Shown: positions 1-64,000 of the stretch, in pieces
Position numbering within the stretch: position 1 is the first letter of the stretch
How the letters are laid out: every line of letters starts with the position of its first letter
NCBI RefSeq assembly: GCF_040958095.1
Contig: NC_091198.1
Location: 31,876,830-31,940,829 of the forward strand
Direction of reading: 5' to 3'
From: Procambarus clarkii
Lineage: Eukaryota > Arthropoda > Malacostraca > Decapoda > Cambaridae
DNA: 64,000 bases
Notes under the pieces: model-generated
Seen by the model: the letters and a program-made list of their open reading frames with translations, nothing else
Told to the model about the DNA's origin: nothing
The model's database searches: none
Position numbers and translations under genes: made by a program

Positions 1-950
1 AAGAAGATACATTGGGTTGTGAGGGAGTCATAACATTGGTGTTGTTACATTCTTGCAAAGTCACTACACGAATAGCGTTTCGGAGAGGTCTTTAAGCTAA
101 CAAATAAAGGTGATATTATTATTAGGTATTCATTGTAGTACAATTTAAGTTTACTGTAATAATTACGTATACATTGATGGGAGTGATTACACTGATGAAG
201 TTGCTTATCTTGAATACTAAAATTGGGTGAAATTGGGTGAGTAAGTAGCACAAATTATAGTTTGAGTTTGATACACAATATAGGAAACAACGTGGATGAA
301 ATTAGGTACTTTTTGGTTTTACATATGAATAAAACGTAGGTTGGAATTTTTTAAATTCAATATGGGGTGAGTTCCATAATCTGTTTTTTTATTTACATGG
401 AGTGTTTGCACAGATTCAGTTTGACTCTGAGGATATTCAAAGAGATATTTATTTCAGGTGTTGTGCTCATAGGTTCTATTAAACCAATCAAGGAATATTT
501 TCGGATCAGGATTAGCATTAAGGAACAAGGTTTTGTACATGTAGATAGCACATGAGAATGTGAGGAGTGAGTGTATAGCATGTTAAGGGACTTAAACAGA
601 GGAGCTGTGTAGTCTGAAGACAGAGATTGTTATAGTTCTGATAGCAAATTTTTGCTGAGTGATGATTGACTTGAGGTAATTTGCAGTGGTTGAATCCCAT
701 GCACAGATACCGTATATAAGATAGGGATATATTAGTGCATAGTATAATGAGAGGCGAGCATAATATCTGACTTTAAAAAGTATACTGACTGTTTGAGACT
801 TTTTTGTCTGTGTTGAATATGGGTGCTGAAGTTCACTCTTGTCGATGTATAGGCCAAGGAACATTCCCTCATTTTTATTGCTGATGTTAACATTGTCTAT
901 CTGAACTTGAATTTGATTTAATGTTTTAGTTCCAAATAAAATATTGTGAG
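1..950 (-). mobile_element. 3' part of a degenerate LINE (non-LTR retrotransposon)
   Basis: The minus-strand frame at 592-864 reads as the C-terminal part of a LINE reverse transcriptase, with segments such as FLGLYIDKSEL, SLYYALIYPYLIYGICAW and TQQKF. The same segments occur in the plus-strand LINE copies at 6.65-8.64 kb and 27.9-30.9 kb. The 3' end lies at about 30-90, where the complement of a CCGAAACGCT-type motif, followed on that strand by CTTTGCAAGAATGTA, matches the copy ending near 8,640. Frameshifts and stops are frequent, so this is an old, dead, 5'-truncated copy. No clade can be assigned with confidence; a Jockey/CR1-group LINE is likely. Confidence 0.75.
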
Positions 951-1894
951 AGGGTTGATTTTGTCAGCTGTCTTAATGTTTGTTTCTGCAAAGTCTGCTG
1001 TGTGTAGAAACTACAGTAGTGATGATCAATGTGCTGGTTGTTGTAGATATGTGATAGCAGATTTAGTTCGGGGTCAGTGTGCATGCAGTGAGAGTAGAGA
1101 AGACTTCTTGAGGATATTTGTGTGACGAAAGAGTGAAAATTTGATAATTGTCTATAATATTAAAACAAATGCTGTTGAATTCAAAGTAATAAATTTAAAA
1201 GTAATAATTTGGTTGTTTAAAAACAAGACAGAGAACTAATAATTAATATTAGTGAGTGAGTGTATAATTCCTTTTTTTAAGGCATTATATACTCATATAC
1301 TCATATAAGTAAAAATGGTTAAATATACATAAAACAACGATCAGAATAGTGGAATTCGTTGGTAATTTAGCTGTAATTTCAAAAATAGATAATAAGCTTC
1401 AAATTGGTAAGTTACTAGCACACAGCAGTTAGATACAATAAAGAAAGTAATTACACTGCAGCAAAAAAATAAATTTAGGAGCAATTACAGTAAAAAATTT
1501 AAATGATACAAATAAAGTAATATGAAAGATAAAACTAAGCTGATATCCAGTATGAATGAGCAAATTTATATCTCCTGCGCTTATTAATAATACAAGTGAA
1601 GTAGTATTAGTGCGTAGTGTAAGTGTTTTTGTACTTAAATGTAAGTACAAAATACAGATTAGAACAGTCAATATTCAGCTGGACTAGGGTATGGAATATT
1701 GACTGGCGAATTGAAAATGGGGTAGACAGGATGATTATTATATAATATTTAAAGTGTGGTGATGAATTAAATTAAAATTCAAACAATTAACAAGGAACCA
1801 AAATAATAGATCTAGGAACAATTACAATAAAAAGTCAAATTACAAATAATAATCAAAGTGAGATTACTGTGATGCTGTGACCTGAATAAACTTG
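951..1894. other. AT-rich interval without recognisable gene
   Basis: This stretch is AT-rich, with short frames only. The 80-codon minus-strand frame at 1429-1671 has no recognisable motif and a composition like chance. I see no RNA gene or repeat structure here. Confidence 0.5.
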
Positions 1895-2026
1895 AGTTTG
1901 GTCAGGTCTGACACACTCATATAAACATTAGTTTAGTCAGGTCTGACACACTCATATAAACATGAGTTTAGTCAGGTCTGACACACACATATAAACATTA
2001 GTTTAGTCAGGTCTGACACACATATG
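1895..2026. repeat. 35-bp tandem repeat, about 3.8 copies
   Basis: Four successive units start at 1895, 1930, 1965 and 2000, exactly 35 bp apart. Each carries GTCAGGTCTGACACAC followed by CATATAAACAT. The core GTCAGGTCTGAC is close to a palindrome (GTCAGG/TCTGAC). The copies differ by one to three bases and the last is partial. Confidence 0.9.
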
Positions 2027-2514
2027 AAGACACAAAAGGAACAATTGGTGTGAGAATGTCAGAGTATGAGGTGACATCACTGCCTGTCCGCTACTCTGTA
2101 ACAGGCTGTCAGAGAGCACCGTCATCAACAGCGACACAGAGCAGTAGTACCGTTGACCTCCGTCCTGGCTCCTGGAGCGTCGTTGGAGTGGAACTGAATG
2201 AGAATGACCAGGTAGGTGACCACGACGCTCACCACCTGGGGAGGGGGAACAGCTGTCACAAGTCGTGGGAGCATTTAGATTGTTATATTAGTAACTTTGC
2301 CTTCAGCAAACAGGTACCTGGAAATTCGACAGCTACTACTGCCTGCTTCCTGGGGAGTGTGTTAGAGAGAAATACATAAGATAGACATAATACAGGAAAA
2401 AAAAAGATCGGTTAGAGAGGCGGTGTCCAATAGCACGATCCTGCAGGCACAAATAGTCAACACAGGTTCGTGGTGGTACAGTGGCAGAGTCTGTGGCTGG
2501 CAGTGCCTTGCTCG

Positions 2515-4225
2515 CGGGGTCGCGGCACCTCACAGCGCCTTGGTCGAAGGGTCACATCACCTTATAATGCCTTGGTCGAGGGTCATGTCACCTCACAGTG
2601 TCTTGGTCGCGGGGTCATGTCACCTCACAGTGTCTTGGTCACAGGGTCACGTCGCCTCACAGTGTCTTGGTCGCTGGGTCACATCACCTCTGTGTCTTGG
2701 TCGCGGGGTCATGTCACCTCACAGTGTCTTGGTCACAGGGTCGCGTCACCTCACAGTGTCTTGGTCACAGGGTCACGTCACCTCACAGTGTCTTTGTCGC
2801 AGAGTCGCGTCACCTCACAGTGTCCTGGTCATGGGGTCGCGTCACCTCACATTGTCCTGGTCATGGGGTCACGTCACCTCACATTGTCCTGGTCATGGGG
2901 GTCACGTCACCTCACAGTGCCTTGGTCATGGGGTCGCGTCACCTCACAGTGCCTTGGTCATGGGGTCACGTCACCTCACATTGTCCTGGTCATGGGGGTC
3001 ACGTCACCTCACATTGTCCTGGTCATGGGGGTCACGTCACCTCACATTGTCCTGGTCATGGGGTCACGTCACCTCACATTGTCCTGGTCATGGGGGTCAC
3101 GTCACCTCACAGTGCCTTGGTCATGGGGTCGCGTCACCTCACAGTGCCTTGGTCATGGGGTCACGTCACCTCACATTGTCCTGGTCATGGGGGTCACGTC
3201 ACCTCACATTGTCCTGGTCATGGGGGTCACGTCACCTCACATTGTCCTGGTCATGGGGTCACGTCACCTCACATTGTCCTGGTCATGGGGGTCACGTCAC
3301 CTCACATTGTCCTGGTCATGGGGGTCACGTCACCTCACATTGTCCTGGTCATGGGGGTCACGTCACCTCACATTGTCCTGGTCATGGGGTCACGTCACCT
3401 CACATTGTCCTGGTCATGGGGTCACGTCACCTCACAGTATCTTGGTAGCATCACCTCACAGTGCCTAGGTCGTGGGCTGCATCACCTCACAGTGCCTAGG
3501 TCGTGGGTAGCGTCACCTCACAGTGCCTAGGTCGTGGGTAGCGTCACCTCACAGTGCCTAGGTCGTGGGTAGCGTCACCTCACAGTGCTTAGGTCGTGGG
3601 TTGCGTCACCTCACAGTGCCTAGGTCGTGGGTTGCATCACCTCACAGTGCCTAGGTCGTGGGTAGCGTCACCTCACAGTGCCTAGGTCGTGGGTAGCGTC
3701 ACCTCACAGTGCCTAGGTCGTGGGTAGCATCACCTCACAGTGCCTAGGTCGTGGGTAGCGTCACCTCACAGTGCCTAGGTCGTGGGTAGCGTCACCTCAC
3801 AGTGCCTAGGTCGTGGGTTGCATCACCTCACAGTGCCTAGGTCGTGGGTTGCATCACTTCACAGTGCCTAGGTCGTGGGTAGCGTCACCTCACAGTGCCT
3901 AGGTCGTGGGTTGCATCACCTCACAGTGCCTAGGTCGTGGGTAGCGTCACCTCACAGTGCCTAGGTCGTGGGCTGCATCACCTCACAGTGCCTAGGTCGT
4001 GGGTTGCATCACCTCACAGTGCCTAGGTCGTGGGTTGCATCACCTCACAGTGCCTAGGTCGTGGGTTGCATCACCTCACAGTGCCTAGGTCGTGGGTAGC
4101 GTCACCTCACAGTGACTAGGTCGTGGGCTGCATCACCTCACAGTGCCTAGGTCGTGGGTAGCGTCACCTCACAGTGCCTTGGTCGTGGGTAGCGTCACCT
4201 CACAGTGCCTTGGTATTGGGGTCAT
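2515..4225. repeat. 31-33-bp GC-rich minisatellite, about 53 copies in two subfamilies
   Basis: The array is built from units of the type CCTCACAnTGYCYWGGTCnTGG. From about 2.5 to 3.44 kb the units are mostly 32-33 bp and end in a GGGGTCACGTCA type (TCCTGGTCATGGGG). From about 3.44 to 4.22 kb they are a very uniform 31-bp type (GCCTAGGTCGTGGGTAGCGTCA). The first 400 bp are the most diverged, which suggests an array edge. Three overlapping plus-strand frames of more than 300 codons run through the 33-bp part only because that period is divisible by three; they are not genes. Confidence 0.93.
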
Positions 4226-4654
<429 letters not shown>

Positions 4655-4727
4655 ACAAGTGTGATGTCAAGAGTATGACAACAACAACATGGCAGTTAAC
4701 ACTATAACTGAGAGGGCAGCCTCTGCT

Positions 4728-5402
4728 GCCTGTAGAAATAGATCCCACCTGCTCATTATGGGGGACTTCAATCATGGAAGAATTGACTAGGAGAACAAGG
4801 AACCGCATGGAGGCAAGGATACATCTTGTATCCTCCCTGTCCTTCCCCCTTCGCTTGACCCCCCACCCCTCATCCCAATATTCTCTGCAACCCTGGTATC
4901 CACCTCACAAATCCTCACACCCATGGCACAGCTTCCTCCACCAGCAGAACATTCACCAAGGAGGAGATTTGAGGAGGGACAGAAGAAAGTGAGCTTCAAG
5001 GCAATGTACACTAACATAGACGGTATTACAAATAAAGCAAATGAACTTGGTGAATGGGTACTAGAGGAAAACCCAGACATAATAGCTCTCACAGAAACAA
5101 AGCTAACGAAAACAATAACAAATGCAGTGTTCCCACAGGACTATTATGTTATGAGGAAAGAGAGAGAAGGAAGAGGTGGGGGTGGTGTAGCTCTGCTGGT
5201 AAGAAAAGGCTTGGATTTCGAGGAGTTGGTTGTTCAGGGATGTGAAGGTTTCAGTGACTACATAATAGGAACAATAACAACTGGAGGGCAAAAAATTATA
5301 GTCGTAGTCATATATAATCCACCACCAAATGACAGAAGACCCAGACAGGAATATGATAGAAACAATATGGCCCTACATAGGTGGCTCTATCTGGCTCTGA
5401 AA
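4728..5402 (+). mobile_element. LINE endonuclease fragments (two pieces of an ORF2 APE domain)
   Basis: Around 4,740-4,785 the plus strand encodes HLLIMGDFNHGRIDW, the APE-type endonuclease motif MGDFN. Further downstream (4,996-5,402) a frame begins MYTNIDGITNKANELGEWV and continues with IIALTETKL and GGGGVALLVRKGL, which are the N-terminal APE blocks. The C-terminal motif therefore lies upstream of the N-terminal block, so these are two copies or a rearranged copy. The second piece stops at 5,405, before its own GDFN block. Both are dead fragments of a CR1/L2-type LINE. Confidence 0.7.
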
Positions 5403-6649
5403 TAACTACTAAGACTAAAGACTAGCTCAAGTGGAGTGGTGGTGTGGCAGACTTTGGTCAGACGTGCACCAAGACTTTGAGACTTACTCCAACAAATTTG
5501 GACTTGTCAACAACGAAGATTCCTGCCATGTCGAAGCCTGGGAAGTGGTCCATGAGTGTGATGAGTCGCCCCAGCTGCCAGGGAGAGACACACATCTTAG
5601 TTCCTTACACTGGTTCCTGCTGCTCGTGCTCAAGGGCTCTCCTCATTACTGGTAAACACTGATTGGCTTAATATATATCACAATTTTGATTATGAAGCTA
5701 AATTTATTGAAATTCAAAGTTAAATTTTAATGATTGCTTTTATTTGTTTACATAATGGAATTGTTAGGACCTCCTATTGACAGAAATTTCATCTTCGTTA
5801 GACATATGTTAGAAAAATAAAAACAATAAACTATTTAAAAAAAATCGTAATTTAAAATAAAAAACAAGTTTAAATAAAATTTACAGCTTTTGCATTGAGC
5901 TATCGTAATAGCTTTTAATTTTGAATTCACACTGTAGTTTATATTCTCTATTCGTCTAGTTGCGTTATAAACAAGCATTTATGTGAATCCCAGTAATTTT
6001 ACACCAGATTTATTCACTTGAAAATGTATAATTCTAAGATTTCAGCTCTAAATTTAAAATCTTTGAGTGTCTGTTGTAGAACTATATACTGTGCACATAT
6101 TCTATGGGATTCATTAGTATTGTGTGGAAATTAAGCCTGGAGTTAGAACTTGTAGTTGTAAAAAAAAATCTTAAATAATTAATGTCCAACATTCCGGTAA
6201 TACTTCGGGACGCTACCAATTTACATATTTCCTTCAAAACTGTCGTACCTATTGCTGGGAATATGTATTCCTTCATATCCAAATTTTCACCTAAATATCT
6301 CTTGGAAGAACTGAGGAAAAAAATATTTATCCCCTCCCAAAATGTTATTTAGGTAAATTTTAATTGTATTTACACGTAAATTCGCTTGTCATTGCATTTG
6401 TTTTATACCCAATGACATTATTAACCCTGATATATAATTTACTAATTTGTATTTAGTCTTGCAATATTATTGCAATATAATTACAACTCGCTTGACTCAT
6501 ATTGTTTGATAGAAATATCCTTCAGCTACATAGTGTGAATATTTATAATTCACACCATGATAAATTTGTAATTTCAAAAACAGCTATTGTAAATATCGTA
6601 GTAATAATTAGGCACCCAGAGAGAAGGGACCAAAGACAGCAGACAAGGA
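5403..6649. other. AT-rich interval, two short overlapping frames, nothing assigned
   Basis: Between 5,431 and 5,662 two plus-strand frames of 72-74 codons overlap in different phases. Neither resembles a family I know. The rest, to 6.65 kb, is AT-rich with short frames only. Confidence 0.4.
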
Positions 6650-8760
6650 GTGTCATACTTTCCTTGATATCCTTAAAAATCAAGAGTGACTCCAGTTCAT
6701 AAAGAAGACGAGACAACCAACATAAATAATTACAGACCAATATCAAATCTACATATAATGTCAAAAGTATTTTTTTAATTATTTACAAACAGCTCTATTC
6801 CTACCTTGTAAAATTCGACATATTTAGTGCCTGTCAGTTTAGCTTTTGTTCCCAAAAGAGTACCAATGATTCCATTATTAGTTTGCTTGATATAATCTAC
6901 TCAGCCTTTGACAAAAATGGCCACTTCATTGACATGAGAATGGCTTTTGATACTGCAAACCATAATTACCTCTTACTTAAAACAAACTTTACCAATATTA
7001 AGTAAGAGGAATTGCCCTAAAATATATTCGAGCTAATTTTTTTGACAGACATCAAAATGTAGCCATCAATGACATAACCTTGCCCCACTACCATTAACAG
7101 TAGGAGTGCTACAGGGCAGCATCTTAGGACCTCTCCTATTTCATATATACATCAATGATTTGCCAAATGTTTCTAACATTCTTAAACCTATACTATTTGC
7201 TGACGATACTACCTTCATCTCTTCAGACCTCAACCTCCACACACTAGATAATGTTGTAAATAACGAATGAAAAGAAGTCCACTCATGGATGTCAACCAAT
7301 ACATTCACACTAAACATAGAAAATACCTATTACATTTTATTTCGAAGTAAATCATCAAACCAAATTTAACTTCGGATAGACAATGTTAACATTTCCAATA
7401 AAAATGAGGGAAAGTTCCTCGGCCTATACATTGACAAGAGATTGAACTTCAGCACCCACATACAACACATAACCAAAAGTACCACTCAATCAAGCATATA
7501 CCTTTAGACTTTGAAACGAGTCTCAAAAACTGTTTCTCCCTCTCTACACCTCCCTCTCACTACTGGTCTTACCAAGCACCTCCCTTTACACGATACTCTC
7601 TAAATAATCTCTAGTACTTTAGATACTCTCTAAAATTAGATATTATGTTTCGGGATTGTACCTAGATGGGGTTGTACCTAGTTAAGCCCAGCCCTGGACC
7701 AGGCTTGACTTATGACAGTTACAGCTATCCAAACTCTCATTTCCTTTTACCAGTCAGCCTGACAGACATTATATCCATAATTCACTCATGTAAAAGCAAA
7801 GCTGGGAACATTAGTGTAATACCATCTATGATATATAAGAGTGCCGCTCATGCCCTTGCACCACTCAGCTATGTCATTCAACAAATCTCTAGTGCACTCC
7901 ACTAGAAATTTCTGGTGAAATTTGAGTGAAATCTCTACTTTGCCTCACCACTCTGCTTTCCTCTCATTATACTACTCGCAAATCTATTCCTATCTTATAT
8001 TCGGTATCTGTGCATGGGGTTCAACCACTGAAAATTACCTAAAGCCCATCAGCACCCAGCAAAAATTTACTATCAGAACTATACCAAACTTTGTTTTCAG
8101 GCAACATTCAGCCCTTCTGTTTAGGTCCCTATTCATGCTAAACATACACTTACTCCTCACTTTCTCTTGTGCTATTTACATGAACATAACCTTATTCCTA
8201 AACGCTAATCCTGATCTGAACCTCTTCTTTGGTAGATGCAATACAACCCATGAGCACCACACCAGGAATAAATATATCTTTGATATTCTTTGAGTCAAAC
8301 TAAATCTGTGCAAACACTCCATGCAACTAAAAGGACCAAGTTTATTGAACTTATTTCCTAATGGATTAAACAAAATTCCATCCTATGCTTTATTCATAAG
8401 TAAAATCAAATGTTCCTAATTTCATCCTCATTTTTTCCTACCTTGTTCTTCGAACTCACACTGTATCTTGTGCTACCCACTTCCCCAATATTAGTACTTA
8501 AGACGTATATCTTCACCTGTGTCAATTTACATAGTAGTTATTATGTTAAACTCAAGTTTTGCTACAATATTGCTATTCATCTTACCTTATCTGTTAGATT
8601 AAGGACCTGCCCGAAACGCTGTGCATGTTAGTGGCTTTGCAAGAATGTAGGAGCACCAGTCTTATGTACTCTCACAAACCCAATGTGCCTTCTTGTATAT
8701 AGGCACTTGTATTTATATACAAGAGTATTCTTGTATATAAATTAATAAATAAATAATATA
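6650..8760 (+). mobile_element. Degenerate LINE, RT domain to 3' end
   Basis: Pieces of a reverse transcriptase follow in order on the plus strand but in shifting frames: a NNYRPISN-like block (about 6,715-6,760), [22 protein letters not shown] (about 7,105-7,165), LFADDTTF (about 7,190-7,215), FLGLYIDKR (about 7,415) and the C-terminal SQIYSYLIFGICAW frame at 7922-8293. The 3' region contains CTGCCCGAAACGCTGTGC near 8,610 and an AT-rich tail with TAAATAAATAA near 8,745. It is the same family as the copies at 1-950 and 27.9-31 kb. Many stops and indels show it is inactive. Confidence 0.8.
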
Positions 8761-8764
8761 TAAA

Positions 8765-8960
8765 TAATACAGATTGGGATAGAGTAGCGAGTAGTATAGT
8801 AAAAGGAGAGCGGAGTGGGGAACCTAATATCTGATTTTAGAAAGTATACCGACAGTTTTTTTAGACTTTTTTGGCTATGTGTTGAATGTGGGTGCTGAAG
8901 TTGAGTCTTTTGTCTATGTTAAGGCCAAGGAACTATTAATTTTTATTGTTAATATTAATG
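8765..8960 (-). mobile_element. Short LINE RT fragment, opposite orientation
   Basis: The complement of AATATCTGATTTTAGAAAGTATACC and the following GGGTGCTGAAGTTGAGTC block corresponds to the FLGLYxDKxLNFSTH...LSKIRYY region of the neighbouring LINE family. It abuts the 3' tail of the plus-strand copy, giving a tail-to-tail pair. Confidence 0.6.
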
Positions 8961-9119
8961 TGAGAGTTGGATCTCTCAGAGCACAAATTTATTGCCTGCA
9001 ACATCTAGATTTGAAATTTAAAATGTGTGTCAAGCTGGATGTTATTGGACTCGTTTCACACGAAGAGTCCGAAAAGAGCCTTAGTTTTGACCTGGGTCAT
9101 CTGGATCTGTTGCAATAGA

Positions 9120-9935
9120 GTCGCAACAGCTCCGGCCTGAGGTACCAGTACCCAGGGGGTACCCAGATGGCTACAGAGTGTGGTGTAGAAAAATAAAGTT
9201 TGAGGTAAGAGAGAGACCTCACCTCACGAGAACCGTTTGCTTTGTGACCACAAGGCCTCCTTATCCCCCTTTGATACAGTACGGCCCTCAAACGGGACAC
9301 TGTAGAAATATAGCCATGACGTTACGGGGTATCCACGTGCCGCTGCCAATCAAAGGACTTCACAGGAAAGCGTGGGAAGGCCTAGGGGCTGTGAATGGTC
9401 AACAGGTGATGACGTCACTAAATCCTGGAGGACGCTCGAGTAGTCCAGGACAAGCATTCGGACTCCAGATCCTGTTGTGGAAACCACGTTGGCCCAGAGC
9501 TCTGGGCAAGCAAGTTTCACCAATGTCTGGAGGCACCATATTCTTTGTCGCCAAAAAACATGCCAGATCCAAATCACTGCTAACTTTCGTGGTGCAAATG
9601 GATTATACATCGTATTGGAAGATTAATTACGACGCCAGCAACGGTTCGAGGACAAGAAAAAGACCACCGGTGTTGTATGTCAAACACTAGCAGTGTGAAA
9701 CACCTGTAGAAGAGAAACATGTGTGATTTCAGAGGAACAGAGAGGTGAAATCTCGAGTAACCGACAAAGAGGAACAGTGTACTCTCGTAGCGTATCTTAA
9801 TTCACAATGGAAAAATTCAAGTGTCACGTGGAGTCTTAGAAGAAGGTATTGTCAGTCAAGTAGTGAAGCATCTTTGGTTACAATCGACTGTGAAAGGTCC
9901 CAGAAAGCAGTGTGAAAAGCTTTGACGTTAGTGAA
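9120..9935 (+). other. Unassigned interval with a 170-codon frame (9178-9690)
   Basis: The plus-strand frame 9178-9690 starts with an alternative codon and is rich in Arg, Pro and Gly. It includes GGTIFFVAKKHARS but matches no family I recognise. Composition is higher in GC than the flanks. It could be part of a retrotransposon untranslated region or LTR; I see no terminal repeats to support that. I do not call it a gene. Confidence 0.2.
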
Positions 9936-9939
9936 CATA

Positions 9940-12900
9940 AGAATAAAGGTAACTGCAGAAGGCCTATTGGGCCATACGAGGCAGCTCCTGTTTATAACCA
10001 ACAAATCCTATTCATATACATGTCAAATCCATGCTTGAATCAATCAAGGGACCCCACCTCCACTACGTTACGCGGTAATTACTTCCACAAATCAACAACC
10101 CAGTTACTGAACAAGTATTTACCCAGATCTTTCCTAAATCTAAACTTATCCAATTTATACCCATTGTTTCGAGTTCAATCCTGTGTTGATACTTTTAATA
10201 CTCTATCAATATCCCCTTTGTTATGTCCATTCATTCACTTGTACACCTCAATTATGTCACTCATAAATCTTCACCTTTCCAGTGAATGCAATTTAAGCTT
10301 AGTTAATCTTGCTTCATATGACAGGTTTCTAATTTGCGGGATTAACTTTGTCATCCTACGCTGGACGTGTTCTAGTTAATTTATATCCATTCTATAGTAC
10401 GGCGACCAAAACTGAACTGCATAATCTAAATGGGGCCTAACCAGAGCAAGAAATAGCTGAAGTACACACACAGGTGTCTTATTAGTAACGCTTCAATTAA
10501 TAAATTCCAGTGTCCTATTTGCCTTATTATGAATATTTATGCACTGATTTTTATTGTTTTAAATTCTTACTAATCATAACTCCCAGATCCCTTTCACAGT
10601 TTGACTTCACAATCTCAAGACCATCTAGCTCGTATCTTGTAACTATGTCATCATTACCTAGCCTCAAAATCTTACATTTGTCGACATTAAACTGTATCTG
10701 CCAATTTTTTTACCATTCCAAAACCCTATTTAGATCGTCTTGAAGTGATAGAGAGTCTTTTTCCGTGTTTATTTCCCTCCCGATTTTTGTATCGTCGGCA
10801 AATTTGCAAATATTGCTACTCAAACCAAAATCTAAATCATTTATATATTATAAATAACAGAGATCCCAGGACAGAGCCTTGAGGCACTCCACAACATTTT
10901 CCCAGTCTGACTTAACCCCATATATACTAACTCTTTGTTTCTTTTGGTATAGACATGCCCTAATACAACTCTATATAGTTCCCCCCAGTACCGTGAGCCT
11001 CTAACGTTTTAATCAGTCTTTTATGTGGCACTGTGTCAAAAGCTTTGCTAAAGTCAAGGTACACAACATCATAAACCTTACCACTATCAACTGCCTCAAC
11101 TATGCTAGAATAAAATAATAGTAAATTTGTTAAACATGAACGGCCATTTGTAAAACCATGCTGTGACTCCTTTATTAATTTATGTTTTCCAAGATGAAGA
11201 CGAATGGTATTTGCAGTTATCTATTTAAGTAACTTTCCCACAATAAGGGTTAAGCTAATTGGCCAATAGTTTGACACAAGTGATCTATCTCCTTTCTTGA
11301 AAATTGGAACCACATTAGCTACCTTCCACGACTTTGGCCCTCTGCCTGACTCTAATGATTTTAAATATGGTAGACAATGGCTCGCAAAGCTCCTCTTTGC
11401 GTTCCTTAAGCACCCTGGCAAACACTTCGTCTGGCCCTGGAGATTTGTTTGGCTTGAGTTTCAGTTTTTGTTTAATAACATCCTCCCTGATAACTGCTGA
11501 ACTAGTCAATCTGTCCACTTCCCCACCCATATAGACTTGTTTGGCTGAAGGCATAATGTTAAGTTCCTCTTTAGTAAATACAGAGATAAAATATGTATTA
11601 AAAATATTACTCATCACTGCGTCATTATCAGTTACCTGATCTGTCTTAGTTTTTAACGAACCTATACTTTCTCTAATCTTTGTTCGATATAACTGAAAAA
11701 AACTTTAGGATTTGTCTTTGCTTGCCCTGCTATACAAACTTCATAGTTTTTGCCCTCATTATCACTTTTTTAAATATTTCTAAGCGGTTGGACGAATTCT
11801 TGTTCTAAACTGACTTCCCCCAGTCTTAATCTTTTTGTACCAGCTCTCTTTCTACCTATAAGGTTCTTTAATCCTTTGTTAGCCATTTCGGGGCATTATT
11901 ATTTGAAAAATTCAATTTGAATGGTATACTACATTCCTGTGATTTGCTTAGAATATTTTTTAAGCAGTTATATTTTGAATCCACATCGAAATCTCTTTTT
12001 AACATCACCCGTTGCTGGGTTCACGTCTCGCTCCAGGACCGGCCCACCCCCATGCCCAGGACTTTCCCTAACAGAATTTTCCCTAACAAATCTATTCCAT
12101 TCTATACTAAATCTAATTTCTTTGTGATCACTGTTCCCTAGCTCACTCCCTATTTCGATTTCATTAATTTGTGATTCTCTGTTAGTTAACACTAAGTCTA
12201 AAATATTATTTTCTCGCATTTTTTGCTTAATGTGTTACTTAAGAAAGCAATCCTTAATTAATTCTAGAAAATCTTCTGCTTCATTATTCCCTGTTCTGTT
12301 AATCCAGTTAATTCCACTAAAATTAAATTCACCCATGACCCAAATACTGGTTGACCTAGATCCTCTAGATATTTCATCCTATAGATGCTTTGCTTCCATT
12401 GGTGGCCTGTATATAACTCCTATTATAAGATTTTTAGCTTTTTCGTTTAATTCTAACCAGATAATTTCTGTGTGTGACTCAGTTTTGATTCCCTCCTTGA
12501 GATTAAATTTCAAATTTCTCCTAACATATATGGCTACTTCCCCCTCCTCGTCTAATATATCTATCTGTGTGAAATAATTTAAATCCGTTTATTTGATATT
12601 CATCTAATAGATCTCTATATTCTACAGTCATCCATGTTTCAGTAAGTTCAATAATATCTATTTTTTTGTGCAAACAAGAGCAGTTAAAGCGTTTATTTTG
12701 TTTCTTAGATTCCTACTGTTCGTGTAATATACCCTAAGTGATTCATTATTTTAAGGCCCTTCTCTTTCCCTGATCAGTTTGCCAATTTGTTTCTCCCTAC
12801 AGACACATACTTTTATTACCTTTTTTCTCCATGTCAATTCCCATACCACTATCTTCTAATAGATTAAATCCAAACAACCGCCTCCAACCTCAGGTTCCAA

Positions 12901-13470
12901 CGATTTCGCAACAGCAACAACCCCAGCCATAGATAGATGAACCCCATTCCGAGCATACATGTCATTTCTTCCATAGAAGTGTTCCCAGTTATCTACGAAG
13001 GATATTGCATTTGATTTGTAATATTTGTCCAGTCGGCAATTCACACCACGTGCCCTCGACTATCATTCATTTCCCACTTCCCTTTCTTGAAAGAATGCCA
13101 CATATGATCAGGATACCTCCCTTGCTCCTAACTAATTGTATGGCTGTCTTAAACCTCTGTATCAGTGCCTCACTCCTAACTCGTCCAACATCATTTCCAC
13201 CTGCAATGATACAAATAACGAATTGGTCCCAATTCCAGCCATAATACCATTCATGTTGTTAACAATGTCACCAATTCCAGCTCCAGGATAGCAAACCCTT
13301 AACTTGTTCCCCCTAACTTGGGCACAAAAAAGTTCTATCCAAATACCTCACCTGGGAATCTCCCACAACCAAAATTCGCTTAGGTACTTCTTTTAATTTC
13401 TGAGCATCTTGAGGGGCCTGCGCTCCCTTCGTTACCTTCCCTTTCAAGCGAACTGCAGGCTCTTTACAGC
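9940..13470 (-). mobile_element. CR1-like LINE, near full length but decayed
   Basis: Read on the minus strand from about 13,470 to 9,940. ORF1 at about 13,390-12,860 encodes an SGNH/GDSL-type hydrolase domain: block I as RILVVGDSQVRYLDRTF, a GGND-like block near 13,205, and block V in the 12856-13044 frame (RNDMYARNGVHLSMAG). ORF2 has degenerate endonuclease sequence at about 12.6-11.9 kb, a linker with NKSPGPDEVFARVLKE (11315-11617), the RSLVSNYWPISLT block (11221-11421), FSKAFDTVPHK, VPQGSVLGS and FADDTKIGR, then the C-terminal SYEARLTKL region to about 10,300. Stops and indels disrupt both ORFs. CR1 elements are known to carry an esterase-like ORF1 domain. Confidence 0.85.
12856..13400 (-). 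pseudogene. CR1 ORF1 remnant with SGNH hydrolase domain
   Basis: On the minus strand the nucleophile block reads GDSQVR at about 13,375-13,355. The oxyanion block GGND-V lies near 13,205, in another frame. The Asp-His block V is in the frame 12856-13044, where NGVHLSMAGVVAVAKSLE carries the catalytic-type GVHLS. At least two frame changes and an in-frame stop separate the blocks. The family function is an esterase-like RNA-chaperone-associated domain of CR1/L2 ORF1p; this copy cannot be translated intact. Confidence 0.7.
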
Positions 13471-13758
13471 ACTTGTCATCTAACACAGTGAATGAGTAAG
13501 AAGTACTTAGGACATCTGTAGGCTGCTTTGTGGAACGAGTAGTGGTTCGTTATATCGAGGTCAAAAGGAGGTGAGGAGGCATTCCTCACACAGGTGTGCA
13601 TGTGTACCTGCCTGCGTATACAGCCGCACAGGTGTGTATGTGAACGTGTGTGCGTGTACAACTGCACAGTACAAGTGGGGTGAAGAGTGGGGGGGTGTAC
13701 AACACCTCTCTCTCATGCTGAGGGTTTATTGTATCATCATTCTAAAAACTGTTGAGTG
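13471..13758. other. Unassigned sequence between CR1 and the 13.8-kb element
   Basis: This contains a TG/CA-rich patch near 13,590-13,660. I see no coding or RNA feature. It ends in the left copy of AGGGTG. Confidence 0.4.
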
Positions 13759-13764
13759 AGGGTG
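13759..13764. repeat. Left target-site duplication AGGGTG
   Basis: Six bases directly outside the left end of the inverted repeat. They are identical to 27565-27570 outside the right end. Confidence 0.8.
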
Positions 13765-15684
13765 AGTAGTGTAAAAGGAGACACATGGGGAATTGATTTT
13801 CAGAAACGGTTGGGCACATCCATGCCGACTCGACCCTGGCGGGCGGATTCGACCAAAAACTTATTTTAGGTGGTTAGGTTAGGGCACAGTCAGCGCGCAC
13901 CTGGCTGGCTGGCGGGGGGTGGGGTGGTCCATTTCCCCCAGGGGTACCCAGGGCCCACCACCCAGGGTGTACCTGAGGAACTGGTGCCCTATCCTAACCT
14001 GTTTTTTCACTTTTTGTCTCTTTGCTTTAAGATGAGTCTAGGGCCTCAAGAAGGGGGTCTCTACTTATGAGAGGTACCGAGGATGAATGTTCAATAGTTG
14101 GAAACCAAAAAATACACTGGTGAAAGGCATATAAACGTTTTTGGAGTATTTTAATGGCATGAACAAAATTCACGATTTGGCCCGGGGGTGTTACGAGAGT
14201 ACTACGGTCTCAATTTGGGGGCCCTTACTTTTGAATGGATCAGAGGGTGAATGTTCAATAGATTCAAACCAAGAAACACAGTTGAAAGCGAATATAGAAG
14301 TTTTTGGAGTACTTTAATGAGGCTATGACTGAATAGTATAGGGAGCCCTTGGGCACAGCTCCATTTTCTGTAATGGTCAGAGGTGAGCAGTGAGAACGGG
14401 GCGCGATTTTTTTGACCAATCAGGAGCCGAGTAGAAAAATTCTCTTTCTGTCTCGGGGTCATGGGCCAATCAGGTGAAATTTTCCTTATTTGTCGCGGTG
14501 GTGTCACGTGACATGACGTCGGCAATAGGGACCCTCTACCTATGATTACCCCAGTGGGGGTCAAGCATACAAGGGGGGGTCAAGATTCCTTACAAAGACC
14601 AAGTTGGATATATAGGTGTAGTAAGCCTTATCTTGAATTTGCATGATACTGTGGGGTACATTGACATGAAGGGCGAGTCATAGAACAGGATCTGCATGTG
14701 AGATGGGTCATATTAGGGTTTTAAAGAAGTTAAGATAGCTTTAAAGAGTCCTGTGTGCTTGATAGTGGGGAAATGTTCAGTCAATAATTCTCGTGTTTTG
14801 AATCTGAATGAGGGGTCCTAGTTTGCGTTCTAGTCATAAAATGAGTTCCTTAGTATATTTGCTATGGAAAATGAGCTTTCAGTACTCTATATAATTTGAA
14901 ATGAGGTCAAGAAAGACATGTTTAAGTGCGAGAAGAGTCAGGTTGGAAACTGTTTATTCCAGTCATCCCCCCTTGGCTTTGCTCTGTTTTCTGTAGCTAA
15001 AGTAAAGATTCCATTTTCTGTGGCATTCAGTTGATTACTGGTGAAAAAGGCATGCTTGCCTTTGTATGGTTCTAACCTGTTTATAGATTTTATAGATATA
15101 TTTTTCCTGCCTCAAATTAGATTTTAATATGAAAAATAGCATCAAATGTATGTCTATCTTTTGTAATAAACGTTACAAGCATTAACAATACCTGTGATAT
15201 TTCATAGAATACAAAAAGAAGTTTAAATAGTGGGGCCTCAGCCATATTGTGTTGGGTTTGACACTCCAAACATTAATTTGACTCATAAATATACTATAAA
15301 GAAAAATAGTTGAATGGTTTAAGCAATTTAATACGTACTGGGAATCTGTTCGTATTCTGTATTAAATTGCATTTTTTAACATAATAGTTTGCAGCTATTG
15401 TGGTGCGGGCCCAATAACTTCATATAACGCATCGACTGGCACTATATGTTGCTATGATATGCTTTTTGAAATCATGTGTTAAAATTTAAAAGTCGACTCC
15501 ATCAGTTGCCATTTATGTCAGTGCCGTGGTATATCAAGCGCAAAGGTTTTCAGAAAATGTTACACCTCCACCTTTCAAAAAGTGAAAAGATGAATTCATT
15601 TTGGCATTACTGTCATTACTTTGGAAGTTTTTTAATGATAGCACCTGCTTAAACAAACTCCCTCGCAAAACACAACTCATTTTT

Positions 15685-15895
15685 TTTTTGTTTAACTTAC
15701 ACAAATAAGCCCAGGGCTTTCACATTCGCACAAAATACTTAGTCCCCCCTAAACTTAAAACAGTTGCACAATCTTAAACACATTGCTAAACTCTTATACA
15801 CAAACAAAAACTCAATTTTCAACTTACACAAATAAACACGGGCTTTGCACATTCACACAAAAAAATGCTTAGTCCCCCCTAGACTTGAACACTCA
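15685..15895. repeat. Direct repeat pair inside the left TIR
   Basis: A segment of about 70 bp with ACTTACACAAATAA, GGGCTTT and TTAGTCCCCCCTA occurs at about 15,695-15,765 and again at about 15,823-15,893. The mirror-image pair is in the right TIR near 25,435-25,650. Confidence 0.7.
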
Positions 15896-16599
15896 CAATC
15901 TTACGGTGCTTTAATTGTCAAAGCCTTCCAAACCTGCACTGGGTCCTGCCCAGCAGACTGCGGCTGGATGGGTTACAATTGAGCCAAAAACAGTTGGTCA
16001 GGGCGAGATACGGCCTCATTTTTAGAGACATTTACTATAGCAAAAGCTTGAACGTCGGGAACTGAATGCGGGTCTGCACGAGAGTTGTTCTTGGCATTCA
16101 AATGTTTAGAGATTAAAATACATAGAATCAGCAAGAGCCCACCCTCAGTTGCTCACGCGGTCAATAGACATGTTTTTCGCCCAACTGTATTTATTTAAAA
16201 TAATACGTCAGATAGAAAGAGTTTCGCATTGCTATTATATTTACCTTATAAAGCCTCTTTAGAAAAATGATATGCCACTGCGTATTATGATTGTTTTATA
16301 ATAAATATTGCATAAATACTTACACGATTTCATAAACAAAAAAAAAATTTAATGAGCCATGGTTGGAAGGCTTCATCATTACGATAAATACAAACTTTTA
16401 AAACTAATTAAAAATATATATCTCCTAGAGGAAGATTTATTCTTCAGGATATATATTATTTATAAATAAAGAGTTTCATTCTGTATAAAAAAAGTTGCCA
16501 ATATTTTCAAAACTCTGGCCACAAATTTTTTATAAAGGTTTTCCAAGGGAGTAAATCTTGCTTCCTCTCTTTCTCCCAAATGTTTCCTCATTTGCACAG

Positions 16600-17165
16600 G
16601 AGCAGAGCAACCTTCGTGCGGGCCCTGGTTCAGTTCCCCAACGTCCGAGCTAATGGACATTACAAATTTTACTAAATGATGCAGTATCTTAGCTGTCTCT
16701 CTAATTATAAAGGTGTTAATCTTTTTTTTTTAACCTTTGAGTGCTAGGTCTCAAAAAGGTTCTTTACCTCAGAGAGAGAGAGAGAGAGATTCTATTTTTG
16801 TCCATATTCAAGCGGAATGTTGAACAACCTTCGTGAGGGTCCTGGTTCAGTTCCCCAATGTCCGAGATATTGGACATTACAAATTTCACTAAATGATTCA
16901 TTATCTTAGCAGCCCCTCTAATTATAAAGTTGTTAATCTTTTTTATAACCTTTGAGTGCTAGTTCTCAAAAGGTTCTTTACCTGAGAAAGAGAGAGAGAG
17001 ATTCTATTTTTGTCCATATTCGAGCGGAATGTTGAGCAACCTTCGTGCAGGACCCGGTTCAGTTCCCCAACGTCCGAGCTATTGCACATAGCAAATTTCT
17101 CTAAATGAGGCAGTATCTCGCCCCCACCCCCCGGACCAACGATTTTAGGGCAGTAAATAAGCAAT
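16600..17165. repeat. Three tandem units of about 210 bp at the inner end of the left TIR
   Basis: The block GAGCAACCTTCGTGCGG with GGTTCAGTTCCCCAACGTCC and a following GGACATTACAAAT recurs starting near 16,614, 16,824 and 17,034. The unit also holds TGAGTGCTAG, GTTCTTTACCT and a GAGAGA run. The same three units appear inverted at about 24,163-24,730 in the right TIR. Confidence 0.85.
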
Positions 17166-17390
17166 TGCAATCCATCCAGCCGGCGACTTATCAGTGACTG
17201 TGGAAAGAATGTGTGTTCTTAGGACCATTATGGCCTCTTCGCGCATTTTCATTCCCTCACACATTTGAGTATTTGTTTCCCACATCAAGAATTTTGTCAA
17301 AAAAACGTTCAAGGAAATACGAGCTTATTTATTCCAACTTATAGATAAAAAACAAAAAAATAAACTGGCGACCCCTGGCAGCAAGTTCAG

Positions 17391-18230
17391 GAGGTCTCGG
17401 CCAATATCTGGCTGGGGGGTGTGGGGTTCTTAGTGAGATCATACGACCAAGCTGTGATGGAGACCATAAATGGTATGCATAAACCCTAATACTTTACAGG
17501 ACTTGTCATGGTTTGTGCCTCATTGATAATTCGTTCCAAGTAGTTAAAAGTTAAATCTAAAGAAATCCAATAAAGTTCAACGATTTTTTTTCTCTCTCTC
17601 TCTATGGGTGTATGCAATTAATTTTTTCTGTTATATCTTTTATCAGAGCTCGGCCATCAGGCTGTAGATGTTGTGGAAAAGAGGAAGATGCAATGCAGGG
17701 AATCGCCCCTGGTATTTATTTTACGAGGTCATTGCGTCGTGGAGTATGAGGAATTGCCCAAGTTCATCGCACGCGTCAAGGCTTTGGCGGCAATTGAAAA
17801 GCAGTATGAAGGCGCGGATTTAGAAGACTCACATGTTCAAAGACAGAAAACAAAAAAAATTAACGCCGTTGAGACTGTATATGGCGGTTTTTGTGACAAA
17901 ACAGAAATAAGACTACTTGTCGAAATAGGAATAGGCTTGATTAAAGTGGCGTATAATGGAATACCCAACTTTATCGAGTGGGTGCAAGCCCAAGGTGAAA
18001 TAGAAAAACAGTTTGCGGGGATTGATTTTAAACAGCGTGAAAACTGGTTTATTTATCATGACAAAGTTCGAGCGCAGAATGCATTTAGAGAAATTTTCTT
18101 TGGGGATTATGGGGATTATTGTTCCACCTCCGAAGCTGAGGAAATTGCGCCAGAGGATGAGGTTTATTGGAGGGAAAATTTGCATCCAGTCATTAAGGCA
18201 GATCTAGATAGAGCTCCACCCACAAGATAA
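17391..18230 (+). CDS. Unknown two-exon protein with an internal duplicated module
   Basis: The main exon is 17647-18230, preceded by a T-rich tract and ATCTTTTATCAG. An upstream exon at 17391-17472 (or from 17382), ending AAATG before GTATGC, joins it in phase: 82 nt leave one base and the next exon supplies two. Upstream exons and the start codon are not visible. The protein contains two related blocks about 100 residues apart: LPKFIARVKALAAIEKQYEG and IPNFIEWVQAQGEIEKQFAG, each followed by an acidic or aromatic stretch. There is no signal peptide or membrane segment. It ends ...DRAPPTR with TAA at 18228-18230, and a polyadenylation signal follows at 18394. I recognise no family. It lies inside the 13.8-kb element, convergent with the next gene. 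The frame is open for 195 codons in AT-rich DNA, which supports coding. Confidence 0.6.
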
Positions 18231-18393
18231 CTCTTAGGAACTAATGATGCAAAGGGGACATACTACAGGAACAATGTGCGGGTGGCCTGATGGGGGGGGG
18301 GGGATATCCCCAAATCCCGAGACTTTGTCCCCCAACCCAGACTCTGTTCAACCAGAACATTATTTTGTTTGTATATATATGTGTTTTTACCTA

Positions 18394-18399
18394 AATAAA
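18394..18399 (+). promoter_or_regulatory. Polyadenylation signal AATAAA of the unknown gene
   Basis: AATAAA lies 164 bp after the stop codon at 18230 and precedes an A-rich stretch. Confidence 0.55.
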
Positions 18400-18634
18400 A
18401 AAATCATGTATCATTATTATTATTATTATTGCACACTCCCCTTGAAGATGAAATATGTTAAAAAAAAATGTCAGGTAGTATTTGCTAGAGTACTTGTCAT
18501 GGAGGTGAATAAGTGATGAGGTCTCTCTCTTATTTTTAAAAACTACTTTAACAGATAAAAAAAAAAACTTGACATTTATACAATTTTTTATTTTATTATG
18601 AGTACATATACAAAAAAAAACAAGCACTTTTTTA

Positions 18635-18999
18635 TTATTCGTCGTTAGTGTAATAAGATCTAAGGTTCCTCCTTTTACTCGATGGTCTTTTCAGTACTTG
18701 TGGCGGTACTTGACCTTTCCCTGCTCCATCTTGTTTAGGACGCACCAGCAAAAATTCTTTTTTGCATTTTTTCATTACATGGGCCAAATGAGCCAGTGTA
18801 GGGTAGTAAGATGCCAGCCATTCTTCTTCTTCACCTGCTCTAGACCAACCCACCCCAGAATTGCAGCCTATACCAAATGGCATAACTATCCGTTTGATAG
18901 AATTATTACTCTTGGCTTCGCTCATAATGCGACTCACGGCCTTTTTAAAACACCATCGTCTGTTGATAGTTGTATCTCTCCGCAATCCCGCTACTAAAT
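18635..18999 (-). CDS. Macrodomain-like C-terminal fragment (possible ADP-ribose hydrolase)
   Basis: A minus-strand frame is open from about 18,999 to the TAA at 18635. It reads LVAGLRRDT, then SIKRIVMPFGIGCNSGVGW, then an acidic patch, a helix-like ASYYPTLAHLAHVMKKCKKE, and a basic tail. The order resembles the C-terminal half of TARG1/Poa1-type macrodomains: a VAxLxRD strand, then hydrophobic-P-x-GIGC-x-x-G-x-W. The usual GCG has become GCN. The N-terminal half with the ADP-ribose-binding loop is absent, because upstream sequence runs straight into Penelope-like DNA at about 19,005. The stop codon overlaps the AATAAA (18636-18631), a compact ending. The fragment converges on the unknown gene. 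Other Rossmann-like folds remain possible. Confidence 0.4.
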
Positions 19000-19007
19000 C
19001 AATATCT

Positions 19008-19640
19008 TTACTTTACTTTATATGGTAAACATAACACATTCTTTGGGCGAGTCCTTTCACTGCATACATTATTATAATATGTACGACGAGCTTTGTTACG
19101 ACAAACTTCCAAAAAATTCAGTGGGTAACAAAGCTTAAGACCAATCGAATCAATATTCTTAAATTCTTCATCTAAGAATTCTGGACTCACAACTCGAAGA
19201 GCTCTTAAATACATTGAAGAAAAAATTGACTTTTTTACATTGTATTTATGCCCTGAAAAATAATGAACATAAGATAAATTGTTCGTAGGTTTTCTGTAAA
19301 CACTAAACTTTAATGAAGAGTTTTCCCTATGAATAAGCACATCTAAGAATGGCAAACATTTATCAATTTCAGTCTCCATAGTAAATTTTATGGAGGTGAC
19401 TTGGTCATTAAGTTTGGCTACAAATTCGTCTGTGTTTACATCTGAAGGCCAAATACACAAGATATCATCAACATATCTAAACCAAGGAATGATTCCAGGA
19501 GTTATTTTTGAAACAAATTTCTTTTCAAAGAATTCCATGTACAGGTTTGAGAGCAATGGCGATAGAGGATTCCCCATTGCCATTCCAAAAGTCTGTAAAT
19601 AATACTCATTACTCACCAAATCACCAATCAAGCTCACCAA
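19008..19640 (-). mobile_element. Penelope-like element RT fragment
   Basis: The minus-strand frame of 211 codons contains FGMAMGNPLSPLLSNLYMEF (RT motif B region of Penelope-like elements), WFRYVDDILCIW (motif C with the YVDD catalytic pair) and INKCLPFLDV-type, SVYRKPTN and YVHYFSGH blocks typical of Penelope RTs. It lacks motif A and everything upstream, and ends ...VLCLPYKVK before the GIY-YIG endonuclease. At its N-terminal side it abuts an oppositely oriented Penelope fragment at about 19,650. It sits inside the 13.8-kb element, where it separates the macrodomain-like fragment from the IAP gene. Confidence 0.88.
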
Positions 19641-19670
19641 ATTGATTGGGAGAGTGCGTCTTCAATAACA

Positions 19671-19838
19671 AATTGTAAAAGCACCTATAACAGAAACATA
19701 ATTGAATCCGCTTTGATACAGATCACCAAAGAAAGTAATTTGAATATTAGCAGTGGTCTATATAACTTAGATCCATTTCTAATAGATCAGCTAAAGGGCG
19801 ATTTAAGTAGAATCATTGAAAAACATTTGTCTCACTAA
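19671..19838 (+). mobile_element. C-terminus of a Penelope-like ORF (plus strand)
   Basis: A 55-codon plus-strand stretch, with stop TAA at 19836-19838, reads RNIIESALIQITKESNLNIS, SGLYNLDPFLIDQL and a final IIEKHLSH. This is the sequence seen after the GIY-YIG domain in Penelope-like elements (ESALI...N.S.GLY.LD...). It is head-to-head with the minus-strand RT fragment, so two different insertions or a rearrangement are present. Confidence 0.65.
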
Positions 19839-20052
19839 TTTATTGTATATATTTACCTCTTTATGTTATAATTACCTATGCATTATGCTTGTATGTCTGC
19901 TGTATCAGATGGGCCATTGGGCTACATCGGATGGGCCAATTGGGTGCATCTGATGGGCCAATGGGCCTTCTGCGTTGTCCAAGTATTGTACCTCACCTTA
20001 CTTCACCACTCTCTCCTGCCTATTTATACCCATCACTCGATTTGTAAAATGA

Positions 20053-20091
20053 CCTTCTGAAGATGTATTTAATATACGAAAGTACTTAAGG
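20053..20091 (+). ncRNA. Hammerhead-ribozyme-like motif in the Penelope 3' region
   Basis: Read 5' to 3': CCTT (20053-20056), core CTGAAGA (20057-20063), one extra T, stem II GTAT/ATAC (20065-20068 with 20074-20077), GAAA (20078-20081), a self-complementary GTAC (20082-20085), TT, then AAGG (20088-20091) pairing with CCTT. This order is that of a type I hammerhead. Stem III has no loop, so cleavage would need a dimer, as proposed for minimal Penelope hammerheads. The extra T before stem II is not canonical. It lies 215 bp after the Penelope stop codon. Confidence 0.5.
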
Positions 20092-20163
20092 AAATTTCCT
20101 GTTTCATTTTTCCTCCGTGGTCTGACATTGTCACATTCTTAATCACGTGTTTATTTTCGTGAT

Positions 20164-20308
<145 letters not shown>

Positions 20309-20469
20309 TATATTTTGGTAGCAGTCTTTCCTGTAGGCATATATTATTAAATATGACCGAAAAAGTAAGATTAATAATTCTAACACGAATTTTCTCAATC
20401 TTTCGTACATTACGCTTCACTGTTGGAGGTAAATCAAAAATCAATTCTCCAAAATTCATTTTTATTTCT

Positions 20470-20522
20470 AGTCTGACGCGACACGGGCGCGTTTCGTAAA
20501 ACTTATTACATTTTCAAAGACT
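20470..20522 (-). ncRNA. Hammerhead-like motif, left palindrome arm
   Basis: Exact inverted copy of 21211-21263: stem I, core TTGAAAA, stem II, GAAA, stem III CGCG/CGCG and TC are all retained. Confidence 0.5.
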
Positions 20523-21210
20523 TTAGTTCACAAATACACAACTGAATAGAACTTACGTATCTCCGATTTTATATCTACATTTGAGTGAGGTGGAAGGGGT
20601 GATGTGGCATTAACACAAGACAGAACAAAATGTGGTATTAATAGGGTATTAATTTCATCAACACAAGACAGAACAAGAGTATTAATAGGGTATTAATTTC
20701 ATCAACACAAGACAGAACACGAAGCAATGGATATTGAATAGAAGTGTTTGTAGAAAGCCTATTGGTCCATATTTCTTGATGCTTCTATATTGGAGCGGAG
20801 TCTTGAGGTGGGTAGAATATAGTTGTGATATAACTATATTCTGATATATATAAGTTGTGATATAACTATAGTTGTGATATAACTATATTATATGTGATAT
20901 AACTACACAACTATATTCTACCCACCTCAAGACTCCACTCCAATATAGAAGCATCAAGAAAAATGGACCAATAGGCTTTCTACAAACACTTCTATTCAAT
21001 ATCCATTGCTTCGTGTTCTGTCTTGTGTTGATGAAATTAATACCCTATTAATACTCTTGTTCTGTCTTGTGTTGATGAAATTAATACCCTATTAATACCA
21101 CATTTTGTTCTGTCTTGTGTTAATGCCACATCACCCCTTCCACCTCACTCAAATGTAGATATAAAATCGGAGATACGTAAGTTCTATTCAGTTGTGTATT
21201 TGTGAACTAA

Positions 21211-21263
21211 AGTCTTTGAAAATGTAATAAGTTTTACGAAACGCGCCCGTGTCGCGTCAGACT
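21211..21263 (+). ncRNA. Hammerhead-like motif, right palindrome arm
   Basis: In order: AGTCT (21211-21215), core TTGAAAA (21216-21222), an extra T, stem II GTAA/TTAC (21224-21227 with 21234-21237), GAAA (21238-21241), stem III CGCG/CGCG with a 7-base loop (21242-21256), TC (21257-21258), and AGACT (21259-21263) pairing perfectly with AGTCT. The layout is a type I hammerhead, but the canonical core CTGANGA is replaced at C3 (T) and G8 (A), two positions that pair with each other in the folded ribozyme. Activity is unknown. Confidence 0.5.
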
Positions 21264-21384
21264 AGAAATAAAAATGAATTTTGGAGAATTGATTTTTGAT
21301 TTACCTCCAACAGTGAAGCGTAATGTACGAAAGATTGAGAAAATTCGTGTTAGAATTATTAATCTTACTTTTTCGGTCATATTT

Positions 21385-21890
<506 letters not shown>

Positions 21891-21897
21891 ATATATA
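21891..21897 (+). promoter_or_regulatory. TATA box of the IAP gene
   Basis: ATATATA lies 51 bp before the ATG at 21942. A start of transcription about 30 bp downstream would fall near CCAGTG at 21921, leaving a short leader. Position and fit are good but the motif is short. Confidence 0.5.
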
Positions 21898-21941
21898 GCC
21901 TAGGATCTTGCCTCCATTCGCCAGTGTCGCACCAGTACACA

Positions 21942-22997
21942 ATGGAACCTTCCCGTACTAAAACGTTTTACTCCAGGGACAGTCTTAAATGTGCCCAAAT
22001 GCGTTTAGACACCTTTATAAATTGGCCTGTCGAGTGGCTAAACCCCCTAGACCTGGTGAATGAGGGATTTTATTATCTGAGAGTTGCGGATCATTGTTCC
22101 TGCGCCTTTTGTTGTAAAGTTGTGCATGCTTGGATTGAGGGCGATACGCCCCGTAGTAGGCATGCGTAAGTGTCGCCAAATTGTTCCTTCATAAGAGGCG
22201 AAAAGGACAATAACGTTCCTTTGGAAATCACCAAACTGGCATTCGAATATGGGCTGGATTTCTTTTCACCCCTATTCGAACCAAAGAATATAGCAACATC
22301 TGATCGTGAGTATATTGTATAAATATAATTTACTAGTTTATCTGTGAATAATTAGTATTGGCGATGTGGAGGGAGGACAAAAATAAGTATAAACGCAGGA
22401 AGTCTTTTCAAATAATTTTTCTTTATTTTTTGTTGCTTTTGAAAGAATTGACTTAGAACCTGTGTCTTATGCATATATGTGATGGAGCATCTTTGTTTTT
22501 TTAGAGACCCCACCCCGCGAGGAAGAAACTAAAATGACTGGAGATGATTTGCAGGTTCTGGGGGTAATTCCATACGCTAAACCTAGATATCCAGGCTTGG
22601 CAACATACAAACAGCGTTTGGAAACATTCGACCTCAGCTGGACTGGTTGTGTCAAGCAAACATCTCACGAATTGGCAGAATCAGGATTTTTCTTCTGTGG
22701 TAAACAAATATTGTTGGAGTTTTTGTTATTTTTAGTGTGTGTGTATCCTCCTGGCCGGGGAGGATTTACTGGGCGCAAATCCTTAACTGTAGCCTCTGAT
22801 TAACTCAACAGTAAAATGGGTACTTGGTTGTAAAAACGATTCTTCGAGGTGGGGATTGTATTCTAGGGACCTGCCCGAAATGCTAGGCCGTACAAGAATG
22901 TAACAACTCTTGTATATATCTAAAAAAAAAGTGTGTTTACTCCCCTAATTGTGCTTGCGGGGGGGGGGGGGTAGAGCTCTGGCTCTTTGGTCCCGGG

Positions 22998-23054
<57 letters not shown>

Positions 23055-24007
23055 CGTGTGTGTGTTTTGTATTACAACATTGCCGGATGTGAGCTATAAT
23101 AATAATAATGAATGGGAATATTTTTTTTCTTAAATTTACAGGCCTAAGTGACCACATGCGCTGCTTTTTCTGTGGAAATGGTTTTCGTAATTGGGAACCC
23201 GCGGACGACCCTTGGACACTGCACGCGCAATGGTATCCTGAGTGCACCTTTGTCAACATTAAAAAGGATGCACAGTTCATTAAGAATGCTAGAGAATCTT
23301 CGCAGCGTCGAACTATAAAACCCATAGATGAACATCTTTTAACTGGTCTGATGGAAGGTTTGGGTTTTTTCCCAGCATTAATTGAACATTTTGGATTTCC
23401 TGATGTCTGTGTGAGACCTGCCTTAAGGCAATATCTCAAAAGCACCAAAGATTTATTACCGTTTGTTACAGAGGCCAGATGTATAGAATTAATGTTGTGG
23501 TATATGCAAGAGAGCACTAAAGCCGAAATGGGTTTAAGGGGAATTCATCATGAGGATGTGGAAGGTAGGGTAGAGCCTGAGAATCTGGAATGGCAATCCG
23601 CGCCCTCTGACATGGAAACAGTCGCCACAGCTAATGAAATGGATGTCGACGTTGTTGGATCAATGAGCGGGTTCATGAGCACTAATCTTGGTTTGCGGGC
23701 TATGCCTTCTCCTGTTGAAACAGAGGCGGAAGAGACGACTATAGTCGCTAATGAAATGGATGTTGAAACTGGCGAAGAGGCCACAGACTTTGATGCGACA
23801 TCCCATGTTGAAACTGTGATGAACACATCTACGCCAACGTCTTGGGCTGCTGATATTTTGTGTAAGGTGTGCTTTAACAATGCGTTGAGTGTCGTACTGC
23901 TGCCCTGCAGACATATGGTAACATGCAGTAATTGTCTTGTATCTATGAGAAACTGCCCCATTTGCAGATGCACCATTTCGCATGTCCTTCAACTGATTAT
24001 TTCCTAA
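21942..24007 (+). CDS. Inhibitor-of-apoptosis gene, BIR-BIR-RING, three exons, one in-frame stop in BIR1
   Basis: Exons 21942-22305, 22505-22699 and 23142-24007 join in phase (364+195+866 nt = 475 codons with stop). Donors are C|GTGAGT and G|GTAAAC; acceptors are TTTTTTTAG and AAATTTACAG. BIR1 (residues about 16-84) has C-x2-C-x16-H-x6-C spacing; BIR2 (about 140-215) has the same spacing (CFFCGNGF...H...C) and is split by intron 2. The C-terminal RING (about 424-474) has C-x2-C-x11-C-x-H-x3-C-x2-C-x6-C-x2-C, the C3HC4 pattern of IAP E3 ubiquitin ligases. An acidic linker with repeated NEMDV blocks joins BIR2 and RING. IAPs bind caspases or IAP-antagonist peptides through BIRs and ubiquitinate partners in the cytoplasm. 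The oddity is TAA at 22167-22169 between the His and last Cys of BIR1; the frame stays open beyond it with the Cys in place. Could be a pseudogene, a readthrough codon or an assembly error. Confidence 0.9.
22999..23053. repeat. (TG)n microsatellite in IAP intron 2
   Basis: A TG dinucleotide run inside intron 2 (22700-23141). A G11-12 tract precedes it at about 22,960. Confidence 0.95.
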
Positions 24008-24045
24008 GAAGACAAAAAAGGCATAGAGACTAATTTATTTATGTA

Positions 24046-24051
24046 AATAAA
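24046..24051 (+). promoter_or_regulatory. Polyadenylation signal of the IAP gene
   Basis: AATAAA 39 bp after the stop codon, about 105 bp before the right inverted repeat begins. Confidence 0.7.
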
Positions 24052-24155
24052 AATTATACAAATGTCGAGTTGTTTTTTTATATTCATAAATTAGTATAAA
24101 TAAGCTCACATTTTCATGAACAGTATTTTTTTTTTTTTTGGGGGGGGAAGGATTA

Positions 24156-27100
24156 GATTGCAATTGCTTATTTACTGCCCTAAAATCGTTGGTCCGGGGG
24201 GTGGGGGCGAGATACTGCCTCATTTAGAGAAATTTGCTATGTGTAATAGCTCGGACGTTGAGGAACTGAACCGGGTCCTGCACGAAGGTTGCTCAACATT
24301 CCGCTCGAATATGGACAAAAATAGAATCTCTCTCTCTCTTTCTGAGGTAAAGAACCTTTTGAGAACTAGCACTCAAAGGTTATAAAAAGATTAACAACTT
24401 TATAATTAGAGGGGCTGCTAAGATAATGAATCATTTAGTGAAATTTGTAATGTCCAATATCTCGGACATTGGGGAACTGAACCAGGACCCTCACGAAGGT
24501 TGTTCAACATTCCGCTTGAATATGGACAAAAATAGAATCTCTCTCTCTCTCTCTGAGGTAAAGAACCTTTTTGAGACCTAGCACTCAAAGGTTAAAAAAA
24601 AAAGATTAACACCTTTATAATTAGAGAGACAGCTAAGATACTGCATCATTTAGTAAAATTTGTAATGTCCATTAGCTCGGACGTTGGGGAACTGAACCAG
24701 GGCCCGCACGAAGGTTGCTCTGCTCCTGTGCAAATGAGGAAACATTTGGGAGAAAGAGAGGAAGCAAGATTTACTCCCTTGGAAAACCTTTATAAAAAAT
24801 TTGTGGCCAGAGTTTTGAAAATATTGGCAACTTTTTTTATACAGAATGAACTCATATTTAATAAATAATATATATCCTGAAGAATAAATCTTCCTCTATG
24901 AGATATATATTTTTAATTAGTTTTAAAAGTTTGTATTTATCGTAATGATGAAGCCTTCCAACCATGGCTCATTAAATTTTTTTTTTGTTTATGAAATCGT
25001 GTAAGTATTTATGCAATATTTATTATAAAACAATCATAATACGCAGTGGCATATCATTTTTATAAAGAGGCTTTATAAGGTAAATATAATAGCAATGCGA
25101 AACTCTTTCTATCTGACGTAATATTTTGAATAAATACAGTTGGGCGAAAAACATGTCTATTGCCCGCGTGAGCGACTGGGGGTGGGCTCTTGCTGATTCT
25201 ATGTATTTTAATCTCTAAACATTTGAATGCCAAGAACAACTCTCGTGCAGGCCCGCATTCAGTTCCCGACGTTCAAGCTTTTGCTATAGTAAATGTCTCT
25301 AAAAATGAGGCCGTATCTCGCCCTGACCAACTGTTTTTGGCTCAATTGTAACCCATCCAGCCGCAGTCTGCTGGGCAGGACCCAGTGCAGGTTTGGAAGG
25401 CTTTGGCAATTAAAGCACCGTATGATTGTGAGTGTTCAAGTCTAGGGGGGACTAAGCATTTTTTTGTGTGAATGTGCAAAGCCCGTGTTTATTTGTGTAA
25501 GTTAAAAATTGAGTTTTTGTTTGTGTATAAGAGTTTAGCAATGTGTTTAAGTAAGATTGTGCAACTGTTTTAAGTTTAGGGGGGACTAAGTATTTTGCAC
25601 GAATGTGAAAGCCCTGGGTTTATTTGTGTAAGTTAAAAAAAAAATGAGTTTGTTTTTGCGAGGGAGTTTGTTTAAGCATGTGCTATCATTAAAAAACTTC
25701 CAAAGTAATGACAGTAATGCCAAAATGAATTCATCTTTTCACTTTTTGAAAGGTGGAGGTGTAACATTTTCTGAAAACCTTTGCGCTTGATATACCACGG
25801 CACTGACATAAATGGCAACTGATGGAGTCGACTTCTAAATTTTAACACATGATTTCAAAAAGCATTTCATTGCAACATACAGTGCCTGTCGATGCGTTAT
25901 ATGAAGTTATTGGGCCCCCACCACAATAGCTGCAAACTATTATGATGTTAAAAAATACAATTTAATACAGTATGCGAACAGATTCCCAGTACGTATTAAA
26001 TTGCTTAAACCACTCAACTACTTTCCTTTATAGTATATTTACAAGTGTCAAATTAATGTTTGGAGTGTCAAACCCAACACAATATGGCTGAGGCCCCACT
26101 ATTTAAACTTCTTTTCGTATTCTATGAAATATCACAGGTATTGTTAATGCTTGTAACGTTTATTACAAAAGATAGGCATACATTTGATGCTATTTTTCAT
26201 ATTAAAATCTAATTTGAGGCCCGAAAAATATATCTATAAAATCTATAAACAGGTTAGAACCATACAAAGGCAAGCATGCCTTTTTCACCAGTAATCAACG
26301 GAATGCCACAGAAAATGGAATCTTTACTTTAGCTACAGAAAACGGAGCAAAGCCAAGGGGGGATGACTGGAATAAACAGTTTCCAACCTGACTCTTCTCG
26401 CACATAAACATGTCTTTCTTGACCTCATTTCAAATTATATAGAGTACTGAAAGCTCATTTTCCATAGCAAATATACTAAGGAACTCATTTTACGACTAGA
26501 ACGCAAACTAGGACCCCTCATTCAGATTCAAAACACGAGAATTATTGACTGAACATTTCCCCACTATCAAGCACACAGGACTCTTTAAAGCTATCTTAAC
26601 TTCTTTAAAACCCTAATATGACCCATCTCACATGCAGATCCTGTTCTATGACTCGCCCTTCATGTCAATGTACCCCACAGAATCATGCAAATTCAAGATA
26701 AGGCTTACTACACCTATATATCCAACTTGGTCTTTGTAAGGAATCTTGACCCCCCCTTGTATGCTTGACCCCCACTGGGGTAATCATAGGTAGAGGGTCC
26801 CTATTGCCGACGTCATGTCACATGACACCACCGCGACAAATAAGGAAAATTTCACCTGATTGGCCCATGACCCCGAGACAGAAAGAGAATTTTTCTACTC
26901 GGCTCCTGATTGGTCAAAAAAATCGCGCCCCGTTCTCACCGCTCACCTCTGACCATTACAGAAAATGGAGCTGTGCCCAAGGGCTCCCTATACTATTCAG
27001 TCATAGCCTCATTAAAGTACTCCAAAAACTTCTATATTCGCTTTCAACTGTGTTTCTTGGTTTGAATCTATTGAACATTCACCCTCTGATCCATTCAAAA

Positions 27101-27564
27101 GTAAGGGCCCCCAAATTGAGACCGTAGTACTCTCGTAACACTCCCGGGCCAAATCGTGAATTTTGCTCATGCCATTAAAATACTCCAAAAACGTTTATAT
27201 GCCTTTCACCAGTGTATTTTTTGGTTTCCAACTATTGAACATTCATCCTCGGTACCTCTCATAAGTAGAGACCCCCTTCTTGAGGCCCTAGACTCATCTT
27301 AAAGCAAAGAGACAAAAAGTGAAAAAACAGGTTAGGATAGGGCACCAGTTCCTCAGGTACACCCTGGGTGGTGGGCCCTGGGTACCCCTGGGGGGAATGG
27401 ACCACCCCACCCCCCGCCAGCCAGCCAGGTGCGCGCTGACTGTGCCCTAACCTAACCACCTAAAATAAGTTTTTGGTCGAATCCGCCCGCCAGGGTCGAG
27501 TCGGCATGGAAGTGCCCAACCGTTTCTGAAAATCAATTCCCCATGTGTCTCCTTTTACACTACT
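24156..27564. repeat. Right terminal inverted repeat (about 3,409 bp)
   Basis: Inverted copy of 13765-17172, beginning GATTGCAATTGC at 24156 and ending ACACTACT at 27564. It contains the mirrored three 210-bp units (24,163-24,730) and the mirrored GTCCCCCC direct repeat pair. Small indels and substitutions relative to the left copy are scattered along the length. Confidence 0.93.
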
Positions 27565-27570
27565 AGGGTG
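27565..27570. repeat. Right target-site duplication AGGGTG
   Basis: Identical to 13759-13764. It lies directly outside the right inverted repeat. Confidence 0.8.
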
Positions 27571-30500
27571 GTAATTTACGCTAGAGACACTGATGGTCCT
27601 GTCATAGTTATAGTTTATAGTTAGTTAACATTAGTATTATATTACTTTATGATTATTATTCATATTCTTATTATTCTTATTGTACATTATTCTTGTCAAT
27701 CTTTATTGATTATTTTTTCTTTTTTTTACCTAACTTCTGAACCCTTCTTGTCTATCTACAGTGATCTTTATTTTACTTCTAATTGTATCTATTATATGTG
27801 TATTTGCATTTATTGTGGTATTTTTGTTATAGTTACTTTATATTGACAGCAGATTTATAATTTAACTGTTCTGTAATTGTTTGTCTTATTGTATCTTGAC
27901 CCCATTGCATCTACATGCAAGCTGATATTGATACTGAACTAAATCTGCTGTAACAAGCCTACAATAACCGGCATATTGATCACTACTACTGCAGGTATTA
28001 CACAGCAAACTTTACAAAATAAATTCCAAAATAACATTTGCTTATCAGTTTTTAACCAAAATGTCAGATCACTTGGTAAACATTTTGATGATATAAATGC
28101 ACTGCTCACAGAACTAGGTACAAAACTATCGTTCATTATTTTAACAGAAACCTGGTCTAAGTAAAGACTATACCCAACTATACAATGTAGCTGGTTATAA
28201 AGCCATTCGCAACTGTAGGCCAAATTAAAAAGGAGGTGGCGCAGCTATATATATATATATATATTACCAAGACACCTTCATCTGCAATTGTGTCATTAGT
28301 GATAGAGACGACTACTGTGAATATACCTTTGCTCAGTTCTCGATTAAACCCCTAAATTCCTCCTTAACTATTGGAGCCATCTATAGATTTTCCAATACTA
28401 ACATAGCTTCATTCTCAGATAACCTAAGGAATCTTATCATAAATGACAATCTCAACAAAAATCACATCATTCTAGGAGAAGACTTCATTACTGACCTTTG
28501 TCAACAAAATAACCCCCAAGTCGAATATTTCCTTAACAGCATGAACTCCTGTATGCTAATCCCCACAATCACCAAGCCCACCCGAATCACCCAAACATCT
28601 GCTATTACCTTGGATCACTTATGGACTAACATAACAGCTCCCCCTTGCATCTGGTATAATCATTGACAGAACAACTGACCACTATCCTACCTTCCTCATA
28701 GCAAATATGGACATAATAACACCACAAAGTAAGAAACTTACCTTCAGGCTACACAGTGAAGGAGCAATAGGCAACCTCACAAATGCATTCCACAATATTA
28801 ACTGTGAATCTGAATTCAATAATACAGAGGATATAAGTTCATTAGCTAACCTCTGCCTTTCCAATACTCTAAGCCCCTACAACACTCATTGTCCCCTCCT
28901 TACCAAGCAAGTAAATGACAAAAGAATAAATAATCCTTGTTTCACAAGTGGCATATTCAAAACAATCAACAAGAAACATGAATACGGAAAAAAACTTAGG
29001 ATTGGTCTAGTTACAAATGAAGTAGTTAAGAGATACTTATCAATGCTTACCAGAATAATAAGAACAGTAAAACTTTCTTATTATGCGAGTAGATTCAAAA
29101 AAGCAAAAGGCAAAATGAAAGCAGATCATATGCTTTCATATGGAAAGCCATCTTTAACATCCAAGGAACTAAACAACACTCACATAACCAGACAAAACTC
29201 TCATAGGATGGTTATACACCTGCAACGGATTTAGAAACGGCAATTGAATTTAATAACTACTTTTCATCGGTTGATGCCAACCTTGCCCACAACCAAAAAT
29301 CCCACAGACTCAGACACATGTTAACACATATCTTTCAGGTAGCTATCCAAACTCTCTTTTCCTTTCACCAGTCAGCCCGACAGATGTTGTGTCCTTCATT
29401 CACTCACTAAAAACCAAAGCTGGGAACATTAGTGAAATACCATCCATGGTATACAAGAGTGCCTCCCATGTCCTTGCACCACCCATTGCTCTGCTACTCA
29501 AAAAATCTCTAGAGTGTCATACCTTCCCTGATATAATTAAAAAAAACACGAGTAACGCCAGTTCATAAAGGAGGCAATCTGGCAGACATTAACAATTACA
29601 GACCAATATCAAACCTACCCATATTATAAAAAAAATCGAAAAACTATTTACAAACAGCTCTTATCCTACCTCGCACAATTCGACATACTCAGCCCCTGTC
29701 AGTTTGGCTTCTACTCCAACTACTCCAAAAAGAGTACCAACGATGCAATTATTAATCTGCTTGATATAATCTACTCACCCCTTTACAAAAAATGAGTTTC
29801 CGATGGACTTTTCATTGACCTGAGAAAGGCCTTTGATACTGTTAACCATAACTACCTCTTACTTATATTCCACTATTATGGAATCCGAGGCCTTGCTCGG
29901 AACAATATCCAATACTATCTTAGTGACAGACACTGGTATGAAACCATCAATGATATAACCTCTCCCACTCTACCATTAACTGTAGGATTGCCACAGGGCA
30001 GCATCCTAGGACCTCTCCTATTTCTTATATAAATCAATGATCTGCCTAATGTCTCTAACATTCTTAAACCAATATTATTTGCTGACGATACTACCCCCCA
30101 TCTACTCAGACTCCAACCCACAAACATTAAATAATGGTGTAAATAATGAATTAAAAAAGTCCACTTTTGGATGTCAACCCACAAACTCACACTAAACATA
30201 GGAAAGACCTACTACATCTTATTTGGAAGCAAATCAACAAATGCAATTCAGCTTCAGATAAACAATGTCAACATCAGCAATAAAAATGGTGGAAAGTTCC
30301 TAGGCCTATACTAAGATAAGAGACTCAACTTCAGCACCCACATACAACACATAACTAAGAAAGTCTCTAAAACGTTCGGTATACTCTCTAAAATCAGATA
30401 TTATGTACCTAACTCTGCTCTCCTATCACTATACTACGCACTAATCTATCCCTATCTTACTTATGGTATCTGTGCATGGGGGTTCAATCACTGCAAACTA

Positions 30501-31330
30501 CCTCAAGTCAATCACCACCCAGCAAAAATCTGCTATCAGTACAATAACAAACTCTGCTTTCAGACAACACTCAGCCCCCTGTTTAAATCCCTAAACATGC
30601 TAAACATAAACTCACTCCACACATTCTCTTGTGCCGTCTGCATTTACAAAACCCTGTTCTTAAAATGCAAACCCTGTTCTGAAACTCTCCCTAGACAGAT
30701 GTAATAGGGCCCATAATCACCACACCAGAAATAAATATATTTTTGATATCCCCAAAGTAGAATTTAATCTGTGTAAACGCTCTATGCAAATAAAGTAACA
30801 TAGTCTATGGAACTCACTCCCTACCGAATTGAAAAGCTGTCCAACTTTTGCCTTATTCAAAAAGAAAACCAAAAAAGTACCTAATTTCATCTTCATAGTT
30901 TCCTACCTAGTCCTTTATCTCGCACTGTAACTTGTGCTACCCAATCCCCCAATATATGTACCTAAGCCATATAACTTTACCATTGTAATCATTGATATCA
31001 TCTTTTATCATGGTTGTTATATTGAACACATATTGTGTGCTACCCAATCTCCTAATATATGATCCTAAACCTTACAACCTTACCATTGTGATAATTGCTG
31101 TCATCTTATATGTGTTATCAATGTGCTTTAATGTGCCTACTTATCTTGTGGTGCAGACCAAGTTACTTCTGGATTTATCTTGTTATCTGGAAAGCTGGAG
31201 GTTCGAGCTTGATCCACCATTGTGGTGGATACAGTGTTGGGCTCCCTGGCTTATATCTGCAGTCTTACTGGACGTCGGGAGTATGAATGAAGTGATGAAA
31301 TGTAAGTGCAAGACCCGGGCTTAAATTGTT
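27571..31330 (+). mobile_element. Degenerate LINE, endonuclease to 3' end
   Basis: An AT-rich 5' part is followed by ORF2. The endonuclease starts at about 27,970 (frame 27976-28164, LSVFNQNVRSLGKHFDDINA and FIILTETWS), then an EN-like region with degenerate LGEDFITDL and LDHLWTNI blocks (28,470-28,650). The linker frame 28707-29234 follows. RT blocks come next: NNYRPISNLP (about 29,590), FIDLRKAFDTVNHNYLLL (29,812-29,866), [12 protein letters not shown] (about 29,990-30,025), LFADDTT (about 30,077-30,100), FLGLY (about 30,298) and SLYYALIYPYLTYGICAWG (30,427-30,483). It is the same family as 6.65-8.64 kb but longer. Stops and indels occur throughout. A (TA)n patch lies at 28,241-28,263. Confidence 0.85.
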
Positions 31331-31690
31331 CAGAGCCTCGGATGCCATACACTTTTAGGAACGGAAGCCAAACTGACAGGGACTTAATACGTTGAATTTT
31401 ACAAGGTAGGAGTAGAGCTGTTTGTAAATAATTTTGTCAAATATTTTTCATGTATAGGTAGATTTGATATTAGTCTGTAATTGTTTATGTCAGCTGTCTC
31501 GCCACCTTTATGAACTGGCGTTACTCATATTTTTTTAAGGGTATTAAGCAAAGTACGACACTCTAGAGATTTGTTGAATGGCAGAACTATGGGTGGTGCA
31601 AGAGCAGGGGCAGCACTCTTATATACCATAGATGGTATTTCACTAATGTTCCCAGCTTTGGTTTTTACTGACTCTCCCACTCTGGCTCAC
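31331..31690 (-). mobile_element. LINE RT fragment, reversed, downstream of the receptor gene
   Basis: The complement reads through GVTPVHKGGETADINNYR, QISNLP and YKQLYSYL-type sequence and the upstream linker, matching the plus-strand LINE at 29.4-29.7 kb. It lies between the visible exons of the receptor gene and any last exon. Confidence 0.7.
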
Positions 31691-31910
31691 AACCACTACT
31701 GAATTTCAAAATCAAGCTCTACAAAATCATGAGGACTTATGGGGACAACTCCTTCGACAAGCCGGCGGCTTGCTGCCCTCGTGGAGGCTATTAGAGACAT
31801 AGTGGCCCTCAGGTAACTAGTATAAAGGTCTAGAACAGACCCAAACATCGTCACTTTTATTTCACCTCGTATGTGTAGGTTGGGTTATTTCTACTTGAAG
31901 GAGGACTTAC

Positions 31911-33231
31911 TTGTGCAGCAAGAGCATCTTCAGCGGCCTTGACCTGCAGCGCCAGGATCATATCCCGAGTCTCCTCTCTCTGAAAATAATGCATTTTACG
32001 TAGAAGTATGAACCAATGGTGAGTGTTCCTCAACACCTCCATATATACCACGCGTTACTGTTAACACAAGTGTCAAGATACATCCCACACAAACCTTTTG
32101 AGTTATTGTGTGAGGGGCGGAGAAGAGAAGCAGGGTGAGTGAGACGTCCATCAGCACCCTCGCCAGTCTTATCAACACACCATATCCTTTCTTATTCGTT
32201 GTTATTATTGAAAAAGGATTTTTTATTGTGAATACAAGTAAATTTAGAATGCAATAACAGATGGGTAATGCAAAGTAGCAGTTGAAGTCTCGCTGGAAAT
32301 GCTGGATGGCAAGGAGGCGGTTGGCAGCGAGTGTGACCTCCTCCCTTGTCAGTGTGATGGACGCCTGGTCCTGGTCACCCTGGTGTGGGTGGCTCACCTC
32401 ACCTCTAACACAGTCATCCACCACACCTCTAACACAGTCATCCACCACACAAATGTTGCTTCTATTACTTTTGTTGCAATTTTGAGTTATTTCATCGCTT
32501 TGTAGCTTGTGAGGAAAAATATTGGAATACGCGGATGAAGTGAGCGCCGCCATGCAGTAGAAGAGCGATACGACTGTAATAATGCAAACGTTCCTCAGAT
32601 TCAGTAGTATTAAGTAGATTACATCTTGTATTACTTTTAAAATATTAAACCCATTTCTATTATAATACATATTAAGTGGAATTAATAATTCAACAAACAT
32701 CGAAACTTCACAGATAACGAGCACGAAGAATATGGTGTCGTTGTGGGGCTTCCAGGAGGAGCGTCGGGTGTGAGCAAGCAGTGTGTGCAGACGCTCAGTC
32801 AACTGCGCCAACTCACTGCTCCTCCACACCAGGAAGAAGAGAAGCACTAGCAAGCTCATGTACATTATAAATGATAGACCACCGGCATAAAATATGGTGG
32901 AGTTCATTTCTGTCTTGTCAGGCTCTGTATATAAAAGATATTTGACACTGATTATTAACTCAAGTAGAGAGCAGAGTGTCACGAAGAGCAACAAGGCCTG
33001 GGATAACCTTTCCATGCAAGGTTGTCTCTTGAGTGAGTGAGGAAGAGCCAGGTCAGCTTCGGGACACGAGTCGAGAGTCCTCCCATTGTCAAGGTCCAGG
33101 TCGGAGGTGAGCCAGGCGACGGGTGCTGGTCTGGTCGTGGCCTGGTCCTCGCCTTTCGACCAGCTGTATGGCAAGCCTCCTAACATTCGGCTCACCTTAA
33201 GGAAAAATATTAGGAGCGCATCAGGCTTCAT
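31911..33231 (-). CDS. Gustatory-receptor-like seven-transmembrane protein, 3' exon not found
   Basis: Exon 1 runs 33231-32095 from MKPDALLIFFLKVSRMLGG (379 codons, donor AAG|GTTTGT). Exon 2 runs 31979-31911 (23 codons, acceptor TTTTCAG, donor CAA|GTAAGT), both phase 0. Hydrophobic segments fall at residues about 77-100, 113-136, 167-190, 204-231, 319-336 and 354-373, six in all. A loop before segment 5 has NRLLAIQHFQRDFNCYFALP, and segment 6 is followed by an acidic-charged helix (REETRDMILALQVKAAEDAL). This layout fits arthropod gustatory receptors (7tm_7), plasma-membrane ligand-gated channels of chemosensory neurons. The final exon with segment 7 and the TYhhhhhQF signature is not seen before the LINE fragment at 31,331-31,690. 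An in-frame 24-bp duplication repeats VVDDCVRG. The start was chosen because an LGxLPYxW-like N-terminus follows; an upstream Met at 33264 is possible. Confidence 0.6.
32403..32450. repeat. 24-bp in-frame direct duplication in the receptor gene
   Basis: ACCTCTAACACAGTCATCCA occurs twice in tandem with the same period and adds eight residues to the loop before segment 5. It keeps the frame. Confidence 0.85.
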
Positions 33232-33640
33232 TCTACCACGAGCGACGACTGTACAGATGACCATCTCGATGCTCGTTATGAGTCGGTGACTCTTACAAAC
33301 AAACAAAAATACAAAGGTTGTCACTGACTTTACTTGCAATAAGAAACACCATATGTTGATTCATCTCTGTGAACGTTCTATAGACGCGGGGGACAGACGC
33401 AGACTGCAAAAATACCTCACCCAGCAAATGCTGAGGAGTAGTACCTTATTGACATATTTTTTTACAGCTGATAATCAGGCAAACATTATAGGCGTTGCCC
33501 TCGTAGCTAAAGAATATGATAGATGGACTCAGCGATAAAAAAGAAAGTTTCATTATTGCTAATGGGGAGAAGTCCATGGCGACACTTGTGTGGACATTGT
33601 GGATGATTAATTTAATATATTATCTGAGTGATAGAGTGAT
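33232..33640. other. Upstream of the receptor gene, nothing assigned
   Basis: The minus-strand frame remains open to 33339 without clear protein features. A short plus-strand frame at 33353-33538 is unrecognised. No promoter motif is convincing. Confidence 0.4.
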
Positions 33641-34321
33641 GTGGTGAGGACTGTGTGGTGGTGGTGGGGCTGTGTGGTGGTGGTGGGGACCATGTGGTGG
33701 TAGGGACTGTGTGTGGTGGTAGGGACTGTGTGGTGGTGGTGGGGGCTATGTGGTGGTAGGGACTGTGCGTTGGTGGGGGCTGTGTGGTGGTGGGGACTGT
33801 GTGTTGGTGGGGGCTGTGTGGTGGTAGGGTCTGTGTGTTGGTGGGGGCTGTGTGGGGGTAAGGACTGTATGTTGGTGGGGGCTGTGTTGCAAATAGGAAC
33901 TATGTCTTGGTGGGGGTTGTGTGAGGGTAATGTCTGTGTGTTAGTGGTGGTAATGACTGTGTGTTGGTGGGGACTGTGTGGTGGTAGGGTCTGTGTGTTG
34001 GTGGGGGATGTGGTGGTAATGAATGTGTGTTGATGGGGGCTGTGTTGCAGTAGGAACTATGTGTTGGTGGGGGCTGTGTGGTGGAAATGACTGTGTGTTG
34101 GTGGGGGTTGTGTGAGGGTAATGTCTGTGTGTTAGTGGGGGCTGAGTGGTGGTAATGACTGTGTGTTGGTGGGGGCTGTGTGGTTGTAATGATTGTGTGC
34201 TGGTGGGGGCTGTGTGGTGGTAGGGACTGTGTGTTAGTAGGGGATGAGTGGTGATAATGACTGTGTGGTGGTGGGGGCTGTATGGTGGTAATGACTGTGT
34301 TGTGTTGGGGGCTGTATAGTG

Positions 34322-34632
34322 TTTACTAGTTGTGTTTACTAGTTGTGTTTTTGCGGGGGTTGAGCTTTGCTCTTTCGGCCCGCCTCTCAACTGTCAATCA
34401 ACTGTTTACTAACTACTTTTTTTTTTTTTTCCCCACACCACACACACACCCCAGGAAGCAGCCCGTGACAGCTGACTAACTCCCAGGTACCTATTTACTG
34501 CTAGGTAACAGGGGCATTCAGGGTGAAAGAAACTTTGCCCATTTGTTTCTGCCTCGTGCGGGAATCGAACCCGCGCCACAGAATTACGAGTCCCTGCGCG
34601 CTATCCACCAGGCTACGAGGGCCCCCCTCGTA
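34322..34632 (-). mobile_element. tRNA-Thr-derived SINE, copy 1
   Basis: On the minus strand the head at 34622-34551 is tRNA-like: acceptor GCCTCGT/ACGAGGC, A-box TAGCCTGGTGG, anticodon stem CAGGA/TTCTG around loop CTCGTAA (anticodon CGU, Thr) and B-box GGTTCGATTCC. One extra G disturbs the anticodon arm of this copy. The body follows with CCTGTTACCTAGCAGTAAAT and a T/A-rich tract. The tail has two ACAACTAGTAAAC units at 34,322-34,350. ATAGTGT is present on both sides (near 34,316 and 34,635) and may be the target duplication. Confidence 0.85.
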
Positions 34633-36283
34633 GATAGTGTATGGATAGTGGTAATGACTGTGTGGTGGTGGTTGTGGGGGCTGAATGGTGGAAATGACTG
34701 TATGGTGGTGGGGGCTGTATGGGGGTAATAAATGTGTGTTGGTGGGGGCTGTGTGGTGAAAATGACTGTGTGTTAATGGGGGCTGTGTGGTGGTAATGAC
34801 TGTGTGGTGGTAATGACTGTGTGTTGGTGGGGGCTGTGTGGTGGTAGGGACTGTATGTTAGTGGGGGATGAGTGGTGGTAATGACTGTGTGGTGGTGGGG
34901 GCTGTATGGTGGTAATGACTGTGTGGTGAGGGGGCTGTATATTGGTAATGACTGTGTGGTGGTGGGGGGCTGTATAGTGGTAATGATTGTGTGGTGGGAA
35001 AGGGCTGAATGGTGGTTTTGACTGTGTGGTGGTGGGGTCTGTATGGTGGTAACGATTGTGTGGTGGTGGGGCTGTATAGTGGTAATGACTGTGTGGTGGT
35101 GGGGGCTGAATGGTGGTAATGACTGTGTGGGGGTAGGGGCTGTATAGTGGTAATGACTGTGTGGTGGTGGGGGGCTGTACAGTGGTAATGACTGCGAGGT
35201 GGTGGGGGCTGTATAGTGGTATTGACTGTGTGGTGGTGGGGGCTGTATGGTGGTAACGATTGTGTGGTGGTGGGGCTGTATAGTGGTAATGACTGTGTGG
35301 TGGTGGGGGCTGAATGGTGGTAATGACTGTGTGGGGGTAGGGGCTGTATAGTGGTAATGACTGTGTGGTGGTGGGGGGCTGTACAGTGGTAATGACTGTG
35401 AGGTGGTGGGGGCTGTATAGTGGTAATGACTGTGTGGTGGTGGGGGGTTGTATAGTGGTAATGACTGTGTGGTGGTGGGGGCTGTATAGTGGTAATGACT
35501 GTGTGGTGGTGGGGGCTGTATAGTGGTAATGACTGTGTGGTGGTGGGGGCTGTACGGTGGTAATGACCGTTTGGGGGTAGGGGCTGTATAGTGGTAATGA
35601 CTGTTTGGGGGTGGGGGCTGTATGGTGGTAATGACTGTGTGGTGGTGGGGGGCTGTATGGTGGTAATGACTGTGTAGTGGTGGTGGCTGTATGGTGGTAA
35701 TGACTGTGTGATGGTTGGGGGCTGAATGGAGGTAAGGACTGTGTGATGGAGGGGAGTTGAATGGTGGAAATGATTGTGTGGTGGGGGGCTGAATGGTGGT
35801 AATGACTATGTTGTGTTGGGGGTTCAATAGTGGTAATGACTGTGTGGGGGTGGTAGCTGAAATGTGGTAATGAATGTGTGGTGGGTGCTGCATGGTGGTA
35901 ATGACTGTGTCGTGGTGGGGAGCTGATTAATGGTAATGACTGTGTAGTTATGGGAGCTGAATGGTGGTAATGACTGTGTGGTGGTGGGGGCTGAATGGTG
36001 GTAATGACTGTGTGGTGGTGGAGGGCTGTATAGTGATAATGACTGTACTGGTGGGGGCTGAATGGTGGTAATGACTGTTTGGTGGGAAATGGCTGAAAGG
36101 TGGTTTTGACTGTGTGGTGGTGGTGGGCTGTATGGTGATATCGACTGTGTGGTGGTGGGGGCTGTATAGTGGTAATGACTGTGTGGTGGTGGGGGCTGAA
36201 TGGTGGTAATGACTGTGTGGTGGTGGAGGGCGGTATAGTGATAATGACTGTGTGGTGGTGAGGGCTGAATGGTGGTAATGACT

Positions 36284-36575
36284 GTGTTTACTAGTTGTGT
36301 TTTTGCGGGGGTTGAGCTTTGCTCTTTCGGCCCGTCTCTCAACTGTCAATCAACTGTTTACTAACTACTTTTTTTTTTCACCACACACACACACCCCAGG
36401 AGGCAGCCTGTGACAGCTGACTAACTCCCAGGTAACTATTTACTGCTAGGTAACAGGGGCACTTAGGGTGAAAGAAACTTTGCCCATTTGTTTCTGCCTC
36501 GTGCGGGAATCGAACCCGCGACACAGAATTACGAGTCCTGCGCGCTATCCACCAGGCTACGAGGCCCCCTCGTAG
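36284..36575 (-). mobile_element. tRNA-Thr-derived SINE, copy 2
   Basis: Same family and orientation as copy 1. The tRNA-like head is 36565-36496 with an intact 7-bp acceptor stem and CGU anticodon. The tail has a single ACAACTAGTAAAC unit. The two copies are about 2 kb apart and nearly identical, differing by a few bases. Confidence 0.85.
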
Positions 36576-36582
36576 TGGGGGG

Positions 36583-36628
36583 CTATACAGCCCCCTACCC
36601 CCACTGTGTGGGGGTAGGGGCTGTATAG
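36583..36628. repeat. Foldback hairpin next to SINE copy 2
   Basis: CTATACAGCCCC...CCCCCAC is followed after TGT by its inverted copy GTGGGGGTAGGGGCTGTATAG, with one extra C in the first arm. It is made of minisatellite sequence turned on itself at the SINE junction. Confidence 0.85.
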
Positions 36629-37567
36629 TGGTAATGACTGTGTGGTGGTGGGAGCTGTATGGTGGTAATGACTGTATGGTGATGGGGGCTGTATATTGGT
36701 AATGACTGGCGTGATGGTGTGGGGCTGAATGGTGGTAATGACTGTGTGATGGAGGGGAGTTGAATGGTGGAAATGGTTGTGTGGTGGTGGTGGCTGAATT
36801 GTGGTATTGACTGTGTGATGGTGGGGGATGAATAATGGTAATGACTGTGTGGTGGTGGTGGCTGAATTGTGGTAATGAATGTGTGGTGGCTGCTGCATGG
36901 TGGTAATGACTGTGTCGTGGTGCAGAACTGAATAGTGGTAATAACTGTGTAGTTATGAGAGCTGAATGGTGGTTATGATTGTGTGGTGTTGGGGGCTGAT
37001 TGGTGGTAATGACTATGTGGTGGTGGGGGGCTGAATGGTGGTAATGCTTGTGTGGTGGTGGGTGCTGTATGGGGGTAATGTCTCTGTGATGGTGGTGGCT
37101 GAATTGTGGCAACGAGTGTGTGGTGGTGGTAGGGGGCTGAATGGTGGTAATGACTGTGTGGAGGTGGAGGCTGTATGGTGGTAATGAGTGTCTGGTGGTG
37201 GTGGGGGGCTGTATAGTGGTAATGACTGTGTGATGGTGGGGACTTGAATGGTGGTAATTACTATGTGGTGGGGGGCTGTATAGTGGTAATGACTGTGTGG
37301 TGGTGGGGGCTGTATGGTGGTAACGATTGTGTGGTGGTGGGGGGATGAATGGTTATAATGAATGTGTGGTGGTGGGAGCTGAATGGCGGTAATAACTGTG
37401 TGGTGGTGGGGGCTATATGGTGGTAATGACTGTGTAGTGGTGGGGGGCCTGAATGGTGGTAATGACTGTGTTGTGGGGGGATGAATGGTGGTAATGACTG
37501 TGTAGTGGTGGTGTTTGAATAGTGGTAATGACTGTGTGGTGGTGGTGGCTGAAATGTGGTAATGAAT

Positions 37568-38602
37568 TGTTACGGACCCGAGTCCAGCGTCGTAGCACGG
37601 AGCTGTGACGACCACGCCATCTGTGGGTCAGCTCCCGAAACCCCCTCCAAATGGACGATGCCATCTAGTGAGGACGAGATATACCGGCCAAAGGGGCTGG
37701 TTTCCCGTCTTGTTCAGCTCGTAACGTAGCCGCTTCTGACCTCTGGTGAAGTGACGCTTAGACAGCAACGTCATCTGTGGAGTGGATAGGTGGGCGTTTG
37801 TGTCTAAGCCTGATAGTGAGGTGCCCTAGGGTGTCCCTAGTACTGATGACGTGTCTGATTACAGAGTCGACCTGGGACTGCTGTAATGGACGGTTGGGCA
37901 GTCTATCCAAAGCAGCCATAGTATCTGCACGTGTTTGCTGCAGAAGCTGTGAGTCACCCCCCCCCCCCCCCCCGAATGAACACTATTGTGTTAGCCTGCC
38001 TGTGAGGTGGCAGAACCAGGGATTATCGTACCCGGGGCTGACTGGTGGAGAAGACTAGCCACTGGGGTGTTGTGGTGAGGAGAGTGATCTGTGGAATCAC
38101 ACGAGGCTCCTGCCTAGGGCTCGCAACCCTAGTATCGGTCGTGGAATGGCCTACGCAGCGTAGCTGATTGGAACCTGCCAGCTACAGGCTGGATTTGTGG
38201 TTGAAGGCCTCCACGACGGTGCACCCAGTGAGACTGTGATTTGGCTGGCCTGTGGCCAGGGTAGACTCGTCTAGAAAATCTGAGGATTCATCGTGAGGCC
38301 ACGAGAAGAGGACCAGGGCTTCTCATCGTGAGCACCGTGGAGCATCCCGTGTCTTTGGAGGAAGACGAGTTATTGTAAATAAGAAGTGTAGTAATAGCAA
38401 CCCCGCGGGTGACTGTTTATATATTTATTTATGGAGGTGGTGTAATAATATAGTGAAACCAGTGCAATTGTATCCCTTCCCCTTTAATTTACTTGCGTTA
38501 CGGAACACACCCCTTGAAAGCCACTACTAACTTGGGGCCGGATACCCAAACTCTAATAACATCAGAGAAAGAACCCAGTTGCTACCCAATAGGGCCGTAA
38601 CA
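37568..38602. mobile_element. Solo LTR, 1,035 bp, with 5-bp target duplication
   Basis: The segment begins TGTTACGG and ends CCGTAACA, perfect 8-bp inverted ends of the TG...CA type. TGAAT precedes it at 37563-37567 and follows at 38603-38607. Removing one TGAAT and the LTR restores a normal minisatellite unit (GGTAATGAATGTGTTG). This is the mark of a Gypsy/BEL-like retrovirus-type element reduced by LTR-LTR recombination. Inside are a C17 tract at 37957-37973 and a TATA-like TTTATATATTTAT near 38,416. No coding sequence is present; short frames are chance. Confidence 0.93.
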
Positions 38603-41600
38603 TGAATGTGTTGTGGTGGGGAGGGGCTGAATAGTGGTAATGACTATGTGGTGGTAGGGGGGGCTGTATTGTGGTAATTACTGTGTGGTGGTGTGGGCTG
38701 TATGGTGATAATGACTGTGTGGTGGTGGGGGCTGTATAGTGGTAATGACTGTGCAGTGGTGGTGGGGACTGTACGGTTGTAATGACTGTGTGGTGGTATT
38801 GGGGGGACTGAATGGTGGTAATGACTGTGTCGTGGTGAGGGGCTGTATAGTGGTAATGACTGTGAGGTGGTGGGGGCTGAATTGAGGTAATGAATGTGTG
38901 GTGGCTGCTGCATGGTGGGAAAGACTGTGTCGTGGTGCGGAGCTGAATAGTGGTAATGACTGTGTAGTTATGAGAGCTGAATTGTGGTTATGATTGTGTG
39001 GTGGGGGGGCTGAATTGTGGCAACGAGTGTGTGGTGGTGGTAGGGGGCAGAATGGTGGTAATGACTGTATGTAGGTGGAGGCTGTATGGTGGTAATGACT
39101 GTGTGGTGGTGGGAGCTGAATGGGGGTAATAACTGTGTAGTGGTGGGGGCTATATGGAGGTAATGACTCGGTGGTGGTGGGGGCTGAATGGTGGTAATGA
39201 CTGTGTTGTGGTTGGGCTGAATGGTGGTAATGACTGTGTAGTGGTGGGGTTTGAATAGTGGTAATGACTGTGTGGTGGTGGGGGGCTGTATTGTGGTAAT
39301 TACTGTGTGGTAGTGGTGGGGACAGTATGGTTGTAATGACTGTGTGGTGGTGGTGGGGGCTGTATAGTGGTAATGACTGTGTGGTGGTGGTGAGGGGGCT
39401 GAATGGTGGTAAAGACTGTGTGGTGGTGGGGGCTGAATAGGGGTAATCACTGTGTGGTGGTTGTGGGGGACTGTATGGTGGTAATGACTGTGTGGTGTTG
39501 GGGGGCTGTATAGTGGTAATGACTGTGTGGAGGTGGCGGGCTGTATAGTGGTAATTACTGTGTGGTAGTGGGGGCTGAATGATGGTAATGACTGTGTTGG
39601 GGTAGGGGCTGTATAGTGGTAAAGACTGTGTTGTGGTGGGAGCTGTATGGTGGTAATGACTGTGTGGTGATGGGGGCAGTATAGTGGCAATGACTGTGTT
39701 GTGGTGGAGGCTATGTGGTGGTAATGACTGTGTTAAGGTGGTGGCTGTATGGTGGTAATGACTGTGTGATGGAGGGGAGTTGAATAGTGGAAATGATTGT
39801 GTGGTGGTGGGGCTGAATGGTGGAAATGACTGTGTGGTGGTGGTGGCTGAATTGTGGTAATGAATGTGTGGTGGCTGCTGCATGGTGGTAATGTCTGTGT
39901 CGTGGTGCGGAGCTGAATAGTGGTAGTGACTGTGTAGTTATGAGAGCTGAATGGTGGTTATGAATGTGTTGTGTTGGGGTCTGAATGGTGGTAATGACTA
40001 TGTGGTGGTAGGGGGGCTGAATGGTGGTAATGACTGTGTGGTGGTGATGGGGGATTGAATGGTTATAATGATTGTGCGGAAGTGGGGGCTGAGTGGTGGT
40101 AATGACAGTTTGGTGGTGAGGGCTCAATAGTGGTAATGACTGTGTGGTGGTGGTGGCTGAATTGTGGTAATGAATGTGTCGTGGTGGAGAGCTGAATGGT
40201 GGTAATGCCTATGTGGTGGTGGGGGGCTGAATGGTGGTAATGACTGTGTAATGGTGGTGGAGGATTGAATGGTTATATTGACTGTGTGGTAGTGAATGTC
40301 TGTATAGTGGTAATGATTGTGTGGTGGTGGACTGTATGGTGGTAATGACTCTGTTGTGGGGGTAAGGGCTCTATGGTGGTAATGACTGTGTGGTGGTGGG
40401 GCTGTATAGCGGTAATGACTGTGTGGTGGTGAGGGCTGTATAATGGTAATGACTGTGTGGGGGCGATGGGGCTGTATAGTGGTAATGACTGTGTGGTGGT
40501 GGGGGCTGTATAATGGTAATGACTGTGTGGTGGTGGGGGCTGTATAGAGGTAATGACTGTGTGGTAGTGGGGGTTGAATGGTGGTAATGACTGTGTGGTG
40601 GTGGGGGCTATATAGTGGTAAAGACTAAGTTGTGGTGGGGGCTGAATAGTGGTAATAATTGTGTGGTGGTGGGAGCTGTATGGTGGTAATGACTGTGTGG
40701 TGGTGGGGAGCTGAATGGTGGTAATGACTGTGTTGGGGTAGGGGCTGTATGGTGGTAATGACTGTGTGATTGTGGGGGGGCTGAATGGTGGTAATGACTG
40801 TGTGATGGTGGGGGGGCTGAATGGTGGTAATGACTGTGTGATGGTGGGGAGCTGAAAGGTGGTAATGATTGTTTTGTGGTGGGGGGATGAATGGTGGTAA
40901 TGACTGTGTGGTGGTTGGCGTTGAATAGGGGTCATTGCGTGGTGTTGGGGGCTGAATGGTGGTAATGACTCTTTCGTGGTGGGGGCTGTATAATGCTAAT
41001 GCCTGTGTGGTGGTGGGGGGCTGTATAGTGGCAATGACTGTGTGGTGGGAAGGGGCTGTATGGTAGTAACGACTGTGTGGTGTTGGAGGGCTGTATAGTG
41101 ATAATGACTGCGTGATGGTGGGGGCTGAATGGTGGTAATGACTGCGTGGTGGTGGGGGCTGTATAGTGGTAATGACTGTGTGGTGGTTAGGGGCTGAATG
41201 ATGGTAATGACTGTGTGGAGGAGGGGGGCTGTATGGTCGTAATAACTGTGTGGTGGTTGGGGCTGAATGGTAGTAATGACTGTGTGGTGGGAAGGGGCTG
41301 TATGGTAGTAACGACTGTGTGGTGGTGGAGGGCTGTATAGTGGTAATGACTGTGTGGTGGTGGAGGGCTGTATAGTGGTAATGACTGTGTGGTGGTGGGA
41401 GCTGTATGGTGGTAATGACTGTGTAATGGTGGGAGCTGTATAGATGTAATGACTATATGGTGGTTAGGGGCTGAATGGTGGTAATGACTGTGTTGTCGTG
41501 GGCGTTGTATAGTGGTAATGACTGTTTGGTGGTGGAAGCTGTATGGTTGTAATGACTGTGTGGTGGTGGGGGCTGAATGGTGGTAATGATTTTGTGGTGG

Positions 41601-41711
41601 TGGAGGGCTGTATAGTGGTAATAACTTTCTAGTGATGGGGGCTATATGGTTGTAACGATTGTGTGGTGATGCGGGCTGAATTATGGTAATGACTGGGTGG
41701 TGGTGGGCGGG

Positions 41712-42445
41712 GTTTTTTTTTTCCTACCACAAACGTGGCCACACATTTACATTGCTAACCAGCATATATACATTTTCTTCTGTCCTCCATGGACAGGGTT
41801 AGAGATGTGTTAAACATATAGTTCAAGGGCTTATTGAACAATCAACCGCAGAAGGTGATTCGGTACTTTAAAAATGCTAAACTAACATACATACGTAAAT
41901 TCATAGATACACAGATTTACGTATGCCCTACATAAAGTGTTCGATGTGTCTTTTACATAGTGTCATTAATGTGCATTTACAAAGGTGAAATGTAATTCTG
42001 ATCAGCTTCCATATATGCTTTATACACATGCATATACATACACACACACACATATACGTACACATACATATATACATACATGTATACATACATATATACA
42101 CACACATGCATTCACATACATTTGTCTCTTTTACTCTGACAGAGTGAGATAGCTGATAGAGAAACTAGTGTGCAATTAAGCACTTAATAACTGAAGGTGA
42201 TGAAGGTGCTTTTACAAGCTCAGGTTATATAGTTACATCACATATATACATTATATAACTGATATATTACATGGTTAATCTTGGGTACAAGTCCAATATA
42301 TCATCAAGTGTTCCAGTACTCATATGGTAATTACAGAGTTCAGCATACCTTAGCCTAGGAGGGCGAAAGTCAGTCAGTATGGGACATTCTGCCATATAAT
42401 GTTCAGGAGAGTGCATGTTTTCTCTTTCACAAAGTCGACGCAGTG
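41712..42445 (-). mobile_element. LINE 3' fragment inserted in the minisatellite
   Basis: On the minus strand the end of an ORF at 42,440-42,267 reads RRLCERENMHSPEHYMAECP followed by LRYAELCNYHMSTGTLDDIL and a stop. The Cys-x-x-...-H-x4-C pattern is like the zinc-knuckle C-terminus of I/Jockey-type LINEs. The 3' untranslated part runs to about 41,712 and ends in a T8 tract on the plus strand, that is poly-A on the element strand. The array resumes on both sides. Confidence 0.7.
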
Positions 42446-42805
42446 GGGGGGGGGGCTGAATGGTGGTAATGACTGTGTGGTGGTGAGGTCTGAATGAGGG
42501 GTAATGGCTGTGTGGTGGTGGGGGCAATATGGTGGTAATGACTGTGTGGTCGTGGGGTGCTGAATAGTGATAATGACTGTGTGGTGGTGGGGGGCTGAAT
42601 GGTGGTAATGGCTGTGTGGTCGTGGGGACTGAATAGTGGTAATGACTGTGTGGTGGTGGGGGGCTGAATGGTGGTAATGGCTGTGTGGTCGTGGGGACTG
42701 AATAGTGGTAATGATTGTGTGGTGGTGGTGGTGGGGGCTGTATAGTGGTAATGACTGTGTGGTGGTGGAGGGGACTGTATGGTTGTAATGACTGTGTGGT
42801 GGTGG

Positions 42806-43592
42806 TCCTTGTGGTGTGTGAGAGGGGAAGGGCCACGCGGTGCGAGCTCCGCAGAAAACAATATATATCTAGGGATATTTCAGTGATACAGGAACTAAAC
42901 ACAGTCAGATAACTTTTAAGGTGTGTCTCAACATATTAACCAATATATCATAGTGATTACCATCCGACCGTTTGTGTTCAAGAAAAAAATAAGTGAAATT
43001 CGTGTGTAGTCAACGCCTGCCCTCGTGGTGCCAGGAGGCCTTAGGCGATAGTTGCCAAGTCGTCAATAAATCACATCTCTCGCTATTGAAACATCAAGTA
43101 ATCAGTGCCCATAGTGCTAAGCTCTCTATGCAAAACCTGTGTCTATTATAACAAAAATTAAGATAACATATTTTAATATCAAGTGAAAAATTATACACAA
43201 AATAAGTCCGTCGTGTGTATGTAAACAAGGGCCACTTGGAGGTAGGCCCACCCCAGTACCCTCTTGTGTGTGTATTCTTTCAAATAGTGTAACGTACTCA
43301 GGTAACTAGTGCCCAGACACAGAAACTAGACACCTCCACTGTAAGGTAACTAGTGGGAAAATGCAAGTAATGTAATCTAACAAGTGAACAAAACAAATTA
43401 AGATTGCGACACGTGGTAGCAACACTGGCCATCCATACAGCCTCCTCCAGGCCTATCTCAAGTTGGTAAACACCCACGGTCAACACCCACGGCCAGCACC
43501 CACGGTAAACACCCACGGTCAACACCCGCGGTCAATTCCCCCACCTTGTAAGACCTTGTAAGACCATCACCACTGAACAGAAGTGTCCAAAA
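42806..43592 (+). other. 5' region of the two-ORF LINE
   Basis: Non-repetitive sequence between the last minisatellite unit and ORF1. The element's exact 5' end is not defined, but may lie near 42,990-43,010. At 43,460-43,530 a short tandem repeat of CACCCACGGTCAA-like units is present. Confidence 0.5.
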
Positions 43593-45190
43593 ATGGCTTT
43601 GATAAAAACGTGCATAGAATGCAACATGAAGGTAGATTACCAACAGAGCTTTCAATGCCAACTCTGTTCAGCAGCCATACACCAAAAATGTGCCAACATG
43701 ACTAACAATTCAAGGAGAAAAGGTCCTAGTGACCACTCTGTGTACTGGCTCTGCAAAAAGGATGATGTAACTTTTTTGAAATTGATGGAAATCCTGGATA
43801 AAACTCCCGCCGAAAACAGAGAATTACTAATTAATGCCTGCATAGCAATTTCTAATGTCTTCAAACAAACTATACATGACACCAAGGTACAACCAGCTGT
43901 GGCACAGAGCTCGGTGGCAGCGGCGCCTGAGCAGGGCGCGGAGTCGGGGATGCCTGAGCAGGGCGCGGAGTCGGGGATGCCTGAGTAGGGCGCGGAGTCG
44001 GGGACGCCTGAGCGGAGCGCGGAGTCGGGGACGCCTGAGCGGAGCGCGGAGTCGGGGACGCCTGAGCGGAGCGCGGAGTCGGGGACGCCTGAGCGGAGCG
44101 CGGAGTCGGGGACGCCTGAGCGGAGCGCGGAGTCGGGGACGCCTGAGCAGGGCGCGGAGTCGGGGACGCCTGAGCAGGGCGCGGAGTCGGGGACCCCTGA
44201 GCAGAGTGCGGAGTTGGGGACCCCTGAGTGGAGCGCGGTGTCACAGGCCCCGGAGCAGAGCGCAGTGGCACAGGCCCCGGAGCAGAGCGCGGTGTCACAG
44301 GCACCGGAGCAGAGCGCGGTGTCAAAGGCCCCGGAGCAGAGCGCAGTGTCACAGGCCCCGGAGCAGAGCGCGGTGTCACAGGCCCCGGAGCAGAGCGCGG
44401 TGTCACAGGCCCCGGAGCAGAGCGCGGTGTCACAGGCACCGGAGCAGAGCGCGGTGTCACAGGCCCCGGAGCAGAGTGCGGTGTCACAGGCACCGGAGCA
44501 GAGCGCGGTGTCACAGGCCCCGGAGCAGAGCGCGGTGTCACAGGCACCGGAGCAGAGCGCGGTGTCACAGGCACCGGAGCAGAGCGCGGTGTCACAGGCA
44601 CCGGAGCAGAGCGCGGTGTCACAGGCACTGGAGCAGAGCGCGGTGTCACAGGCACCGGAGCAGAGCGCGGTGTCACAGGCACCGGAGCAGAGCGCGGTGT
44701 CACAGGCACCGGAGCAGGGCACAGTGTCGGGGACGCCGCAGCAGAGTGCGGTCCCTGGCAAAGGGAAACAAACAATACAAGGCCCCCAAAATCTGTTGGT
44801 ATTACAAATGGGCTACCTGTAAGCATGGGGAATCGGGAAGAATAAATGGAACGTGTACATACGATCACCCTAGAAAGTGCAGAAACCTCCTCAATACAGG
44901 TAAATGTACCAAAAGCTGTGAATTCTTTCACCCAGAAATTTCCAAGAACTCTTTGGACAGAAAAGAATGCTTCAATGCTGAATGCCCAGCTTTTTGTACC
45001 AGGCGAATAAAACCGACAGACTACCACTATGAAAACAGCCACTACTCCATCGACCGGGATAATTTTTTAGCAAGAGGAGGAGGAGAAGAATGGCTAAAAA
45101 TGACCAGACTCTACCACCAACTCGGTCAAATGCTAGAGAGGACGCAAACACAGTGGCAGGCGATGAGTCACAATAACGTGGCTGAAGTAT
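43593..45190 (+). pseudogene. LINE ORF1: PHD-like finger, 9-residue repeats, CCCH fingers
   Basis: The ATG at 43593 opens MALIKTCIECNMKVDYQQSF, with C-x2-C, C-x2-C and H-x2-C pairs and a YWLC motif, a PHD-type zinc finger (residues about 7-55). A 27-bp tandem array follows (43,915-44,750) encoding the repeat PEQSAVSQA or PERSAESGT. In the same frame TAG at 43986-43988 replaces the Gln codon expected in the repeat. After the array one frameshift near 44,760 leads to CCCH fingers at 44,790-45,000: ICWYYKWATCKHGES and CRNLLNTGKCTKSCEFFHP (C-x8-C-x3-C-x3-H). The product would bind element RNA; this copy is broken twice. Confidence 0.75.
43915..44750. repeat. 27-bp coding minisatellite inside LINE ORF1, about 31 copies
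   Basis: The unit GAGCAGAGCGCGGTGTCACA plus GGCACCG (27 bp) is repeated with almost no length change. The left third uses GAGCGGAGCGCGGAGTCGGG type units. Four other long frames through it are shadows. Confidence 0.93.
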
Positions 45191-45332
45191 GTTGACCAGA
45201 CCACACACTAGAAGTTGAAGGGACGACGACGTTTCGGTCCGTTGTGGACCATTCTCAAATCGACTTGAGAATGGTCCAGGACGGACCGAAACGTCGTCGT
45301 CCCTTCAACTTCTAGTGTGTGGTCTGGTCAAC
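45158..45332. mobile_element. 175-bp palindromic insertion with 11-bp target duplication
   Basis: AACACAGTGGC occurs at 45147-45157 and again at 45333-45343. Between them lies a foldback whose arms carry GTTGACCAGACCACACACTA and GGACGACGACGTTTCGGTCC and their inverse. The centre is near 45,264 (TTCTCAAATCGACTTGAGAA). Each arm holds stem II GGTCC/GGACC, GAAA and CG-TCGT-CG-TC in hammerhead order, as in Penelope-like elements. Removing it with one repeat lets ORF1 run to a stop shortly after 45,343. Confidence 0.85.
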
Positions 45333-45344
45333 AACACAGTGGCC

Positions 45345-48300
45345 TCCTTACCAGAGCCTCAGATATTAACACCAAGTAAGGCTTCCAGCACTTCCACTAA
45401 CACGATAACATCTTTTATATTTGCCAACATCCAGGGTATAAAAACACGCAAATCCAACAAAGTTCACTTTATAGATGGTCTCCTTCATGAGGCAAATGCA
45501 GTGTTTGCAGCCCTAACGGAAACTCACACAAAGGACTACCTTGATGGTGAAATATGGATCTCAGAATACAATCTCTTCAGATGTGATAGGAAACACCGGC
45601 TTCAGGGTGGGGTCAGCCTCTACATCAAAGACACACTCATCTGTACTGAGCTGCTAAACACCTCAAATGATATGGTGGAAGTGCTGATAGTCAAAATAGA
45701 GATCCTAAATGTAGTTGTTGTCCTTGTATATAAGTCACCGGAGGCAAACCCTCAGCAGTTTAAAGACCAACTAATGAAAATAGAGCACTGCTTGGAAAAC
45801 CTCACAAATCCAGCTCCGAACATCATCCTGCTTGGGGACTTCAACCTACGGCACCTGAAATGGAAGCACCTGGCTAATACAGTAATATCAGAAAGAATAC
45901 CAGGAAGTAGCCTAGATGAACAGGCACATGCAAATGACCTGCTACGGATGTGCGATAGGTTTGCCTTAAACCAGCAAATAGTAGAACCAACTAGGAAGGA
46001 GAACACGCTGGACCTCATTTTCACTAATAATGATGAGTTGATCGGGAACATAATGATTACAAATACCTGTTACTCAGATCACAACTTAATTGAAGTTCTG
46101 ACAACCATGGGGAATGGACCTTCAAAACCAGTCCAGATTCCCGGTGGAGGAGATTTCAGCAAATTCAACTTCAATAATAAACGGATAAACTGGGAGCAAA
46201 TAAACCAGGACTTCACAGAAATAAACTGGGAAGAACAGCTAGGAAATGCAAACCTGAACCAGTGCCTGAAAAAATAAGCTCAGTAGCACTAGAAACATAT
46301 TCAAACCGCATACCCCTAAGAAAAAAGAGAAAGAGATGCAGATTGGAACGGGAACGTCGTTCCCTATATAGGCGAAGAAAACGAATCGCGGAACAACTTG
46401 AGAGTCGCACCCTATCTCAAGAACGGCGAAGAAGGTTAGGTAGAGAAATAGAAACAATTGAACTCAAGCTACAAGAATTATACAAAACCCAGGAGAGGCA
46501 AAGAGAGCAAAAGGCCATCAGTGAAATAGAGAGAAATCCGAAATATTTTTTCTCCTATGCAAAATCAAGATCAAAAACCACATCTAGTATCGGGCCCCTG
46601 CGAAAGGGAGATGGAACTTTCACCGATGACAACAAAGAAATGAGCGAGTTACTGAGGAAGCAGTACGACTCTGTTTTCAGCGAGCCATTAAATGCACTAA
46701 AGATTGATAACCCAAATGAATTTTTCATGGATATGATACCAACATCAAATCATATATCAGACGTCGCCCTATCCCCACTAGATTTTGAAGAAGCCATAAA
46801 CAGTATGCCTATGCACTCTGCACCAGGCCCGGATTCTTGGAACTCCATATTCATCAAGAACTGTAAAAAACCACTATCGCAGGCCCTTCACATTCTGTAG
46901 AGACAAAGCCTAGATACTGGCGTTATCCCTGACATACTAAAAACAGCAGAGATAGCACCATTCCATAAAGGAGGAAATAAGGCAGAGGCAAAAAATTACA
47001 GACCGATTGCACTAACATCGCACATCATAAAAATTTTTGAGAGAGTGCTAAGAAGTAAGATCACAAAATACATGGAATCACAGCATCTCCATAACCCCGG
47101 ACAACATGGTTTCAGAACAGGGCGCTCTTGCCTGTCGCAGTTGCTGGACCACTATGATATGGCATTAGATGCTATGGAAGACAAACAAAACGCTGATGTA
47201 ATTTACACAGATTTCGCAAAAGCTTTTGATAAATGTGACCATGGTGTTATTGCACATAAAATGCGTTCAAAAGGAATTACCGGGAAAATAGGCAGATGGA
47301 TCTACAATTTCCTGACTAACAGAACCCAATGTGTAATAGTCAACAAAATAAAACCCAGCCCATCAACCGTGAAGAGCTCAGTCCCCCAGGGTACTGTGCT
47401 TGCTCCAGTACTTTTTCTCATCCTCATATCGGACATAGACCAGAACACAACCTATAGCACTGTATCATCCTTTGCAGATGACACTAGGATTTTCATGAGA
47501 GTTGGCAACATAGAGGACAAGGCAAACCTCCAATCAGATGTAGATCAGGTCTTTCTATGGGCTACAGGAAATAATATGGTGTTTAACGAGGATAAGTTCC
47601 AGCTCATGCGCTACGGAAAAATTGAAAATATAAAAACGGAAACCACGTACAAAACTCAGGCAAATCATAACATACAACGAAAAGGCAATGTAAAGGATCT
47701 GGGTGTACTCATGTCGGAAGACCTTACCTTTAAAGAACACAATAAAGTAGCCGTCACAACTGCAAGAAAAATGACAGGTTGGATAACAAGAACTTTTCAC
47801 ACTAGAGATGCTATACCGATGATGATACTTTTCAAAACGCTTGTGCTCTCTAGAGTGGAGTACTGCTGCACACTGACAGCCCCTTTCAAAGCTGGAGAAA
47901 TTGCTGACCTAGAGAGCGTGCAGAGATCCTTTACTGCTAGAATCCACTCAGTAAAACATCTAAATTACTGGGACCGACTAAAGAGCCTAAATCTGTACTC
48001 CCTTGAGCGCAGGCGGGAGAGATACATAATAATTTACACGTGGAAAATAATTGAGGGGCTGGTCCCAAACCTGCACACAGAAATAACACCACATGAGACC
48101 AGAAGACATGGCAGGATTTGCAGAATACCCCCGTTGAAAAGCAGAGGTGCAACAGGTACTCTGAGAGAGAACTCTATCAACATCAGAGGCCCGAGACTGT
48201 TCAAAACGCTTCCACTACACATAAGGGGCATAACTGGCCGACCCCTCACAGTGTTCATGAGAGAACTGGAAAAGCACCTCCAAAGGATACCTGATCAACC

Positions 48301-48406
48301 AGGCTGTGACTCATACGTCAGGCTGCGAGCAGCCGCATCTAACAGCCTGGTTGATCAGTCCAGCAACCAGGAGGCCTGGTCGACGACCGGGCCGCGGGGA
48401 CACTAA
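45345..48406 (+). pseudogene. LINE ORF2: APE endonuclease and reverse transcriptase
   Basis: The endonuclease part (45,345-46,277) has FIFANIQGIKTRKSNK, ALTETHTKDYLDG, ILLGDFNLRHLKWK and CYSDHNLIEV, all APE catalytic blocks. At the A6 run before TAAGC (46,270-46,275) the frame shifts by one base into 46,262-46,897, a basic linker rich in Arg and Glu with APGPDSWNSIFIKN. A TAG at 46898-46900 interrupts. The RT continues in the same frame to 48,406: NYRPIALTSHIIKIFERVL, YTDFAKAFDKCDHG (motif A), SSVPQGTVLAPVLFLI (motif B), FADDTRIF (motif C) and KDLGVLMS. A C-terminal domain without a clear zinc knuckle ends ...TTGPRGH. The protein nicks target DNA and primes reverse transcription; this copy has two lesions. 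Confidence 0.85.
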
Positions 48407-48446
48407 GCCCTGGAAGCACCTCAAGGTAGCCAAGGTAGCCTGCCGC

Positions 48447-48495
48447 TTTCATTACTTGGCCCAATTTCGAGGCTCAGGCCTCGAAATTGGGATGT
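48447..48495. repeat. Inverted junction at the edge of the satellite
   Basis: CCCAATTTCGAGG at 48460-48472 and CCTCGAAATTGGG at 48479-48491 are perfect inverted copies separated by CTCAGG. A partial monomer (GCCGCTTTCATTACTTGG) precedes them in plus orientation, so the array begins with a small foldback. Confidence 0.85.
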
Positions 48496-51400
48496 TTGGG
48501 ATATTTTGAAAACTGCAGGGAGGTTTGGGAGAAATGTGACCAAATGCCGCTTTCAATACTTGGCATATGTTTGGTATAAAAAGTAGCAATTTCAAACTGC
48601 GAATACGTGCAGAGAGCCATAATTTGGCTCCAAAATATGGCTCAGGCATCGAAATTGGGATGTTTGGGATATTTGGAAAACTGCAGAAAAGTTTGGGACA
48701 AATGTGACCAAACGCCGCTTACAGTACTGGCATATGTTGGGTATATAAAGTCGTAATTTCAAACTGCATATACGTGCAGAGAGCCAGAATTTGGCTCCAA
48801 AATATGGCTCAGGCCTCGAAATTGGGATGTTTGGGATATTTGGAAAACTGCAGGAAAGTTTGGGACAAATGTGACCAAACGCCATTTACAGTACTTGGCA
48901 TATGTTGGGTATATAAAGTCGTAATTTCAAACTGCGAATACGTGCAGAGAGCCAGAATTTGGCTCCAAAATATGGCTAAGGCCTAGAAATTGAGATGTTT
49001 GGGATATTTTGAAAACTGCATGGAGGTTTGGGACAAATGTGACCAAACACCGCTTTCAGTACTTGGAATATGTACGGTATAAAAAAGTCGTAATTTCAAA
49101 CTGCGTATAAGTGCAGAGAGCGAAAAATTGGCTCCAAAATATGGCTCAGGCCTCGAAATTGGGATATTTGGGATATTTTGAAAATTGCAGGGGAGTTTGT
49201 GCAAAATGTGACTCACTGCCGCTTTCAGTACTTGGCATATGTTAGGTATAAAAAAGTCGTAATTTCAAACTGCGAATACGTGCAATGAGCCAGAATTTGG
49301 CTCCAAAATATGGCTCAGGCCTCGAAATTAGGATGTTTACGATATTTTGAAATTCCAGGGGGGGGTTTGGGACAAATGTGACCAAACGCCGCTTTCAGTA
49401 CTTAGCATATGTTGGGTATATAAAGTCGTAATTTCAAACTGCGAATACGTGCAGAGAGCCAGAATTAGGCTCCAAAATATGGCTCAGGCCTCGAAATTGG
49501 GATGTTTGGGATATTTTGATAACTGCAGGGGGGATTGAGACAAATGTGACCAAACGCCGCTTTCAGTACTTGGCATATGTTGGGTATAAAAAAGTCGTAA
49601 TTTCAAACTGCGAATACGTGCAGAGAGCCAGAATTTGGCTCCAAAATATGGCTCAGGCCTCGAAAATAGGATGTTTAGGATATTTTGAAATTCCAGGGGG
49701 GTTTGGGACAAATGTGACCAAACGCCGCTTTCAGTACTTGGCATATGTTGGGTATAAAAAGTCGAAATTTCAAACTGCGAATACGTGCAGAGAGCCAGAA
49801 TTTGGCCTCAAAATATGGCTCAGGCCTCGAAATTAGGATGTTTGGGATATTGTGAAAGCTGCAGGGGAGTTTGTGCAAAATGTGACTCACTGCCGCTTTC
49901 AGTACATTGGCATATGTTAGGGTATAAAAAGTCGTAATTTCAAACTGCGAATACGTGCAGAGAGCCAGAATTTGGCTCCAAAATATGGCTCAGGCCTCGA
50001 AATTGGGATGTTTGGGATATTTTGAAAACTGCAGGGAGGTTTGCGAGAAATGTGACCAAACGCCGCTTTCAATACTTGGCATATGTTTGGTATAAAAAGT
50101 CGCAATTTCAAACTGCGAATACGTGCAGAGAGCCATAATTTGGCTCCGAAATATGGCTCAGGTTTCGAAATTGGGATATTTGGGATATTTTGAAAACTGC
50201 AGGGGAGTTTGTGCAAAATGTGATTCGCTGCCGCTTTCAGTACTTGGCATATGTTGGGTATAAAAAGTCGTAATTTCAAACTTCAAATACGTGCAGAGAG
50301 CCAGAATTTGGCTCCAAAATATGGCTCAGGCCTCGAAATTGGGATGTTTGGGATATTTTGAAAACTGCAGGGGGGATTGAGACAAATGTGACCAAACGCC
50401 GTTTCAGTACTTGGCATACGTTAGGTATAAAAAAGTCTTAATTTCAAACTGCGAATACGTGCAGAGAGCCAGAATTTGGCTCCAAAATATGTCTCAGGTC
50501 TCGAAATTGGGATGTTTGGGATATTTTGAAAACTGCAAGGGGGATTGAGACAAATGTGACCAAACGCTGTTTTCAGTACTTGGCATATGTTGGGTATAAA
50601 AAAGTCGTAATTTCAAACTGCGAATACGTGCAGAGTGGCGGATTTTGACTCCAAAATATGGCTCAGGCCTCGAAATTGGGATATTTGGGATATTTCGAAA
50701 ACTGCAGAGGAGTTTGTGCAAAATGTGACTCACTCCCGCTTTCAGGACTTGGCATATGTTTGGTATAAAGAGTCGTAATTTCAATCTGCGAATACGTGCA
50801 TAGAGCCAGAACTTGGCTCCAAAATATGGCTCAGGCCTCGAAATTGGGATGTTTGGGTAATTTTGAAAACTGCAGGAAGGATTGAGACAAATGTGACCAA
50901 ACGCCGCTTTCAGTACTTGGCATATGTTGGCTATAAAAAATTCGTAATTTCAATCTGCGAATACGTGCAGAGAGCCAGAATTTGGCTCCAAAATATGGCT
51001 CAGGCCTCGAAAATAGGATGTTTAGGATATTTTGAAATTCCAGGTGGGTTTGGGACAAATGTGACCAAACGCCGCTTTCAGTACTTGGCATATGTTGGGT
51101 ATAAAAAGTCGTAATTTCGACCTGCGAATACGTGCAGAGAGCCAGAATTTGGCTCCAAAATATGGCTCAGGCCTCGATATTGGGATGTTTGGGATATTTT
51201 GAAGACTGCAGGGAGGTTTGGGACAAATGTGACCAAACGCCGCAATTAGTACTTCGCATATGTTGGGTATAAAAAAGTCGTAATTTCAAACTGCGAATAC
51301 GTGCAGAGAGTCAGAATTTGGCTCCAAAATATGGCTCAGGCCTCGAAATTGGGATATTTGGGATATTTTGAAAACTGCAGTGGAGTTTGTGCAAAATGTG

Positions 51401-54400
51401 ACTCACTGCCGCTTTCAGGACTTGGCATATGTTTGGTATAAAAAGTCGTAATTTCAGTCTGCGAATACGTGCATAGAGCCAGAACCTGGCTTCCAAATAT
51501 GGCTCTTGCCTCGAAATTGGGATATTTGGGATATTTCGAAAACTGCAGGGGAGTTTGTGCAAAATGTGACTCACTGCCTCTTTTAGGACTTGGCATATGT
51601 TGGGTATAAAAAGTCGTAATTTCAATCTGCGAATACGTGCATAGAGCCAGAACTTGGCTCCAAAATATGGCTCAGGCCTCGAAATTGGGATGTTTGGGAT
51701 ATTTTGAAAACTGCAGGGAGGTTTGGGACAAATGTGACCAAACGCCGCTTTCAATACTTGGCATATGTTGGGTATAAAAAAGTCATAATTTCAAACTGCG
51801 AATACGTGCAGAGAGCCAGAATTTGGCTCCAAAATATGGCTCAGGCCTCGAAAATAGGATGTTTAGGATATTTTGAAATTCCAGGTGGGTTTGGGACAAA
51901 TGTGACCAAACGCCGCTTTCAGTACTTGGCATATGTTGGGAATAAAAAGTCGTAATTTCGAACTGCGAATACGTGCAGAGAGCCAGAACTTGGCTCCAAA
52001 ATATGGCTCAGGCCTCGATATTGGGATGTTTGGGATATTTTGAAGACTGCAGGGAGGTTTGGGACAAATGTGACCAAACGCCGCAATTAGTACTTCGCAT
52101 ATGTTGGGTATAAAAAAGTCGTAATTTCAAACTGCGAATACGTGCAAAGAGTCAGAATTTGGCTCCAAAATATGGCTCAGGCCTCGAAATTGGGGTATTT
52201 GGGATATTTTGAAAACTGCAGGGGAGTTTGTGACTCACTGCCGCTTTCAGTACATGGCATATGTTGGGTATAAAACGTCGTTATTTCAAACTGCGAATAC
52301 GTGCAGAGTCAGAATTTGGCTCCAAAATATTACTCAGGCCTCGAAATTGGGATGTTTCGGATATTTTGAAAACTTCAGGGAGGTTTGGGAAAAATGTGAC
52401 CAAACGCCGCTTTCAGTACTTGGGATATGTTGGGTATAAAAAGTCGTAATTTCAAACTGCGAATACGGGCAGAGAGCCATAATTTGGCTCCAAAATATGG
52501 GTTAGGCCTCGAAATTGGGATATTTAGGATATTTTGAAAACTGCAGGGGAGTTTGTGCAAAATGTGACTCACTACCGCTTTCAAGTACTTGGCATATGTT
52601 TGGTGTATAAAATGTCGTAATTTCAAACTGCGAATACGTGCAGAGAGCCAGAATTTGGCTCCAAAATAGGGCTCAGGCCTCGATATTGGGATGTTTGCGA
52701 TATTTTGAAAACTGCAGGGAGGTTTGGGACAAATGTGACCAAATCGCCGCATATTAGTACTTCGCATATGTTGGGTATAAAAAAGTCGTAATTTCAAACT
52801 GCGAATACGTGCAGAGAGTCAGAATTTGGCTCCAAAATATGGCTCAGGCCTCGAAATTGGGGTATTTGGGATATTTTGAAAACTGCAGGGGAGTTTGTAA
52901 CACACTGCCGCTTTCAGTACATGGCATATTTTGGCTATAAAACGTCGTTATTTCAAACTGCGAATACGTGCAGAGAGTCAGAATTTGGCTCCAAAATATT
53001 ACTCAGGCCTCGAAATTGGGAAGTTTTCGGATATTTTGAAAACTTCAGGGAGGTTTGGGAAAAATGTGACCAAACGCCCCTTTCAGTACTTGGGATATGT
53101 TGGGCATAAAAAGTCGTAATTTCAAACTGCGAATACGTGCAGAGAGCCAGAATTTGGCTCCAAAATATGGGTTAGGCCTCGAAATTGGGATATTTGGGAT
53201 ATTTTGAAAACTGCTGGGGAATTTGTGCAAAATGTGACTCACAACCGCTTTCAGTACTTGGCATATGTTTGGTGTAAAAAGTCGTAATTTCAAACTGCGA
53301 ATACGTGCAGAGAGCCAGAATTTGGCTCCAAAATAGGGCTCAGGCCTCGATATTGGGATGTTTGCGATATTTTTAAAACTGCAGGGAGGTTTGGGACAAA
53401 TGTGACCAAACGCCGCTTTTAGTACTTCGATATGTTGGGTATAAAAAAGTCGTAATTTCAAACTGTGAATACGTGCAGAGAGCCAGAATTTGGCTCCAAA
53501 ATATGGCTCAGGACTCGAAATTGGATATTTGGGATATTTCGAAAACTGCAGGGGAGTTTGTGCTAAATGTGACTCAATGCCGCTTTCAGTTCTTGGCATA
53601 TGTTGGGTATAAAAAGTCGTAACTTCAAACTGCGAATACGTGCAGAGAGTCAGAATTTGGCTCCAAAATAGGGCTCAGGCCTCGAAATTAGGATGTTTGG
53701 GATATATTGAAAACTGCAGGGAGGTTTGGGACAAATGTGACCAAACGCCGCTTTCATTACATGGAATATGTTGGGTATAAAAAGTCGTAATTTCAAACTG
53801 AGAATACGTGCAGCGAGCCAGAATTTGGCTCCAAAATAGGGCTCAGGGCTCGATATTGGGATGTTTGCGATATTTTGAAAACTGCAGGGAGGTTTGGGAC
53901 AAATTTGACCAAACGCCGCTTTTAGTACTTCGATAAGTTGGGTATAAAAAAGTCGTAATTTCAAACAGCGAATACGTGCAGAGAGCCAGAATTTGGCTCC
54001 AAAATATGGCTCAGGCCTCGAAATTGGGATATTTGGGATATTTCGAAAACTGCAGGGGAGTTTGTGCTAAATGTGACTCAATGCCTGCTTTCAATACTAG
54101 GCATATGTTGGGTATAAAAAGTCGTAATTTCAAACTGCGAATACGTGCAGAGAGCCAGAATTTGGCTCCAAAATATGGCTCAGGCCTCGAAATTGGGATG
54201 TTTGGGATATATTGAAAACTGCAGGGAGGTTTGGGACAAATGTGACCAAACGCCGCTTTCAGTACATGGAATATGTTGGGTATAAAACGTCGTAATTTCA
54301 AACTGAGAATACGTGCAGAGAGCCAGAATTTGGCTCCAAAATATAGCTCAGGCCTCGAAATTGGTTATTTGGGATATATTGGAAAACTGCATGGGAGGTT

Positions 54401-57400
54401 TGTGACAAATGTGACTCAACTGCCGCTTTCAGTACTTGGCATATGTTGGGTATAAAAAGTCGTAATTTCAATTTGCGAATACGTGCGTAGAGCCAGAACT
54501 TGGCTCCAAAATATGGCTCAGGCCTCGAAATTGGGATGTTTCGGATATTTTGAAAACTTCAGGGAGGTTAGGGAAAAATATGACCAATCGCCGCTTTCAG
54601 TACTTGGCATATGTTGGGTATAAAAAAGTCGTAATTTCAAACTGCGAATACGAGCAGAGAGCCAGAATTTGGCTCCAAAATATGGCTAAGGCCTCGAAAT
54701 TGGGATATTTGGGATATTTTGAAAACTTCAGGGGAGTTTGTGCAAAATGTGACTCACTACCGCTTTCAGTACTTGCATATGTTGGGTATAAAAAATCGTA
54801 ATTTCAAACTGCGAATACGTGCAGAGAGCCTGAATTTGGCTCAAAAATTTGGCTCTGGCCTCGAAATTGGGATGTTTGGGATATTTTGAAAACTGCAGGG
54901 GGGGATTGAGACAAATGTGACCAAACGCCGCTTTCAGTACTTCGCATATGTTGGGTATAAAAAACTCGTAATTTCAAACTGCGAATACGTGCAGAGAGCC
55001 AGAATTTGGCTCCAAAATATGGCTCAGGCCTCGAAATTGGGATGTTTCGGATATTTTGAAAACTTCAGGGGGAGGTTAGGAGACAAATGTGACCAAACGC
55101 CGCTTTCAGTACTTGGCATATGTTGGGTATAAAAAGTCGTAATTTCAAACTGCGAATACGTGCAGAGAGCCAGAATTTGGCTCCAAAATATGGCTAAGGC
55201 CTCGAAATTGGGATATTTAGGATATTTTGAAAACTGCAGGGCAGTTTGTGCAAAATGTGACTCACTGCCGCTTTCAGTACTTGGCATATGTTGGGTATAT
55301 AAAGTCGTAATTTCAAACTGCGAATACGTGCAGAGAGCCAGAATTTGGCTCCAAAATATGGCTCAGGCCTCGAAATTGGGATGTTTGTTATATTTTGAAA
55401 ACTGCAGGGAGGTTTGGACAAATGTGTCCAAATGCCACTTTCAGTACTTGGCATATGTTGGGTGTAAAAAGTCGTAATTTCAAACTGCGAATATGTGCAG
55501 AGAGTCAGAATTTGGCTCCAAAATATGGCTCAGGCCTCGAAAATGGGATATTTGGGATATTTTGAAAACCAGGGGAGTTTGTGCAAAATGTGACTCACTA
55601 CCGCTTTCAGTATTTGGCATATGTTTGGTGTAAAAAGTCGTAATTTCAAACTGTGAATACGTGCAAAGACCCAGAATTTGGCTCCAAAATAGGGCTCAGG
55701 CCTCGATATTGGAATGTTTGCGATATTTTGAAAACTGCAGGGAGGTTTGGGACAAATTTGACCAAACGCCGCTTTTAGTACTTCGATATGTTGGGTATAA
55801 AAAAGTCGTAATTTCAAACTGCGAATACGTGCAGAGAGCCAGAATTTGGCTCCAAAATATGGCTCAGGCCTCGAAAATAGGATGTTTAGGATATTTTGAA
55901 ATTCCAGGTGGGTTTGGGACAAATGTGACCAAACGCCGCTTTCAGTACTTGGCATATGTTGGGTATAAAAAGTCGTAATTTCGAACTGCGAATACGTGCA
56001 GAGAGCCAGAACTTGGCTCCAAAATATGGCTCAGGCCTCGATATTGGGATGTTTGGGATATTTTGAAGACTGCAGGGAGGTTTGGGACAAATGTGACCAA
56101 ACGCCGCAATTAGTACTTCGCATATGTTGAGTATAAAAAAGTCGTAATTTCAAACTGCGAATACGTGCAGAGAGTCAGAATTTGGCTCCAAAATATGCCT
56201 CAGGCCTCAATATTTTGGGGTATTTGGGATATTTTGAAAACTGCAGTGGAGTTTGTGCTAAATATGACTCACTACCGCTTTCAGTACTTGGCATATGTTT
56301 GGTGTAAAAAGTCGTAATTTCAAACTGCGAATACGTGCAGAGAGCCAGAATTTGGCTCCAAAATATGGCTCAGGCCTCGAAAATAGGATGTTTAGGATAT
56401 TTTGAAATTCCAGGTGGGTTTGGGACAAATGTGACCAAACGCCGCTTTCAGTACTTGGCATATGTTGGGTATAAAAAGTCGTAATTTCGAACTGCGAATA
56501 CGTGCAGAGAGCCAGAACTTGGCTCCAAAATATGGCTCAGGCCTCGATATTGGGATGTTTGCGATATTTTGAAAACTGCAGGGAGGTTTGGGACAAATTT
56601 GACCAATCGCCGATATTAGTACTTCGCATATGTTGGGTATAAAAAATTCGTAGTTTCAAACTGCGAATACGTGCAGAGAGTCAGAATTTGGCTCCAAAAT
56701 ATGGCTCAGGCCTCGAAATTGGGATGTTTCGGATATTTTGAAAACTTCAGGGGAGTTTGTGCAAAATGTGACTCACTACCGCTTTCAGTACTTGCATATG
56801 TTGGGTATAAAAAATCGTAATTTCAAACTGCGAATACGTGCAGAGAGCCAGAATTTGGCTCAAAAATTTGGCTCTGGCCTCGAAATTGGGATATTTGGGA
56901 TATTTTGAAAACTGCAGGGGAGATTGTGCAAAATGTGACTCACTGCCGCTTTCAGTACTTGGCATAAGTTGGGTATAAAAAGTCGTAATTTCAATTTGCG
57001 AATACGTGCATAGAGCCAGAACTTGGCTCCAAAATATGGCTCAGGCCTCGAAATTGGGATGTTTCCGATATTTTGAAAACTTCAGGGAGGTTAGGGAAAA
57101 ATGTGACCAAACGCCGCTTTCAGTACTTGGCATATGTTGGGTATAAAAAGTCGTAATTTCAAACTGCGAATACGTGCAGAGAGCCAGAACTTGGCTCCAA
57201 AATATGGCTAAGGCCTCGAAATTGGGATATTTGGGATATTTTGAAAACTTCAGGGGAGTTTGTGCAAAATGTGACTCACTACCGCTTTCAGTACTTGCAT
57301 ATGTTGGGTATAAAAAATCGTAATTTCAAACTGCGAATACGTGCCGAGAGCCAGAATTTGGCTCAAAAATTTGGCTCTGGCCTCGAAATTGGGATGTTTG

Positions 57401-60400
57401 GGATATTTTGAAAACTGCAGGGGGGGGATTGAGACAAATGTGACCAAACGCCGCTTTCAGTACTTCGCATATGTTGGGTATAAAAAACTCGTAATTTCAA
57501 ACTGCGAATACGTGCAGAGAGCCAGAATTTGGCTCCAAAATATGGCTCAGGCCTCGAAATTGGGATGTTTCGGATATTTTGAAAACTTCAGGGAGGTTAG
57601 GGAAAAATGTGACCAAACGCCGCTTTCAGTACTTGGCATATGTTGGGTATAAAAAGTCGTAATTTCAAACTGCGAATACGTGCAGAGAGCAAGAATTTGG
57701 CTCCAAAATATGGCTAAGGCCTCGAAATTGGGATATTTAGGATATTTTGAAAACTGCAGGGCAGTTTGTGCAAAATGTGACTCACTGCCGCTTTCAGTAC
57801 TTGGCATATGTTGGGTATATAAAGTCGTAATTTCAAACTGCGAATACGTGCAGAGAGCCAGAATTTGGCTCCAAAATATGGCTCAGGCCTCGAAATTGGG
57901 ATGTTTGTTATATTTTGAAAACTGCAGGGAGGTTTGGACAAATGTGTCCAAATGCCGCTTTCAGTACTTGGCATATGTTGGGTGTAAAAAGTCGTAATTT
58001 CAAACTGCGAATATGTGCAGAGAGTCAGAATTTGGCTCCAAAATATGGCTCAGGCCTCGAAAATGGGATATTTGGGATATTTTGAAAACTTCAGGGGAGT
58101 TTGTGCAAAATGTGACTCACTACCGCTTTCAGTATTTGGCATATGTTTGGTGTAAAAAGTCGTAATTTAAACTGCGAATACGTGCAAAGACCCAGAATTT
58201 GGCTCCAAAATAGGGCTCAGGCCTCGATATTGGAATGTTTGCGATATTTTGAAAACTGCAGGGAGGTTTGGGACAAATTTGACCAAACGCTGATTTTAGT
58301 ACTTCGATAAGTTGGGTATAAAAAAAGTCGTAATTTCAAACTGCAAATACGTGCAGAGAGCCAGAATTTGGCTCCAAAATATGGCTCAGGCCTCGAAATT
58401 GGGATATTTGGGATATTTCGAAAACTGCAGGGGAGTTTGTGCAAAATGTGACTCAGTGCCGCTTTGAGGACTTGGCATATGTTGGGTATAAAAAGTCGTA
58501 ATTTCAATCTGCGAATACGTGCATAGAGCCAGAACTTGGCTCCAAAACATGGCTCAGGCCTCGAAATTGGGATGTTTGGGATATTTTGAAAACTGCAGGG
58601 AGGTTTGGGAGAAATGTGACCAAACGCCGCTTTCAGTACTTGGCATATGTTGGGTATAAAAAAGTCGTAATTTCAAACTGCGAATACGTGCAGAGAGCCA
58701 GAATTTGGCTCCAAAATATGGCACAAGCCTCGAAAATAGGATGTTTAGGATATTTTGAAATTCCAGGGGGGTTTGGGACAAATGTGACCAAACGTTGCTT
58801 TCAGTACTTGGCATATGTTGGGTATAAAAAGTCGTAATTTCGAACTGCGAATACGTGCAGAGAGCCAGAATTTGGCTCCAAAATATGGCTCAGGCCTCGA
58901 TATTGGGATGTTTGGGATATTTTGAAGACTGCAGGGAGGTTTGGGACAAATTTGACCAATCGCTGATATTAGTACTTCGCATATGTTGGGTATAAAAAAG
59001 TCGTAATTTCAAACTGCGAATACGTGCAGAGAGTCAGAATTTGGCTCCAAAATATGGCTCAGGCCTCGAAATTGGGGTATTTGGGATATTTTGAAAACTG
59101 CCGGGGAGTTTGTGCTAAATGTGACTCACTGCCACTTTCAGTACATGGCATATGTTGGGTATAAAACGTCGTTATTTCAAACTGCGAATACGTGCAGAGA
59201 GTCAGAATTTGGCTCCAAACTATTACTCAGGCCTCGAAATTGGGATGTTTCGGATATTTTGAAAACATCAGGGAGGTTTGGGAAAAATGTGACCAAACGC
59301 CGCTTTCAGTACTTGGCATATGTTGGGTATAAAAAGTCGTAATTTCAAACTGCGAATACGTGCAGAGAGCCAGAATTTGGCTGCAAAATATGGCTTAGGC
59401 CTCGAAATTGGGATATTTGGGATATTTTGAAAACTGCAGGGGAGTTTGTGCAAAATGTGACTCACTACCACTTTCAGTACTTGGCATATGTTTGGTGTAA
59501 AAAGTCGTAATTTCAAACTGCGAATACGTGCAGAGAGCCAGAATTTGGCTCCAAAATAGGGCTCAGGCCTCAATATTGGGATGTTTGCGATATTTTTAAA
59601 ACTGCAGGGAGGTTTGGGACAAATGTGACCAAACGCCACTTTTAGTACTTCGATATGTTGGGTATAAAAAAGTCGTAATTTCAAACTGCGAATACGTGCA
59701 GAGAGCCAGAATTTGGCTCCAAAATATGACTCAGGCCTCGAAATTGGAATATTTGGGATATTTCGAAACCTGCAGGGGAGTTTGTGCTAAATGTGACTCA
59801 ATGCCGCTATCAGTACTTGGCATATGTTGGGTGTAAAAAGTCGTAATTTCAACTGCGAATACGTGCAGAGAGTCAGAATTTGGCTCCAAAATATGGCTCA
59901 GGCCTCGAAATTGGTTTTTTTGGGATATATTGAAAACTGCAGGGAGGTTTGGGGCAAATGTGACCAAACGCCGCTTTCAGTACATGGAATATGTTGGGTA
60001 TAAAAAGTCGTAATTTCAAACTGAGAATACGTGCAGAGTGCCAGAATTTGGCTCCAAAATATAGCTCAGGCCTCGAAATTCGGATGTTTGGGATATATTG
60101 AAAACTGCAGGGAGGTTTGGGACAAATGTGACCAAACGCCGCTTTCAGTACTTGGAATATGTTGGGTATAAAAAGTCGTAATTTCAAACTGAGAATACGT
60201 GCAGAGATCCAGCATTTGGCTCCAAAATATAGCTCAGGCCTAGAAATTGGGATATTTGGGATATTTTGAAAACTGCAGGGGAGTTTGTGCAAAATGTGAC
60301 TCACTGCCGCTTTCAGTACTTGGCATATGTTGGGTATAAAAAGTCGTAATTTCAATTTGCGAATACGTGCATAGAGCCAGAACTTGGCTCCAAAATATGG

Positions 60401-63400
60401 CTCAGGCCTCGAAATTGGGATGTTTCGGATATTTTGAAAACTTCAGGGAGTTTTGGGAAAAATGTGACCAAACGCCGCTTTCAGTACTTCGCATATGTTG
60501 GGTATAAAAAACTCGTAATTTCAAACTGTGAATACGTGCAGAGAGCCAGAATTTGGCTCCAAAATATGGCTCAGGCCTCGAAATTGGGATGTTTCGGATA
60601 TTTTGAAAACTTCAAGGAGGTTAGGGAAAAATGTGACCAAACGCCGCTTTCAGTACTTGGCATATGTTGGGTATAAAAAGTCGTAATTTCAAACTGCGAA
60701 TATGTGCAGAGAGCCAGAATTTGGCTCCAAAATATGGCTAAGGCCTCGAAATTGGGATATTTAGGATATTTTGAAAACTGCAGGGCAGTTTGTGCAAAAT
60801 GTGACTCACTGCCGCTTTCAGTACTTGGCATATGTTGGGTATATAAAGTCGTAATTTCAAACAAAGAATACGTGCAGAGAGCCAGAATTTGGCTCCAAAA
60901 TATGGCTCAGGCCTCGAAATTGGGATGTCTGTTATATTTTGAAAACTGCAGGGAGGTTTGGACAAATGTGTCCAAATGCCGCTTTCAGTACTTGGCATAT
61001 GTTGGGTATAAAAAGTCGTAATTTCAAACTACGAATACGTGCAAAGAGCCAGAATTTGGCTCAAAAATATGGCTCAGGGCTCGATATTGGGATGTTTGCG
61101 ATATTTTGAAAACTGCAGGGAGGTTTGGGGCAAATTTGACCAAACGCTGCTATTAGTACTTCGATAAGTTGGGTATAAAAAAGTCGTAATTTCAAACTGT
61201 GAATACGTGCAGAGAGCCAGAATTTGGCTCCAAAATATGGCTCAGGCCTCGAAATTGGGATATTTGGGATATTTCGAAAACTGCAGGGGAGTTTGTGCTA
61301 AATGTGACTCAATGCCGCTTTCAATACTTGGCATATGTTGGGTATAAAAAGTCGTAATTTCAAACTGCGAATACGTGCAGAGAGCCAGAATTTGGCTCCA
61401 AAATATGGCTCAGGCCTCGAAATTGGGATGTTTGGGATATATTGAAAACTGCAGGGAGGTTTGGGACAAATGTGACCAAACGCCGCTTTCAGTACATGGA
61501 ATATGTTGGGTATAAAAAGTCGTAATTTCAAGTCTGCGAATACGTGCATAGAGCCAGAACCTGGCTCCCAAATATGGCTCTTGCCTCAAAATTGGGATAT
61601 TTGGGATATTTCGAAAACTGCAGGGGAGTTTATGCAAAATGTGACTCACTGCCGCATTTAGGACTTGGCATATGTTGGGTATAAAAAGTCGTAATTTCAA
61701 TCTGCGAATACGTGCATAGAGCCAGAACTTGGCTCCAAAATATGGCTCAGGCCTCGAAATTGGGATGTTTGGGATATTTTGAAAACTGCAGGGAGGTTTG
61801 GGACAAATGTGACCTAATGCCGCTTTCAGTACTTGGCATATGTTGGGTATAAAAAAGTTGTAATTTCAAACTGCGAATACGTGCAGAGAGCCAGAATTTG
61901 GCTCCAAAATATGGCTCAGGCCTCGAAAATAGGATGTTTAGGATATTTTGAAATTCCAGGGGGGTTTGGGACAAATGTGACCAAACGCCGCTTTCAGTAC
62001 TTGGCATATGTTGGGTATAAAAAGTCGTAATTTCGAACTGCGAATACGTGCAGAGAGCCAGAATTTGGCTCCAAAATATGGCTCAGGCCTCGATATTGGG
62101 ATGTTTGGGATATTTTGAAGACTGCAGGGAGGTTTGGGACAAATGTGACCAAACGCCGCAATTAGTACTTCGCATATGTTGGGTATAAAAAAGTCGTAAT
62201 TTCAAACTGCGAATACGTGCAGAGAGTCAGAATTTGGCTCCAAAATATGGCTCAGGCCTCGAAATTGGGATATTTGGGATATTTTGAAAACTGCAGTGGA
62301 GTTTGTGCAAAATGTGACTCACTACCGCTTTCAGTACTTGGCATATGTTTGGTGTAAAAAGTCGTAATTTCAAACTGCGAATACGTGCAGAGAGCCAGAA
62401 TTTGGCTCCAAAATAGGGCTCAGGCCTCGATATTGGGATGTTTGCGATATTTTGAAAACTGCAGGGAGGTTTGGGACAAATTTGACCAATCGCCGATATT
62501 AGTACTTCGCATATGTTGGGTATAAAAAAGTCGTAATTTCAAACTGCGAATACGTGCAGAGAGTCAGAATTTGGCTCCAAAATATGGCTCAGGCCTCGAA
62601 ATTGGGGTATTTGGGATATTTTGAAAACTGCAGGGGAGTTTGTGCTAAATGTGACTCACTGCCACTCTCAGTACATGGCATATGTTGGGTATAAAACGTC
62701 GTTATTTCAAACTGCGAATACGTGCAGAGAGTCAGAATTTGGCTCCAAAATATTACTCAGGCCTCGAAATTGGGATGTTTCGAATATTTTGAAAACATCA
62801 GGGAGGTTTGGGAAAAATGTGACCAAACGCCGCTTTCAGTACTTGGCATATGTTGGGTATAAAAAGTCGTAATTTCAAACTGCGAATACGTGCAGAGAGC
62901 CAGAATTTGGCTCCAAAATATGGCTTAGGCCTCGAAATTGGGATATTTGGGATATTTTGAAAACTGCAGGGGAGTTTGTGCAAAATGTGACTCACTACCG
63001 CTTTCAGTACTTGGCATATGTTTGGTGTAAAAAGTCGTAATTTCAAACTGCGAATACGTGCAGAGAGCCAGAATTTGGCTCCAAAATAGGGCTCAGGCCT
63101 CGATATTGGGATGTTTGCGATATTTTTAAAACTGCAGGGAGGTTTGGGACAAATGTGACCAAACGCCGCTTTTAGTACTTCGATATGTTGGGTATAAAAA
63201 AGTCGTAATTTCAAACTGCGAATACGTGCAGAGAGCCAGAATTTGGCTCCAAAATATGGCTCAGGCCTCGAAATTGGGATATTTGGGATATTTCGAAAAC
63301 TGCAGGGGAGTTTGTGCTAAATGTGACTCAATGCCGCTTTCAGTACTTGGCATATGTTGGGTATAAAAAGTCGTAATATCAAACTGCGAATACGTGCAGA

Positions 63401-64000
63401 GAGCCAGAATTTGGCTCCAAAATATGGCTCAGGCCTCGAAATTAGGATGTTTGGGATATATTGAAAACTGCAGGGAGGTTTGGGAGAAATGTGACCAAAC
63501 GCCGCTTTCAGTACTTGGAATATGTTGGGTATAAAAAGTCGTAATTTCAAACTGAGAATACGTGCAGAGAGCCAGAATTTGGCTCCAAAATAGGGCTCAG
63601 GGCTCGATATTGGGATGTTTGCCATATTTTGAAAACTGCAGGGAGGTTTGGGACAAATTTGACCAAACGCCGCTTTTAGTACTTCGATAAGTTAGGTATA
63701 AAAAAGTCGTAATTTCAAACTGCGAATACGTGCAGAGAGCCAGAATTTGGCTCCAAAATATGGCTCAGGCCTCGAAATTGGGATGTTTGTTATATTTTGA
63801 AAACTGCAGGGAGGTTTGGACAAATGTGTCCAAATGCCGCTTTCAGTACTTGGCATATGTTGGGTGTAAAAAGTCGTAATTTCAACTGCGAATACGTGCA
63901 GAGAGTCAGAATTTGGCTCCAAAATATGGCTCAGGCCTCGAAATTGGGATATTTGGGATATTTCGAAAACTGCAGGGGAGTTTGTGCTAAATGTGACTCA
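48460..64000. repeat. 168-bp satellite DNA array, about 92 monomers, continuing past the window
   Basis: The monomer is 168 bp, with landmarks AATTGGGATGTTTGGGATAT, GACCAAACGCCGCTTTCAGT, GGCATATGTTGGGTATAAAA, GTCGTAATTTCAAACTGCGA, ATACGTGCAGAGAGCCAGAA and TTTGGCTCCAAAATATGGCT. Two subtypes alternate irregularly: one with GGGACAAATGTGACCAAACGCC, another with GAGTTTGTGCAAAATGTGACTCACTGCC. Near-identical multi-monomer blocks recur at 2,520 bp (15 monomers), 3,024 bp (18) and about 3,530 bp (21), a higher-order structure. Because 168 is 56 codons, frames run through monomers on both strands; none is a gene. Confidence 0.97.

Follow-up and report, generated by a model that had tools for sequence, protein, structure and literature searches.

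The 13,800-bp segment at positions 13765-27564 of the Procambarus clarkii window analysed here (the whole 64,000-nt stretch of contig NC_091198.1) is probably a non-autonomous Polinton/Maverick-type element that was moved in trans and helped spread an intron-bearing, host-type IAP gene. This reading is drawn from the ends of the element and the duplicated target site, from the content of its interior, and from the presence of closely related IAP genes on other contigs of the same crayfish.

Maverick-like ends and no recognisable core genes

Direct reading of the termini shows that the element begins with AGTAGTGTAAAA and ends with TTTTACACTACT and that it is flanked by a perfect 6-bp target-site duplication (TSD), AGGGTG, at 13759-13764 on the left and 27565-27570 on the right, both copies falling within the previously delimited span 13759-27570. 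The left terminal inverted repeat (TIR; 13765-17172, plus strand, 3408 bp) starts with AGTAGTG, and the right one (24156-27564, minus strand, 3409 bp) ends with ...ACACTACT. When aligned, the two arms are identical at 3346 of 3400 positions (98.4%) and differ by 54 substitutions, including 29 transitions, and 17 gap columns in 7 runs; the similarity stops at the TSD on the outside and near 17172/24156 on the inside. The inverted repeats of about 3.4 kb starting at AGTAGTG and the AGGGTG duplication on both sides, which had been proposed in an earlier sequence-only reading, were thus borne out. A foldback-like sub-element of 1,222 bp (15961-17182) with 21-bp inverted ends (CGGCTGGATGG...) makes up the innermost part of the left arm. 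The right arm shares this block and diverges ∼10 bases short of the block end.

In the vertebrate set, Mavericks have the published ends (AGT)2//(ACT)2 or (AG)3//(CT)3 and a 6-bp TSD, and intact copies are 12.7-24.6 kb long, with TIRs of 46-1,447 bp and accessory regions that contain diverse ORFs (PMC8097293). The crayfish element shares with them the 6-bp TSD, the AGTAGT...ACTACT end motif, the inverted repeats, and a similar size, whereas its TIRs, at 3.4 kb, exceed the vertebrate maximum of 1,447 bp. The TSD and the (AGT)2//(ACT)2 termini also agree with the previous description of an integrase-type insertion with Maverick-like ends; the complete motif is a stronger Maverick clue than the 5'-AG cited at that time. 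The window contains 14 AGTAGT and 18 ACTACT sites, which form 184 pairs with AGTAGT first. Identical flanking 6-mers are found in just one of these pairs, the one that corresponds to the element ends. The accessible text of PMC13130569 reports Maverick reads from Faxonius immunis, a member of the same family, and from Cambaroides japonicus, and does not name P. clarkii among them.

Six-frame Pfam scans of positions 13765-24182 at E <= 1 returned BIR, RING, and reverse transcriptase (RVT_1) domains and one non-significant match (B12D, E 0.22), and did not detect a retroviral-type integrase (rve), protein-primed PolB, ATPase, protease, or capsid proteins. Hence, the earlier claim that the replication and structural genes are absent was supported insofar as none of them was recognisable in these scans. 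Because no rve integrase was found, the element is at most a non-autonomous relative of Polinton/Maverick, and because no remnant of a Maverick gene was found either, it is the ends and the TSD that carry this assignment. Unlike Polinton/Maverick elements, this one combines the lack of detectable integrase, PolB, ATPase, protease, and capsid genes with an intron-bearing IAP gene as cargo.

An autonomous-type Maverick whose interior has decayed here through deletion would have the same ends. In that case, the IAP gene would be ordinary accessory cargo, and intact copies with polymerase, integrase, and capsid together with the IAP would be present elsewhere in the genome. Accessory ORFs are known in vertebrate Mavericks, and 13.8 kb falls within their size range of 12.7-24.6 kb (PMC8097293). 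However, such a history is rather unlikely, given that no core-gene remnants were seen in any of the six frames; the lack of Maverick domains in the downstream sequence fused to the gene models P0003, P0006, P0007, and P0008 is a weaker argument in the same direction. It is very unlikely that the inverted repeats belong to a different DDE superfamily with a 6-bp TSD, either IS3EU/GingerRoot or an undescribed one. The TSD is 6 bp long in Polintons, 4 bp in Ginger1, and 4 or 5 bp in Ginger2 (PMC10045372), so that the 6-bp duplication seen here does not match either Ginger group. IS3EU and GingerRoot also produce 6-bp TSDs, but their ends are TA..TA (in GingerRoot, occasionally TG..CA) (PMC10045372), as opposed to the AG..CT of the AGTAGT..ACTACT ends in the crayfish element.

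The IAP gene and its copies in the crayfish genome

The IAP gene occupies the plus strand and consists of three exons that encode BIR1, BIR2, and RING, as judged from BIR and RING profile matches. Exon 1 (21942-22305) encodes BIR1 and contains an in-frame TAA at 22167-22169; exon 2 (22505-22699) encodes the first half of BIR2 and has GT..AG introns on both sides; exon 3 (23142-24007) encodes the second half of BIR2, a linker, and the RING. A TATATA sequence (21892-21897, plus strand) is located 50 bases ahead of the exon-1 ATG, and an AATAAA signal (24046-24051, plus strand) is found past the stop codon. BIR2, judged by its zinc ligands (C..C, H, C), is complete, as is the C3HC4 RING; all BIR1 ligands are present as well, with the TAA separating the last two. 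The profiles, the zinc ligands, and the GT..AG introns substantiate the claim that the element carries an IAP gene; with its interrupted BIR1, this copy of the element has probably undergone partial decay. The GTAAGT at 22166 was considered as an alternative exon-1 donor and rejected, as it would put exon 2 in the wrong phase and remove the last BIR1 zinc ligand.

A search with exon 3 (458 candidates scored) yielded eight database matches, all of them from P. clarkii and on 7 different contigs. Seven are clear IAP copies on six contigs, one of which is probably the element's own locus, which leaves near-copies on five other contigs; the eighth, P0008, is only a partial relative. The contigs with IAP copies may derive from more than one assembly. 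One annotated crayfish IAP has zero residue changes relative to the element locus. Among the seven clear copies, the RING is kept only in the gene models of P0001, P0002, and P0004. These annotated "BIRC8-like" proteins have the same BIR2 + RING arrangement as the element IAP, with identical exon 2/3 joints and about 98-100% identity over the aligned exon-3 residues, but their models lack BIR1, whereas a BIR1 exon, interrupted by a stop, is present at the element locus. Comparison of P0001 with PDB sequences gave 84 distinct matches at E <= 1e-5, and the 60 of these that were listed include BIRC1, BIRC2, XIAP, and "Apoptosis 1 inhibitor." A BIR2-region search, which requires shared exact words and could therefore miss distant IAPs, produced 7 matches from 10 candidates, again all in P. 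clarkii. In viral contigs, a set from which records of the same or near genomes may have been left out, exon 3 had 3 pattern matches, 0 of them confirmed, and the first 24 TIR bases had 0 matches.

A short upstream exon encoding MEATSLLE (21550-21574, plus strand; its end is set by a GAAG/GTTTGT donor) precedes exon 2 of the element by 0.95 kb and is used by the P0005-P0007 models, and the tail of P0005 resembles, by eye, the element frame from 23970 on. The repeated block is therefore larger than the coding exons, and these protein models and by-eye comparisons put it at about 2.5 kb or more around the IAP. None of the tested strings from the upstream exons of P0001 and P0002 was present in the 64,000-nt window.

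P0001 comprises 36 member sequences and P0005 comprises 12, with one contig listed for each. Isoforms or local duplication would fit these numbers as well, in place of transposition. Such single-contig membership is also what would be expected if an ordinary host IAP gene had been enclosed by an inverted duplication arising locally and the 6-bp match were due to chance; moreover, the analysis covered a single TIR-bearing copy. This explanation is nevertheless highly improbable, considering that the repeats end exactly at a recognised motif next to a TSD, a coincidence seen in 1 of 184 ordered pairs, and that clear IAP copies are spread across six contigs. Finally, although the majaniviruses of penaeid shrimp carry genes of host type, BIR genes among them, and introns occur in some of these (PMC10871703), and IAPs are borne on shrimp repeats (PMC4506587), a fragment of an endogenous nimavirus (a WSSV relative) with a captured IAP gene is extremely unlikely in view of the complete 13.8-kb TIR-TSD unit, the six-frame Pfam output limited to BIR, RING, RVT_1, and one non-significant match, the insertion of the described nimaviruses at telomere repeats, 28S rDNA, or (AT)n (PMC10871703), and the restriction of clearly defined inverted repeats (46 bp) to sesarmid nimaviruses (PMC10871703).

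Possible movement in trans and its implications

In the favoured scenario of a non-autonomous Maverick-type element, a Maverick-type DDE integrase acting in trans would have joined the AGTAGT/ACTACT ends to a target cut with a 6-bp stagger. This enzyme would be supplied by an autonomous relative, and the long TIRs would carry the sites that the Maverick machinery recognises. The 98.4% identity of the arms suggests that they could be kept alike by replication or conversion. The Maverick core genes, none of which was detected, would have been lost from the interior or never have been part of it. The cargo found there is the host-type IAP gene with its introns and a gene for a second, small protein of no recognised family; a replacement ("swap") of the core genes by this cargo may have taken place. 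The repeated IAP block could have been spread by the element itself, the likely benefit being suppression of apoptosis by the BIR2-RING protein in the cells where the element moves or copies. More tentatively, and with the odds against it, the element could be a Maverick satellite that depends on a helper in the manner of a plasmid or virophage, retains only the ends recognised by the helper's integrase and polymerase together with two host-interaction genes, earns its keep by supplying an apoptosis inhibitor to the cell where the helper is active, and has built the "BIRC8-like" family. If this satellite interpretation is true, the annotated host IAPs are the cargo of a selfish element.

Cargo genes other than IAP are carried by Mavericks in Caenorhabditis, and the literature search retrieved no paper linking Polinton/Maverick with "IAP repeat." A parallel in decapods comes from majaniviruses and other endogenous nimaviruses, which, similarly to the crayfish element, are mobile DNA with host-type BIR genes and some intron-bearing host-like genes (PMC10871703). 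These, however, are viruses of large size that possess tyrosine recombinases or Ginger2-like integrases and insert at other targets (PMC10871703), and no nimavirus gene was detected in the element by the six-frame Pfam scans. The giant Gypsy elements of planarians, referred to as Burro, also have a BIR domain on a transposon, but they are LTR retrotransposons with the BIR domain located within the polyprotein (PMC6431247). If the proposed movement in trans is confirmed, crayfish IAP genes that are now counted as immune or cell-death genes would be transposon cargo, and decapod genomes would have a second route, besides nimaviruses, for moving intron-bearing apoptosis inhibitors. The element would also offer a natural test case of how an anti-apoptotic gene affects the fitness of a transposon that is unable to move itself.

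Nested insertions and the left ORF

The interior had been described as containing three spliced or compact genes, of which the three-exon IAP and a small ORF hold up, while the third "gene" turned out to be a reverse-transcriptase fragment (RVT_1 profile match at 19008-19661, minus strand), which we take, by eye from its motifs, to be of the Penelope type. A palindrome that is 96.8% self-complementary (20344-21389) lies between (TA)n tracts at 20176-20305 and 21389-21545. It is probably part of a nested insertion, and the reverse-transcriptase fragment was probably nested along with it.

The proposal that an ADP-ribose-processing protein accompanies the IAP found no support, as database comparisons of the left ORF revealed no macro, Nudix, ARH, or similar domain. 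This ORF (17688-18230, plus strand; 180 aa), which contains two diverged internal repeats, gave no match at E <= 0.1 in Pfam or NCBIfam and none at E <= 5 among PDB sequences. The sole NAD-related match, to NAD_binding_10, is non-significant (E 0.083; 13.2 bits versus a cut-off of 27.2) and falls in a different, reverse-strand ORF at 18638-19012. In PHROGs, the left ORF had a single non-significant match (E 0.087), and its structure model, built from 2 sequences, is all helical, with a mean pLDDT of 44.4 and a pTM of 0.37, values too weak to judge the fold. The only database relative of the left ORF, P0009, had 6 pattern matches in the viral contigs, 0 of them confirmed, in a set that may likewise omit records of the window's own or a very near genome. 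P0009 starts with M where the window encodes V. Prokaryote-style gene callers render a GTG start as M, and this difference was accordingly not counted as a real divergence. A scan for sigma-70-type promoters upstream of the ORF was discarded as meaningless for an animal gene. The frame is open from 17622, a splice-acceptor-like tract ending at 17646 is found upstream of the ORF, and the left ORF is perhaps a 3' exon.

Boundaries and class of the element

The element occupies positions 13765-27564 (13,800 bp), begins and ends with AGTAGTGTAAAA and TTTTACACTACT, respectively, and carries the hexamer AGGGTG at both flanks. The long terminal inverted repeats (TIRs) and the AGGGTG duplication described in the sequence-only reading are both present: an alignment of the left arm (13765-17172) with the right arm (24156-27564) spans 3400 positions and shows 54 substitutions, plus 17 gap columns. 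The window contains 14 copies of AGTAGT and 18 copies of ACTACT, which form 184 pairs with AGTAGT first; window-wide, the flanking hexamers are equal only for the element's own pair. No similarity to the element was detected elsewhere in the window (E value of 1e-3, low-complexity filtering). The element is very likely a genuine transposition unit.

The identity of the arms is uneven. It is 97 to 100% in all 14 full 100-column blocks of the 13798-15197 segment, 91 to 95% in five of the next six blocks (to 15788; the sixth is at 100%), and 94 to 100% in the remaining ones, except for the block straddling the inner end (89%). A foldback-like block whose inverted ends are 21 bp long makes up the innermost 1.2 kb of the arms (15961-17182 on the left side); the same block is present in the right arm, which departs ∼10 bases short of the block end. 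From this arrangement, it seems that the arms owe some of their length to a nested insertion that was copied between them, the shortened right-arm copy being a possible trace of such copying.

The basis for assigning the element to a family consists of the 12 bases at its termini, the 6 bases that are duplicated, and its long TIRs. Intact vertebrate Mavericks, as described in PMC8097293, have 6-bp duplications, (AGT)2//(ACT)2 as the commonest end motif, sizes of 12.7 to 24.6 kb, and TIRs of 46 to 1,447 bp; the TIRs of the element are longer than every TIR in that vertebrate set. According to PMC10045372, the duplication is characteristically 6 bp in Polinton, 4 bp in Ginger1, 4 or 5 bp in Ginger2, and usually 6 bp in IS3EU, whose ends are TA..TA. 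In both end motif and duplication, the element agrees with Maverick; it does not match the Ginger1, Ginger2, or IS3EU patterns. Among crayfish, Maverick accounts for 0.01% of the reads in Cambaroides japonicus and in Faxonius immunis, which is placed in the same family as P. clarkii; no Maverick reads are named for P. clarkii itself in the consulted part of the same source (PMC13130569).

Interior genes and the Maverick core

A six-frame Pfam scan was run at E values of ≤1 on 13765-24182, a range that takes in the full interior together with the left arm, of which the right arm is a near-copy; the HMMER filters discard most matches above ∼0.1. The scan returned BIR, RING, RVT_1, and a nonsignificant B12D match (E value of 0.22), and no integrase, polymerase, ATPase, protease, or capsid was detected in that range at that setting. 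Because these core genes were not found, membership in Maverick can be claimed only as that of a nonautonomous relative, which is the likely status of the element. An autonomous Maverick elsewhere would then supply the integrase, and perhaps the polymerase, to work on the ends of the element.

The inhibitor-of-apoptosis (IAP) gene comprises exon 1 (21942-22305), which encodes BIR1, exon 2 (22505-22699), and exon 3 (23142-24007), which encodes BIR2 jointly with exon 2, followed by the RING domain. Both introns have GT..AG borders, TATATA is found 50 bases upstream of the exon 1 ATG, and AATAAA is found downstream of the stop codon. In BIR1, an in-frame TAA (22167-22169) separates the final zinc ligand from the one before it; BIR2 and RING are intact in full. 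If the gene was captured, its introns point to its having been taken from a host at the DNA level. The IAP and the neighboring open reading frame (ORF) could be expressed from their own promoters, and the element may benefit from the IAP.

The left ORF (17688-18230), preceded by a pyrimidine-rich tract ending in AG at 17646, has one database relative (P0009; 97% identity over 81% of the 202-residue query) and holds two diverged internal repeats (score of 81 versus a shuffle mean of 23.7, with none of 1000 shuffles as high). Its structure model is all helical, with a mean pLDDT of 44.4, too weak to use. No result points to ADP-ribose chemistry, so the proposed ADP-ribose-processing protein finds no support here. 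An RVT_1 fragment on the minus strand (19008-19661), presumably of the Penelope type judging from its motifs, scored 30.7 bits when scanned alone, passing the Pfam cutoff of 29.6 bits, and 27.3 bits, below that cutoff, in the six-frame scan; in NCBIfam, it matched several reverse transcriptases far under their cutoffs. This fragment and a ∼1.05-kb palindrome (20344-21389; 96.8% self-complementary) flanked by (TA)n tracts are probably nested insertions.

Host-like genes of this kind have been described in other settings, including the BIR and other host-like genes, some of them intron containing, of shrimp majaniviruses (PMC10871703), the IAPs in shrimp repeats, where white spot syndrome virus (WSSV)-like genes are not always linked (a 2015 study, PMC4506587), and the BIR domains of planarian Burro elements (PMC6431247). 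Searches of open-licence literature found no paper linking Polinton or Maverick to an IAP repeat; a related search matched only a Tc1/mariner paper, and a looser one, judged by titles, found no such element.

IAP copies in the crayfish

IAP exon 3 matched eight proteins at E values of ≤1e-3 (458 candidates), all from P. clarkii. Wherever its exons 2 and 3 align with the window, P0004 shows no residue change, and its model, which omits a 38-residue block, starts in exon 2; it is therefore probably the annotation of this very locus. The near-copies P0001/P0002, P0003, and P0005 to P0007 are listed on five other contigs and differ at 2 to 9 aligned exon 3 residues, not counting the P0003 tail, which is divergent from RING onward. 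For P0008, the relationship is only partial (82% across 13% of the query). RING is retained in three of the seven clear-copy models (P0001, P0002, and P0004) and missing from those of P0003 and P0005 to P0007. The short MEATSLLE exon used by P0005 to P0007 has a counterpart at 21550 in the window, and the P0005 tail resembles, by eye, the window frame from 23970 onward, so that a ∼2.5-kb block is common to the element and at least P0005. None of the tested strings from the P0001/P0002 upstream exons was found within the window. The models of P0003, P0006, P0007, and P0008 extend past their IAP exons into unrelated sequence downstream, and the gene set thus probably contains chimeric IAP models. 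The absence of Maverick domains from these fused models carries little weight either way.

The ends, the duplication, the lack of detectable core genes, the complete BIR2-RING, and the IAP copies on several contigs are best explained, with reasonable confidence, by a nonautonomous Maverick-type element that would have captured an IAP and is plausibly a carrier of its expansion in the crayfish. That confidence is lowered by the missing RINGs and by the member counts, which leave room for copying of IAPs by local duplication: P0001 represents 36 member sequences and P0005 represents 12, with one contig listed for each. Isoforms, alleles, or local duplicates could account for these sequences, which by themselves do not demonstrate transposition.

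Other features of the window

Outside the element, the window contains a 31-bp minisatellite of ∼54 copies (2501-4214), a fragment with LINE endonuclease motifs recognized by eye (∼5004-5340), and a GTGGTGG-type minisatellite region (33641-41707). The latter includes, as if coamplified, two tRNA-Thr (CGT) genes predicted by ARAGORN (34550-34621 and 36495-36565), of which only the second passes the Rfam gathering threshold. A tandem array of ∼168-bp units takes up the final 15.5 kb (48456-64000).
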